A DNA stretch of 64,000 bases from Rhynchonema sp. JSB1_4 (taxonomy: Eukaryota > Nematoda > Chromadorea > Monhysterida > Xyalidae): assembly GCA_030248065.1 (NCBI GenBank), contig JASAMV010002174.1, forward strand, positions 58,460 through 122,459, in the 5' to 3' direction. Position numbers and translations under genes: made by a program. Shown here piece after piece: positions 1 through 64,000 of the stretch; the first letter of the stretch is position 1, and each line of letters opens with the position of its first letter. The notes beneath the pieces are model-generated. The model ran no database searches and was not told the DNA's origin. It saw only the letters and a program-made list of their open reading frames with translations.

Positions 1-109
1 GAAGTGTGACTCATTTATAGGCTTAGGCTCTTAGCCTTAATTTGCCGGGCTTGATTGGCCCAGAACCGGACCGTAGCAAAATACCACATCACCCACACGT
101 CCTCCTTAC

Positions 110-2154
110 CATTGCACATGCAGTCGAAGAAGTATGTTTTCATCAGCAATTCTTTGCGTCTGCCCACTGTGATGTTACCAAATCGTGGTCCGTAACTCTG
201 ACAGATTTCTTCACCTGAAAATGATAGTCTCGTCAGGCTTGCAAAACTGTAAATGTTTCAACACATTTCCAGTGTGCAGTTGATCAAGCCCAAATTGTTG
301 GTTCGTTTTTGACGGTGGCACAGCTACCGTTACCAATAACAAAATAAAAAAAACAAAAAACCCAATCTTATAATTTCGACCTTCTTTGATCGCCACAGTA
401 GCTCGTGTTTTTGCACGTCCGTTCGACTCAAAACTCATAAACGCATTCGGCCGACAGCTGTGGTTCATCAGCACTCCAATCGGGTACATGCCTGACGCTT
501 TCACTGTGCCGTTCTTCTCAAGAATCGTCTGAAAATAATGGTATACATGTGCACATCAGACACCCTAAACGAAGCGCACAGTGGTGCTCTTGATCATGCG
601 GTGCCTTCGCACTGAAGATGACCCGTGTCGGTGTGGTTCCTTTTGGAGCCGTTCTTGCTCTTTTCAACAATTCATTCCAATGGAATGGCCCACCTTGGGA
701 GTCACTGACTGTGCATCAACGAGAAAATTTAACAACTCTTAAAAGCCGATTTGCTCTCAAATGCTGGTTACCTGATTCTCAACGCTCAGTCCTTGCTTGA
801 GCAGCGGACACGTTGTGGCGCCCTGTCTATTCCTCTTTTGTCGCTTAATGTTTTCGATCAACACCCTTTCCGTGACGTGTCTTCGTGTGTCGATGTCCAT
901 TTCCTTGGGCCATGTGTCCATTTCGAGGTACTTGCGCTCCTCAAGTTGGGCCACAATTGGGGGCACCAGTAGAGGTAGCTTGTCTTCGATGCACGGGTTG
1001 CCTGCAATTGTGATGGAGCTGTGGAATGATTTTGGTCATTTAATTTGTAGCAAAACATAGATGACACCCTCCCAATTTTTTTTCCGACTCACATCTGGAC
1101 TCGAAACTAAACATTGAACACACATGAACCACACCGACACATTTTTCATGCACGTTAGGTGGAAACAAGGACAACGTATAGTATACCTTTCAGATTCGCC
1201 GGATCTTCGTCGAAAGGGTCATAATCTAACAACAGTGATAAATTGTGACGCGGAAAACATTAAAAAGTGCTCCAAGTTTCAGAAGAATTCACCTGGCAGA
1301 GTCTCCACCGGTATGAGTCCGTGGATGGATAAGAACAACTCGTTTGATGTATTCAGATATTCTTCTTTGAAGCAACCATACGAAGAAAGGGATTTCTTGT
1401 CAGAATCTGGTTTCAATCGATCATAAATGTCCAAGATTGCGTGCATGGGGGCGTTTAGCAGGGTCCTCAATCCCAACATGGCCATTTCTGGCGGGAAACC
1501 ACTAATTTTTAGTCCGCATTCAAATTGTATGTGTCGTTGCTGGGCTTGTTTCTTGCATGCAACGCTGCAGTAGACAGTCTGAAATCAAGCATTTAAATCA
1601 ACTGTGAAATGTGGAAGAAGTGATTTGTTTGATTTCCGCAGAGACTTTGGCAAAAACAAAAAAATGTTCCTGAACAAGTGTTGGTCGCACAATGATCATA
1701 TAAGAATTCATCAAATCAATCCTGATTCTCACGTTCAGTCACTCATAACCACTGTGCTACTTGTGATTCTCACAAAACATTTGCATCTGAAAATAATCTA
1801 CCAGAGCACCCACGTTGCTGCGGGTCTGAAACATTTCACTGACTGCATTCTTTGTGTGTGCAACGTAAAGTCTTGCCCGTCACTTTCCTGCTTTACGCTT
1901 CAGGAAAAAACTTTGACCAGTTCTTGTAAAGTCATTGTGTCGTTATATATGCCACATCCACCAACCTTATCACAGCCATCACAGTTCACACGATTGCCCT
2001 GTATTGTGTCAATGCAATTGTCACACACGAACGACATGCAAACCGGCTCGACGGTAAGAGAATACGGAGATTCGCTAATCAGTACACAGCCAGGTGGTAG
2101 GGCACGGTTGGCCCGAAGATGACGACCTGGTACAACAAAGGCAATGCAATCCAT
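110..2154 (-). CDS. SMYD-type SET/MYND-domain lysine methyltransferase (3' end beyond the window)
   Basis: Predicted minus-strand exons are 2154-1966, 1578-1293, 1001-772, 528-381 and 214-110, with matching splice phases. The translation follows the SMYD order. It starts with the N-terminal SET piece (GRHLRANRALPPG), then a MYND zinc finger split by an intron (CDNC, CDGC, then YCSVACKKQAQQRH and FEC). A linker helix region follows, then the SET core with NHSCRPN, then GEEICQSYG and a post-SET CMC. SMYD proteins transfer methyl groups from S-adenosylmethionine to lysines of histones and other proteins in nucleus and cytoplasm. The start at 2154 is the first in-frame ATG and gives a family-like N-terminus. 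The last seen exon ends in phase 1 at a GTAAGG donor, so the C-terminal helical region lies left of the window. The family is secure; the subfamily and histone target cannot be told. Confidence 0.85.
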
Positions 2155-2309
2155 GCGCGATACAAAGTCGAGTACCTTTTATGCACCACCAAAATCAGCA
2201 ATAGTTGCTCCCTCTCACCCCTTTCATCGTTGTACACGACGTCAACTGCACACGACAACGCGGCACATCGTGAATTTGGGCCCAAGTAAAGTGTTTCCTC
2301 CATCTTGGC

Positions 2310-5300
2310 GGGTTGTCTGTTGACTTTTGTGCGAGTGAAGGTTTGAAGGTTGAAACCGATTAGAATCGGAATTTTGACTTTGTTCTGGGCTATTGAAAGC
2401 GCATATTATTTTGCACTGTCTGAGTCACAGATGAGACTTTATAAACCAGTCTCAAGTGTTTAGCCTACGCTTGACAGAAAAAAGCGTTCGTCTGAAAGTT
2501 TTTTTGGTGAAATTGAGCCTTTCACCTTTCAAAATTTGAAACCCGCGGCTAAGTGGTTCTGAGTGAAAACGGCTAAGTTATGTATCTTTACCCAGCGTTG
2601 GTGGGCGTGAGCAAAAACTAAAAAGCGCCATTCAAGCTTGAAAATACAAATTGACTTCAAAATTGAGGTTCAGAAACCTGATACAAGACGTTTTTCGTCA
2701 CAAAAAGTTGACAGTTTTGTTGCATTTTCAAAAGAGCGGATCACAAACATGTACAGTATGGCGACGAACATTTAGCAATAAGTTGTCCAGACCTTCTTTT
2801 GCAGATTTCAATCAGTCTATTGAAAATGGAAAAGCCTTGAGATGGTTGACACCAGAAAGGCACCAGGTGAACTTTGCTGAAAACGGACTACTGATCCTTT
2901 AAGAGACTTGGAAATAGCCTTGTCTGTGTACCCAACAAGCTTAGTAAAGCAACAGAACACTTGAGTTTAGACGGAGAGCCGCCACGCGAACTCTTCTGGG
3001 CGTCGCTAATGCAATGAAAATAACAGGCTATTGTGTCAGTCGTGTCCTTATCAACCACTTTAAGAAAACAACCTGTTTTTTTCGACACAGGTCGCATTTT
3101 TTTGGAAATTTACGTTAGCAAAGTTTTAGCTGTTGTCAGTCTCCGTAACACGAAAAAAGTTGGTGAAACAAGTGCTTAGCGAGTTTGTCCCATAATATGT
3201 TTGTTCCAACAGGGGAGTGCACGGATCTTTGTCTTCAAACTGTGACACCTGTTTTTGTGGCCACGCTGTATTTTCGGGCAATCAAGGCGCAAAAATGGCT
3301 TTTCTTTTCTCTTTCGTATTGTGTAATTGTTGAACGAGTGGTTTGGACTAGACTGACGTTTATATGGGTGTCTCGCTTTTTTTTAGGTTCCGTAATTTGA
3401 GAAGCGCGAGAGAAAAAATCTGATGCTCCAAGTTTTCCGTCAGCAGAATACAGCGTTCAGTCTTTTTGATGACCGTTTCATAGTGGGGCTCTCCGTGATG
3501 GTTTGAAACGATAGTATAAGTAAACGATAGTATGCCACTAATTTCCTGTGACAATCACGAGAATTTACGGTGAACAGTCTCGCAAACGCTGACGGATCAG
3601 AATCTCGCAATCGCAAAAATTGACGGGTTCCCGATTACTTTGCCGAGGGCGGCATGTTGTATCGAGGCAACCAATGGTGTGGATCCTGAGGAGTTGTCAA
3701 CACACGGAAATGCAGACGCACGCATGTCAATGACTAAGGTTACGCATGCAATCTCTGTGTGCTTTCACAATCAGGGAAATGAATGGTCACCGAAATGCAG
3801 CACACAAGACTGTTGTGATAACCAAACGCGACAGGTTATAACGCCGTGCATAATGCCGGAACAGCCGCGCCCGCCCTGATGTTTTTGGTGACAAAAAGCG
3901 CAGACTGCAACCGTTGTGCGGAACATTTTACGTGCGCGTATGTATGGTTGTCAATTGTTCCCGCCGTGTGCACATGTTTGTTAGGGGCACAACTTTCAAC
4001 AAAATGTGCATACAATGTAGCAGAATTTAGAGGTTTGGTACCCATTATCTTGGACATTGACTTTCAGGTTTGCAATCCAGGGAGCCAGCCAGGAGGAACC
4101 TGATACTATCGACGCAGGCGAAAAAAACGTGACAGCTTCGACTTCAACGGGTCGGCCCACCCTGGATTTTTTTTTAAATTTTGGTCTTCGTTATATGGGT
4201 CCGTAACCAATTTGCGCTGTTTTAAAATCCACAATGTTTCTAGAAGAAATGTGGCGGGAGGGCAACGAACGCATTCCACTTTGAACTTAAAAGTTTTCTG
4301 AATGTACAGGGCTCCCTGGCACTTGGTAATCACGAACATAGGCTTCAATTTTTTTATCAAAGCAGCGACCGTGGCCAGGCTCGACAAAATTGCTGTGATT
4401 GGGTTTTACAACTTTTGAACCGGCATCAGAGCTGGAAACGAACGATAACAGAATAAAAATGTTGATATGAAGATAACAAATAAAACACATGCATGATAAA
4501 GTCATAGCATAATTGATAAGCGATTCGCATTTGTGTGCAGTAATATTTTCATAACCAAAGCCCAAATATTTTAGCTGAATCACGGTCGTGAACTAACCAC
4601 ATCATTTTTTAAAGTTAAACCGGTTAAATTACCGAGTTTGACCTATACAGCCATTCAGACTGTGAGAACGATACGAGATCAAATCGCCTCCAACTCGCGT
4701 CTTACGAACAACAAAATGAGGTCTCACTTGTGGCCTCAAACAGGAGTCTTGTGCCACGATTAAGCGTTATTACTTATAAGTACATAAGCTCTTCCTGTCA
4801 GTGCTGTGTCAAAAGCAATCATGTAGAATTGATGCCCGTTTTAAAATTGTTAATGAAACTTGGTGATAACTGCATTGTTTACCTGCGGCAATGAGAGCCG
4901 GCCACATCCAGATGTGACGGCGGAATCTTAATGATGGATCGAACTATTAACTGTATGGCTCACGTAATGAACTGCCCACAAATCTCCCAGCTTCAAGTGA
5001 GCAATTTCAGCTGGAAGCACGCGGTACATACATTTTCCGGTTACAGCCCTGGGGCTCTATTCGGTAGTAGGTGGGAAATCGGATTTAGATTATTTTTGTT
5101 CCCAAATACGTAGAGCCCCATGGGGCTTTATTCAAACCGTCTTCCAAATAGAGCCCCATGTAAAAGTTTTGTACTTTTTGAGTGTGGTTCATATGTCATA
5201 TAGACACTTGGTATAGACGAAATTCAGGTTCTACACGAGAGAAAGGCAAACACTTTGACCAAAAAGTGTAAGTAATACACATAGCTGGTTTTGTTCCTTT

Positions 5301-5330
5301 TCTGTCGGTAAATTTAGGATCATAAACTAG
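2310..5330. other. Intergenic region without a recognisable gene
   Basis: No reading frame here shows a domain, a coherent exon series or a paralog elsewhere in the window. The stretch at 5040-5160 has GGGGCTCTATT and AAATAGAGCCCC motifs in both orientations. These resemble the homopolymer-anchored units of the repeat mosaic at 50-59 kb, so this is probably an old fragment of the same element family. Confidence 0.5.
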
Positions 5331-5337
5331 GCACCCG

Positions 5338-8300
5338 AGTTCAAGTTCAAGTTCAAGTTTTTTATTGCATCAGAAGCAACATGGTAACGTCAACAACACG
5401 CATAAGCTGGACAGTAACGACGAAACCATAAATAATCACAAGTGTTTAGTGGGCCAGTGGAAGTTACAGATCGAGAGGTGTAGATGATGATAAGGAGCAA
5501 AAAACACAGAAAACACAGAAACACAGCATGATCGGTCAATTACATTTCACACACGGACGGAATAAATTTCACTGGCAGCAATCGCAATTTGTACAACAAT
5601 TCAACAATCAAGCTTTGCGAACGAATGACTCCTTTGAATGTGCCCATTCGCAGGAAAACAGCAAAATCAGGTAAAGCATTGTAAAGATGGGACATGATAA
5701 CAATAGCACTGGTAGCGAGAATATGAGTTTTAGCACGTGGGATACAAATGGCACGAGAATGATTAAGACGAGAACTGGAGCGAGAATTGGAATCAGAAAT
5801 GAACGAAATAGAGTCAACAGGAGCAGCACGAATACCAAGAACATAAGAATGCATCAATCTCAGACGACGTTTCATGACAGTGACACCCACATAATCAACA
5901 CCAAACATTGAACACAACTGCGAATATGACACAGACCGATCATAATTGCCAGAGAACATGCGAATAATGGATTTTTGTGTTCTTTCCAACAAATTACGTG
6001 AATAGTCATGAATAGGATAGGTCACCTCACACGAATAGTACATGACAGAGCAAATCAAGGTTTGATACAGATAACGCATGACAGACACAGGTAGATCATT
6101 ACGAAAGGTACGGTACAATGAACCAGCAATTTTCTTCACTTTCACAGATGTGGCAGTAGTATGCAAGCCAAAATCAAACTTGGAATCAATAACAGCACCC
6201 AGATATTTGTTTGCATCGACAACATCAATCAGACATTCATCAATCACAATAGCAGGGACAGCGGGACATGAACTTGAGCGAGCAAATTGTTGGAGTTTTG
6301 TTTTGGTAGAATTAATGGAGAGAAGTTTGTGTTTGGAGAAGTGCTCGACAATCAAGTTCACATCCTCTTGCAAATGCTTCTCACAGTCAGGTGTACACAT
6401 GAAGTGAATCAGTACCAGATCATCGGCATAGAGAATAATACGTGAACACGGAGAGAAATGCAGTTTTGCAACAGAGTTGACGTATGCGAGAAACAATAAC
6501 GGTCCTAATACACTGCCCTGCGGCACACCAGAGAGAACAGACAAGAAATCAGAACACACACCATTTACATTCACACATTGGGTTCGATCAGACAAATAGG
6601 ATTGAACCAACAACAATAAATCGGGTGGAACATTGAAATCGTCTTGTAATACACGCAATAATAGATTGTGAGGAACGGTATCGAAAGCCTTTCGAACATC
6701 AAAATACACAGCAACAACAGAATTTGAAACATCAAGAGCACGAGTAACTGTAGTATTGAAATGCAACAGGGCCTCAGTTGTAGACCGACCTCCACGAAAA
6801 CCGAACTGCGTTTCTGAGAGTTTGGGGGCAATGAACCCGTTCAGGATGTTTCGAACGTGCTTCTCAGCGATTTTTGAGCACAGCGGTAATTTGGAGATGG
6901 GGCGGAAGTCCGATGGGTTTTGAGGGGTCTTGACTTTCGGCACGGCAGTGGCAACGGCCCGTTTCCAACCCGACGGCCACGTGTGTTCGTCTATCGATCG
7001 ATTGATGAGCACAGCGAGAGCCGGAGCGATCACGTGGGCACAGTTCTTAAGCATTTCGCCGGTGATGCCATCGATGCCACTGGCCTTGCGAGGGTCGGCT
7101 GTGATGAGACTGTAAAGCACGTGTGAAACATCAGTGTACCATTCGGGTGGCACGGGACCGGTTGAGTTCAGAACCAGTGCCTCAACGTCATTGACGTTCC
7201 ATACACTGGAGAAATGTGTTGATAACAGTGCAGCCAAACCAGCACTGTCAGCAACGCACTCCCCATCAGTGTTGGCCAGAGACACTTGTTCTGTGCTGCT
7301 CCGTCCCGTGTACTTATTCAGCTTTTGCCAGTAGTCAGACAGATGAGCTATTTTACCAAACGTTTTGATGGCATAGTCACGTCTGGCTGCCCTGTTGGCC
7401 TGCCTTGACTGCTCACGCAAAACAAAGTACTTTTCATACGTTCCTTTATCACCGGTCTGTTTCCACTTCCTGTGCAGATCGCTCTTCTTCCGACTGAGCC
7501 GCTTGACCTTCGGCGTCACCCACGGCTGGTCATTCTGTGGTCTTGGGCGAGCGGATCGGACAGGAATGGCATTCGTAGCAGCACCAACGATCGTTTGACT
7601 GATTGCGTCCCAGGCCTGATTCACGTCTACTGCATCAACAACCTGTTTTATTACCAGGTTGTAGGCGATGAGCAAACTGTTCATCAAGTCCCAGTCGGCC
7701 TTCTTGTACTGCCAGACACGGCGCAGCGGAGCGTCGGATGGAGACTGGGTGCTGGAAATATCGAATGTTACTGATGTCATGTGATGGTAGTTTTCGATTG
7801 GTGCAAGGAGTTCGTATTGTACCGCCAGATGGTCAGGCACAAATGTAACATCAATTAATCGACCCTTGTGAGTCGGTTCAGTGATGACCTGGGCGAGATT
7901 ATATTGTTTGAGAGTATTTTCCAGGTTTTTGAACTCAGCTGGCACCAAAGCACACATGTTTACATCACCCGAAACAATAATGTTGTCAAACTTTCCTGTT
8001 TGTGTCACCAAAGCCAATACCGTACTGAGTCCATCGACAAACGTGGCGTTGTTGCACGACGGCGGCTTGTACACACTGATCACACAGCACTTGACCCCGG
8101 CAATCGTGTAGGCGACGGGTAGAATTTCTAGATTATCAGGAATTTTGACAGGCATCATGTATGGGTTGTGACTGTTATTAATGTAAACCCCGACACCACC
8201 ACCGTGCTGAGTTCGGTTCCTCGCGAAGAATCGATAATTTGGGATCTTGAAATCGTCACATGATTGATCGTCCAACTTGGTTTCTTGGACGCACAGCACA

Positions 8301-8539
8301 TCGGGTCGGGGCTCGGACGTTGCACAATGCACGATCAATTCATCAAATTTGTGTTTAGTTGCTAAACCATTCACATTCACAGATTGCACACACACAGAAT
8401 ACATAATGGACATGAACATGTAACACAGACACAGCATACACAAAGCAAGAACACGCAACATGCTATTGGGTGAGATGAGGGGCTGCCACAGCACAGAAAA
8501 CCGCGGGAATGGTTGTGAAAACGGGTTACGGTAATGCAA
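5338..8539 (-). mobile_element. Non-LTR retrotransposon (LINE) with intact ORF
   Basis: The element is read on the minus strand. Its 3' end is an AATAAA signal followed by ACTTGAACTTGAACTTGAAC (5338-5358 on the plus strand), a short tandem tail of the kind that ends CR1/L2/Rex-like LINEs rather than poly(A). One uninterrupted ORF fills 5540-8539. The 5' end is not defined: the sequence from 8540 to about 9060 could be 5' UTR, but no ORF1 is recognisable there. No target duplication was found. An intact 1-kb-residue ORF suggests recent activity. Confidence 0.85.
5540..8539 (-). CDS. LINE polyprotein: APE-type endonuclease and reverse transcriptase
   Basis: This single 999-residue frame begins with a hydrophobic leader of about 45 residues. 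An apurinic-like endonuclease follows (about 50-260), with a QET at 85-87, GDVNM at 191-195 and a terminal HHM at 252-254 in place of the usual SDH. The reverse transcriptase spans about 480-800. It shows KASGIDGI near 485, FRPIS at 545-549, FDVRKAFD at 613-620, GVPQGSVLGP at 671-680 and the catalytic YADD at 704-707. The encoded enzyme would nick chromosomal DNA and copy the element RNA at the nick. The motif set fits the Jockey/CR1/L2 group; the exact clade needs a tree. No frameshift or stop was seen, which is unusual beside the many decayed repeats here. Confidence 0.93.
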   Translation of the reverse strand: MHYRNPFSQPFPRFSVLWQPLISPNSMLRVLALCMLCLCYMFMSIMYSVCVQSVNVNGLATKHKFDELIVHCATSEPRPDVLCVQETKLDDQSCDDFKIPNYRFFARNRTQHGGGVGVYINNSHNPYMMPVKIPDNLEILPVAYTIAGVKCCVISVYKPPSCNNATFVDGLSTVLALVTQTGKFDNIIVSGDVNMCALVPAEFKNLENTLKQYNLAQVITEPTHKGRLIDVTFVPDHLAVQYELLAPIENYHHMTSVTFDISSTQSPSDAPLRRVWQYKKADWDLMNSLLIAYNLVIKQVVDAVDVNQAWDAISQTIVGAATNAIPVRSARPRPQNDQPWVTPKVKRLSRKKSDLHRKWKQTGDKGTYEKYFVLREQSRQANRAARRDYAIKTFGKIAHLSDYWQKLNKYTGRSSTEQVSLANTDGECVADSAGLAALLSTHFSSVWNVNDVEALVLNSTGPVPPEWYTDVSHVLYSLITADPRKASGIDGITGEMLKNCAHVIAPALAVLINRSIDEHTWPSGWKRAVATAVPKVKTPQNPSDFRPISKLPLCSKIAEKHVRNILNGFIAPKLSETQFGFRGGRSTTEALLHFNTTVTRALDVSNSVVAVYFDVRKAFDTVPHNLLLRVLQDDFNVPPDLLLLVQSYLSDRTQCVNVNGVCSDFLSVLSGVPQGSVLGPLLFLAYVNSVAKLHFSPCSRIILYADDLVLIHFMCTPDCEKHLQEDVNLIVEHFSKHKLLSINSTKTKLQQFARSSSCPAVPAIVIDECLIDVVDANKYLGAVIDSKFDFGLHTTATSVKVKKIAGSLYRTFRNDLPVSVMRYLYQTLICSVMYYSCEVTYPIHDYSRNLLERTQKSIIRMFSGNYDRSVSYSQLCSMFGVDYVGVTVMKRRLRLMHSYVLGIRAAPVDSISFISDSNSRSSSRLNHSRAICIPRAKTHILATSAIVIMSHLYNALPDFAVFLRMGTFKGVIRSQSLIVELLYKLRLLPVKFIPSVCEM

Positions 8540-9507
8540 AAAATTTGACAGGGGTTGGGAAGGCTAAATTGTTTGTGAAAAAAACCTGGGAAAAAGCTCA
8601 CAATAACGATAAAACTACTTAAAAACCAAACAGAACTGACCTGTACACGATCGGCGAAAACGGCGTTGAAAAAGAGAGGGGGGAGGGGGGGATGACCGAG
8701 AAAAATAACAAATTGAAAAATTTATATGGAGATGAGGCGAGGAAAACTATGACAGGGATTACCAGAATTTTATAAAGCAGGAATGGAAACAAGCTAAGCA
8801 CGAAAAGTTGGGAAGAAGAAAAACAAGGAGAATGGCAGAAAAAATGAGCAAAAATGAACCAGAAACAAGCGAGAACGACAACAGAGAAGGTTGGAACGAG
8901 CCGAGCGTGCACGCTTACTTGCAAAAAGGCAAGCGCACAGCACGGCGCAAGAAGAGAATGAACGAAAAGAGTCGCGAATAGAGCCTCGGGGCTCTGTTTG
9001 GAATATTTTCCGAAGCGGGCTGTAACCGGAAAACTCCGGTACTGTGTAAACACGTCCAGCATTTTTCACGCGCCAGCAAAATTCTGCATCCGAGCAACGT
9101 TATTTGGCAGACGCGAACTCGATTATGCATGATGTTTTAGCATGGGATGCTCTTTAACCAAACCGCACTATTTTATTTGTTTTGGTGTATTTTATTCATG
9201 TATTTTCAATTAAATTGGCCTGCATCTGAAGCCGGCAGCCATGGTGGCGAAATAAAATTAATAGGTAATGAGCAGTAAGCTGTAAAATTCGTGAAATGCG
9301 AAACAAAAGTGGGTTTAGTCATCGCTGTGGCTTTCGTAGCCCCAAAGAACTTTTTTGTTCTTGCGGCCTGTTCAGCAAAAATAATTGTGAGTGAGATACA
9401 TTCATAAACCAAAACTTACATTAATCTCGTTTCAGAGCTCAGAAACAAATATAACTTTGCAGGTGCACTCGAAGATTTTTACGTTCTTGTGTTAAAAAGA
9501 AAACGCC
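8540..9507. other. Spacer between the LINE and the first cysteine-rich gene
   Basis: No gene is recognised. The left part (to about 9060) may be LINE 5' UTR. At 8978-9040 the sequence has CGGGGCTCTGTTTGG and GGGCTGTAACCGGAAAACTCC. The second string partly recurs inverted at 5035-5055 and as CGGTT near 14760, so it is a dispersed repeat. The right part should hold the promoter of the gene starting at 9508, but no core element can be named. Confidence 0.4.
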
Positions 9508-12500
9508 ATGATCTGCCGTCCTCTTGCATTCCTTGCGGCCGCTGTAATTTTCGTAGCCCAATTTTATGCCGTCTCCACAGGCGGAGTGTACTGCGCTGAT
9601 AGCGATCATGTGAGTGAGTAAAGCTAAGTTTAGACGATTTTTTTTTGGAATTATGACGATTGTATTCTTCTTAAGCTCACTGACAAAGACGATGCAAGTC
9701 TAGCAACATTGGCTTAAAAACAGAATCCAAAATATTGAGGACCAGGTTATCCAATGTACTGAAAATTTAGCGCTTTTGACCAAGCAAGGAGCGATGTTTT
9801 ACCAAGTGCACAAAACCGATGTGTTTTTGAGATAACGTGGCCATCTGGTGAAGTCGCACTGACGATGACCTGTTGAACCGCCCATGTGTCCCCCATGTGT
9901 AAAGAGACACACTGCACAATTCAATATTGAGGACATTGACATAACGTTCCTTGTTTATTCAGGGTATCTGCGCAGTGGAGAATGAGTTCGATTGGTGTTC
10001 AGTGAACGTGACTAACGGCACGTTTGGGTGTGATCCAAACAAGGCGTGTGAAAGTCAGCATGCGATCAGTGGAAAGCTGACGTCGACTTGCCTGAGTTTC
10101 GAAGGCCAAGACCTCTGTTGTTGCAATAACAAGGGACTCGGTGGCACTGCTGTATGCTTTACTGGTTTATATTTTGCTGTTGCTAGACCCTGAAGCCACT
10201 ATGCACTTGAGGACGACCTGGTTCACAAGACCTGTGACAAGCAGTGGGTACATTTTCGTCCCCGTCATAACTGTGCAAAACTTTTCAACCCCCCTTTTTT
10301 CCGAATTGTGCCCCACCTGGCTCATTCGGCAGATGTCTAACAGGGCTTTGTTTCTTGGAAGACACGTTCTCGACAACAGAGGACATTAACATCTTTTTTG
10401 GATACAGCACTGGGCTTTAGACGAAAACTTCGGTGTTTCAGGAATTCTGCAACTACCTGGCGATTATGGGTCTAAAAACGGGCAAAGCGCAGACGAAAAT
10501 GGACGCTGCGATAATTTGCGACACTTCGGCAGCGCACAAGGGGAATCAGGCACAAATTGGCAAATGTGCCGATGTCTATTGCACCCATTTCATGTACAGG
10601 GTATGTCTTCGTTAACTGAAATATTGAAATAATTAAATTTCTCGCGCCGAAACTGAATGAATGTTCGGCCAATTTCTCTCCGCTTCTCATCATATTTCCT
10701 TTCAGCGGGAGGGCGCACGAACGGGCGGCGGTTTCATCAAATCATGCCAATCCTGGATGCACAGAGGTGTCATGCAATACAATGCCAACTCACCAACGTA
10801 ATGATACACATACTTATTGTCTTTTTTATGTATTCTTTGATTTAAAAATTTCCTTACCGTTAGCGTTTGCCTTATTTTCGTGAATGTTCCTTGAAGTGTA
10901 ATCGTCGCCATCAGCAAATTACATGTAGAATGAAGATTTTTGACACCAGGCGGGCCAAACGTGGCTAAACTTGCCAGCATATGGTATTTGATTTGAAAGA
11001 TTTGGTATTTGATTGATTTTAAAGACTAATCTCCATCCACTGCGCCCCTCCTCTTTTGCACAACCTCACAACGTTTGCGTTTGCTTCAGGTACATGACGT
11101 TGAAAGGCTTCGAGTACCTCGACAAAGAAATCGTCAACAAGGTTAAATACCAATGTTCGCGATTGATTGAATTCGCTGAGGAGGCACCCGATGGAATGCG
11201 ATCCGTTTGCGTCAAGCTGAAATTTACGGTGAAAGGGCGCTTTACTTAGCATTATTCAGCATGATCTATCATGCAGCAAAGAGTAGACATCCAAAGACGT
11301 GTTCAACAGTCAATTCCGCTTGCTGGCTTGTCAATCGGTCGGTATCAAAATCGGGGATCGCATTTGATCGGATCAAGACACACGTGTGGTCGGACAAAGC
11401 AGATAATAACGTGATGGGATGGAATCATCTGTGTTTCACGCACAAACAACCTTCGCCTTAGCAGCGTATAAGATTGTGCGCAGAGCGATATAAACTTGGA
11501 TCGGACCGGTCCCCGTTGGTCACGTCTACGTGACTTATTTGATTTAAGGATGTTAAGAAATTTAGTGACGCCACTGGTTTCGTCCAGCGTAAAAGCCCTT
11601 CCCCGACCTAAAAATGAATAACTTTTAAAAGTAGGACAAAACTATGTACATATCCCATGCTTCAGTAAATTTCTTTGCAAGAATCGCGCAATGACCAAGG
11701 CAAGTCACATGTGATCCGATCCGATCACCAAGTTTGATGCTGCTCATAGTGCACGCATTTTGCAACATCACCCAGCAAGCCATGTCGTGGCTGCGTGCTA
11801 TGAGCTGCGCACAAGCACTGGTCCAACCCTGATCATCATGTATAACACACGCACATCCCACAAACCAAGACACACATGGTCAGCTGGGTCGTGGAGCACG
11901 CAGGGCTGGATCACATTCAAACAATGCCATGGCTGGAATTTTCGAAGCGGATGTAAACAAGAGTTGGGTGTAAAGGTCGGTGTGAATTCGGGCGAAAGCT
12001 CAGTGTGCGAAAGTTGTTGTAAACTTGAAAACAGCATGCAATGTTTCATGTTAAGTCGACCCTTTACACCGACTGAGCTTTCGACCGGACTTTACACCTA
12101 CACCCAACTTTTTGTTTTTACCGTTTTCGAAATTCCATACTTAGCTGCAGCACAACGCATGTCACATGTTTCCGTTGGTTGGCAAGGCAGATCTGATCAG
12201 ATATCGCATCAATCGGTCTGTGTATCGGCCGGTTTGACATCGGCCACAGCTTCCACCCTGTTCATGCTACGCAAAAAACAAGAGAGGGAGGATGTTTGAT
12301 GGTGCACACACTCTCTGTAACTTTCCTGCGGAGGAGCAGTGAGGGAACCGAAACTGGCCCACTTAAGCACACACAGCCGTCTCACGCGGGCGTCGTTTTT
12401 ATTTATGGTACTTCAGTCAAGCAGGGAATTGTGATAGGCCGATGTTTCACGCACTCTATATGTAGGTATGTATACCTAATTCTATTATCCTTCAGCGTCG

Positions 12501-12699
12501 CGGCATCGACTACGTGGCCCATTACTGTTGTTGCTCGGGCGTGGACAATTGTAATGCAAAGATTGAATGGGATCACAAAGTGATTGACACCACGAAAATC
12601 ACCGAAGAAGGAAGAATTGCTGGGGCCCGCCAGATTGGGGCACACTGGCAGCACATAATTGGGATGGCTATGTTGGGCTGGTGGTTGGTTTGGAAGTAG
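9508..12699 (+). CDS. Secreted cysteine-rich (Ly6/three-finger-like) protein, paralog 1
   Basis: Six exons in matching phase: 9508-9609, 9963-10151, 10442-10600, 10706-10797, 11090-11228, 12496-12699, giving about 294 residues. A signal peptide (MICRPLAFLAAAVIFVAQFYAVS) leads into two cysteine-rich modules. The first ends in LCCCNN. The second ends in YCCCSGVDNCN, the CC...CN close typical of Ly6/activin-receptor-like three-finger domains. The C-terminus is moderately hydrophobic (IIGMAMLGWWLVW) and could be a GPI-anchor signal. It is closely related to the gene at 13257-15206: exons 2, 4 and 5 have identical lengths (189, 92 and 139 bases). The last intron (11229-12495) holds an inverted-repeat element. 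I do not recognise the protein by name; an extracellular binding role is only an inference from the fold. Confidence 0.75.
11936..12136. mobile_element. Inverted-repeat MITE, family R1, copy 1
   Basis: The arms begin GGAATTTTCGAAGCGG and end CCGTTTTCGAAATTCC. Inside are mirrored GTGTAAAGGTCGG and CCGACTGAGCTTTCG blocks around an ATGTTTCATG centre. Related copies lie at 26510-26736 and 28852-29046. No coding capacity. It lies within the last intron of the cysteine-rich gene. Confidence 0.7.
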
Positions 12700-13256
12700 T
12701 GGCTTACTTGGATTAGACAATCGGTTGTGATGATTCCAGAGCATCCAGTGAGTTTTAATTTTCCGTGTTTATGTTTTAATTTTTGTTCAGAAATTGTTCT
12801 TGTCAGAATTTTAGCCCACAGATTAAAAATAGTTTTCTGATCAGAACTTTAATCCTGAGGGTTTTTTAGAGATTTATTTTTACGTTTCACGTGCTGCATG
12901 TGTTGTTGCCTGCATTTAATATTGTGCACCAGCATTATATTCTGTCTGTCCTTTTATCTACTCTGCATTGTTATTTTGATCACTGAGTAAAAAACTCAAG
13001 CAACCGATGTTCTTCACGTACAATGATAAACTCTCCTCAAGCAGCGCTGGATCATGTTTATCAATTTTCGAACGCTTGCCTAAACTTGATGTTTATTATT
13101 ATTCTCGGATATCAAAAACTTTATGCCCGCTTAGACCACACAGCGCTTAATCGACTTCAGTTCCAGTTTTTTGACTTGCAGCATACCGTACGCACAGCTG
13201 AGCACTTGCTGTCCTCAAATTTTGTTCAATGGGAAAATAATCAAGAAATTCTTAAC
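12700..13256. other. Intergenic spacer between the two cysteine-rich paralogs
   Basis: AT-rich, about 560 bases, with no recognisable coding segment. It should contain the 3' end of the first gene and the promoter of the second. An upstream in-frame ATG at 13023 would add a long non-signal leader to the second gene; I judged it not to be the start. Confidence 0.4.
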
Positions 13257-15206
13257 ATGCACATGCACATTGTAACATTCTTACTGCTTTGTCTGTTCAA
13301 CCAGTGTACGGGGAATCACAGATGCGCCGATAGCGATCGGGTTGGTTTGATGGATAATTGATCTGCAATTTGGATTGTCACTTCTTGCCTGGATACATTT
13401 TGTGCATCGTTCATGTCCCGCGCTAGTCCAGGGTATGTGCTCAGTGGAGGAAGAGTTTGGCTGGTGTTCATTAAATGTCACCGGCGGCACATTTGGCTGC
13501 GATTCGAACAACGCGTGTGACCGTGTACAATCGATCAGTGGACAGTTGACATCGACCTGCGTGCATTTTGAAGGCCAAGACCTCTGCTGTTGCAATCACA
13601 GGGGACTCCGTGGCACTGGGGTAATCTTGTTTTGCATTATTTTCGAATGTGGAATGTAGGTGTTGAACAAGCGAGCTAAAACATGTATAGTGTGTAAGCA
13701 CATTACTGCCGTTCAGCAGACATGGTATCGATATCGAATGCTGATTGGCTTTAGCACCACGGCAGTTATGCAACTTGGTGATTATGGGCTTGAAATCGGG
13801 CAAAGCGACGATGAAAATGGACGAAGCGATCAGTTGTGACACTTTGGCGGGGCACAACGAGAACCAGCTCCAGATTGGCAAACGCGGCGATGTCTATTGC
13901 ACCCATTTCATGTACAGGGTTAGTAAAGGAATCAAGAAACGAAGTGTTGGACAGTCTGGTCGCTTATTGTTTTTTTAGGAAATCTTGGTTAATGTATTGT
14001 TTTTTTCGAAAAATGTTCTTGGCTAATGTATTGCGTTTTTTTCGAAAAATATTCTTGGTTAATGTACATGTGAACCTGGGTTCCTTGTATTTTTCTTGAT
14101 TATAACTTTCAGCGAGAGGGCGCGCGAACGGGGAGTGGATTTATCAAGTCGTGTCAATCCTGGATGTACAGGGGTGTCATGCAATACAACAGCAATTCAT
14201 CGAAGTAATATGCACGACTTTTTATTTGTTTGTTCTTTCTAAGCTCTATCCCGGGCTATTTGCTCTTGTCGTTATGCGTTTTGCAAAAAAGTTTGTTCAT
14301 TGTTCATGCCATTAGTGCAAATTATACGCAAGGTTTCCACATAAAGCCCCGGACTCTTGGTGGAAATTGGTTGGAAATGAGTCCTAAGTCAAAAAGAAAA
14401 AATTGCGAGCCCCGCCGGGTGCTTTGGTTTCCACTTACAGCCCTCGCAGGCAAGCGAAAAAACTGGATGCTTTCAACGTGATAAATTTTGGACATCACTT
14501 AGTACAGAATTTTGACATTTTATAACGATCCTCATTTCAATTTGGCAAAACGACCCAAGCACAACTGAAAATTTCGATATTTTGCTCGCTGATAGGTCTG
14601 AAAGATTTCGCGGCCAGTTGACTGTCGGTTACAAGGTTAGCTGATGGTTTGGTCTTTTCCAGAAGAATAAATCCAGTTAGAGCCCTTGAAGGCTTTAGGT
14701 GAAAGCTTTTCCACTTGGAGCTTTCGACTGCGGATTTGTATTCGGGGGCTTTGTGTGGAAAACTCCGGTTTCTCATCCGTTCAGCTACATGACCCTGAAA
14801 GGCTTCGAATACCTCGATAAACAAATCGTCAACAAAGCCAAATACCAATGTTCGCGATTGATTGAACTCGCTGAGGAGGCACCCGATGGAATGCGATCCG
14901 TTTGCGTCAAGCTGAAATTCACGGTAACCAAATTCAATCGTATAACGTCGCACTGATTGATGTTTTACACTTAAAATAAGCGCTGACATGATAATTAATT
15001 TCTAGCACAGCAACGTCGGCTACGAAGCACGTTACTGCTGTTGCTCTGGTGTAGACGATTGCAATGCGAAGATTGACTGGGATCACAAAGCGATTAATGC
15101 GACACAACTTAATGAAGAGGAAGATATGAACGGGGCCGGGCACATTGGGGCTCGTTTGTATCACATGATTGGTGTGGTAGCTCTGGCTTGGGGACTAGTG
15201 GCTTAG
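13257..15206 (+). CDS. Secreted cysteine-rich (Ly6/three-finger-like) protein, paralog 2
   Basis: Predicted exons are 13257-13340, 13432-13620, 13766-13918, 14113-14204, 14785-14923 and 15006-15206, about 285 residues. The start ATG (or the next one at 13263) opens a short signal peptide MHMHIVTFLLLCLFNQC; the exon then meets its paralog at CADSD. Two cysteine modules follow, ending in LCCCNH and YCCCSGVDDCN. The tail (MIGVVALAWGLVA) resembles a GPI-attachment signal. Exon 5 is nearly identical to that of paralog 1 (FAEEAPDG against LAEEAPDG), while the signal peptide and exon 3 start have diverged. The intron before exon 5 includes GTGTGGAAAACTCCGG, shared with a repeat near 9030. Family membership is clear; function is unknown. 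Confidence 0.75.
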
Positions 15207-15734
15207 ACGAAAAATGATTTTGTTACATGCCCGCCAGTGAACCAGATCCTCTCACACGAAATCTAATGTTGCTCTGTCGTTATTGCGCAACAAGCGCTGG
15301 ACCATTAAATTTGCTAACTTATGCTAAAATCGTATGTTTTCTGGACTCAACACACGTGTAATATTCGACAATGGGCGAAATGTTTTTCCAGACGTGAACT
15401 GACTAATCGAATGCTAAATCGTGGCTCGTCTAGTGCCCTTTCTATTTGCAATATTGATCATGACAAGCATTCCTACTTATTGTAGTCTTGCATATCTATT
15501 CAAACCTTAGTCGATGAAATTCTGATGAAGTTTGTTCATACTCAATCCCAGATATTGCTGCCATGAAGCGGAGGTGCTGATTGATTGACATTGGCAATAT
15601 TGTCAATCAAGTGAAGCTTCCACGTTAATCCTCAAGGCGGGGGAACAGTTCATGCTTCAAAACCAATATTTTTACTTGTTTAATCATTTAATCATCGATC
15701 TAACCGCCGAAACGTTTGACCCTGAATTCACATC
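15207..15734. other. Intergenic spacer
   Basis: About 530 AT-rich bases with no recognisable gene or repeat. It should contain the 3' end of the cysteine-rich gene and the promoter of the next gene. Confidence 0.4.
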
Positions 15735-17569
15735 ATGATCTTCGAGCTGCTGATCTGTGTATGGCTAACGACATGCACGCTGTTGCCGTTGCTGTTGTTC
15801 TGCTTCGGTGATCGAAGGATGGCCTACAGACGACATCCCAGATATGGGTGGGTGGGTAGGCTTTGGCAATGTAAAAAGCAAATTTTGGCAGATTGGTTGC
15901 TTTTAATTTTAACGAAAAAAATTCGATTCCACATTGCAGAGGCGCTTACGACGAACGCGATCCGTACTACAGGTCCGGGCTATCAAATCTTTGTTTTTTG
16001 AAATATAGTAAGTTTCTAATTTCGTTGCCTCATGCATTCCTACAGACGCAGGAAAACTCCCGTTCGAAGTCGAGGCAGGCAACAAGCTCAACACACAGTC
16101 AACAAGCCACGCAGCTAGCTCGTGTGCGTTTCGAATGTTTCAGTCGCACAAGCTGTGTGGCTTGTTGACTATATGTGCGTTGAACTTGTTGCCTGCCTCG
16201 ACTTCGAACGGGAGTTTTCCTGCGTCTGTAGGAATGCATGAGGCAACGAAATTAGAAACTTACTATATGTGGCAAATTTGTAGTTTAGTGACCATCACAA
16301 CAATTCAGTAACAGGAGATACATGTAGCTTTAACATGACCATGTTCATATAGGCCCTGCGAGCTCTGCTACACTCCAGTACGGGTCATAAAACGACGGTG
16401 CGGTCACTGTCGCAGTGAGGGCACCTACGAACGTTTGAGACAGCTCACTCAAGAAAGCAGCTGTCGGCCTTCTTAGAGTGATTCATGCTTGCATGACTCA
16501 GTGAATATTGCTTGGGCTGAGCTCTCTGCTTGCATACACGCTTACGTGGCAATACCAATACCGTAGTACACTGACCAAGGCTTGATAAAGACAAAATACA
16601 ATACAGCAACACGAAGTTTAAGCACCAGTGCACTTATATTTAATCAGAGGTTTTTAAACCTCACGTAAAATTGTATACAGTGAGCAAGAGAAAGGCATGC
16701 TGGCACGTTGGGACTTGGCTTGTGCGGGTCTGATCCAGGATTGCGGTGGTACGCCTGCGATGACGCCGAGTCTGCGTGACGCCATCGAAAACCCACCGCC
16801 GCCACCACCACCGCCGATGCCACGTGACCCCTACTATGGATCACGTGACCGTCCCAACTACCCACGTGACCCCAGCTATCCGCCACGTAGTGGTGACCCC
16901 GACTTCCAATCACGTGACCCCCGCTTTCCGCCACGGGACCCGCACTACGGATCGGATGACGCTCGCTATCCGCCACCCGGATACCGATCACGTGACTTCA
17001 ACTACAACGGTGACCGAAACTGGGATCGACGCGTGCCCGGGGATGCGAAGAGCGTCAGAATGGTTGCAGGCGCCCAACTTTGGATATCAATTACTCGCGA
17101 TCTGCTGAAAAAATGCGGATCTTTCCAATTTCAGGGCCCGGAAGTAAATTTCCCCCCGGGCGGCGAGCGACGGGTGACGTACGAACGTGGCCAGCGGGGA
17201 CCCGGGGAGTACCCACGTCAGCCAGGCGGGCCAGGGCCGTATCCCCGTCAGCCCGGAGTGCCCGCCCCTCCTCCGGGTCCGGGCTACCCGGCGCGTGATC
17301 GACCACCACCACCACCACAACCCGAAATGGATCCGCCATCAATCTCGGAAAGTCGCAGTCAATCAAGAGATGAGGTCGGGATTGATCAATAACTGATCGA
17401 TAAATTGATATTAGATGGATGTTCAACAATAACCCAATCTCAGATGCCCGCAGTGCCCGTTCCCAGCCGTCCCCCGCCTGTTCGTGATCCACCACCCGGA
17501 TCAACCGGACCATGGAAACAAAAGTTTGATTTTCAATCATCTTCAAAAATTTTTGGCTTAACCAAATGA
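15735..17569 (+). CDS. Secreted Arg/Asp/Pro/Tyr-rich low-complexity protein, paralog 1
   Basis: Predicted exons: 15735-15847, an in-phase 33-base micro-exon 15940-15972, 16681-17062, 17135-17374 and 17444-17569; about 297 residues. A signal peptide (MIFELLICVWLTTCTLLPLLLF) leads to AYRRHPRY. Then comes RWDLACAGLIQDCGGTP with two cysteines, then an eight-proline run and repeats of the type RDPYYGSRD and PPRDP. A Gly/Pro/Arg-rich segment and a PVPSRPPP tail follow. The paralog at 23193-24291 shares the exon plan. Such disordered Tyr/Pro-rich secreted proteins can be matrix or cuticle components, but I do not recognise this one. The start of exon 3 (acceptor at 16679-16680) is the least certain, and the micro-exon donor GTCCGG is weak. 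Confidence 0.65.
16004..16268. mobile_element. Palindromic MITE, family R2, copy 1
   Basis: A nearly perfect hairpin with arms of about 120 bases, bounded by TATA on both sides (TATAGTAAGTTTCTAATT to AATTAGAAACTTACTATA). It lies in the intron between the micro-exon and the RWD exon. Copies at 48364-48634 and 48665-48933 share the arms. The TA or TATA boundary suggests a Tc1/mariner-like target, but the superfamily is unproven. Confidence 0.8.
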
Positions 17570-17991
17570 AATTGTCTAAATAATGTTTCAGACCACCCCG
17601 TCACTAGGCGCAACCAATTCCAATCAACAATATGCATTTTACCGAATAATGACTTCAAAAGATATGTATGAGTCAAACGTGACAAAATCACGCAATTTTT
17701 TTCTTTGGGAAACGAGATTTCTTTTTTCTTCTGCGATCCTGATTATTGCTCACATTTTGCGATCTGAAAACCTCAATTGAAGCAGCCTACTAACTGCAGT
17801 AAAACTTAATGCCGGGACAAAAGTGTCATTTTATCTGACTAATTCCGAAACGTGTCACACTCAACAGGAGAAATGCAAAATCCCCGACCATTACATTGGC
17901 AAGAATTTTAGCTAATTGCCGATTGCGCCATTTTTTGACCAGTGTATTCAACCGAACAAAAGATATCATGAACTAAAAATTATCCACAATC

Positions 17992-20533
17992 ATGTTCCAC
18001 TATCACCAAATTTATTCCAAAACAATTTTGATCCTCTTACTGTTTGTGTTGTTCGACTATGGTTCTACTAGCTGGCAGAGATTACCGCAACACCACGGTT
18101 GGTTTCAAGATTCCTGTGTTCCGAGCTTTCTGTGTCGATCCGCGAAACATTGCGTGTAACTTGACAGCGCGTCCGTTTTCTGGGCAAAACACTTCTGTGC
18201 CACTGTCACTGGCATAGTCGCCTTTCGGGCCCCAGAAACCACGGCTCAAGTATTTGAAGCTCTAGTGAATAATTAAAAAATGTGTCGAAAACTTTTGTAA
18301 TGTTCTAGTGAAACATCACCCACAGGCTGTCAACGACCGCCGAATGCGTTCAAAGAGCGAATGAATATTGCGCTGGACAAAATCGATTACGAACAGGATG
18401 CACTAGCAAATGGACAAAGTCCGGTCGGTGACATGGCGAGTGTGCGGTGTACGGACGGACATGTATGGAACAATCAGAGTGACGTCATCAAAATCAAATG
18501 TGAAGCCGAGGAACGATGGCAGAAAGTGGCGATGACGTGCGTGAAAAGTTGGTCGACGTGTTGACAATTTTATAGTTGGCAGATGTTTCATGAGCTAAAA
18601 TGTTGTTGTGTTCCTCATTGACACCGACACCGGACAGTTGGCATAACTCACTGTCTTGTGCATAGCTTGATCCTTTTGGCCAATCAAGCCGCAAGTATCG
18701 TGGTCCAAGAAAGCGAAGTTGGAATCATCATGTTAGCACTTATGTGCACGTTTGTTTGTTATCATGCCATTGCGGGAAACGATGAACGGCTCGGATGACT
18801 CAAAGTTAAACTGACCCTACGCGTGCGCGCTGCCAGTGATGCGTGTCATTAAAAGCATCAGATCTGCTCTGATCTCTTTTAAATCGTAAATTTTTATTTG
18901 TATCCAGAAGCGGGTTGGACATGGATGTTGGCACTAATGGGTGTCGGCTGTCTCATCGTGTTCACCGTGCTGCTCATGATCTGTTGCTATTGTTGTTGTG
19001 CCAAAGACGAACGGCCAAATGAGGACGCGAGAATTCAAAAGCGCGCCGAGCTGGCGGTTCGGGTTGTTTGTCTCAGAAATTATTTTCGTAAAATCGGTTT
19101 TCGAGTACGATGATGGGTTGCATGCAGGCAATTGCAAACCGTCTGTCTTGGGACGAGGTAAATAAGAGTGTGCACTTTGGGAAGTCCAGAGGCATAATGA
19201 CTGCGACAACGGTTTTGGAATGCGGCAGGGAGAAGGTTTAGGCCGTATTTAGTGACAGAAATGTTGTCGACAACGTTACAAAGGAGAACAATTTTTATGC
19301 AGGTCGAAAATGGTGGAGTCTGACCCAAATAATTGGTATCCCTCCGACAGCGCGAATGGTTCGCCTATCTGAAGTCCAATCGTAGTCCAGTCCTGTAGTG
19401 TAGTGGAAGGCATTGCCTTCAAACTTGCTAACGTGTCGAAAATCACTTCTGGCGGATTAATTCCAGCGCAAGGCCCTACACGCCACCTACCCACCAGCCG
19501 AGGGTGGCACGGTGCCACATGAAACATTTATTTGGGTGCGAAAAGGCGACCAGAAACCAACCGAAATACCCGAGACCATACCGGCCGTGCATCCTTTGCC
19601 GCCGAATCCACCCGACCACAAAGACCAGCCGCAGACCAGTGCTCAGGTCACATTCAACATGAAGGTGCGAGGGTGCTCATGTGGCATTATTTTGTTATTT
19701 TTATGTAATATTATTCATTGGTTTTATTTCAATTTATAGTATGCTTCAAAATTTGTGATTGGATCTGTCTTGATCATGTGACATTTTTGCATTACGAATG
19801 TGAAACGATTTAATTACTTCGCTCACAATATTCGTAATGAAATGGTCTGATCCAATCATATCAAATTGGATTTACTTCTTACGCAATTTTTCGCTTTACA
19901 TACTTTCTTCAGGAGTCCACAGCTTTCGAAATATCCGGTCGCGGCAAAGAGCACTTTCTATCCGAGCACGGATACGACCGATCGCGAGATGAACTGCATC
20001 GAAAATTGACCGACGAATACGCTGCCTTGAAACGACAGGTGGGGCATTCGGATAATCGGTGTTTCGGTTCTTTTAAAATCGGTTGGGCCAGTATGATTGG
20101 ATCGGATCGGATTTTTGGTCATGTGACTGAAACTTGCAATATGCCAGTAATTTCGACCAAAGTTGTTTATGATTTGTCTTTGGAACAATTTTTACGCTGG
20201 TAGAAACTTATGGCATATCTCCATACACTTAGCCCGCCCGAAGCAATCATCCATCAAGTTCGAAACCTGGTTGTACAGTACACAGAAACCGGTACCTTTT
20301 CTTCTCAATGGAAACTTATGGCTTTAACAGCGTAATTTGAGAAGGAAGCGGATTTAAAAATTACGGCTATGGATTCAATACTATTTGTGAAATAATTTGA
20401 GGCCGACGAGAACCCAGTTCCGCTGGACAAGAGCGGGGCAAAGAGTGACGACGTTAGTGACATTACACCACCCGAACCATCCAAGTCGAAAACGGACAGC
20501 GGCTCTAAAGAGTCAAAGACGCAAGATCAATGA
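17992..20533 (+). CDS. Single-pass membrane protein with one sushi (CCP) domain
   Basis: Six phase-matched exons: 17992-18097, 18326-18547, 18908-19056, 19467-19664, 19913-20038, 20402-20533; about 310 residues. A signal peptide is followed by one CCP/sushi module (about residues 36-107): CQRPPN, PVGDMASVRC, KIKCEAEERW and a final CVK. A transmembrane helix (about 112-135) ends in CCYCCC, a likely palmitoylation cluster. The cytoplasmic tail is about 170 residues, charged, proline-rich in the middle (AVHPLPPNPPD), and ends in a Ser/Lys-rich segment. CCP modules bind other extracellular proteins, for example in complement or receptor clustering; the partner here is unknown. Three donors are GTTGGT or GTTCGG rather than GTAAGT, which lowers certainty at those edges, but phase and domain continuity support them. 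Confidence 0.75.
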
Positions 20534-20691
20534 AAAGTCGTTATATATGTAGATATAAGTTGAGTGAAACATCATTATCAGAAAATTATCGAACTCCAGT
20601 ACCTGAATACTATTCATGAAACATTACCGAAATATATGACGCATTTTATTCTGACAAAGCGGAAATTATGAGCGTGAATTTTTTTAATGTA

Positions 20692-22867
20692 CAGATCTCC
20701 GAGTAAGTTTGGGGGTAGGGGCCCGCGAAAACCGAGTGCCCCGCGGGGCACGCGGGTGGTGCGGGTGACCTTTCTATAACACACGGGCATATGCCCCCCG
20801 CAGCGTCCGCGGGTCCCCCGCACCCACCCGCAGCACACGCGGGGCCCCCGCGGGTGGCGCGGGGCCCGCACTCCCCCGCGCTGGCCGGCGCAGGCTGTTT
20901 TTAATGAATATTTGGTCTTTTAAGTGAAGCTTTACTGCTGAATGAGTGAAATAAATGCAGAGTTGAATTTATATGTTGTTTACCGTGATAAAAACGTGTG
21001 TTTAGCCCAGAGCTGGGATTTTTGGATTTGTAACAAAGTCATTATGGCACACAAAAAGACCAAAAGTGCGTCATTTGTTTATGTGTATTTGCTTGTAAAT
21101 GCAATGTCAAAAGCAAAATCACCCTGAAACAAGAATTGCTGATGCATTTTAGTCGAAGCCGGATACGGCATTAATTTCCAGCTAACCGCAGAACAAGTAA
21201 TAGTTGTGAAACTCCACGGCAAAAACAGTGATCGGCTGTACATATTCATCCAGTATTCATGTACAGTACCGTCCATATTCATGATTCACTGGGTTCGCAT
21301 TTACAGCGATGTAGTTGCAGAGAGGTTGCAATTGTTGCTCGTTTGTGTTCTCACTGCCACTGTTGTATTGTGGTTGGGCATAGATTTTGAAGTTCATTGT
21401 GTTCTCGCTTGTTTCACGGTGTGGTTTAGGGGTTGAACTTTTCCAGTTTGCGTCGTGTCTCGCTTGTTTCGCACTGGTCCTTTTTGGTACAGTACTTTAT
21501 GTCTGGTGATTATGTGCCATTTGCTAATTGCAGCTAGCCTGTCGAAGATTATCTATAGCTTCGAATTTGCTTTTTTTGAGCAGATTTTTGTATCATAAGT
21601 CTACATTTTATCGTCAGTTTTGGCCGTTTTAGTTTTTTGTGATTCATGTTTCTGGTGCGCTTTAGTCAAAAAGTGCAAATTTTACGTCATGTTTCATGTG
21701 CAATTTATTCGTCAATCACAGGTTTTATCGATCAGTTGTCATTTAGATCATGTAGTTTTGTTCAATATCGATACTTCAATGCCATCATTAGCATTTATAC
21801 TTGCGCGCAAATGAAGAAGTAAACCCTATTTTCCTGTATAATAACCTGCATTATTAGCTTTGATGTGGACTTCAGATGCAGAATTATGCTGCCAAAATGA
21901 CTTTGTTACACGTCCAAAAATCCCAGCTCTGGGCTAAACACACGTTTTTATCTTTGACAGGCTAGCTGCAATTAACAAATGGCACATAATCACCAGACAT
22001 AAAGTACTGTACCAAAAAGGACCAGTGCGAAACAAGCGAGACACGACGCAAAATTAGGTACATCGCTGAAAATGCGAACCCAGTGAATCGTGTATGCGGG
22101 TACCCCCAATATGGGGTGGACTGATCAACTGCTTATGTTGACTTAATTTTGATGGTCAAAGATGATGTCCACACCACACAATATCACCCATGGTCAAAGA
22201 TGATGTTTCGCCATTTGTTTCGTCACATACTTTTGCTGTTTAAATTACTGTTCAGCGCAAATTACTGTTTTTGGGGACAAATGTATCGTCATACCTATGT
22301 TTCTGTACTTTGGAATCTAGCAGCCGATCACTGTTTTTGCCGTGGAGTTTCACAACTATTACTTGTTCTGCGGTTAGCTGGAAATTAATGCGGTATCCGT
22401 CTTCGACTAACATGCATCAGCAATTCTTGTTTCAGGGTGATTTTGCTTTTGACATTGCATTTACAAGCAAATACACATAAACAAATGACGCACTTTTGGT
22501 CTTTTTGTGCTGCCATAATGACTTTGTTACAAATCCAAAAATCCCAGCTCTGGGCTAAACACACGTTTTTATCACGGTAAACAACATATAAATTCAACTC
22601 TGCATTTATTTCACCCATTCAGCAGTAAAGCTTCACTTAAAAACCAAATATTCATTAAAAACAGCCTGCGCCGGCCAGCGCGGGGGAGTGCGGGCCCCGC
22701 GCCACCCGCGGGGGCCCCGCGTGTGCTGCGGGTGGGTGCGGGGGACCCGCGGACGCTGCGGGGGGCATATGCCCGTGTGTTATAGAAAGGTCACCCGCAC
22801 CACCCGCGTGCCCCGCGGGGCACTCGGTTTTCGCGGGCCCCTACCCCCAAACTTACTCGGAGATCTG
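20692..22867. mobile_element. 2.2-kb foldback element with GC-rich ends
   Basis: Long inverted arms of about 500-530 bases (20692 to about 21225, and about 22330 to 22867) begin CAGATCTCCGAGTAAG and end CTTACTCGGAGATCTG, flanked by TA on each side. The first 200 bases of each arm are extremely GC-rich (CCGCGGGGCACGCGGG type) and then change abruptly to AT-rich sequence. A second pair of inverted blocks lies inside (21280-21560 against 21955-22090). There is no transposase frame; the open frames in the arms are mirror copies of each other. TA target and CAG ends would suit a Tc1/mariner-like group. Confidence 0.85.
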
Positions 22868-23192
22868 TATTTATGATTGTGGAATGATTACTTAGTGTTC
22901 ATAGAGGCAGAGCTATTCTTAGGCTGGCACATTAGAACTGGTTCAAGAATTGGTTACGTTTTTAGATTTGTTTGCCATTTACTGACCCTGTGCAATCACA
23001 AGTAAACTGACGTTGGAACATTGTAGCAACGAGATCATTCCTTGGAAACATCCAAGGCTACCTTATGTAAATCGCATAAAAACCGAGCCTTTTTTAGTTT
23101 ATTTCTTCATATCGAAATCCGATCGACCGAACCTTGACCCAAATTCCCTGACCTTTCGACACACATTTCATCACCCAATCAAGTGAAACATC

Positions 23193-24291
23193 ATGTTGCT
23201 CGAGCTCTGCATCGTTCTGTGGCTGTTGACGTGCGCACTGTTGCCGTTGCTGTTGCTCTGTGTTGGTGGTCAGACACAAACGGCCTACAGACGACATCCC
23301 AGATATAGGTGAGTGTGAGGAGTAGCGTTATGCTGGCTGTTTATTCAGTCTGTATTTTTTACTGGTGGCGGATACAGCTTTCGCTCAAAGGAGGGGGAGA
23401 ACCACTTTGACTAAAAAGGGCCTAGACCCCAGTGGTCCCATGGATCCGCTAGTGCTAATTCCGCGGTTCAATCTTGTTCTAAATTTACTGATTACAAGCT
23501 TTATGCGATTTTTTAAGGACCAAGCCGAGCGCAATTAGCCGTTGGGACGTGGCGTGCGCGGGTCTGATCGAGGATTGCGGTGGTACGCCTGCGATGACGC
23601 CGAGTCTGCGTGACGCCATCGAAAATCCACCGCCATCGCCGATGCCACGTGACCCCTACTATGGATCACGTGATCGTCCCAACTACACACGTGACGCACG
23701 CTATCCGCCACGTGACCCTGACTACCGATCACGTGACCTTGATTACTACGATCGACGAGATTCGAGGGGACGTTGGGATGACGGGACGCAAAATAGCCGC
23801 AGCAGCAGAATGGTTAGAAACCAGAAATTTTTCACATCTTGTGCAAAATAAAAACAAAGGACCAATCTTCACAATAGGGTCCGTACCCGGACGAACGCGG
23901 TGACCGACGTCCGACGATGATGTACGATCGTGACCGCGGTGCACCGCCTTCGGGCGTGAGCTGGGCCCGCGACCGACACAGGGATGATCGGAATTTATCA
24001 CGATCGAGTTCCGATTCCAGACGAGACGAGGTACACATAAAAAATGAATCGATCTGTGAATCAATCAAACAATCAACCAAATCGCAGATTCCCAGCGTGC
24101 CCGTACCCAAGCGTCCACCACCAGTCAGTGACGCAACCGAGCCGCGTCCGAGCCCACGTCGTTCCGAAGACAGAAGTGCACGCGAAAAGCACAGGTACAG
24201 TAACAGCACATTCGGACTGTTTTAGATGACGATTTTTTCTTCAAACATGTCTCAGTTTTCCAGGTCACGTCATAGCCGACATCGATATTAG
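23193..24291 (+). CDS. Secreted Arg/Asp/Pro/Tyr-rich low-complexity protein, paralog 2
   Basis: Exons 23193-23308, 23518-23812, 23878-24030, 24088-24194 and 24264-24291 join in phase to about 232 residues. A signal peptide (MLLELCIVLWLLTCALLPLLLLC) is followed by AYRRHPRYR. The conserved RWDVACAGLIEDCGGTP block with two cysteines comes next, then RDPYYGSRD-type repeats. A Ser/Arg-rich stretch (SRSSSDSRRDE) precedes a PKRPPP tail that ends SRHSRHRY. It lacks the eight-proline run and the micro-exon of its paralog at 15735-17569, and its C-terminal exon is not alignable to that gene's. Strongly basic, tyrosine-rich and disordered; possibly extracellular matrix. Not a family I can name. Confidence 0.7.
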
Positions 24292-24810
24292 ACTATTTCC
24301 AATGGCAAACTATATCTGCGAATACCAAATGCCAAATGAAAGAACCTCTTTTATTAGTGAAATACCGAAATGAGGATTTTCCATGTCAAACGTGAAACAT
24401 AACATCAGAACTTTGTGATATATAAATGAAAATACACGATGTGAGTAGAACCTGTCACTGACTGAAGTAAAATATAACCCGAGTTATAGCAAAAGCATCG
24501 GTCGCGGGATTTCGCACACCAGGTCATTAGCAGTCACACTGACGGGATACGGTAAAGGTGTACGGGGGTACCAATATTATGCTCACAACAGCACAGCTTA
24601 CTCGAAACAGAACACCAAGATGCGGGATCGACTGGAAAGAACACAGTGTGACAAGAAACACGTAATGATTTGAAATCTCTTCATGAAACGCCCTAAATGT
24701 GATGATGGTCAGCAAAAGTAGATGAAATAAAATACGAAACTTGCCTGCACGCACGATACATGAATATTGTGAACCACTATTGTTACTGGTCGGGTTAATT
24801 TACACGCAAT

Positions 24811-26213
24811 TCAGCCCCGGTCGAACGAAACAGTCTTGTTCATGTGATCCCTCTTTTTTGCCAATTCCTCATCCCTCCCTTCATCTTCCTGCTCATCACT
24901 CACGGCTTCCCCACGTTTATTGCCGTTAGGGCAACTTTCCATTTCTAATTTGACGTCCAAGGATTTCTTATTGCGCGCCTCCTGTGCGGCCTGGCTCTCT
25001 TTTCTGTCCGTAAACCCTCCAGATCTGGGTGCAACCGACGTGCCATCAGCGTACTCAATACCACACATGGCCAGGGTGTGCTTGCGCACTTTACGATTGA
25101 ATGTAAAGTAGACCACAGGATTGATCGAGCTGTTGAATGTAACTGCCGATATAATGAACACTCCCACAAAGCGATTCTGCCAACCCAGCGCAAAGATGCC
25201 CCAGAAAGCACCCAGCACTGCCGCAAGCGTTATGCCGATTATGAACCCCTGGACCAGACAACTGATCTCCTGCTTATGTCGCTTGCGCGCTTCGTTGTCA
25301 GTGAAACTGATAGCCAGTTTATGTTTCTGGTACTGCAGAAACACAAAGATCAATACGTAGAGCGCGACAATAGCAATTACGACCGACCAAACCCAGAGAC
25401 CATTTAGTGCCATGATGAAATCTCTAACTTTCGCTGTAGCATTCGGCGCCAAATCGCCGCAACGATACGTGATGCCGTAGGAATCCTTCAAGTAGACTTT
25501 GTGACATCCGACTGCTGAAGGGGAGATGGTGAAAAATATACCCACGATCCAAGCAGTCGACATGGTTAGATAGAGGTGCTGCAATGTCAATAGGAAGGTA
25601 TGCAATTGGGTAGAAACGGTACGTGCTCTTTTGATGAGCCAACCTTATCGAATGCCAACATGCCGAATGTTGGAAAGACAAGAGCGCCAAATCGATTCAA
25701 CGCGATCAGAAACGAGGTGAATTCGAGTGAGAACCACCACAATCCATCGAGCGACGCGAGCGCAATTGAACCCCAATAACCGAACAGGTCGCGACCCGTT
25801 AGCGTCATCGGTGCGTACACCAGGGGGTTCAGGAGGAGCATACCTGGATATGGTTACAGAGGGGTACTTGGACATTGAAAAATTAACAAAAACAGATTCA
25901 GACTTCGGAAGCCTAGAAAGTTAGGCAACATTTGATTCCCTTACCGATGTCAGCGACAGCCAGTTGCTTAACCAGCGCACAGAACGAACGCATGAACCTG
26001 ACAAATACATATTTTCAAATTCAGTCTCCAACAACACACACTGGTCAAATATACACGCGGCACTAACCCTGCACGATTGACCACCCTCAGGAACGCGACA
26101 TAGAGCAAGATGCCGGCAATAGCTGATAGACTGTAGACCAGCGCCACGGTCCAACGTTCGTTACTCCAAGGGGGACTGCGCTCAACTGTCATATTGGTGG
26201 TATTGGGTGCCAT
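24811..26213 (-). CDS. Rhodopsin-like seven-transmembrane receptor (nematode Srx-like)
   Basis: Minus-strand exons 26213-26068, 25997-25945, 25843-25644 and 25578-24811 join in phase to about 388 residues. The N-terminus carries glycosylation sites (NTT, NMT). TM1 is near 21-45 and TM2 near 58-80. TM3 ends in N-R-F at 116-118, the position of the DRY motif, followed by GALVFP as in nematode Srx receptors. TM7 contains NPVVY at 286-290. The C-terminal tail is about 95 residues, charged, with RKVRKH just after TM7. Such receptors signal through G proteins and in nematodes often detect odorants or pheromones; no ligand can be read from sequence. Donors are GTTAGT, GTAAGG and GTTGGC. The upstream flank and first two exons are duplicated as a pseudogene at 28.3-28.6 kb. 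Confidence 0.8.
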
Positions 26214-27080
26214 TTTGGCAAACTGCGTCTAAATTTAGGATTAACCATGAAGTCACTATCTTGCTTTGGAGGCTAGTACGTGCACAATGATAAGCGAGCC
26301 AATCGCAGCAAGAAAAACGTGAGTCCGGCATGTTGTAATTATTGGTGATTACAGTGTTTTTGCACTTCGCATGTTTCATGTTGACCAATATAACGGGGAT
26401 CTCTGTCATCCGTAGACACTTTATGCCTTAACAAAAAGCGCTGCTGTCACTGGTCCTAACTGAACGTGGGCGGATCTTATTGCGTTATTGGTGCTCTCAC
26501 AAGGTTATTGGGTGGAATTTTCGAAACGGTGTAAAGGTCCAGTTGGGCGTAAAGGTCGCTGTAAAGTTCGGTCGAAAGCTCGGTCGGCGTAGCTCGGTGT
26601 AAACGTGAAACATTGCCTGTTATTAACGTGGAATGTTTCAAGTTTACACCGAGGTCTATCACACTGAGCTGTCGACCGAGTTTTCCATGACCTTTACGCC
26701 CAACTGACCTTTACACCGTTTCGAAAATATCACCCATTGTTTGCCGGCCGATTTAGCAGTGATTTGAATCAGTGATTTGAATGCTGCATCATGCTGCTTC
26801 ATGAAGTATAAGTACCAACTTAGAAACAAGCCAAATCACGAACAATTGCAACATCGAAATAATAGAGAAGAAAAGTCGAATAATTTATGATCACGACGAC
26901 CATTGTATTGTTCAATGGTGCAGTCGTAACGAGCCTGGTCAAACAAGCAAGTACTGTATTTGTGTACCTATTTCAGCATGACGCACACAAGAAAACTTAT
27001 GGACATCAGACTTGCATTGCGTTCGTTTCAGCAACATTTCCCCAATTAGGTGTCAGGATCTAAGGCAGACAACGACAATA
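25880..27080. repeat. Segmental duplication, copy 1 (receptor 5' end and upstream flank)
   Basis: Sequence from about ACAGATTCAGACTTCGGAAG through receptor exons 2 and 1, the upstream flank, an R1 MITE and the segment ending GGTGTCAGGATCTAAGG recurs in the same order at about 28318-29915. This copy is the better preserved. The stretch 26214-27080 holds no other gene. Confidence 0.8.
26510..26736. mobile_element. Inverted-repeat MITE, family R1, copy 2
   Basis: Ends are TGGGTGGAATTTTCGAAACG and CGTTTCGAAAATATCACCCA, with mirrored GTGTAAAGGTC and GACCTTTACAC blocks inside. It lies upstream of the receptor gene, within the duplicated segment. Confidence 0.75.
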
Positions 27081-28030
27081 AATCTGGCTCCGAAAGAGCT
27101 CCGGATTCAAAAGCCGATGTCACCATTAGATTTCTCGACCCGAAAACCTTTATACGCACGCACTGTCTTTATGATCAGACCAGTATTGTGCGACTTATTG
27201 CATGGCTTATTTATTCCGGCTCCAGTTCCGGTTCTGGCTCCGAAGAGCTTCGGATTGAAAAGCCAATCACCATTAGATTTCTTACCGAAAACTCTTCCGC
27301 ACGCACTGTCTTTATGTCAGACCAGTATTGTGCGACTTATTGCATGGCTAATATTGAGTTCGGCTCAGTTTTGTTTCTGCTTGAAGAGCTTCGGATTGAA
27401 AAGCCAATGTCACCATTAGATTTCTGACCCGAAAACTATATACCGCACCACTGTCTTTATGTCAGACCAGTATTGTGCGACTTATTGCATGGCTAAATAT
27501 TTGAGTTCCGGTTCCAGTTCCGGTCTGGCTCCGAAGCTTCGGATTGAAAAGCCACTGTCACCATTACCCGAAAACTATACACCCACGCACTGTCTTTATG
27601 ATCAAACCAGTATTGTGCGACTTATTTGCTTGATAAATACTGAGTTCCGGTTCCAGTTCCGGTTCTGGCTCCGAAGAGCTCCGGATTCAAAAACCATGTC
27701 ACCATTAGATTCTCTTCCGAAACTATTTCCGCACCCACTGTCTTTACGTCAGACCATTATTGTGTGACTTATTTGCATGATAAGTACTGAGTTCCGGTTC
27801 CAGTTCAGGTTCTGGCTCCGGAGATCGGATCAAAAACCATGCCACTATCAGATTTCTCGTCCCCGAAAACCTATGTTCTGCACTCACTGCCTTTACGATC
27901 AGACCATTATTGTGTGACTTATTTGCATGGATAAGTACTGTTTCCGGTTCCAGTTCCTTCAGCTCCGAAAGTACTGGATCAAAACCATGTCACCACCGCG
28001 TTTCTCGACCTTCAAAACCCCCTGCCGCCA
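27075..28030. repeat. Tandem repeat of about 145 bp, six to seven copies
   Basis: The phrase CACCATTAG and its variants recur at 27121, 27269, 27411, 27559, 27700, 27840 and 27991, a spacing of 139-150 bases. Each unit holds GTTCCGGTTCCAGTTCCGG, GGCTCCGAAGAGC, TCCGGATT, ACCATTAGATTTCT and ACGCACTGTCTTTATG. Units have diverged by small indels. One frame reads as Ser/Gly/Glu-rich sequence in several units, but indels break it, so I do not call a gene. Sequence 28030-28310 is unassigned. Confidence 0.8.
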
Positions 28031-28364
28031 GATTTCTCGTCCGATGTATCCCTGAGTTTTGAACAACATTTTGCCGGAAAAAAAAAGAAGAGAAGAAGAA
28101 GAACGTTTTTGCACTTTTTGAGAGTGTTGGGTACCGTAACTCCACGACGCCGGTACATCAACGTCAAATTTTGAATGCAGATGTAGGTGGCCCAAGTCAC
28201 CTTGTGCCAAATATTGAAACTCGGTGCTTTGTTGTGGAATTACTGGCCAGTGAAATTTTTTTCTGCCTGCATGAACTCCATATGGGACATGCGCTACCGC
28301 GCATGTCCCGATTAACAACAACAGATTCAGACTTCGGAAGTCTAGAAAGTTAGACAACATTTGA

Positions 28365-28603
28365 TTCCCTTACCGATGTCAGCGACAGCCAGTTGCTTAA
28401 CCAGCGCACAGAACGAACGCATGAATTGACAAATACATATTTTCAAATTCAGTCTCCCCCTGTCAAATATCCCCTAACCCTGCACGATTGACCACTAGAA
28501 CGCGACATAGAGAAGATCCACAATGCTGATAGACTGTAGACCAACCACCCTTACTCCAAGGGGGACTGCGCTCAACTGTCATATTGGTGGTATTGTGGTG
28601 CAT
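28365..28603 (-). pseudogene. Receptor pseudogene: decayed copy of exons 1 and 2
   Basis: This matches exons 2 and 1 of the receptor at 24811-26213, in the same orientation. Exon 2 keeps nearly all its bases but has lost two at the acceptor. Exon 1 has several deletions that break the frame, and the start region is altered. Exons 3 and 4 are absent. It is part of the segmental duplication and cannot encode a receptor. Confidence 0.8.
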
Positions 28604-28851
28604 TTTGGCAAACTGCGTCTAAATTTAGGATTAACCATAAGTCACTATCTTCCTTTAGAGGCTAGTACGTGCACAATGATAAGCAGCCAATCGCAGCAAG
28701 AAAAACTGAGTCCGGCATGTTGTAACTATTGGTGATTACAGTGTTTTTGCACTTCGCATGTTTCATGTTGACCAATATAACGGGGATCTCTGTCATCCGT
28801 AGACACTTTATTGCGGATCTTATTGCGTTATTGGTGCTCTCACTAGGTTAT

Positions 28852-29046
28852 TGGGTGGAATTTTCGAAACGGTGTAAAGGTCCAGTTGGGCGCAAGGTCG
28901 TAAGTTCGGTCGAAAGCTCGTCGCGCCTCGGTGCAACGAAACATTGCCTGTTATTAACGTGGATGTTAAGTACACCATTATCACACTGAGCTGTCGACCG
29001 AGTTTTCCCCACCTTTCCCCAACTGCTTTTCCGTTTCAAAATATAG
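28852..29046. mobile_element. Degenerate R1 MITE, copy 3
   Basis: This is the duplicated counterpart of the element at 26510-26736. It starts GGGTGGAATTTTCGAAACGG and is shortened by many small deletions, as is the rest of this segmental copy. Confidence 0.6.
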
Positions 29047-29259
29047 CGTTGTTTGCCGGCCGATTTAGCAACAGCCGTCAAAATGAGGGGAATATAATTA
29101 CAGTGATTTGAATGCTGCATCATGCTGCTTCATGAAGTATAGTACAACTAGAAACAAGCCAAATCACGAACATTGCAACATCGAAATAAGAAGAAAAGTC
29201 GAATATTTATGGGCATGACGACCATTGTATTGTTCAATCGTGCAGTCGTAACGAGCCTG

Positions 29260-29774
29260 TGAGCACTTTCTATTTCACGCAATAAAAACTTACAAATTGT
29301 AGCCAAAAGTTACAAGCAATTCTAAATCCACTTTCCACAATAATTTTGTATCCAGTTACAATGTTTGTAGCTGGCTACAATAGAGCTGATGTTTCGATGG
29401 CACGATTTTCTTTCGCTTAGGCAACCCTGAAAACGCATGTTTGATAAAATTAGTTTCCAATAAATTGCTTAAACATATTTGATAAACATTATTTAAAAAA
29501 ATCGGGCCTGGGTCAAATAATGGATAAACAATCAAATTGTATCGAGTTAGGACGGTCCCACCGGTGTGCACCCAGCTACAGTTTTTCTCTTTCTTACAAT
29601 GCGAGTTACAAAATTTTCTTCTGTAGCTGGATACAATTGTACCCAGTTACAATTGTAACTTCTTACAATTGTATCACTCACAATTGTAACTGCGTGAAGT
29701 GGCTTTTGTGTCTGGGTACAAATTGTAGCGTTTTTTTGTAGGAACTTACAATTTGTATGAAATAGAAAGTGCTC
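29260..29774. mobile_element. 515-bp insertion element with clean empty site
   Basis: Terminal inverted repeats read GAGCACTTTCTATTTCA and TGAAATAGAAAGTGCTC. The flanks are CCTG on both sides, and the unoccupied sister sequence GAGCCTGGTCAAAC is present near 26932 in the other duplicate. The interior is rich in TTACAATTGTA palindromes. No coding frame. The superfamily is unknown. Confidence 0.85.
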
Positions 29775-29899
29775 CCTGGTCAAACAAGCAAGTACTGTAT
29801 ACCTATTGCATGACGCACACAAGAAAACTTATGGACATCGGACTTGCATTGCGTTTGTTTCAGCAACATTTCCCCAAATAGGTGTCAGGATCTAAGGCA

Positions 29900-30250
29900 G
29901 ACAACGACAATAAGGCCAAACCCCCCCTCACGCCCCCCCGCGCCCCCCCGCGCCCCCATGTATTTGATGTAAAACGAAAAGTGTGCGGTAAAACGGCCAA
30001 ATTACAGGGTGTGTTTTAAGTTTCGGCGGGAAAATATGCGCACCCCGCGCCCCTTTTCTACTGTAGCCTGCCTGGCTGGCGCTGTTCAGTCTGCATATAA
30101 GTGAGAGCCCCCATTGGCCGCCTATTCCCAGGCCCCCCACCCAGGTAGCACGGATGTGTGCTACGTGTAGAACTGCTGCGCATCCTACAAGCGCCCGTCT
30201 CGGAGCCGGCTAGACCTAGCTGGCCTGGATCCCCTCTTCCGTTCATATTT
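29900..30250. other. GC-rich stretch after the duplication
   Basis: It begins with C-runs (CCCCCCGCGCCCCCCCGCG) where the duplication ends and continues as moderately GC-rich unique sequence. No coding evidence. Confidence 0.4.
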
Positions 30251-30254
30251 ACGA

Positions 30255-30760
30255 TACCGCAACATTTATGAACACACCTTCATTCATACAGTAGTTAAGT
30301 TACAGTCAGCTAAGCTTTAATAAACTATAGCTATAGTTAATGTTTTCTTACACATAAATTTTATAAACTTTTCCTGTATACATTTATGAACCCAGCTTCA
30401 TTCAGGACAGATGGCTAAGTTACAGTTAGCTAAGTTACAGTTAACGTTTTTTTATTTCATGAACTTCGCGTGTCGACATTTGTGAACGCACCTTCATTCA
30501 CAACAGGTAGGTAAGTTACAGTTACCGTTAAACAATTCATAGTTACGGTTTTTTTACATATAACATTTATAAACTTTTCGTGTAAACATTTATGTAACGC
30601 ACCTTCATTCACAACAGGTAGGTAAGTATAGGGTCATAGTTAGCAGTAAGACAATTTATAGTTAACGTTTTTTTACATGTAACATTTATGAACTTTTCGT
30701 GTAAACATTTATGAACGCAGCTTCATTCGGAACCGGTCGGTATTACAGTTAATGTTTTTT
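30255..30760. repeat. Tandem repeat of about 95-119 bp, five copies
   Basis: CTTCATTC recurs near 30278, 30397, 30492, 30603 and 30721. Each unit has ACATTTATGAACGCACC, a GGTAGGTAAGTTACAGTTA block and GTTAACGTTTTTTTACAT. Copies are diverged; no gene is associated. Sequence 30760-31490 beyond it shows nothing recognisable. Confidence 0.75.
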
Positions 30761-31490
30761 GGTAACAATAATTATAAACTTGATATTATGTATTTACTTA
30801 CATTCAACATTTACCAACAACAGCTTTTTCCTTACCAGAATTACCACACACACGGCATTGGCTCAGTTAGTGTTTACGTTTGCGAAACGTTTCACATTAG
30901 TTTCTTTCATAAGTGAATCACCACGTGGCACTCACAAACTGTTTGAGAATGGTTATGTGCGTTTTTATTGCCATGGCTTGGCCTTAGACGTTTGTCCTTT
31001 GTTACCTGCAAGGTAATCACCAATATTAGTATCACCGGACATTAATGCGGTCACACTTTATCCGGGGTTAGCAAGATAAACGGAATCTAAAAACGGCAAT
31101 AAGGAAATCAACGGCGCAACAAAATAAACAACAAAATATCCTCTGACTGCCAGTGATGCGAGTTCTCTCTTTTCGAATTCATACAAGAGAATCACGTTTT
31201 CAGAATGCATCCACGCATTTTCACAGTTCACAGTCACCAAGCGGAGGGATTGGCAGTCACACTTGATCCAGCAGCAGTGTCACCATGTATGCGAGGGTTA
31301 CAGCGCCTTATACAAGTATAGTTTGTGCGTCCGTGAGCCCTGCACCAGTATTAGATATCTTAGCGCCTGCCTTCTTACGTACTATTAATTTTTTGAGGCG
31401 ATCGTGGTACAGCTGTCGAATGAATTTTGATTCGTTTTATTTGATTCAAAAAGTTCATAAACGTTTCTGCCAAAAAAACATTAACTATAA

Positions 31491-31920
31491 CTATTGATAT
31501 TTGAAAATTTTGGTCTGTTTTTATGATTTATTACTGTTGCCGACATCGAGACCAACAAGGTTTACATTCGTGACTTTTCCATCAAGTGCGGATTTAATGC
31601 CGAAATTAATCCATAAGCACCGGTTCTCGGGAACAAAATTCCAAAAAATAGATAGACCCCCGTTTAGTGTATTTCAGGAAGACATACTATAACATTTGGC
31701 GGTAATTCAAAATTTTGTTCCTGGCTGACGTGATTGCCAATAAGTGGGGGTCTATCTATTTTTTTAATTTTGTTCCCGAGAACCGGTGTTTATCGATTGA
31801 TTTCGATATAAAATCTGCACTAAATCAAAAAGTCATGAATATAAACCTTATTCGTCTCGATGTCGGCAACTAAATTAGAGCAAAAAAAACAAACCAAAAA
31901 TTTCAAATATCAATAGTGGC
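31491..31920. mobile_element. Inverted-repeat MITE, family R3, copy 1
   Basis: Arms begin CTATTGATATTTGAAAATTT and end AAATTTCAAATATCAATAG. Mirrored TTGCCGACATCGAGAC and GTCTCGATGTCGGCAA blocks and CACCGGTTCTCGGGAACAAA lie inside. A second copy is at 60036-60653. No coding capacity. Confidence 0.8.
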
Positions 31921-34900
31921 GGGCCAGGTTTAAACGTCCCATGTGCCCAGCTAACAGCAATTCTACAGTTAAAGAGCATGTACAGTATGTCACATTATTT
32001 CCTTGAAATGCACTGAGCTTGAAAGCTGTGAAACCTAGGCAGTTGACAAAGAAACATGAAAACATGAGTCGTTGTCGAAGTAAGGGATGTGACAGGCGTT
32101 ATGGCGAAGCCAATTTGCTTTTCGCTTTCGAGCTTTCCCATAAACACGCTGTCAATCGAGCACGATATCATATACAGTACCGGTACGAATACTTTTCTTC
32201 GCTCGTTTTCAAACGTAATGGCAACGAAAAACGGGAAAATTTAAAAAAAAGTCCAAGAAACCGGCCATCTGTTGGTCAGACCGCCACCATCGGATGAATG
32301 CTACCCGAACAGATGATTAGTTTTACAGAAATTTTGTTTGAACCAGACAGCGGTCAAAAGAAACTGATTTGCGAGCTGTTTTCATCAATAACGACGTTGT
32401 GTTCCAGGTTATGGCAACCAGGGTGGCATGGTAACGCACGAGCGTTAATCGTTTTTGGGGGATAATTATGTTTAGATTTGGCTGGCAGCTCAGGTGAGCG
32501 ACGCCTGGCAAACAGCTGTGATGAGGCCACACAAAGGTGGTTGCCACATAGAATTCCAGGTGCACTGGAAAACCGCTTGATTCAATAAGTCTATTGCCGG
32601 ACACAACTTACAGTATCCACAATACAATCCCCGTCTTCTGCGTTATTGCAATGCATCCGAATATTTTGTTTCCACCCGGAATTTGCATCAGGATATGAAC
32701 TAGGCAGAAGCCATGGACTGGGACATGTTAGAAGGGAAACACATACTGTAGTCTTAATCAATCAAGTAGCCACACAAATAATGAGATCAAAAAAGTTTGG
32801 GTGTCTTCGGTCGGAGATTAGGCATGCGTTCGCTACCAAAATGTGTAGAAATAAAGTTTAGAAGTCGCTACGCGTCGTTCGCGTCTCTGCGGTCCTTGTC
32901 CGTATGAAGCTGAAATTCGGCTGGTTGGACTCGCCTCGTCGAGTAGGTCAGCGGTGATGTTTCTTATTATGCAATTATGTCCGTATTATATTGCCTTGTG
33001 TGTAACATCGAGCTACGGGAGGTATATACAAATAGACACCACATGGAGTGAACCATATGGAGTGGATGGAGTTCACATGGATAGCATTCGCTCATGAGGT
33101 TGTTTTTTTCTGCGAACCGCATAATCTCGCACATGAAATGAATTCATTGTCAAATTCTGACCTGGAAATAGGATTTATATTGATTCACAACTGATTTTCA
33201 AGCACCACTCCTTGATCTTGAAAGTTTAAGCGCATTGTGGGCGTCTTTCACTTTTGATCACCGAACAGCCAATCCTCAACCGATTTTGATGATTTTTAAA
33301 TTGAGCTATTGTATGGATCATGGAGAACAAGCGTTAGCACCACAAGTTGGTTGTTTCTCAAAAATGTGTGTGAACCGGAAGCCAGAGATGCCCGCATACG
33401 CAGCCGGTATACCTGTGTACATATACATACGTATTAATCTTGTGTATTTTGGTGGTGTTCGTGCGTTGTTTGTTGTAAGCGCGCGACGTTGTCCATTTAT
33501 GAGCAACCAAGACCGAAAGGGCGACGTTTTACACATTCGCGCGACGACATTACAAAGAGTGACGAAGTCGCTGGAACATCCCAACCGACATTGCTCAATT
33601 CTCGCTCCACCAGAACTAAAAAAATGCGACAATGTTGATGTAAAATGCCGTCGTTTCTTGCTGATTGCGGTGACTTTTATTTTTGCACGCATAAAGACAG
33701 ATCATGCATGCACCACCGCTGGGTGTGCTCCTTACTACTCCTTGTGCTCCCCACTTAATTGAGGGAAACAAACAGGGAAAACAATGCAGTGCAAAAAATG
33801 CGTGCACACATAAAGGGACAAAAGGTCAAATCCCCCGAGTAACGATCATACAATGTGTTACCCACATGCCCCATAAATAAACGGATACAACCTTATTGGG
33901 CAGGCATTAGGTGGAAACCACATGTCACCCGTCCCAGAGATGCCCAGGTCACTTGGAGGAACGAACGGTTGGAGGGAAAATTCCCAGTTTTTCGAGTGCC
34001 AAAGTGCCATTTTTTGCTCTAGTGTGACAGAACTCACTGTTCGCACCCAAAAAGATACATGTACCCACTCAGTTGGAAGCAGAATGAGGTTCATGCATAA
34101 TTTGAGGGATATCCACTTGCGATGTCCCCTTGTACAGTATGCAGCAGGCAACTGCAGGGCACATGTTTCCTTCCATGCATGCACAAGAGAGTGCGCAGTC
34201 AATAGTATAGTGCTTTTTGATTAGGTGCTGCAGCAGAACATGCAAATGTGACACGCCAAGCGGCAGTCCGTCCGTAGTCAGGCTATAGAGGTGTACCCCA
34301 CAGTCAAAACCGGTTTCTCGCTGCATCAGGCACTCTTGAACATGAAGGCCGCCAACCATCCTAGTATACATCGCATGTTGTGACTTCATGTGATATCTGC
34401 TATGTCTGCATGTTATGTACGTCGCTTATAACTCTCAGTATTATACACTCTGTCCGACCAAAGTGTTAATGGTCGACTTGCATTTGTCTTTTTTACGCTG
34501 GGCTGCACTTTTTTGCCTTTTGGTGCTTGCTGTCAAAGTGGGTTCGTTTCTCACAGATTACGCAACCGCCATTTTGTCGAGCAGCTCTTTTCCGCTTATG
34601 CGCATGCTCCGATGCTCTTTTCCTTGATGAGAGTTTTCCTGAAACTGAACCCTGCATGTTTCTGATAGCGCACATGTTGTCCCGCTGCAGCAGAGCAATA
34701 CTATTTGCAGCTGCTCTTGTATCAGCCATGTATGCATGTATGTATCATACATGGCAGTTTGCTCGTGCGTGCCGTCGCAAACGTCCGATGGAACGTTTTT
34801 CAGACTTTGATGCTTGCAATGATCTGGTGGCACCCACTAATCTGGCATCTATGGCCGATGGTGCTGCGATGACGATGTTAATTTATCCCGACCGGCTGTT

Positions 34901-34926
34901 TGTGTCAGACACGTGTGATGATTCAC
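31921..34926. other. Non-genic region
   Basis: Several frames of 90-175 codons exist, but none shows a family motif, a paralog or a coherent exon series. On the minus strand near 34260-34330 a frame reads QRETGFDCGVHLYSLT, which faintly recalls the DCGV catalytic region of Ulp1-type (C48) proteases. Without the histidine and aspartate motifs I do not call it. Confidence 0.4.
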
Positions 34927-35422
34927 GTGCATCTTATCCACACGATTGCAGCAGTCGGCCGCCGTGTTTATGAGCAAAAATTCAATTGTCGATTTAGGAT
35001 TGTTGGGTGCAGTCAGTTTGTGAAACATCAGATAGCGTAGGAACACCTTGTTTTGTTGCTCATCATCAAGGGTGCCGAACGCCCTGAGACCTTGTTACAG
35101 CATCTTCCACGCAGCGAAAATCCTTTAGATATGGAGTTCAGATAGGATAGATTTCATTTGGCATTCCAACATCTCCGTATCTGAGTTTACTCACAAACCC
35201 GAGAATCAAGCGCCGGTACATGGTGCTAATCTTGTAAGCTGTGACTACATCCCATTGGGGTACTACTACGCGCGATCCGTCGGTGTACGTAATGCTGTAT
35301 CTGACGTGGTTAAGCGTCTCGGACACGTTGGAGTTCTCCCGAAGACCACCTCGTTTCTGTGTGTATGTACGTTCCGACGGTGCTGCCGGACAATTGAGCA
35401 GGGCCAGTTTCGACAAGACCAT
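34927..35422 (-). CDS. Unrecognised two-exon coding fragment
   Basis: Exons 35422-35199 and 35083-34927 on the minus strand join in phase (donor GTTTGT, acceptor TCTCAG). They give about 74 plus 52 residues with balanced composition. The junction reads STMYRRLILG then AFGTLDDEQQNKVFLRYLM, and the second exon continues through KLTAPNNPKSTIEFLLIN and TAADCCNRVDKMH to a GTGAAT donor. Composition and codon use look coding, and the phase match is a partial check. Both ends are open: the ATG at 35422 is only the first in-frame one and may lie inside an exon. I do not recognise the family; it could be a remnant of a larger gene. Confidence 0.4.
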
Positions 35423-37058
35423 TTTGAGCAGGACATAGAGCAGAATCAGAATCTCATTTTCTGCCCATCGGCACGAGCTCAGGCCGGTTTCGACATTACG
35501 CTCAGGTTTTTGGCACCTAGATTTGGTCCTATTCGTTTTTTTTAATTTGCTTTTGCTCTGTGCTCATTTCTTTGCCCAAAACCGTCTTGCTCAAACTGTG
35601 TTTGCTCAGTTGTCCGTCCGCTATTTAAAAATTATGGTCGCTGCGGCCGGCTCAGTGTGTGTGTCTGTGTGTGCTTTGCCTCTTTTTGGCTTTTGCCAGA
35701 TACGAGGTGCGCCCGCGAACCGAGTTTAAACGGCTGGTTGCGTGTGTTTAGACTGTGATAGTTTATGGCACGACACGTACAGAAACACTAACACAAATAC
35801 TGAGGAACACCACAAGAGGGCTCTCCATCTCTTCCCGTCACTCAATAAACATACAAGCCTGGCTGGCAAGCAAGCTTTTAGGTGTTTAGTTTTATGCAGT
35901 TTATGGATTTTGTGAAGTAATAGGTGGCAACTAGGCAGATTGGAGTCCAATTTATGTGTTGTGATCTCGCTTGTTTACGATGGGCATCTGACCATAAATT
36001 TGGACAATTTGTAAAATTATACCCAAGATCTTCGGAGTTTTAGGTGCTGAACACACCCCCGACGTACCGCAACAGTTGTCACGATCTGAGTCATATATCA
36101 AAGCCGACCATGCTGGGTGTTGAGACAGAGACTGTGTTCCTGGTCTTTATTCGCTTGGTTTACATCTCAAGATTGATGCCCTAATCTTGCGCCTCATAGT
36201 ACCTTTTATGAACGACCCGCTGAAAAGTTTCAAAAATATTGAACCCTGTTTTTCATTTTTGGCACTTTCCGAATTTTAGTCTCTTTTTGCTGTTTGCGCT
36301 TGAATTTAACTTTGCAGCAAATGGTTGAGCTGACCTTATACTACCTCGGCTATTTTTATTACTCCAAAACACCACTTTCGAATTTTTGAATCCAGTGTGA
36401 AATTTCAGTCAGCTTGGTCACAAAATTGTCCCAGAATTTTTCTGATCATGGTGTCGTCCATTAAGCGTTTGTTCCAAACCGTAGACCAAAAAGAATGGTC
36501 CAACTTTCCAACTTGATTCATGCTCATGCGCATGAGTGCGCGGTAACCGCAACCGCGCTGCCTTATTTGGTTCAACGATTTGCGACCAAAAATACTAGTA
36601 TCGTGAGACCCCAAAAAACCACAAGCCTTCCTAACACAATGGTAATTTGTCACCATGCGCTCTATGTCCCACCGCCGGGTACAGTCCATAATGGCTCACT
36701 GCACCATGCGACCATGCTGTGTCCCATAGTGGCTTTTTGGCTTTTGTTGTTGTTGTTTTTCGCTCTGACGCTTGCAGTCGTTTGGGTGCTTCTAGCAGCT
36801 GTTCTAGGCCATTTTCAAGCTTCTAGCTTTGCGGTGGGATTTAACAGGAAGAAATGCCTTCTAAATCTTGTCTGAAGCGGAATTGGTCTTTCGCAATAAA
36901 TCGCCGCTTTGGCCTGATTCTAGCTTCAGGGAGCTTGATCTCTGAATTATTTTGAAAGACATTTCTCCAGATTCACATGAAAAAATCATTGTTTTTCAGA
37001 TAATATTTACAACGAATATAACTATTTATTTCGCCATGACTTGCCAGTATCACCAGTG
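35423..37058. other. Intergenic region upstream of the LRR gene
   Basis: No gene recognised. GCTCAAACTGTGTTTGCTCA near 35590 resembles GCTCAAACTGGCTTTGCTCA near 41943, so a short dispersed repeat is present. A minus frame at 36405-36689 and a plus frame at 36495-36875 lack any family support. Confidence 0.4.
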
Positions 37059-40000
37059 ATGCCTGATCTTATTTATCCTCTTCTTCTGTTCTACCTCGTT
37101 GCCTCATCTCGCCAGGAGAAATCCCTGGCCGAAACATGCCCGAAAGACTGTGTTTGTTCGCAAAAATACCTGGCCGAATGTACCGTGCCCCGGATTGCGG
37201 CGGACTCGTTCCAAGACGCTCTGTTTCACGATCTGAGTAGTCTTACGGTACATTGTAGCGGCAACCAATCATCGCACTTCGCGCCCGGTCAGTTTAGCCA
37301 ATTAGCGCAGCTGCAGAGATTGGAGCTGGCCAATTGTCATTCAGCCGAATCGCTGTGGCCGCGGGATGTTTTCGATCGATTGATCAGCATAAAAAGGATA
37401 GCGCTGGAAAATATTACGGGTGTCGTGATCAAAAGTGACATTTTCGAGTCGGTCACTCAGTTGAATCAAGTGATTCTCAGGCGGACTTCAATCGAAGGGC
37501 CAGCATTCGCTGTTAAACTAATTCGACTGATTCGGACGTTAAGAGGATTGACGATTAACGGGCAAAGTTGGCCAATTTTAGACAATTTTCCGACGGCAAC
37601 GTATCTGGATTTTCTCGACTTGTCCCATAACGACATCATGCACGTTCCGGACGAAGCTTTCGCCGATTTTGATAATCTGAAGAAACTCAGCCTCGCCGGC
37701 AATCAACTCAGGGACCTCGGATTTTTGAAAAGATTGAAAGCTCCTCAGGTTTGTTCGTGCTTGGCTGTTACGATTTTTTAAAATTTATTTTTGCTGTTTG
37801 CGAAAAATCACCTATAGCATGCCTATCGACAAGTTCCACTATTGTAAGCTATCGGCAGTGATCTAATCAAAATTTTCAAAATTATTCCGTTTTTTTAGAA
37901 GCTCGAGCTACTTGACTTCAGCGACAATCGGCTGTCTGTCGTTCCCACAGAAGCGCTGCAGGATTGCACCAGTCTCAAATCACTGATTATCGATCGAAAT
38001 CAATTAACGACCCTGGACCTGCAAACATATCCACCAAACATTGAGAAATTGACAGCCAGTCACAATCTTATCACCGAACTGACCTGGGGCTCACGGACAA
38101 AGGCTCTGTCCCAGTTTGATATAAGCAGCAATCGGCTGAAGGTCCTGGAACGATTTGCGAACTGCCGCCAGCTGAGAGCCGCAAATTTTAGCTTCAATCA
38201 AATTGACAATGTGGAGGAATATACGTTAAGTGAAGTTCAACAGGACATCACACTGGATCTGACGGGTAACCGACTGCCGGGCGATTTCGACCCATCCGCC
38301 TTGCTCACTCAGGCACAAACCATCAAGGTGCACATTCGGTTGTACAGTAACCCGAATGTTGAATGCCCGGTCTCGACACGATCTGTGATCATCGACGACG
38401 CCGACCGATTCGCGTGCCGAGTGTTCGTGAAACCGTCCGAGTTGCAGGTGTGATTTTTAGCTAATAAAGTTTTATTTGCTAGAATTCTAAGGCATTATCT
38501 GGTGTTTCCCTGCCCGTGGTCAATTGGTCACGATGGCGTGAGAGAAACGAAATATACCTTAATCGCGTCAGCTGCTTCTCCTCTCAAAAAAACTGATAGC
38601 CCTGTGGCGATCACAACCGGTGGATCACTATGTTTGATTCGATTGATCTTTCGATTAGTAACAGGTGTAGTGCTGCCGCGCAAGGTATAAACAAGCATGT
38701 AGATGTAATCCAATCCAATCATTGGTAAAATATCACGGCACGTCACATCCAAAAATCGCAAACTGAAAAGTGAAACAAAAGTTCCAACTGTTTCAGCCTT
38801 GTCCCACCCCATGGTTGTCCGAGTACAGCTATTGCTCACCGAAGACGTGTCCTTCGCATTGTTGTGAACAGGTACAGTGATCTTACGTGATGTTTCATTT
38901 TTAGATTTTACCACAAGGTGTTTTAGTCAGTTACAACATCAGTTATAGTCCGTCACTGTTATAAGGATCTGGCAGGATGATATTTCAAAATATCGAAATG
39001 ACAACCTTTGCTGTCCAGGCCGACTGTCTATGCAATCAGATATGTCCACTCGGCAGCGAATGCGCCGTCAACCACAACAACTCAGATATTCAATGCATTC
39101 GGTCAATTTCTGGCAGGCTGCCAGCTTGGAAGGACTGGCCACACAAAGTCAGCCAGATTCTACTACGAAATCTCGCCAATCACACCGTCCTGCCAAGCGA
39201 TTCCTTCGTGCATCTCGAATCACTTGAATTGATCTCCATATCCCAATCTGCCATCCAGCGAATCGGCGATGGAGCGTTTCGCAATCTGCCAAATCTCAAA
39301 TATCTTGATGTTTCAAACTGCCAGTTGGAGATGTTCACCGGTGAAGAGCTGGTTGACACACCGAAAGTGATTGAGTTGAATCTGAGTCAGAATAAATTGA
39401 AAACGGCGCTGTCCTGGGAGAGAATTCAAACCAGAACACCGTGGATTCAATCGATCAATCTCGAACGAAACGTTCTCAACGAATTGCCGTGGCAGATTCT
39501 GGCTGATTTGAGGTCGGATCGTCTCACGGAAGTCACACTCGGCCACAATCTGTATGACTGCAATTGCACGACGGTGCTCTGGTTGGCCGAATGGACGAAA
39601 GATGAGAGGGCAAAGGTTGGTCTATGGTGCTTTTCATGTTGCTGTTTTCTTGATTAGTGACGTTTCAGAGTTTGGAGTTCATAAAGATGTGAAAAATTTA
39701 CACTGCCGCGGACGGTTTGCAATCTGGCGTTCCTCACAGTTTCGCTGTTTCCCCCAAAAGTGTTTGATAAATTTAGGAGCAACGAAGCAAATTTTTGACC
39801 ACAGAGCGAATCAGGATTCAAAGCATTGTGAAATCAAATTTATATGGAACGTTATTGAGCATTCATATTCGCATCACACCATTTTCTAGCTGACCGATTC
39901 GGCCAACATCACCTGTCAGCTGCGTGGCAGTGTCTATTCGTACATACCCGGGGTGGATTCGAACCCGCACGCCGAGCCACCCTGCGGTCAATCAATATCG

Positions 40001-40192
40001 ATCGATCACCAATCACACAATTCAACGATCGGATCGGCACTGGCCATCGTATTCGCTGTGTTGATCGCGTTCGTTGTGGTGACCCTCGCTGGTGCTGTTG
40101 TGTGCAGACATTTGGATAAGAATAACATGCGACACGGGGTGGGCTATGGGGCCAGGTATGACCCGATGGAAATGAGGTTTAGTGGACGGTGA
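37059..40192 (+). CDS. Leucine-rich-repeat single-pass membrane protein
   Basis: Four phase-0 exons (37059-37748, 37899-38447, 39019-39615, 39890-40192) encode about 712 residues. The ATG at 37059 starts the signal peptide MPDLIYPLLLFYLVAS. A cysteine cap follows (CPKDCVCSQKYLAEC), then LRRs such as LDFLDLSHNDI and LKKLSLAGNQL, continuing in exon 2 (LELLDFSDNRL, LKSLIIDRNQL). Exon 3 opens with a second cysteine-rich cap (CLCNQICPLGSEC) and more LRRs, then an LRRCT-like CNCTTVLWLAEW. Exon 4 supplies the last cysteines, a transmembrane helix at about 660-683 and a short basic tail. This is the plan of extracellular LRR-only proteins in nematodes, used in adhesion, axon guidance or matrix organisation. 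There is no TIR or kinase domain, so it is not a Toll. AATAAA at 40612-40617 may end the transcript. Confidence 0.85.
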
Positions 40193-41088
40193 GCGCTGTG
40201 CAGTGACAGATCAAAGTTGTTGAAAATTCGAGTGGAAATTGTTTATTGTGCAGCTCTGTTATTGAAACATCCTTGTAAGGACCGCTTAACAGCAGGTTTG
40301 ATCTGTTGCGAAACCTTGTTGAATGACAAGTTGAAGTCATCCCAGGTTTGCCCTCCAAGAGGGTTGAAACACGATCCATGTTCCTTTTTTTGTGTCGAAA
40401 TTATTTATACTTTCCCTCTGGTATGATATTTCCGTGTTTTGTTTGTGAAAAACCACCCTGTGATTTATATTTATTTCTGTTCATATTCTGTTGTGCAAAC
40501 ATAATGTCGAACACCTCACATGCTCATTTAGAATCTCACTATCGGCGGGATAAAGATAAGTACGACATACAGTACCGCTTCTGTTTCGAAGCTGGAAACT
40601 TATAATATGGAATAAACACAATATTCACGTTAGTCAGCCTCTGCGGACTCAAACAGTTCTATAGTACGTATATAAGTGCTGGCAGCAAAGTTTTGCAAAT
40701 TAGAATTGAAAATGGATACCGATCACCGTTCAGGTAAACTGAGTGAATTTTTTGTGCCAAACACATGCCGTTCCACTGCTTTTTAATTCGCTTACTGAAG
40801 CTACATTGCATTGTATATACCTGTAGTATTACTATGCGTATCATTGCTAAGAATTCTTGACATGCATGCAGTTGGCAGGCCTGATAACAACAGCTCTTCA
40901 TTATTTATTGTTCCATCAGAAACTGAAGCTTTTTTTCAATAGAAGTACATAGGTACGACTTTCTTGGGTCGGTAACAAAACGAAGGATTTTCTGTGGCAA
41001 CACTCGAAAAAATCTTGTCTTATATTTAAAGCGAGGGAAGTGAATTCGATTACTAGTAGTTGGAAGCAGAAAGGGATTGTTATTCTAA
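40193..41088. other. 3' flank of the LRR gene and spacer
   Basis: The first 420 bases are probably 3' UTR up to the AATAAA at 40612. Beyond it I see no coding or repeat structure. Confidence 0.4.
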
Positions 41089-41396
41089 GGCTGTGAGCAG
41101 ATAAACGCGGAATGCGGAAATTGGTGAGCAGATAAACGCGGAATGGCAGATTTCTGCATTCCGCATTCCGCGTTTATCTGCTCACCTTTGCGGAATTTTG
41201 AATTTCTGCAAGTAAATTTATGCTTTTGGTCAAACATCTCAGTTGCTGTTTGCGTTAACACGCAACATTTTGAGGTCAGCACGCTGGAAGTTGTCATCGT
41301 CACCCAAGCACGCACCATTCCGCAAAGGTGAGCAGATAAACGCGGAATGCGGAATGCAGAAATTCACCATTCCGCGTTTATCTGCTCACAGCCTAA
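41089..41396. mobile_element. Inverted-repeat element with doubled terminal arms
   Basis: Ends read AGGCTGTGAGCAGATAAACG and CGTTTATCTGCTCACAGCCT. The GAGCAGATAAACGCGGAATG block occurs four times, twice in each orientation, so each end is itself a hairpin. The middle (41190-41310) is ordinary AT-rich sequence. Sequence 41397-42355 beyond it shows no recognised gene. Confidence 0.8.
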
Positions 41397-42355
41397 GGTG
41401 GCCGGTTGGACGAAGCAGGTTTCGGCTAGACCACTTTGGAAAACAGAAGAAAAAGAATGTGTGTATGTTTTGCACTACCGATTCTGTTTCGCTTGTTTTC
41501 GAAACGTCTCGTTTTACGTGGAACCGGACCGGAGTATGATTGGATCTGGCAAGTCAGCTTCAGTTTCGGTGTCTCATGAGCTGATGGTTGGACTGTATTA
41601 TGAATTTTGAATCATGTTATCGAAGCCGTGCACGATCGTCAAGTATAGTCTAGCCTCTGATGACTGGTCCCCACTTGATGGTTGGAATTGGACTGTCAAA
41701 TCGGACCGAAATAGTCTAATTCCCACCCTAAAAATTGGTTTGCTTCAGTTCATTACCGACCAACGCCGTCCGCATTGAGGTGTCGATGGAAACGAGTACA
41801 CCAATTCTGACAAAAACTCGACGCGAATCTTATTCAAGAAAGATTACAAGCAAGATCATTTGCCACACAATTAGGCTTAGGGTTTGGCCTATTCGTCCGC
41901 TCTTTTGGATTGTGCTCTTTTCAACTTGCTCAAAGTGGTCTTGCTCAAACTGGCTTTGCTCATTTACCCTTTCCGCCATTATAAGCTGTCAAAAACATTA
42001 TTTTTCTGTTTGTTTTGTACCAGAAGTTTTTTGTATTGTGTTCATACAGTTCGCATATTCGCATTCGCACAACAGACAATCACAGAAGCTTTCAATAATG
42101 ACTTGCAAACTGTGCAGCGCGTGGAGGTGCGTGATGCGATATTACGCTTTACAGTCGTCACGGTCGCATCATATGCAGCTTGTTGGTTGCTGAAGAAAAT
42201 GTGTTAAAACACATTTTGTCAAAACATTCAACGAGTTGGAGTTAAAACACGTTTCACTCGTTTCTGTTGCGTTCAGCCGAAGCCCATGTGCAACGCTGAC
42301 AACGACCGGTCAAACTTACATGGACAGTAGCATTTGCGGTGTTTTGGTTCTGGCA

Positions 42356-44389
42356 TTAGTCCTGCGCGCTGATAGGCATTCGTAACCACTGCCCGTCGAG
42401 GGAGATAGATGTCGCATTTCTCGCATTCCTTGCAACACGAGTGTACTGCAAGGTATACGCATATGAATCAAATTGATCTCGGTGATCAGGTATGTACGTA
42501 GAAAGAATGGTTGAAGGCTTCATGCTCTGAAGCAACGGCCAACCCATTTTCGCCTCGTAGTAACCCTTGACTTTTTCGACGTGTTGACACATGCTTTCAC
42601 AAGCCTCTTTGTCTTTTCCAAAGTTGTTGGGACTGTGTTTTCCATTTTCTCCGTAGTAATTGAACTGAAAGCAGCAAGGAGCGAAGCACGATTTGGAAGA
42701 ACGTGTACATAGATGTCCCAAAATTCCCCCAACGAACCTGGAGGCAACCTTGTCGCTCCATGTTCCAATACCAGTTATATGTCGCCTTGCCACAGTTACT
42801 TTCGCAGCCGGGCCGTGGTGCCTGCTTGCAGACATTTGTCGCGTCATTGACTGACAGTAGCCAATGGTTAATCAGTGAGTCCCACTTTCCACCCTGTCTC
42901 ACTATCGACCCCTATCCCACTTTCCACCCAATATGTGGAAAGCTACATTTGCGCGGGAAACTTAATAAAATGTTCATTGACTCCAGGTCTATGTTTGAGA
43001 CCGAATCGGCCATCCGGAATCACAATCGGCGGCATCGGGCTAAAACACAAATTGGACCGACTTAGATATATTAACCATCTATCATGCTTAGAACTTTGCG
43101 CTGATTCCAAATATGCTACTTTCATTCTAATCCGACATCGCATGAAGGAGTTATGAGATCACGGTCGTCACCATCGGGGGCATCGGACCTTAGACCGGAT
43201 CTTGAGCAGATCTGACGTATGAACCATGAGTCAAGTTCAAAACGTTGCGCTGATTCGACTGGTGGTATTTTATTACAATCATATGTCGCAAGAAAGAGTT
43301 ATGAGCTCACTACTGTTGTTACCATCGGGGTATCGGGTACCCGACGGATGTCGAGTACATGCGGTGCGTGACCCTCGCATTTGACTTAAACCTCGTAGAC
43401 TTGGGGGACATTACAAATTTCCGAAACTAGATGCATTTTGGACCTGATTCATGGTTCATACATTAGATCTGCTCAAGATCCAATCTCAGGTCCGATGCCC
43501 CCGATGGTGGCCACCGTAACCTCATAACTCTTTCATGCAATGTCAGATTAGAATGAAAGTAGCATATTTGGAATCAGCGCGAAATTCTAAGCATGGTAGA
43601 TGTTAATATATCTAAATCGGTCCAATTTGTGTTTAGCCCGATGCCGCCGATGGTGATTCCGGATGGCCGATTCGGTGCTAAACTAGCCCAAATAGGCCCA
43701 AAGTCCATTTTCAACATTTTTTACCCAGTTTCACATGCAGATGCAGTTTTTCACATATTGGGTGGAACGTGGGATAGGGGTGGAAAGTGAGACGGGGTGG
43801 AAAGTGGGACAGGGGTGGAAAGTGGGACCGATTCATGGTTAATGGGGCTAATGTGCCTTGAGTCGCTAGTTTTTGGTCACGTGGTGCAGTGCGTATGACG
43901 TGTGGCGTTGGGAACTGGATTGTTGTTTTCCACTTAAAATCTGATACAGCGACCGATGGTATATGATTATCAGCGGTTTGTTTCATTTGGGCCAAAAATC
44001 GACTGCGCTTGCCGACGCTTAACATGATCATATCTGAGCATACGGTGTGACAGACTCCATACAAAGTCCCACTCACGCGTGACGCCCTCGCATATCGTAT
44101 AGCATGCGTATTTGCTGGGGAAACGGTTGCCGTTGCCGGGACAAAACGCTTCGTATTCCAACGCTTTGCAGCGCTGCGACTCGATGTCATAGAAGTATCC
44201 GGCTTTTTTTAAGTGCGGGTAACAGCCGTGGCTGGGACAATTGTCGTGTGGAGGAATGAAGCAATGTAGCTTCGTCGGTTGAGTCTCGACCACAGATTCT
44301 TTGGGCAACCACCAACATCTGATGCCAGTGGCAATCTCGCTCGCAGACAAGCCGGTCAGACTTGTGACCAAGAGCAGAGTCAGATGCAT
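42356..44389 (-). CDS. Secreted protein with two Kunitz-type inhibitor domains
   Basis: Minus-strand exons 44389-44077, 42850-42738 and 42664-42356 join in phase to about 244 residues. The signal peptide is MHLTLLLVTSLTGLSA. Kunitz domain 1 spans cysteines 43, 56, 74, 83, 96 and 100 with near-canonical spacing, plus an extra one at 51. Domain 2 is split between exons: CKQAPRPGCESNC, YNWYWN, GCLQ, FNYYGE, then CESMC. In domain 2 the cysteine after FxYxG (position 38 of the bovine inhibitor) is replaced by glutamate and an extra cysteine sits at CESNC, so the reactive-loop disulfide is changed. The C-terminal 60 residues match no domain I know. Kunitz domains usually block serine proteases. Intron 1 contains a 962-bp foldback element. 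The true start is the ATG at 44389; no upstream ATG in frame fits. Confidence 0.8.
42873..43834. mobile_element. 962-bp foldback element with 9-bp target duplication
   Basis: ATGGTTAAT occurs directly at 42864-42872 and 43835-43843. Inside, arms of about 340 bases face each other, starting at TCCCACTTTCCACC and ending GGTGGAAAGTGGGA. A 9-bp duplication and long arms are typical of Mutator-like foldbacks. It lies in intron 1 of the Kunitz gene. No coding frame. Confidence 0.85.
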
Positions 44390-44757
44390 GTTTTCCAACT
44401 TGGAATGAAGAATAAAATGAAATCTTGTTCATAGATTGGAATTTCGAACATTGCCCAGAAACACCAAATAGTTTCATTCAAGAGCACGAAAGTGCGCTTC
44501 GTGAATAATTTCGTGGCACAATTTCTTACAGCCTGCACGATAAGGTTGATTGATGCAGAGCGCGTGAGGCGTGAGATTGGATGCCTTTGTCTATTTGAGC
44601 TGTTCTGTCGATACTTTTGTGACTGCGGGGATAGAAATTATTAGGCACGAACAACACCTTTTAGTGTAGGTGGAAGTGTAACGTGGTGCATAGAATAACA
44701 ACTGTGAACGTGCAGTACAATTCAAAATAATACGTAAATGAACAAGAAGTTACTTCC

Positions 44758-44832
44758 TTCGACTGGAGCTCGAACTCAGGTTCTCCGCCTGACCGGGGCA
44801 GTGCATTGCTAACTTTAAAACATAACCCAAAA
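44758..44832 (-). other. tRNA-like 3' half (possible SINE head or tRNA relic)
   Basis: On the minus strand, TTAGCAATGCACTGCCCCGG and GGCGGAGAACCTGAGTTCGA resemble a tRNA anticodon region followed by an internal B box (GAGTTCGAGCTC). No D arm or full cloverleaf can be drawn, so this is not a functional tRNA call. Confidence 0.3.
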
Positions 44833-44930
44833 CCACAGTTTATGCACAGCACATGAAGGCTTTGGATGACTGAGGTTGATCGAAGACTCATTACTATTGT
44901 AACCAGTTTGATCTGCAGAGGCTCTGGCGG

Positions 44931-45290
44931 GAAGACTCATTATTTCTTTGAAAATAAAACGGATTAAACGGAATCCCCGTAATGAGTTCCCCCCAGGGCC
45001 GTTTCCCAGGAAGACTCATTATGCATGTTGTATCTGTGGTGCCCGGCGTGTATTCAGCCTAATGCAAAAAGGAAACTGATGCACAGTAATATCATTTTTT
45101 ACTCAAAATACCTGATTCATGTGACCGCCACGGTTTGAATTGACATTCTAAGCCTAAGCCTAAGTTTAAGCCTAAGCCTAAGCCTGAGCTCAAGCCTGAG
45201 CCCAAACATTGGTTCAGGACCAAGTTCCAGCTGGATTCCGTTTAATCCGTTTTATTTTCAAAAAAATAATGAGTCTTCCCCCAGCACGCA
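44931..45290. mobile_element. Inverted-repeat element with degenerate telomere-type repeats inside
   Basis: Arms are GGGAAGACTCATTATTTCTT at the left and AATAATGAGTCTTCCC at the right, with AAAACGGATTAAACGG mirrored as CCGTTTAATCCGTTTT. The same AATGAGTCTTCCC end recurs just right of the large palindrome (46994-47006), so the two may be parts of one nested structure. Confidence 0.55.
45148..45190. repeat. Interstitial telomere-type repeat (GCCTAA)n
   Basis: Six degenerate units of CTAAGC, the complement of the nematode telomere hexamer TTAGGC, interrupted by one TTTAAG unit, then decaying to CCTGAG. It is internal to the window, so not a chromosome end. Confidence 0.75.
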
Positions 45291-45332
45291 AAAATCCGTT
45301 TAATCCGGTTAATCCGTTTAATCCGTTTTATT

Positions 45333-46998
45333 AAAGGGCTCGGGACACAACCGAAGGAAGGGCAGCAGAGCGTAGTGTTATACATCGTTGGAAAGCACTG
45401 TGACAGCATATGTCACGCACAAATGTTAAGCTCCTTAGAGATTCGCTATCTCTTGGTAGAGCGACTTTTCGTTCCAGAAAAAAGTAGATTTTTTCACAAC
45501 TTGAAACGACCGGTGCAGAAACCCCAAGTGAGTTTAAAGTCAAGTAACACGTGGATAGGATCACAACGGCTTCTGGATAACTTATCATGAGAACTTCAGT
45601 CGCTCAAAACATTGCTTCACTCGGTGAGGGCGCGAAATGTTCCAAAAATCGGCCACATTTTTCGAAAACACAAGTTTGTCTCTAAATTTTGAGGCCGCGC
45701 TTTGTGCTGCAGAAATGAAAGTGCAATAGCAAAATAAAGCGCTTTCGAAAGTACCAGAAAATATGGTTTTTAGATTTGGAAACACTTAGATAGCGGCGTG
45801 ACAGGCCGAAAAAGACCTAAAAATTGCCCCTAAACTACATAGTTGCATTCATTGACGGAAATGCGATGTAAATAAGCCACGTATTGCATTGCATTGGAAA
45901 CGAGAAAGTCAGATAAACGCACAGTCGAACAATCTAGACGAGTTTCAAAACTTCAAACTCAATGGACCGGCTGCTCCAGCCATGCTAACCTGAATAAGAT
46001 ATTTGGCTATAATTCGTTACTGTTAACGACTATTGCACATTTGATAGCACCAACCTTTGTGGCTTTAAAATAGCTATCGAACGATATATAACATGCCCAT
46101 ACTATCTCTTACTATGGACAAGAAACGGTCAAAATTCCGAAATCGCACACGGTGAGGTGACGGTTCATTCCAGAATCGTCAAAAAAGCAATTTTTTAGCC
46201 TCTGCCCTTAAGCGTAAGAATTTATTGGGGCTTGTTATATATCGTTCGAAAGCTACTCCCGAGACACATTGTTTGGTGCAGTCACATTTACAATAGCTGT
46301 TAACAGTAAGCATTTATAGCTGAATATCATATTCAGGTTAGTATGGCTGCCCCGAGAGATCTGTAGACCTAGAGGTTTTCGGACCGTAAAAGGTTGTTAA
46401 ACCAGACGTTTCTCTCATTTTTTTGTTTCGAATCCGATACAATCTGTGGCCTTTGTGTGTCACAATTCTGGCGATGAATGTAACCACCTAATTTAGCTTC
46501 GATTTAATGGATTTTTAGGCCTGTCACGGAGCTAGCCACGAGTTAAAAAATTTAAAAACCTTATTTTCTGGTACTTTCGACGATGCTCTATTTTCCCATT
46601 GCATTCTTATTTCCACAGCGCTAAGCGTGACCTCAAAATTTAGGGACAAGCTTGTGTTATCGAAAAATAAGGCCGACTTTCGGAACGTTTCGCACCCTTA
46701 CCGTGTGAAGCAATGGTTTGAGCGACCGAAGTTGTGATGGTAAGTTATTCTGAAGCTGTTGTAATCCTATCCGCGTGTTACTTGACCTTCAACTCGTTTG
46801 GGGTTTCTGCACCGGTCGTTCCAATTTGTACAAAAATTCAGTTTTTTCTGGAACGAGAAGTCCCTCTACCAAGAGATAGCGAATCTCCAAGGAGCTTAAA
46901 ATTTGTGCGTGACATAGGCTGCCGGAATGCTTTCCAACCGTATGTAACAATATGTCCTGCTACCCATCCTTCGGTTATGTCCCGAGCCCTTTAATGAG
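45333..46998. mobile_element. 1.67-kb giant imperfect palindrome
   Basis: The ends are TAAAGGGCTCGGGACA and TGTCCCGAGCCCTTTA, and similarity between arms continues almost to the centre near 46140. Arms differ by roughly one base in five. Each arm carries a frame of about 85 codons ending in SRAL (45331-45588 minus, 46734-46994 plus). Their differences are mostly amino-acid changing, so they do not look protein-constrained. Foldback-type element; superfamily unknown. Confidence 0.8.
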
Positions 46999-47306
46999 TC
47001 TTCCCGGCACGGATCATACAGCGTATCATTGCGGTCCAGTGCTCATTAGGGTCCAGCGCGCATTAGGGTCCCATGCTACACTTGGGTCCAGTAGCGTTAG
47101 GGTCCATAACATTAGGGTCCACCCGTCGTTAGGGTCCATAGCATTAGGGTCCACCCCTCAGTAGGGTCCATAGCATTAGGGTCCACCTGACAAAGTGTAG
47201 CAGTAGGGCCCACTGACCATTAGGGTCCATAGCATTAGGGTCCACCTGACAAAAGTGTAGCAGTAGGGTCCACTGACCATTAGGGTCCATAGCATTAGGG
47301 TCCACC

Positions 47307-47698
47307 CAGTGTAGTTCCTGGTCCGGAGGGGGAGATAGCGGACCCTCCGTTTTTTTCGGAGGGGGAGATAGTGTACCCCCGAGGGGGGGAAGGGGGGGAA
47401 GACCCAAATTCGGGGAAAAGTCACTTTTTGAGGTGGAAAATTTGACCTATTTTTGCCCCTTTTTGGAAAAAATTCTTCATAAAAAGGGCATTTTGGCGAC
47501 TTTTGAGAACATTGACCTAAAGATCACACATTTTTGGAATAAAAATGCCCATTTTAGGCCTAAAAATGCCTATTTTAGGCAAAAATTGGGGGGAGATAGT
47601 GTACCCGGAGGGGGAGATAGGGGGATAGTGTACCACCTGAGGGGGAGATAGTGTACCCGAGGGGGGGACCCCCCCTCCCCCCCCCAAGAACTACACTG
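47307..47698 (+). mobile_element. hAT-like non-autonomous element H, copy 1
   Basis: Terminal inverted repeats CAGTGTAGTTCCTGG and its complement (one mismatch), with an 8-bp duplication GGTCCACC on both sides. Inside, GGAGGGGGAGATAG units surround an AT-rich core with TTTTTGAGGTGGAAAATTT and repeated ATTTTAGGC. Inserted in the K repeat array. Confidence 0.88.
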
Positions 47699-48363
47699 GG
47701 TCCACCTGACAAAAGTGTAGCAGCAGGTGACAAAGTGTAGTCTTTTCAGGCTTTGGCTTAGACCCCAGCCACCCCTAATAATACATTGCGTGCAGGCCTA
47801 AGCCTAACAACAATGGTTAGGCCTAAAGAAAGCCTAACCCTGAAATCAATAACTGAATATCGTTCCTTAACCACAGGGTCCCGAGTACGAAGGAGCGCCT
47901 GAAGCTGGCCTGGTATTGGTATTGGGTTTACCCAGGCCTTGGGTCAAAACCAATACCCAATATTAATCCAGAAAAACCCAATACCAAACCAATACCAAAC
48001 CCAATACCAACCCAATACCAGACCAAAAACCCAATACTAACAAGCCAAAACTAAGACCAACACCCGATACCTACCCTGTAGCAGGGGTGGGGGTCCCCCT
48101 AGGTACAGTAGGTAGGTAGGTTAACGCTCCATCCTGGTACAGTAGGTAGTTCGCCGCCCGGCGGCTGGCACAGTAAGTTGCTATTTTTGGCTCAAAATGG
48201 TATAAAATCGGTATTTTTCACTCCAAATAGACGAAAAATCGCGCGCTACGCGCAAAATTAGCGTTTTAGAGAACATTTTCATCAAAATTTCGACCTAAAA
48301 AATTTTGTTCCCGCCTAGCTCGGCCGGTACAGTAGGTAGGTTGCCGCCCCACATTTTAGGTGG

Positions 48364-48634
48364 TATAGTAAGTTTCTAATTTCATTGCCTCATGCATTCG
48401 TACAGACGCAGGAAAACTCCCGTTCGAAGTCGAAGCAGGCAACAGCTCAGCACACAGTGAACAAGCCACGCAGCTGACACACACAGTTTGTGTGACGAAA
48501 CATTCGAAACGCACGCGAGCCAGCTGCGTGGCTTGTTGACTGTGTGTTGAGCTTGTTGCCTGCTTCGACTTCGAACGGGAGTTTTCCTGCGTCTGTACGA
48601 ATGCATGAGGCAATGAAATTAGAAACTTACTATA
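48364..48634. mobile_element. Palindromic MITE, family R2, copy 2
   Basis: TATAGTAAGTTTCTAATT and its mirror bound a hairpin nearly identical to the one at 16004-16268. Flanking ACATTTTAGGTGG and CCACCTAAAATGT extend the palindrome outwards. Confidence 0.85.
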
Positions 48635-48664
48635 CCACCTAAAATGTGGGGCGGCAACCCAAAA

Positions 48665-48933
48665 TAGTAAGTTTCTAATTTCATTGCCTCATGCATTCGT
48701 ACAGACGCAGGAAAACTCCCGTTCGAAGTCGAAGCAGGCAACAAGCTCAACACACAGTCAACAAGCCACGCAGCTGGCTCGCGTGCGTTTCGAATGTTTC
48801 GTCACACAAACTGTGTGTGTCAGCTGCGTGGCTTGTTCACTGTGTGCTGAGCTGTTGCCTGCTTCGACTTCGAACGGGAGTTTTCCTGCGTCTGTAAGAA
48901 TGCATGAGGCAACGAAATTAGAAATTTACTATA
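48665..48933. mobile_element. Palindromic MITE, family R2, copy 3
   Basis: This is a neighbour of copy 2 only 30 bases away, with its loop in the opposite orientation. It ends AAATTTACTATA, with one change from the usual AAACTTACTATA. Confidence 0.85.
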
Positions 48934-49015
48934 CATTAGGTTGCCGCCCCGCCTGGGTAGCTACACTACTGGGTGGACCCTAATGCTATGGACCCTAATG
49001 GTCAGTGGACCCTAC

Positions 49016-49426
49016 CAGTGTAGTTCCTGGTCCGGAGGGGGAACAGGCGGTACCCCCCTTTTTTTCGGAGGGGGAACAGACGTACCCACCTGGGGGGGAA
49101 GGGGGGGAGGGACCCGGAAGGGGGGGAGGACCCAAATTTGGAGAAAAGTCATTTTTTGAGGTCGAAAATTTGGCTCATTTTTGCCCCTTTTTGGAAAAAA
49201 TTCTCCATAAAAAGGGTATTTTGGCGACTTTTGACATCATTGACCTAAAAATCACCCATTTTAGGCCAAAAAATGCCTATTTTAGGCCAAAATTTGCCTA
49301 TTTTAGGTAAAAATTGGGGGAGCAGACGTACTCGGAGGGGGAACAGTGGGGCAGGCGTACCATGGAGGGGGAACAGACGTACCCGAGGGGGGGCCCCCCC
49401 TCCCCCCCCCCCCAGGAACTACACTG
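49016..49426 (+). mobile_element. hAT-like element H, copy 2
   Basis: Ends CAGTGTAGTTCCTGG and CCAGGAACTACACTG match perfectly, flanked by GACCCTAC at 49008-49015 and 49427-49434. GGAGGGGGAACAGACGTACC units replace the GAGATAG units of copy 1, while the core is clearly the same. Confidence 0.9.
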
Positions 49427-49690
49427 GACCCTACTGCTACACTTTGTCAGGTGGACCCTAATGCTATGGACCCTACTGAGGGGTGGACCCTAATGCTATG
49501 GACCCTACTGAGGGGTGGACCCTAATGCTATGGACCCTAACGACGGGTGGACCCTAATGCTATGGACCCTAACGCTACTGGACCCAAGTGTAGCATGGGA
49601 CCCTGGACCCTAATGAGCACTGGACCGTAATGATACGCAACCCAATTTGTTGAATGAAATGTAATAAAGAGAAATTACTTACCGTAAATG

Positions 49691-50279
49691 CAGGGTAGTA
49701 CTTGGGGGGGGGGGGGGTGGGGGGGGCATTTTGGGAAAAGCTAGTCCCGTTTCAAAATTGACTTCCCTTTTTCTCAGGCTTAGGCTTGGGCTTAGGCTTA
49801 GGCTTAGGCTTAGGCTTACTATTAGGCGTGGGGGGGGGTCCCCCCCAAATTCATCTATCTATCGTCAACACTTTTTGATTTCATCTATCTATCGTCAACA
49901 CTTATGGGCAAATCTATCTATCGTCAACAAATTCTGGGAACAATCTATCTATCGTCAACACATTTCGACCCCAAAATGGGTATTTTTGCCTCAAAATGGC
50001 TCAAAATCGATATTCTTTGTCCCAAATAGGCAAAAAATCGCGCGCTACGCGCGGATTTAGTACATCTAAGTACATTTTCATTAATATTTACACATTATTA
50101 CCTACTTAGAACACTATACTATACCTTGATTTTTGGCGACCCCCCCACCATCTATCTATCGTCAACAAGTTTTGGTCGACCCCCCCCCCCAGATTTCGGA
50201 CTTGGGTCATCTATCTATCGTCAACACATTTCGGGTCCCAATCTATCTATCGTCAACACCCTGACCAAGTACTACACTG
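49691..50279 (+). mobile_element. hAT-like element B with TTAGGC tract
   Basis: Ends CAGGGTAGTACTTGG and CCAAGTACTACACTG, duplication CGTAAATG at 49683-49690 and 50280-50287. It carries TTAGGC repeats (49775-49827), seven units of CTATCTATCGTCAACA on both sides of the core, and the core palindrome CGCGCGCTACGCGCG near 50039-50053. Confidence 0.9.
49775..49827. repeat. Interstitial TTAGGC telomere-type repeat
   Basis: Six to seven units of GGCTTA with one GGCTTG variant, ending ATTAGGCG. It lies inside element B, so it moves with that element rather than marking a chromosome end. Confidence 0.85.
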
Positions 50280-50825
50280 CGTAAATGCGTAAAAAATAAA
50301 AATAAAAAACCTACCGTATTCCCTAAAATAGAGCCCCCCCAAAAATAGAGCCCCCCCAAAAATACAGCCCCCCCTAAAAGGGGTCAGTGAAAAAATAGAG
50401 CCCCCCCAAAAATACAGCCCCCCCCCGGGGCCCCCCCCCAAGGTACAGTAGGTAGGTTGCCGCCCCTCGCCTGGTACAGTAGGTAGGTTGCCGCCCCTCC
50501 CCTGGTACAGTAGGTAGGTTGCCGCCCCACCTAACTTTTCACCCAAAACATTCATTTTTGGCTTAAAATCAGAGGTCGCAATCGGGCCGGCCCGACCTCG
50601 GGCCGGGCCGGGCCGGGCCGGGCCGAGCCGGGCCGGGCCGCGATTTTGGGCTTTTGGCTCGGGCCGGGCCGGGCCGGGCCGGAGATTTGGAGGGTCGGGC
50701 CGGGCCGGGCCGGGCACCCCGGCCCGAAGCTTCTGAAGTGACTTATTTTACTGAAAAAGTAAGGTTTTTTTGTCCAAAATACTAAAATTTCTGACGGATT
50801 CAGCAAGTAAGTGATCAGTATTGTC

Positions 50826-51574
50826 CAGTGGTGTGGCTACCCAGGCGTGCAATCAACCTACTGTACCACCAGAAAGGCCTGAAATCAACCTACCTACTGT
50901 ACCGACCGGCCGAGCTAGGGGGGAACAAAATTTTTTATGTCCAAGTTTAGATGAAAATGTTCTCTAAAACCCTCAAAATTTTTCGATTATTTGGAATGAA
51001 AAATATGGATTTTATACCATTTTGAGCCAAAAATAGCAACCTACTGTACCAGCCGGGGGGCGGCGACCTACCTACTGTACCAGGATGGCGCATCATCTAC
51101 CTACTGTACCTAGGGGGGACCCCCCAGCCCATAGTAGTGGCTGGGGGGGGGTGGGGGGGGGGGTTACCCCCCCCCCCCCCCCCCCCTCTCAGTACTTACC
51201 TACCACAAAACCCGAGGGGGGGGTTGGGGGGGGGTTGAGTACTTACCTCTCACAACTCCAAATCATACCTCTCACAAGCAATTTTATACCTTTTTAAGGC
51301 AAAAATCGGTGTTTTTCGACCTTATTTTCCCAAAAATCGCGCGCTCCGCGCGCAAACCCACCCATAATACCTATTTTTAGGCGATTTTCGGCAAAAATTT
51401 GGAAAAAGTATTATTTTTACCTCAATTTTTGGCCAAAATTGTATCACAAAAACGGTGTTTTTTCGCCTTTTTGGGTGACCAAAATCATACCTCTCACGCT
51501 TCCGGTCCCAACCCCGCATCATACTTACCTCCCACACATGGGCCTGCCACTACACTGCCCCAGCCACACAGTTG
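50826..51574. mobile_element. hAT-like element A1, inserted in J1
   Basis: Ends CAGTGGTGTGGCTACCC and AGCCACACAGTTG, duplication GTATTGTC at 50818-50825 and 51575-51582. The same position is unoccupied in J3 (58459-58466). Its core has lost the CGCGCGC palindrome. Element C lies in its right end. Confidence 0.9.
51130..51557. mobile_element. hAT-like element C, inserted in A1
   Basis: Duplication CCCCAGCC at 51122-51129 and 51558-51565. The right end is GCCACTACACTG; the left end reads CATAGTAGTGGCTGG, so its first bases are mutated. Units are TACCTCTCACAA and relatives; the core has CGCGCGCTCCGCGCGC (51338-51353). Confidence 0.85.
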
Positions 51575-52093
51575 GTATTGTCTATCTGGCGACTTTTTCA
51601 TGGAAAACAATGAAATTTCAAAAAAAAAATTGATTCAAAAATCGCAAAAATTATGACAAAAATTGGGTTAAAATCTGAGCCAAAAATTCGGGCCGGGCCG
51701 GGCCGGGCCGGAGATTTGGGGGTTCGGGCCGGGCCGGGCCGGAGATTTGGGGGTACGGGTCGGGCCGGGCCGGGCCGGGCCGGAGATTTGGGGGCTCGGG
51801 CCGGGCCGGGCCGGCCAAACCCGGCCCGATTGCGACCTCTGCTTAAAATTGCATAAAATTAGCATATTTGTCTGTAAATAGGCGAAAAATCGCGCGCTGC
51901 GCGCGAAATTAGTGTTTTAGGCCACATTTTCTTCAGTATTTAGACATAAAAAATTTCGGTTTCCAGATGACCCCCCCCCCCAAGTGGTACGACCCCCCCC
52001 CCCCCTAGCTCGGCTGGTACAGTAGGTAGGTTGCCGCCCCGCATTTTGGGTGGTACAGTAGGTTGCCGCCCCGCCTGGGTAGCTACACCACTG

Positions 52094-52299
52094 AGGTCAC
52101 TTATACAAGAACTTGACTTTACGACCCCCAAGCGGGGCCCCCCCCCAACTTGGAATTCCCCGCGTGGGGGTCGTAACGTCCAGTTCTTGTATAAGTGACC
52201 TCAGTGGTGTAGCTACCCAGGCGGGGCGGCAACGCCCCCCCCCCAACTTGGAATTCCCCGCTTGGGGGTCGTAAAGTCAAGTTCTTGTATAAGTGACCT
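52094..52299. repeat. Palindromic spacer between A3 and A4
   Basis: AGGTCACTTATACAAGAACT and its complement face each other around C-runs, and a 31-bp fragment of an A-type end (52202-52232) lies inside. The arms are the flanking sequence of element I, duplicated and inverted. Confidence 0.7.
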
Positions 52300-52678
52300 C
52301 AGTGGTGTAGCTACCCAGGCGGGGCGGCAACCTACTGTACCACCCAAAATGCGGGGCGGCAACCTACCTACTGTACCAGCCGAGCTAGGGGGGGGGGTCG
52401 TACCACTTGGGGGGGGGGGTCATCTGGAAACCGAAATTTTTTATGTCTAAATACTGAAGAAAATGTGGCCTAAAACACTAATTTCGCGCGCAGCGCGCGA
52501 TTTTTCGCCTATTTACAGACAAATATGCTAATTTTATGCAATTTTAAGCCAAAAATGAATGTTTTGGGTGAAAAGTTAGGTGGGGCGGCAACCTACCTAC
52601 TGTACCAGGGGAGGGGCGGCAACCTACCTACTGTACCAGGCGAGGGGCGGCAACCTACCTACTGTACCTTGGGGGGGG

Positions 52679-52713
<35 letters not shown>

Positions 52714-52726
52714 AGCCACACCATTG
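52300..52726 (+). mobile_element. hAT-like element A4
   Basis: Ends CAGTGGTGTAGCTACCC and AGCCACACCATTG, duplication AGTGACCT at 52292-52299 and 52727-52734. The unoccupied site, slightly diverged, is near 54495-54510. The core palindrome CGCGCGCAGCGCGCG is at 52486-52500. Confidence 0.92.
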
Positions 52727-52948
52727 AGTGACCTTGTGTACAACGTTTGTGGTTGAGTATATGGTGATGTAAGGTCTTTTATGGAAGATCTGCACCTAAA
52801 AACACTCAATAATGACCAGTAACACCCTGACAGAACTCCATTTTAGGGGTATTTTTTGGAACATTTTTTGAGATTTTGGGCAGCGAAAAAATACAGCCCC
52901 CCCTAAAAGGGGTCAGTGAAAAAATACAGCCCCCCCTCCTTGTACCGT

Positions 52949-53396
52949 AAAAACCTAAATAGAAGGGGGGGGCTCTATTAACTCACTGACCCCATTTTGG
53001 GGGGCTCTATTACGGGGGGGGGCTCTATTCCGGGGGGGCCTCTATTAATTCACTGACCCGAACCTGAAAAATTGTTCCCAGAAATACCCCCCAAAAACCC
53101 CTAAAAAGGGGTTTGAAAGGATGTTTTTTCGCTTGTTATCGCATTTATTCGTGTCTATTCGTCAATAGGAGGCGTATTATGTGCTCTGAACGAACAACAA
53201 ACGTGCATAAATGTACCTGTACACCACTATCAAGCCTTAATACACTACAGTATAGGGGATGTTACTTAGGGGGGGGCTCTATTCCGGGGGGCCTCTATTA
53301 ATTCACTGACCCCTTTTTGGGGGGGCTGTATTACGGGGGGGCTCTATTCCGGGGGGGCTGTATTTAGGTTTTTACGGTATTTTAGGTTTTACGGTA
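52949..53396. mobile_element. Inverted I-type element
   Basis: It opens CGTAAAAACCTAAATAGA and closes GTATTTAGGTTTTTACGG, with GGGGGGCTCTATT and AATTCACTGACCC units on both sides of a unique middle (53060-53260). A partial relative is at 58718-58930. No coding frame. Confidence 0.7.
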
Positions 53397-53507
53397 AACA
53401 GAACAGAGGTAGAGGTCGCGCCCGGCCCGGCCTGACCCGAATTTTTACGGTCAGATTTTTGGGGCCGTGTAGTGTCGACTGTAGGACTGTCGACTGTGAC
53501 TCAGTGC

Positions 53508-54337
53508 CAGAGGTCGCAATCGGGCCGGCCCGAGCTCGGGCCGGGCCGGGCCGCGATTTTGGGCTTTTGGCTCGGGCCGGGCCGGGCCGGAGATTTGGAG
53601 GGTCGGGCCGGGCCGGGCCGGGCACCCCGGCCCGAAGCTTCTGAAGTGACTTATTTTACTGAAAAAGTAGGGTTTTTTTTGTCAAAAAATACTAAAATTT
53701 CTGACGGATTTGGCAAGTAAGTGATCAGCATTGTCCAGTGGTGTGGCTACCCAGGCGTGCAATCAACCTACTGACCACCAGAAAGGCCTGCAGTCAACCT
53801 ACCTACTGTACCGGCCGAGCTTGGGGGGGAATAAAATTTTTTATGTCTAAATTTAGATGAAAATGCACTCTAAAACCCTCATTTCGCGCGCAGCGCGCGG
53901 TCTTTTCGATTATTTGGAGTGAAAAATATCGATTTTATACCATTTTGAGCCAAAAATAGCAACCTACTATGCCAGCCGGGGGTGGCGACCTACCTACTGT
54001 ACCAGGATGGCGCGTCATCTACCTTACCTACCTGCTGTACCAAGGGGGACCCCCACCCCCCAGCCACACCATTGGTATTGTCTATCTGGCGACTTTTTCA
54101 TGGAAAACAATGAATTTTCAACCAAAAAAATAGATTCAAAAATCGCAAAAATTATGACAAAAATTGGGTTAAAATCTGAGCCAAAAATTCGGGCCGGGCC
54201 GGGCCGGAGATTTGGGTGTTCGGGCCGGGCCGGGCCGGAGATTTGGGGGTACGGGTCGGGCCGGGCCGGGCCGGGCCGGAGATTTGGGGGCTCGGGCCGG
54301 GCCGGGCCGGCCAAACCCGGCCCGATTGCGACCTCTG
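53508..54337. mobile_element. hAT-like element J, copy 2
   Basis: Ends CAGAGGTCGCAATCGGGCC and GGCCCGATTGCGACCTCTG, duplication CTCAGTGC at 53500-53507 and 54338-54345. It carries A2 at exactly the position where J1 carries A1. Confidence 0.92.
53736..54074. mobile_element. hAT-like element A2, inserted in J2
   Basis: Ends CAGTGGTGTGGCTACCC and AGCCACACCATTG, duplication GCATTGTC/GTATTGTC (one mismatch). The core keeps CGCGCGCAGCGCGCG at 53885-53899, which A1 has lost. Confidence 0.9.
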
Positions 54338-54352
54338 CTCAGTGCTGTGGCG

Positions 54353-54741
54353 ACCGTATTCCCTAAAATAGAGCCCCCAAAAATAGAGCCCCCCAAAAAT
54401 ACAGCCCCCCCCTAAAAGGGGTCAGTGAAAAAATAGAGCCCCCCCAAAAATACAGCCCCCCCCAACTTGGGGGTCGTAAAGTCAAGTTCTTGTATAAGAC
54501 ACCTTGTGTACAACGTTTGTGGTTGATTATATGATGACGTAAAAAAGCCTTTTATGGAAGATCTGCACCTAAAAAACTCAATAATGACCAGTAACACCCT
54601 GACAGAACTCCATTTTAGGGGTATTTTTTGGAACATTTTTTGAGATTTTGGGCAGCGAAAAAATACAGCCCCCCAAAAATAGAGCCCCCCAAAAAGGGGT
54701 CAGTGAAAAAATACAGCCCCCCTTGTATTTTAGGTTTTACC
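54353..54741. mobile_element. Element I, copy 2 (no large insertion)
   Basis: CGTATTCCCTAAAATAGAGC at the left and TATTTTAGGTTTTACCG at the right enclose AAAAATACAGCCCCCC units and a unique middle beginning CCAACTTGGGGGTCG. It gives the empty sites for elements A4 and G. Sequence 54742-55150 holds further GGGGGGTTCAATT-type units without clear borders. Confidence 0.7.
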
Positions 54742-55153
54742 GTAAACTTTTACGGTACTTTGGCGGGGCGGGTAGGGTTCATAGGTGGAAAAAATCGGGA
54801 CGGGTAGGGGGGTACCGTATTGTCGGAATCGGAAATAGAACCCGGGGGGTCTATTTTTTCACTGGGGTCATTTTGGGGGGTTCAATTTATGGGGGGGTCA
54901 ATTATTGGGGGATTATATTTTTTATTTGGCCCCCCCCCCGACGAAAAAAATCATTGTTTATAATGCCCATAAAAATGGCTTGTTTTGGGCGCGGTATTTT
55001 CTAACTTCAACAGCGGCAATTATGCTTAAAAAGCAGTATTATGTTGTGTACGCAAGCTTAAACAACGTTTGACACAACAACACAGCCCTACCATACCACT
55101 AATCTGTGGTGGGGTGAAGGTTGGGGTGGGGTTCTATTAATGGGGGGTCAATT

Positions 55154-56041
55154 ACTGTATTCCCTAAAATAGGGCCCCCAAAATAGAGCCCCCCCCCCCA
55201 AAAATACAGCCCCCCCTATCCCTAAACGGGGTCAGTGAAAAAATAGAGCCCCCCCAAAAATACAGCCCCCCCCACCCCAACCAGTGTGGTGGCAGGCCAA
55301 TCGACCCAAGATACCCTAGGGGGGGGGGGGAAGGTTTCGGACTTACTCGAGATACCCCCCAGAGGCTACCCAAGATACCCCTATGGTCCGTCAAAAGGCG
55401 AAAAGAGGCCGTTTTTTGCATGCAATTTTACTGCAAAATTGGCCTAAAAATGGGTATTTTTTGACATTTTTGCCGAAAATTGGCCTAAAAGGACCATTTT
55501 TGGGTGTCTGCGCGCGGAGCGCGCGATTTTTGGGGGTCCCGAGGTCGAAAAACACCTATTTTTGCCTTTGAAAACCATAAATCTACTTACTCGAGATACC
55601 CTTTGGGGTCGGCTGGGAAGATATAGATACCCCTTCCCCCCCCCACCCCCCCCCTAAGGGTTGACTCGAGATAGATACCCCTTAGGGGGAATCCCCCCCC
55701 CCATCCCCCCCCCCCAGCCACTACAGTGCCCCCAACTTGGAATTCCCCGCTTGGGGGTCGTAAAGTCAAGTTCTTGTATACGACACATTATGTACAACGT
55801 TTGTGGTTGAGTATATGATGACGTAAAGCCTTTTATGGAAGATCTGCACCTAAAAACACTCAACAATGACCAGTAACACCCTGACAGAACTCCATTTGAG
55901 GGGCATTTTTGGGGAAATTTTTTGAGATTTCGGGCAGCGAAAAAATACAGCCCCCCAAAAATAGAGCACCCAAAAATACAGCCCCCCTAAAAGGGGTCAG
56001 TGAAAAAATACAGCCCCCCCCTTGTATTTTAGGTTTTACGG
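55154..56041. mobile_element. Element I, copy 3, split by element G
   Basis: It has the same ends and middle as copy 2; the break falls at the C-run before CCAACTTGG, where copy 2 is continuous. Confidence 0.7.
55282..55738. mobile_element. hAT-like element G
   Basis: The left end is CAGTGTGGTGGCAGGCC, the right end CAGCCACTACAGTG, and the duplication ACCCCAAC/CCCCCAAC (one mismatch). Units are TTACTCGAGATACCC and ATAGATACCCC; the core has CGCGCGGAGCGCGCG at 55510-55525. Confidence 0.8.
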
Positions 56042-56157
56042 TAATGGGGGGTTCTATTTTTGATTTCTAGCCATTTAGGGGGGTTCAATTAATGGGGGGG
56101 TTCTATTTCCGACAATACGGTAGTGTACCTGGGATTTGGGGGGAATCCGGTTTGGGG

Positions 56158-56584
56158 CAGTGTTGGAGGTACTCTGGAGGGGGGATACCTACTGTACCGC
56201 GCTCGGAGAGGGGGGGATACCTACTGTACCAAAGCCGATGGCCTGGGGGGGGGGGTTATGTACCTTGGGGGGGGGGGTTTGGTTTTGGGGGGAAAATTTT
56301 CAATGTTTTTATTAGGTGTGGAATCGTGTGAAAACGTAGTATTTGCGCGCGTAGCGCGCGAATTTTGGGTAATTTGAGGCAAAAACCACTGATTTTACAC
56401 TAATTTTGGCCATTTTGGTTTGGGGCAAAATCGGGGGGATACCTACTGTACCGGGGTGAAAATCGGGGGGATACCTACTGTACCATGCCAAACATCGGGG
56501 GGGGGGGATACCTACTGTACCAGGCGAGGGGGGATACCTACTGTACTGGGGGGGGGGGCTACCCCCCCCCCACCTCCAACACTG
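56158..56584. mobile_element. hAT-like element D
   Basis: Ends CAGTGTTGGAGGT and ACCTCCAACACTG match perfectly; duplication GTTTGGGG at 56150-56157 and 56585-56592. Six GGATACCTACTGTACC units in one direction flank a core with GCGCGCGTAGCGCGCG (56345-56360). A truncated copy is at 58970-59040. Confidence 0.92.
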
Positions 56585-56644
56585 GTTTGGGGGCGAGGGG
56601 GGGCAGATTTTTCGGGACGGGTAGGGTACAACCAGTGTAGTGGC

Positions 56645-57029
56645 CAGTGATGTAGTTGGTCCGAGCAAGAAAGCTAGCTAGCTGGAGGGGTCCGGCACAA
56701 GAAAGCTAGCTAGCTAGCCGGGTACCCCGATTTGGGGGGGTATTGGTCCAGAAGTCAAAAACAGGGGTTTAAAATTTGGTCTAAATTATGCTAAAATAAG
56801 CCTTAAAATGCGTATTTTTGTGCACGTGCGAGAAAATTTGAACGAATTTGAGCATTTTGGCCCATAAAATGGTCATTTTGGCACTAAAATCAACACTTTT
56901 CTTACTTGATGACCGGAGCAAGAAAGCTAGCTAGCCAGTTTGGGGGGGTATGGGTTTCGGAGCAAGAAAGCTACCTAGCAGTTGGGGGGGTAATACCCCC
57001 CCCCCCATACCCCCCCAACCACAACACAG
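56645..57029. mobile_element. hAT-like element E, inserted in F
   Basis: Ends CAGTGATGTAGTTGG and CCAACCACAACACAG (imperfect), duplication GTAGTGGC at 56637-56644 and 57030-57037. Units are GCAAGAAAGCTAGCTAGC. Its core keeps only GCACGTGCGAG where other families have the CGCGCGC palindrome. Confidence 0.88.
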
Positions 57030-57054
57030 GTAGTGGCAGGCCGATGTTTGCAAG

Positions 57055-57462
57055 CAGTGTAGTTCCTGGGGGGGGGAGGGGGGGACCCCCCCTCGGGTAC
57101 GTCTGTTCCCCTCCGAGGTACGCCTGCCCCACTGTTCCCCCTCCGGGTACGTCTGCTCCCCCCAATTTTTTCCTAAAATGGGCAAATTTAGGCCTAAAAT
57201 AGGCATTTTTAGGCCAAAAATAGGTAAACTTTAGGTGAAACCTCCAAAAAAACGCCAAAATACCCTTTTTATAGGGGATTTTTCGCAAAAGAAGGCAAAA
57301 ATAGTCCAATTTTTCGACCTCAAAAAATGACTTTTTTCCGTCCCCCCCCCCAAATTGGGACTTCCCCCCCCCCCCTTCCCCCCCCCAGGTAGGTACGTCT
57401 GTTCCCCCTCCGAAAATAGTGGAGGGTACGTCTGTTCCCCCTCCGGACCAGGAACTACACTG
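57055..57462 (-). mobile_element. hAT-like element H, copy 3, inserted in F
   Basis: Ends CAGTGTAGTTCCTGG and CCAGGAACTACACTG, duplication TTTGCAAG/GTTGCAAG (one mismatch). Orientation is opposite to copies 1 and 2. Confidence 0.88.
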
Positions 57463-58294
57463 GTTGCAAGGTACCCTTGGGGGGGGGATGGATCCAGATG
57501 GTTGCAAGGTACCCCCTACCCAGCCTCCGGGAGGTTGCAAGGTACCCCTGAGGTCCGAAAAAAGGGTGTTTTTTGCATGCATTATACTGCAAATTTGGCC
57601 GAAAAATTGGTACTTTTTTGCATTTTGGCCGAAAATTTGCCTAAAATACCTATTATATGGAGGTTTGCGCGCGGAGCGCGCGATTTTTGGGGTTTTGAGG
57701 TCGAAAAACAGCCATTTTTGCCTATAAAAACCATAAATTGATGGTTGCAAGGTACCCTCCGGGGTGGTTGCAAGGTACCTACCCTTCCCCCCCCATCCCC
57801 CCCAAGGGGTGGTTGCAAGGTACCTACTCCTTAGGGGGGGGAATCCCCCCCATCCCCCCCAGCCACTACACTGGGTACAACACAAGTTTTTTCGGGTGGC
57901 TGTTTTTATGCACTAAAAAGTACTTGCACTTTTTAGGGTTTTCGGTCGAAATTTTGCATTTTTGACCGAAAAATGGGCATTTTGAGGGTAAAAATCGGGG
58001 CGGGTAGGGTACCAGGGCGGGGCGGGTGGGTAGGGTACCACAGCGGGGTGGGTAGGGGGTAGTGTACCAGGGCGGAGCGGGTAGGGTACCATTGGGGGGA
58101 CCCCCCTCCCCCCGCCCAGCCCCAGGACTGGCAGGCACTGGCACTGTGTGACTTTTTACTACGGTAGATTCCCGTGTGTTTTCTGATCGCTGCTGGAGCA
58201 GCGCGCGGAGACCGCTATCGGCTATGGGGTACGGTAGCTTTTGCTGACTGTGCTGGAGCTACCGTAATAAAAAGTCACAGTCGTACAGTCCTAC

Positions 58295-58683
58295 AGTCGA
58301 CACTCCCAAATCTCCGGCCCGGCCCGAACCCCCAAATCTCCGGCCCGGCCCGAATTTTTGGCTCAGATTTTAACCCAATTTTTGTCATAATTTTTGCGAT
58401 TTTTGAATCTATTTTTTGGTTGAATATTCATTGTTTTCCATGAAAAAGTCGTCAGATAGACAATACTGATCACTTACTTGCCGAATCCGTCAGAAATTTT
58501 AGTATTTTTGACAAAAAATCTATTCTTTTTCAATAAAATAAGTCACTTCAGAAGCTTCGGGCTTGGCGGGGTGCCCGGCCCGGTCCGGCCCGACCCTCCA
58601 AATCTCCGGCCCGGCCCGAGCCAAAAGCCCAAAATCACGGCCCGGCCCGGCCCGAGGTCGGGCCGGCCCGATTGCGACCTCTG
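58295..58683 (-). mobile_element. Element J, copy 3, truncated and without the A insertion
   Basis: GGCCCGATTGCGACCTCTG marks the right end; the left end stops inside the (CCGGCCC) block. GACAATAC at 58459-58466 is the single, unduplicated site occupied by A1 and A2 in the other copies. Confidence 0.88.
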
Positions 58684-58717
58684 TTGCGCACTAAGTAGGT
58701 AATAATGTGTAGGTAAA

Positions 58718-58930
58718 TACCGTAAAAAACCTAAATAGAAAGGGGGCTCTATTAATTCACTGACCCCATTTGGGGGGCTCCATTACGGGGAGCTCTATTC
58801 CGGGGGGTTTCTATTAATTCACTGACCCGAACCTGAAAAATTGTTCCCAGAAATACCCCCAAAAACCCTAACAAAGGGTTTGAATAGTATGTTTTTCGCT
58901 TGTAATCGCATTTATTCGTGTCTATTCGTC
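58718..58930. mobile_element. Partial inverted I-type element
   Basis: CCGTAAAAAACCTAAATAGA, CTCTATTAATTCACTGACCC and the following unique sequence match 52949-53165 and then stop. Confidence 0.6.
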
Positions 58931-59060
58931 AATGAGAGGCGTATTACGTGCATAAGTGTACCTATGCACCAGTGTTGGAGGTACTCTGGAGGGGGAATAC
59001 CTATTTTACCGGACTCGGAGAGGGGGATACCTACTGTACCAGAGCCGACGGCGTGGCCGT

Positions 59061-59663
59061 CGAAAATCCCGAAAAAAAAATCCCGAAAAAAAAATCCCGA
59101 AACGAAAAATCCCGAAAAGCAAAAATCCCGAAAAAATCCCGAAAAATAAAAAGGTGTATAAATGGACCAAACTTTTTGTCAGAAGTTGGCATTCATGTAG
59201 TTGGTGCTCAGGCTTACATTCAGAATTAGGCTTAGGCTTAGGCTGCCAGCCAGGAAGACCTGTTCATATGAAGGAAACATCAATAAAAACACACATGCTC
59301 AGGCTTTCTTTCAGGCTTAGGCTTAGGCTTAGGCTGCCAGCCAGGAAGACCTGTCCACGTAAAGGAACTATCCACAAAAATACAACGTCCAGGCCTTCGT
59401 TCAGGGTTAGGCTTAGGCTTAGGCTGCCAGCCAGGAAGACATGACCGAACGAGAATTTCAATATCTTGAGCCCCAACTGATCCATTGCCCAAATTATGGA
59501 CTCCAACTACATGAATACCCCTTTCTGCACCTTAAACTTTGTACTTTTCCTCAATTTCATTTTTCGGGATTTTTGCTTTTCGGGATTTTTTTCGGGATTT
59601 TTATTTTTCGGGATTTTTTTTTTCGGGATTTTTTTTTCGGGATTTTTTTTTCGGGATTTTCGA
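59061..59663. mobile_element. Inverted AAAATCCCG arrays enclosing TTAGGC-bearing units
   Basis: Left arm 59061-59150 (CGAAAATCCCG repeats) and right arm 59555-59663 (CGGGATTTTT repeats) are complementary. Between them three units of about 90 bp each start with TTAGGCTTAGGCTTAGGC and continue TGCCAGCCAGGAAGAC (59225, 59311, 59405). A CACCACTG end at 59706-59713 hints that this too lies in a hAT-like element. Confidence 0.65.
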
Positions 59664-59713
59664 CCCCACCCTATCCGGTATCCTGACTTTTTGATTTCCC
59701 AGCGACACCACTG

Positions 59714-60035
59714 ATGTACACTCCGGTTCTTTATCGTTTTTCTCGGTTTTTTCGGAAATTTTTTCCAAAAATATAAAAAACCGGTCTTTCCACAAGTATA
59801 GGCCTTACTGGCGTAGGCGTGGCCATCTCAATGCAATCACAAAATGATTTCAATTATTTCAGATCACTGGGTATTGTCATTTGCGCTTGTGATTTGGTAA
59901 AAACCGTGCCGCGACAAGATGGGAAAGATTCACTACTCCACCGCTCCTGAAAATCCGGCGAAATGTTTGTGCTGCTGTTGTAATTGATTCTTGTGTTTTG
60001 ATGCCCATGCACTTTTTGCATTTTTAAACCGCCAC
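59714..60035. other. Spacer between the mosaic and an R3 MITE
   Basis: Unique AT-rich sequence without a recognised gene. The missing first exon of the RPL17 gene was looked for here and not found. Confidence 0.35.
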
Positions 60036-60653
60036 TATTGATATTTGAAAATTTTGGACTGTTTTTATGATCTATTACTGTTGCCGACATCGAGAGGAAC
60101 TAGGTTTATGTTCGTGACTTTTCCATTAAGTGCCGATTTAATGCCGAAATTAATCCACAAACACCGGTTCTCGGGAACAAAATTCCAAAAAATAGATGGA
60201 CCTCCGTTTCCTGCATTTCAGGAAGACAAGAACAAATATTTAAGATGGCCGACTGCTTCTTATCACAAGCATACGGTAATCACGTGATCGTGCCCATGCG
60301 TTTTGTACAGTGCCGCTCTGTTTGTTAGTGCATAACACACGTATTGCACGCGCGCACTGGCAGCACTGTGTAGTGGGAGCGTAAAGTCGGGAGCATAAAG
60401 TCCCTAATGGCACACTGTAAGCCTATCACAATCGGCGGCAATTCAAAATTTTGTTCCTGGCTGACGTGATTGTCAAGAAGCAGTGGCCTATCTATTTTTT
60501 AATTTTGTTCCCGAGAACCGGTGTTTATCGAGTGATTTCGATATAAAATCTGCACTAAACCAAAAAGTCATGAATATAAACCTTATTCGCTTCGATGTCG
60601 GCAACTAAATTAGAGCAAAAAAACAAACCAAAAATTTCAAATATCAATAGTGG
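60036..60653. mobile_element. Inverted-repeat MITE, family R3, copy 2
   Basis: CACTATTGATATTTGAAAAT and AAATATCAATAGTGG bound it. The arms match 31491-31920, but about 200 bases (60226-60425) are extra in the middle, probably another insertion. It sits immediately upstream of the first found RPL17 exon. Confidence 0.8.
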
Positions 60654-60756
60654 CGGGCCAGGTTTAAGCTTTGTTTCAAAGTTCGGCTTATGGCGGTGCA
60701 GTAGGTTACCGCCCCAAGAACTACTCTGGTGAAAACAACAATAAACTAATTTTCAG

Positions 60757-62295
60757 CATGCAAAGCGCGGGGCAACGACCTTCGCGTGCACTTCAAGAAC
60801 ACGCGCGAGACGGCCCAAGCGATCAAGAAGATGCCGTTGCGTCGTGCCAATCGATATTTGCAGGCCGTCATCGACAAAAAGGAGGTGGTGCCCTTCCGTA
60901 GATTCTCCGGCTGTATCGGACGAAAGGCACAGGTTCGTTGATTATTATCGTTTTTTGTTGGTGTATTTTTTGGTTCATTGGCCGGTTTTCAGGAAAAGAG
61001 ACTGTATCAATAAAGAACATTCTTGAATAGATCATTGTTATCGTATGACGACGTCGAAACGGTTTCCAGAAAATTTAATCAGGGTTGTCAAGTCGAGCCA
61101 TTCCAGTGCCATCACACTTTGTAATCGGTTCGGTTAGAACATGCTCAACGCGGCTGATAGACTACTTCAAGGCTGGCCTGAAGCCTGAGAATTTAGGAAA
61201 CTTAAACAAGTTGTCCAGAAAAGATGACGTGAACTTGATAAAAAAACTCCGTTCCTCCGCAACTTTTTTCATAGTATCCACGTTTAGGCCAAAGCTTGGA
61301 ATCACACGCAAGGTCGTTGGCCGAAGAAATCGGCTGAGTTTCTGATGCAGTTGTTGCGCAATGCTGAATCGAACGCTGAATACAAGGGATTGGACACTGA
61401 CCATTTGGTCATTGATCATATTCAGGTCGCATTTGGAATTCATTTTTTTGGTTTTATTCATTCCTTTTCAGGTGCTGAGACATTATGGTTTTTCAGGTGC
61501 AACGAGCGCCAAAAATGCGTCGCAGAACATACCGCGCTCACGGGCGTATCAACCGTAAGTTGTGATATTTTTTGTGAATATTCACTTTTTGGCGTGCAGT
61601 TGAATTGAATGCTGTTGGTAAAGTTACTATTTTTCCAGAAAAATATTTTTACCAAAGGAGTTTTTCGTATTTTTCCTGATATTTTTCGGGCCAAGACTTG
61701 ACAGGTATGCAGATGATGCGTATATGTCAAATTATGCGCTAGGATAATTACGGCAGAAAAGTGTGATTGAATGCCTCAAAACAAGGTAAAACGCACTAAA
61801 TAGGCGATAGATGTTTTTGAATGATTTTAATACACTGTGGATACCGTTTCAGAAAATTTCAAAATCCACCAAAATATTTTCCGGAAAAATATATTTTCAC
61901 TGCAAAATATAGAGAACAAGACCAAGACCTTTTTCTCACATTTCCATTCGCAGCTGCAGCTGTTGGTTGTGCATGTTTCAACAAACAGTGGCATCCCTTG
62001 GTAATAAGTTAACGGCACTAACCTGACTCGCTAACAGGCAGAACTATCAGAACCTTGCTGCCTACTTTCTTTATCAACCCCCAAAATTGAGTCTCGTCTC
62101 CATCTACCCACTGAATATAAAAAATATGCGAAATTATGTGATTTTCCAGCGTACATGTCGTCGCCGTGTCACGTCGAGGTGATTCTGGCGGAGAAAGAGG
62201 AGGTGGTCGCGAAGCCAACCGAGGACGAGCCGGCCGTCAAGAAGAAGGAATCCAAGAAGAAACAACGCAGACAGCTGGCCAGGGGTGACTATTGA
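60757..62295 (+). CDS. rpl-17: 60S ribosomal protein uL22 (RPL17), first exon not found
   Basis: Exons 60757-60932, 61288-61425, 61497-61554 and 62150-62295 join in phase. The product starts at [19 protein letters not shown], runs through [38 protein letters not shown] and [15 protein letters not shown], and ends in a lysine-rich tail ([18 protein letters not shown]). This is the eukaryotic large-subunit protein uL22, which lines the nascent-peptide exit tunnel. The first exon, expected to encode about a dozen N-terminal residues, is not visible in the 700 bases upstream, where an R3 MITE and a fragment of an A-type repeat (CAGTAGGTTACCGCCCC) lie. Donors are GTTCGT, GTCGCA and GTAAGT. The gene may be intact with a distant exon 1, or a broken copy. 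Confidence 0.9.
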
Positions 62296-62447
62296 TTGAA
62301 AGTGGAGCGAATCAATCTGTGCGCTTAGAAGTATCCGGAAATTCTTTGTTGTTATTGTTTCTTGTTCTAACGCCAGCCAACTGAGTGCGTGTTGGTCGTT
62401 TATTTGGGACGCGAGAAGCATTATAGTTCTTGTTGGATTTGAGAGGA

Positions 62448-62453
62448 AATAAA
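62448..62453 (+). promoter_or_regulatory. Polyadenylation signal AATAAA of the RPL17 gene
   Basis: AATAAA lies 153 bases past the stop codon and 183 bases before the next start codon, a plausible transcript end. Confidence 0.6.
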
Positions 62454-62635
62454 ATTTGAGGTTGTTTTGTCGATGATGTTGTGATGTTCAATGGTGTTGG
62501 GTGGCGAATTACTCGCGGTCTTTGCGTTGGACTGTTATTCTGGTTGAGAATTCTCATTTTATTGGCAGATGTGATTGTCCAACTCCATATTTAGCCCTAT
62601 TCATTGTGTTTATCACACTACAACCAATTGTCAAA

Positions 62636-63144
62636 ATGGCTTCGGATCCAGCTGAATCGACCAAACAGATGGACGGAGAATCTGAACTCGCTGTCAACGA
62701 TGCTGCCAACCTGCAGGAACTATCAAATCTCGTTGGTTTACGATTTTTGGTTGAAGCTTGATTTTCGCAAAGTTTTGCTTGAGAATTCTGTGTCGTTTGC
62801 TGGTCTCCGGTGCGCCTTTTGTTGAAAAAGTCATTCTGCAATGCATTGTCACGCGAAACACCGCAGTTTACTTTGACCGAGGGTGCCTGACCTTGCCCGA
62901 TCCCTAACCGAGACCCAAACATACCCGACCCACGTTCACAATCTGCCAGATTCAATCCGTGCTGCAACAGACGCAAGATCGATTCCAAACGATGAGCGAT
63001 CAAGTCGTGAAGCGAATAGACGAAATGTCAAATCGGATAGACGATTTGGAACGGAACATTAACGCGTTGATGGTCGAAGCCGGCGTTCAGCCGGAGAATG
63101 CTGCAGCAAACACCAGTTTGACGGAGGAGGAGAAGGATAAATAG
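62636..63144 (+). CDS. hsb-1: Heat shock factor-binding protein 1
   Basis: Two exons (62636-62731 and 62950-63144) in phase give 96 residues, slightly longer than the usual 76-80. After an acidic N-terminus ([17 protein letters not shown]), the family's coiled coil runs from NLQELSNL to the end of exon 2. It shows [20 protein letters not shown], then [18 protein letters not shown] with heptad-spaced hydrophobic residues. HSBP1 binds the trimerisation region of heat shock factor in the nucleus and dampens the heat shock response; in nematodes the homologue is HSB-1. The intron has a GTTGGT donor and an upstream-pyrimidine-poor TGCCAG acceptor. It lies 340 bases after RPL17 on the same strand, compatible with separate promoters or co-transcription. 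Confidence 0.92.
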
Positions 63145-63952
63145 ATGCTGTTTACTTATTGTCCTGTTGAAACATCAGCCAGCCAGGTCTGTGGGTGAGC
63201 TCTCAACTGGTAAAAAACCTCCGACATACTAGATGTTTCAATTGAGACGAAGATTTGAATCGCTTATTGTTGGTTGGTTTGGTACCGTTTGTAAATACCT
63301 ACATGCGAACAATATTATTGCTGCAATGAAATACGATATCTGCCTGTTTTGTTTACAATCTTCGAGGCATCTGGCGTGTGTTATTTCTGGCATCTTTAGT
63401 CCATTCACTGCTCATGCACACAAGTGCATGCAAATACAGCCGTAGCCATGCCAGCTGGTTCATATACCGTTGCGTTTCACGGGTTGCTGCGTGAGAATCG
63501 AATTCTAATTACATTCGAGTATTGGACCCATTTTAGGCGCAATATTTTCACGCAATGATCCCGTGGTGTGGTACCCAACTCATATTGTTGTTATGGTTTA
63601 TCCATGCGTTAATATTCGGTGATTATTCCTTTCCTGTTATTTCTGTCGGACCTCTACTGGCATCATAATATTGGCTCCGAACATGCGAGTCTGTTCTTTG
63701 TTTGTCTTGCCTTGGTCCATTTGTGTGTGTTTACTTTCAGTCGTCGGATGTATGATTCTGATGTAAATTTTTATTTATATCAGCGCCAAATTCACGAAAC
63801 TTTGCGTGTTTGAGTGGGCACTTCTTGTCATAAGTACTGTTTTCGTTTTGAGAAGGACAAGGGAATGCGTCACATCTGTACTTTTGATTCGGTGCTCAGT
63901 GAACTGTTGTATTAAATTTGAAGGAATAAAAAGCAGAATTCCAAATTTAATC
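63145..63952. other. Intergenic region right of HSBP1
   Basis: No gene or repeat recognised in about 800 bases; the frames present lack family motifs. Confidence 0.4.
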
Positions 63953-64000
63953 ATGGACTTTTGGGACTATCTCGTTGAAGCACGGTATGCTTTATGCTCC
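63953..64000 (+). CDS. Possible first exon of a gene leaving the window
   Basis: An ATG at 63953 opens MDFWDYLVEA and meets a good GTATGC donor at 63985 in phase 2. There is too little sequence to identify; it may be chance. Confidence 0.25.
   Translation, partial: MDFWDYLVEARYALCS

Follow-up and report, generated by a model that had tools for sequence, protein, structure and literature searches.

The window, by which we mean the whole stretch of 64,000 nucleotides that was analysed, contains a pile of short repeats nested in one another. The repeats are non-autonomous transposons of the hAT superfamily (MITEs). In 14 elements of the window we found hAT-like ends in pairs together with an 8-bp target site duplication (TSD), which was exact in 11 and had one mismatch in the other three. 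When the window and the fetched loci were scanned for exact TSDs and CA..TG ends, we obtained 94 candidate elements, some rows of which are composites or alternatives. Their TSDs, once symmetrised, showed the preference nTnnnnAn, with T at position 2 and A at position 7 in 49% each. Both the 8-bp TSD and the nTnnnnAn target consensus are hAT traits. The short terminal inverted repeats in the window and the loci start with CA and are mostly of the CAGTG type, as seen in scans which required CA..TG or a close form. Family consensus lengths are 338-471 bp, and more than 1000 word-pair places per searched pattern across the genome point to a high copy number. The elements lie as follows:

47307..47698, + strand: hAT MITE, E family, subfamily H; word GGGGGAGATAGTGTACC; TSD GGTCCACC; without GC core
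48096..48975, + strand: A-type element; core 48240-48253; bounds approximate, by eye
49016..49426, + strand: hAT MITE, E family, subfamily I (Ia); word GGGGGAACAGACGTACC; TSD GACCCTAC
49691..50279, + strand: hAT MITE, family B; word CTATCTATCGTCAACA; core 50039-50053; TSD CGTAAATG
50436..52093, + strand: family C copy; word GGTACAGTAGGTAGGTTGCC; core 51891-51905; bounds by eye
50570..51841, no strand assigned: hAT element, TIR CAGAGGTCGCAATCG; TSD CTTAAAAT; A-type and D elements nested within
50826..51574, - strand: A340-type element; TSD GTATTGTC; without palindrome; right tip imperfect; D nested within
51130..51557, + strand: hAT MITE, family D; word TACCTCTCACA; core 51338-51352; TSD CCCCAGCC
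52300..52726, - strand: hAT MITE, family C; core 52485-52499; TSD AGTGACCT
53508..54337, no strand assigned: hAT element, TIR CAGAGGTCGCAATCG; TSD CTCAGTGC; A340 element nested within
53736..54074, - strand: A340 element; core 53885-53899; TSD GCATTGTC/GTATTGTC (one mismatch)
55282..55728, - strand: hAT MITE, family F; word CTCGAGATA; core 55510-55525; TSD ACCCCAAC/CCCCCAAC (one mismatch)
56158..56584, - strand: hAT MITE, TIR CAGTGTTGGAGG; GGTACAGTAGGTATCC; core 56345-56360; TSD GTTTGGGG
56633..57873, - strand: hAT MITE, family G; word GGTTGCAAGGTACC; core 57667-57682; TSD GGTACAAC; two elements nested within
56645..57029, + strand: hAT MITE, M family; GCAAGAAAGCTAGCTAG; TSD GTAGTGGC; right tip imperfect; sits in the G element's terminal inverted repeat
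57055..57462, - strand: hAT MITE, E family, subfamily I (Ib); TSD TTTGCAAG/GTTGCAAG (one mismatch); sits in one of the G element's motif copies

The A-type element at 48096..48975 has a degenerate left end, a right arm split by a repeat (48365-48934) and no TSD that we could find. The family B copy exceeds its 471-bp consensus and carries its word four times on the left and three times on the right, in one direction. The long family C copy is interrupted by the insertion at 50570-51841; its left tip is gone and no TSD was found for it. The body size of about 427-432 bp described before holds in the window for D with 428 bp and for C and the 56158 element with 427 bp each, but F measures 447 bp. 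Bounded G copies outside the window have 432-444 bp.

Coding elements within the pile were ruled out, as Pfam gave no match for the two open frames of at least 150 aa overlapping 47.3-57.9 kb. The repeats do not belong to CACTA (En/Spm), since their TSDs are of 8 bp and not 3 bp and their ends are CAGTG or similar and not CACTA, nor to the CMITE/piggyBac MITEs, given the varied 8-bp TSDs instead of TTAA and the CAGTG-type instead of CCCT-type ends. No known RNA family reached the Rfam gathering score in 46800-58700, and a tRNA scan of the window in the bacterial setting found no gene. A LINE open frame gave seven protein matches at 22-27% identity. TSDs fell in words of other families in 11 of 94 cases, compared with 0.45 expected for random 8-mers, which we do not read as a target preference because the sample was drawn from MITE-dense places. 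The earlier note on this DNA saw real repeats but missed that they are transposons, and its statement that no described family has such a plan was wrong at the level of kind, since hAT MITEs with subterminal repeats are such elements.

Arm words and the bodies they go with

The elements are built of short inverted tips, a left and a right arm and an AT-rich body, which in several families holds a 21-bp GC palindrome. The two arms together carry 3-8 found copies of a word in one direction. The words adjoin G or C runs and keep their direction on both sides of the core, as had been noticed earlier: the table has 15 rows, for 14 families or subfamilies, whose word is not a palindrome, and in each of them it has one direction in both arms, with no reversed copy. 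The words are irregularly spaced amid other sequence, their positions are kept between families, and G runs and simple repeats abound in the arms.

That motifs differ between transposon families is already known. Here each family repeats its own word, and one word, GGTACAGTAGGT, is common to A, C and the 56158 family, which the earlier note had missed. It goes with three body classes (C, 16 copies; A340, 11; the CAGTGTTGGAGG family, 8), so word sharing across bodies exists at the family level.

We compared arms and bodies of the D, F and G copies covering at least 90% of the consensus (10 D, 5 F, 5 G). Between the five F and five G near-full copies the bodies were 84.4% and the arms 60.4% alike, the same pattern as in the E family (below) in a milder form. 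Within D, F and G the arms, which include G runs, were slightly less alike than the bodies. Among the labelled copies, all 29 of D/F/G and all 19 of B had a body matching their own motif class, counts that left out five TCC copies, six TAC copies and others with no clear label. In the body trees the motif labels change the minimum number of times, with seven unlabelled copies per tree uncounted and one copy bearing an L label that probably stems from a neighbour. The copies came from near GC cores on the first contigs in the search listings and are therefore a non-random sample, and motif classes near nested elements may pick up the word of a neighbour. A TAC copy with the L label has a D-like body match; its label is probably that of a neighbour.

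The mixed neighbouring words that we searched for were almost absent from the whole genome. Searches for exact mixed strings gave none for F/G against 1,138 F/G places and one for H/I against 1,929 H/I places. Pure and mixed pairs were also read by eye among the first places listed, with three single-base variants each for H/I and F/G. Concordance, body trees and the near-absence of mixed pairs led us to reject an exchange of motifs between copies now living in D, F, G, B and E. The proposal that core and ends are preserved when the motif is replaced holds within a group (F/G; H/Ia) but is not supported as an exchange between living copies; motif and body go together, which is the co-evolution that the earlier note had set against its own proposal.

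The all-site word switch in the E family

The E family, a third family of the pile, has the ends CAGTGTAGTTCCTGG. Its comparison included 16 copies, 13 with a TSD of at most one mismatch and three without a good TSD. Between subfamilies H and Ia the ends were 99%, the body 87% and the other arm columns 90% identical, while the word columns were only 16% identical, a value that exaggerates the contrast because these columns were picked after the alignment had been seen. A change of all six sites to one new word cannot be selected in this way, and all six arm words differ between H and Ia, each changed to the same new word. If gaps are allowed, H to I may be perhaps about four changes per site only (by eye). 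Ia and Ib have words 97% alike though their bodies are 84% alike. The six sites, irregular ones included, keep their position, with spacing kept to within a few bases, and the irregular sites hold their place across H, I and K. What is new in these observations is that the words switch together although the body hardly changes.

We consider it rather probable that the arms are transposase-binding arrays whose word was changed in concert as the subfamilies split. The arms would be putative binding arrays for the DNA-binding part, of the BED zinc-finger type, of the mobilising transposase; the tips would be the parts that are cut and joined, and the arms the address. When a transposase lineage shifted its preferred word, the elements carrying the new word at all sites would survive, and subfamilies would split by a concerted word switch with tips, site positions and body kept. 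The Herves transposase binds its own repeated subterminal motif, and a probe with four direct copies was bound (PMC3143072). The direct orientation itself is no expected sign of hAT binding sites, since the repeat polarity of Kat1 differs between the ends (PMC4763223). Further points against this reading are that the loci searched gave no autonomous partner with E, G, B or C words, that arms resemble each other slightly less than bodies do within D, F and G, that H and K differ in the spacers too, and that GGTACAGTAGGT is found with three body classes. More tentatively, lineages may rewrite a dispersed word in place, so that six separated copies become the same new word, spacers, body and tips stay and almost no intermediates are left.

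An alternative is that the different arms go back a long time, each type belonging to a particular transposase, and that a shared body spread among nested high-copy elements by recombination or gene conversion. The pair H and K speaks for it: the bodies are 91.5% alike and the arms 63.3%, differing in word and spacer alike (60% in the other arm columns), and this spacer difference is not explained by rewriting words alone. Some I copies, L031 and L095 against L020 and the window copy at 57055, look mosaic in the body (by eye), GGTACAGTAGGT is paired with three body classes, and the dense nesting would favour recombination. However, the other arm columns of H and Ia are 90% alike where the words differ, so conversion would have to break off at either edge of every short word. 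The irregular sites also stay in place across H, I and K, and body-arm recombinants did not occur among the labelled D/F/G and B copies. We regard body exchange as less likely.

The GC palindrome

The nine palindromes reported earlier were found within 0-2 bases of their places (48240, 50039, 51338, 51891, 52485, 53885, 55510, 56345 and 57667), the first one being imperfect (CGCGCGCTACGCGC). Their spacer consists of two bases, T with any of the four letters, and not of one as described, and these bases follow the family in most copies. The extended core word AAAAATCGCGCGCNNCGCGCG occurs 4,552 times (2271+2281) in the 203.9-Mb genome and its reversed control 0+1 times; CGCGCGCTACGCGCG occurs 1290+1286 times against 2+6 for the control. 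The core palindromes are thus far above chance.

We compared the 75-bp core flanks with the palindrome removed. They were clearly alike within {A340, B, C} (z 11.6-14.0) and within {D, F, G} (z 19.7-20.8). All remaining family pairs gave z of at most 5.2, the top one being a control pair, B with the unrelated M body. For the 56158 family, z was 3.3-4.9 with A340, B and C, which is suggestive of homology at most. Several cross-group pairs lie at z 3-5, as do controls, and the test therefore neither supports weak distant homology between the groups nor speaks against it. The idea of one core stands for the palindromic word of about 21 bp, which is common to the families, but clear flank homology exists only within the two groups, and the idea of one core with clear homology throughout the families was rejected.

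One could propose that the palindrome is the working centre (a hairpin, a replication start or a host-factor site) with the arms iteron-like around it, given that the 21-bp word is so highly repeated and recurs in bodies with no clear homology. Yet the arm plan occurs without a palindrome as centre in E, M, N, GATCCC and CCGACAC elements; the earlier note had missed that neighbouring elements lacking the palindrome show this plan. An A-type copy at about 50972 was seen directly to be without the palindrome, and no Rfam family reached its gathering score around the pile. The core is not the universal part of these elements, and its role as a centre appears improbable to us. That the arms are functionless tandem repeats or satellites born by slippage is hardly credible: G runs and simple repeats are common in them, but the words are irregularly spaced at positions kept between families, their direction is constant, and the word columns, though chosen afterwards, reach 98-100% identity inside each of H, Ia, Ib and K, where the bodies reach 92-95%.

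Coding relatives, known systems and implications

Some support for arms as putative transposase-binding arrays also comes from the coding hAT elements. The genome has 330 candidate places for the hAT dimerisation domain, and all 150 that were scored were above the cut-off. Exons for hAT dimerisation and BED domains are abundant, and none was found inside elements with E, G, B or C words. The elements that do bear hAT exons also hold arrays, each with a word of its own. PF05699-bearing CAGTGTTCGAACGGG elements repeat GATCCC in their arrays, and in CCGACAC elements the exon is of the BED or of the dimerisation type. We went through 30 hAT loci and three further stretches by counting words and by scanning for ends and repeats, and found no autonomous partner with E, G, B or C words; the coding relatives bear other words. 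Other MITEs and words are present in several of these loci, and at L041 an M element is inserted within a coding-type element.

The closest known systems are MITEs of the hAT superfamily and hAT transposons that carry subterminal repeats (Herves; Ac, Tag1, Tol2; PMC3143072), which have short inverted ends and repeated subterminal words as well. The 8-bp TSD is shared, and hAT coding relatives exist in the present genome. In contrast to these systems, the words here run in one direction on both arms, many words coexist, all sites switch between sister subfamilies with a shared body, and some families have a palindromic core word. Kat1, a domesticated hAT of yeast, has hexameric subterminal repeats proposed to aid hAT cleavage, but their polarity is unlike between the left and right ends, whereas it is the same in the present elements (text examined of PMC4763223). 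The soybean CACTA (En/Spm) subfamilies Tgmt* and Tgm1, in one species, have subterminal motifs that differ by 6 base changes, and co-evolution with a DNA-binding protein was raised as possible; they are large elements of another superfamily with a 3-bp TSD, and the contrast of a near-identical body with switched words was not measured in the text examined (PMC2613891). The coral CMITE families also have an internal region better conserved than the ends, but they are of about 100 bp with the piggyBac-type TTAA TSD and variable ends, and word arrays are absent from the text examined (PMC2872659). Among the open-licence papers listed in our searches, none described concerted word switching in hAT MITEs.

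Many word types coexist in this one genome at high copy number. The results bear on the question of how transposon families get away from old transposases and how MITEs come under the action of new ones. Sister subfamilies that differ mostly in words are matched pairs with which one can test whether the arm word alone picks the transposase, and ask how many separated binding sites can change together. If words are rewritten in place, this would be how hAT families split, and it would imply either a homogenising process on words shorter than 20 bp or very strong jump-wise selection by a changed transposase.

A nest of short transposons

The region from 47.3 to 57.9 kb of the window is a nest of short transposons, in which paired ends and an 8-bp target duplication bound 14 elements (11 duplications exact, three with one mismatch). 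By membership tests the elements are hAT MITEs: terminal inverted repeats (tips) enclose two arms, each repeating a short word, on either side of an AT-rich body. The assembly comprises 203.9 Mb in 5,747 contigs.

Elements placed in the nest
49691-50279: family B element, flanked on both sides by CGTAAATG
51130-51557: D element, flanked on both sides by CCCCAGCC, nested within an A-type element
1,272-bp element with CAGAGGTCGCAATC ends: host of the A-type element that holds D
56633-57873: G element; its terminal repeat contains an M element, and one of its motif copies an E element
47307, 49016 and 57055: window copies of the E family

Other repeats were noted in the window. Arrays of the words TAGGGTCCA / TGGACCCTA occupy 47033-47306 plus 47699-47750 and 48968-49015 plus 49427-49640, each interrupted by an inserted E-family element; they probably represent a further element family that has a word of its own. 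A unit of about 299 bp, present as two close copies (88% matches by TRF), lies at 48365-48934 in the right arm of an A-type element; by eye, it is also inverted within itself. Yet another repeat family is found on both strands at 50315-50434, 52880-53400, 54355-54750, 55140-55275 and 55930-56110; its ends are TACCGTA-like and its words include AAAATAGAGCCCCCC and AAAATACAGCCCCCC. AAAATCCCGAAAAA and its complement form two arrays face to face (59063-59146 and 59560-59660), which may be the arms of an additional element, and 27083-27995 is a tandem array with a period of 147/287/432 bp, about 80% alike. Domain matches in the window were to LINE reverse transcriptase, Kunitz and LRR, with GPCR matches under the cut-off, a set that suggests an animal source. 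A LINE-type open frame with reverse transcriptase spans 5540-8563 on the minus strand (1,007 aa stop to stop); its database relatives are just 22-27% identical.

The palindromic word and its surroundings

The earlier note had placed a GC palindrome in AT-rich sequence at nine positions, all of which were correct to within 2 bases. Genome-wide, AAAAATCGCGCGCNNCGCGCG occurs 4,552 times and its reversed control once. The central spacer, which tracks family in most copies, was TAC in 44, TCC in 34, TGC in 26, TTC in 4 and something else in 2 of the 110 distinct cores gathered.

That these families share one core was borne out only for the short palindromic word itself. When the palindrome was taken out and the 75-bp flanks were scored against 200 dinucleotide shuffles, homology was clear within A340, B and C (z 11.6-14.0) and within D, F and G (z 19.7-20.8). 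The remaining pairs reached at most z 5.2, the control range, and the top one paired B with the unrelated M body. The 56158 family scored z 3.3-4.9 against A340, B and C, which is suggestive of kinship around the core at most. Therefore, the short word is spread wider than the bodies. Its wide sharing may reflect eroded common descent round a conserved site, transfer, or convergence.

One A340 copy in the window lacks the palindrome (about 50972) and another has it (53885-53899); both sit in larger elements that have target duplications of their own. With spacer TT, the palindromic word was also seen near position 505 on the matching strand of three fetched loci (L071, L081, L092), in a different repeat that contains GGATCC / GCCATGCC sequence and none of the known words.

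Arm words and their coordinated change

As the earlier note had claimed, the words stand next to runs of G or C on each side, but they are not all private to one family, since A, C and the 56158 family all carry GGTACAGTAGGT. Where the word is non-palindromic, the single direction on both sides was confirmed for every copy found, in all 15 table rows, which cover 14 families or subfamilies. The GATCCC word overlaps a palindrome and runs mainly, not solely, in one direction. Elements that retain hAT exons keep the arm plan and use words of their own, with arrays of GATCCC surrounding a dimerisation domain and arrays of CCGACAC surrounding either a BED or a dimerisation exon. The single exons in CCGACAC-type elements were BED in L109 and L110 and hAT dimerisation in L042, L043, L044, L048 and L066, an arrangement that resembles a hAT gene split or broken into fragments and maintained in many copies. 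Transposase binding is the leading putative role for the arms, because the known hAT Herves is described as binding a repeated subterminal motif, and a probe with four direct copies was bound by its transposase (PMC3143072).

The change of word was followed in 16 E-family copies, taken from fetched loci and the window; in 13 of them the target duplication has no more than one mismatch. They sort by word into H, I and K, and I holds two body types, Ia and Ib. Between H and Ia, identity was 16% in 35 word columns, picked once the alignment was seen, 90% in the other 105 arm columns, 87% in the body and 99% in the tips. Between Ia and Ib it was 97% in the words, 89% in the other arm columns, 84% in the body and 100% in the tips. 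Thus, the less alike bodies share words and the more alike ones do not. All six separated sites, irregular ones included, bear the same new word at the same positions, which column choice could not produce. The six sites may have been altered singly under selection or homogenised by conversion. Bodies may instead have moved between old arms, but the H/I arm spacer data favour an in-place word change. For H and K (body 91.5%, arms 63.3%), the other arm columns also differ (60%), so blocks may have been replaced or bodies exchanged. The first half of the H word is common to I and the second half to K, which hints at a word in two parts.

Further cases came from near-full copies, where F and G were 84.4% identical in the body and 60.4% in the arms, and D and F 73.6% and 54.6%. 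By eye, the first two left word copies are longer in D, F and G alike, with different letters. In a third case, B against A/C, the core flanks are alike and the words unlike.

We saw no motif exchange of the kind envisaged in the earlier note among living copies of D, F, G, B or E. Body agreed with motif in all labelled copies of D (12/12), F (6/6), G (11/11) and B (19/19), and label changes on the body trees were the minimum; one copy in the D/F/G set bore an L label. Degenerate patterns allowing either word at two adjacent sites matched 1,929 (H/I), 1,875 (H/K) and 1,138 (F/G) places in the genome; the first places listed read pure, save three single-base variants each for F/G and H/I. The exact mixed H-then-I string occurred once in the genome, and I-then-H, F-then-G and G-then-F not at all. 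The pairing is nevertheless not strict, as GGTACAGTAGGT is found with bodies of three classes (C 16, A340 11, CAGTGTTGGAGG 8). The agreement of body and motif and the near-absence of mixed strings suggest that word change belongs to family splitting, with one word common to several families.

Relation to known elements and proposed mechanism

The subterminal motif of soybean CACTA elements varies between subfamilies, like the families here, and co-evolution with a binding protein is raised (PMC2613891); the ends of coral CMITEs are less conserved than internal regions (PMC2872659). Repeat polarity is unequal between the two ends of Kat1 (PMC4763223), whereas the elements here keep one direction in both arms. 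In the literature searched we found no description of hAT MITEs with a coordinated word switch, constant direction and scale such as those here; the element kind itself is known.

From hAT biology, we propose that the tips would be cut and joined, the arms would load the transposase and the bodies would be passengers. A subfamily fitting a new transposase would then amplify clonally, giving discrete word types with few intermediates.
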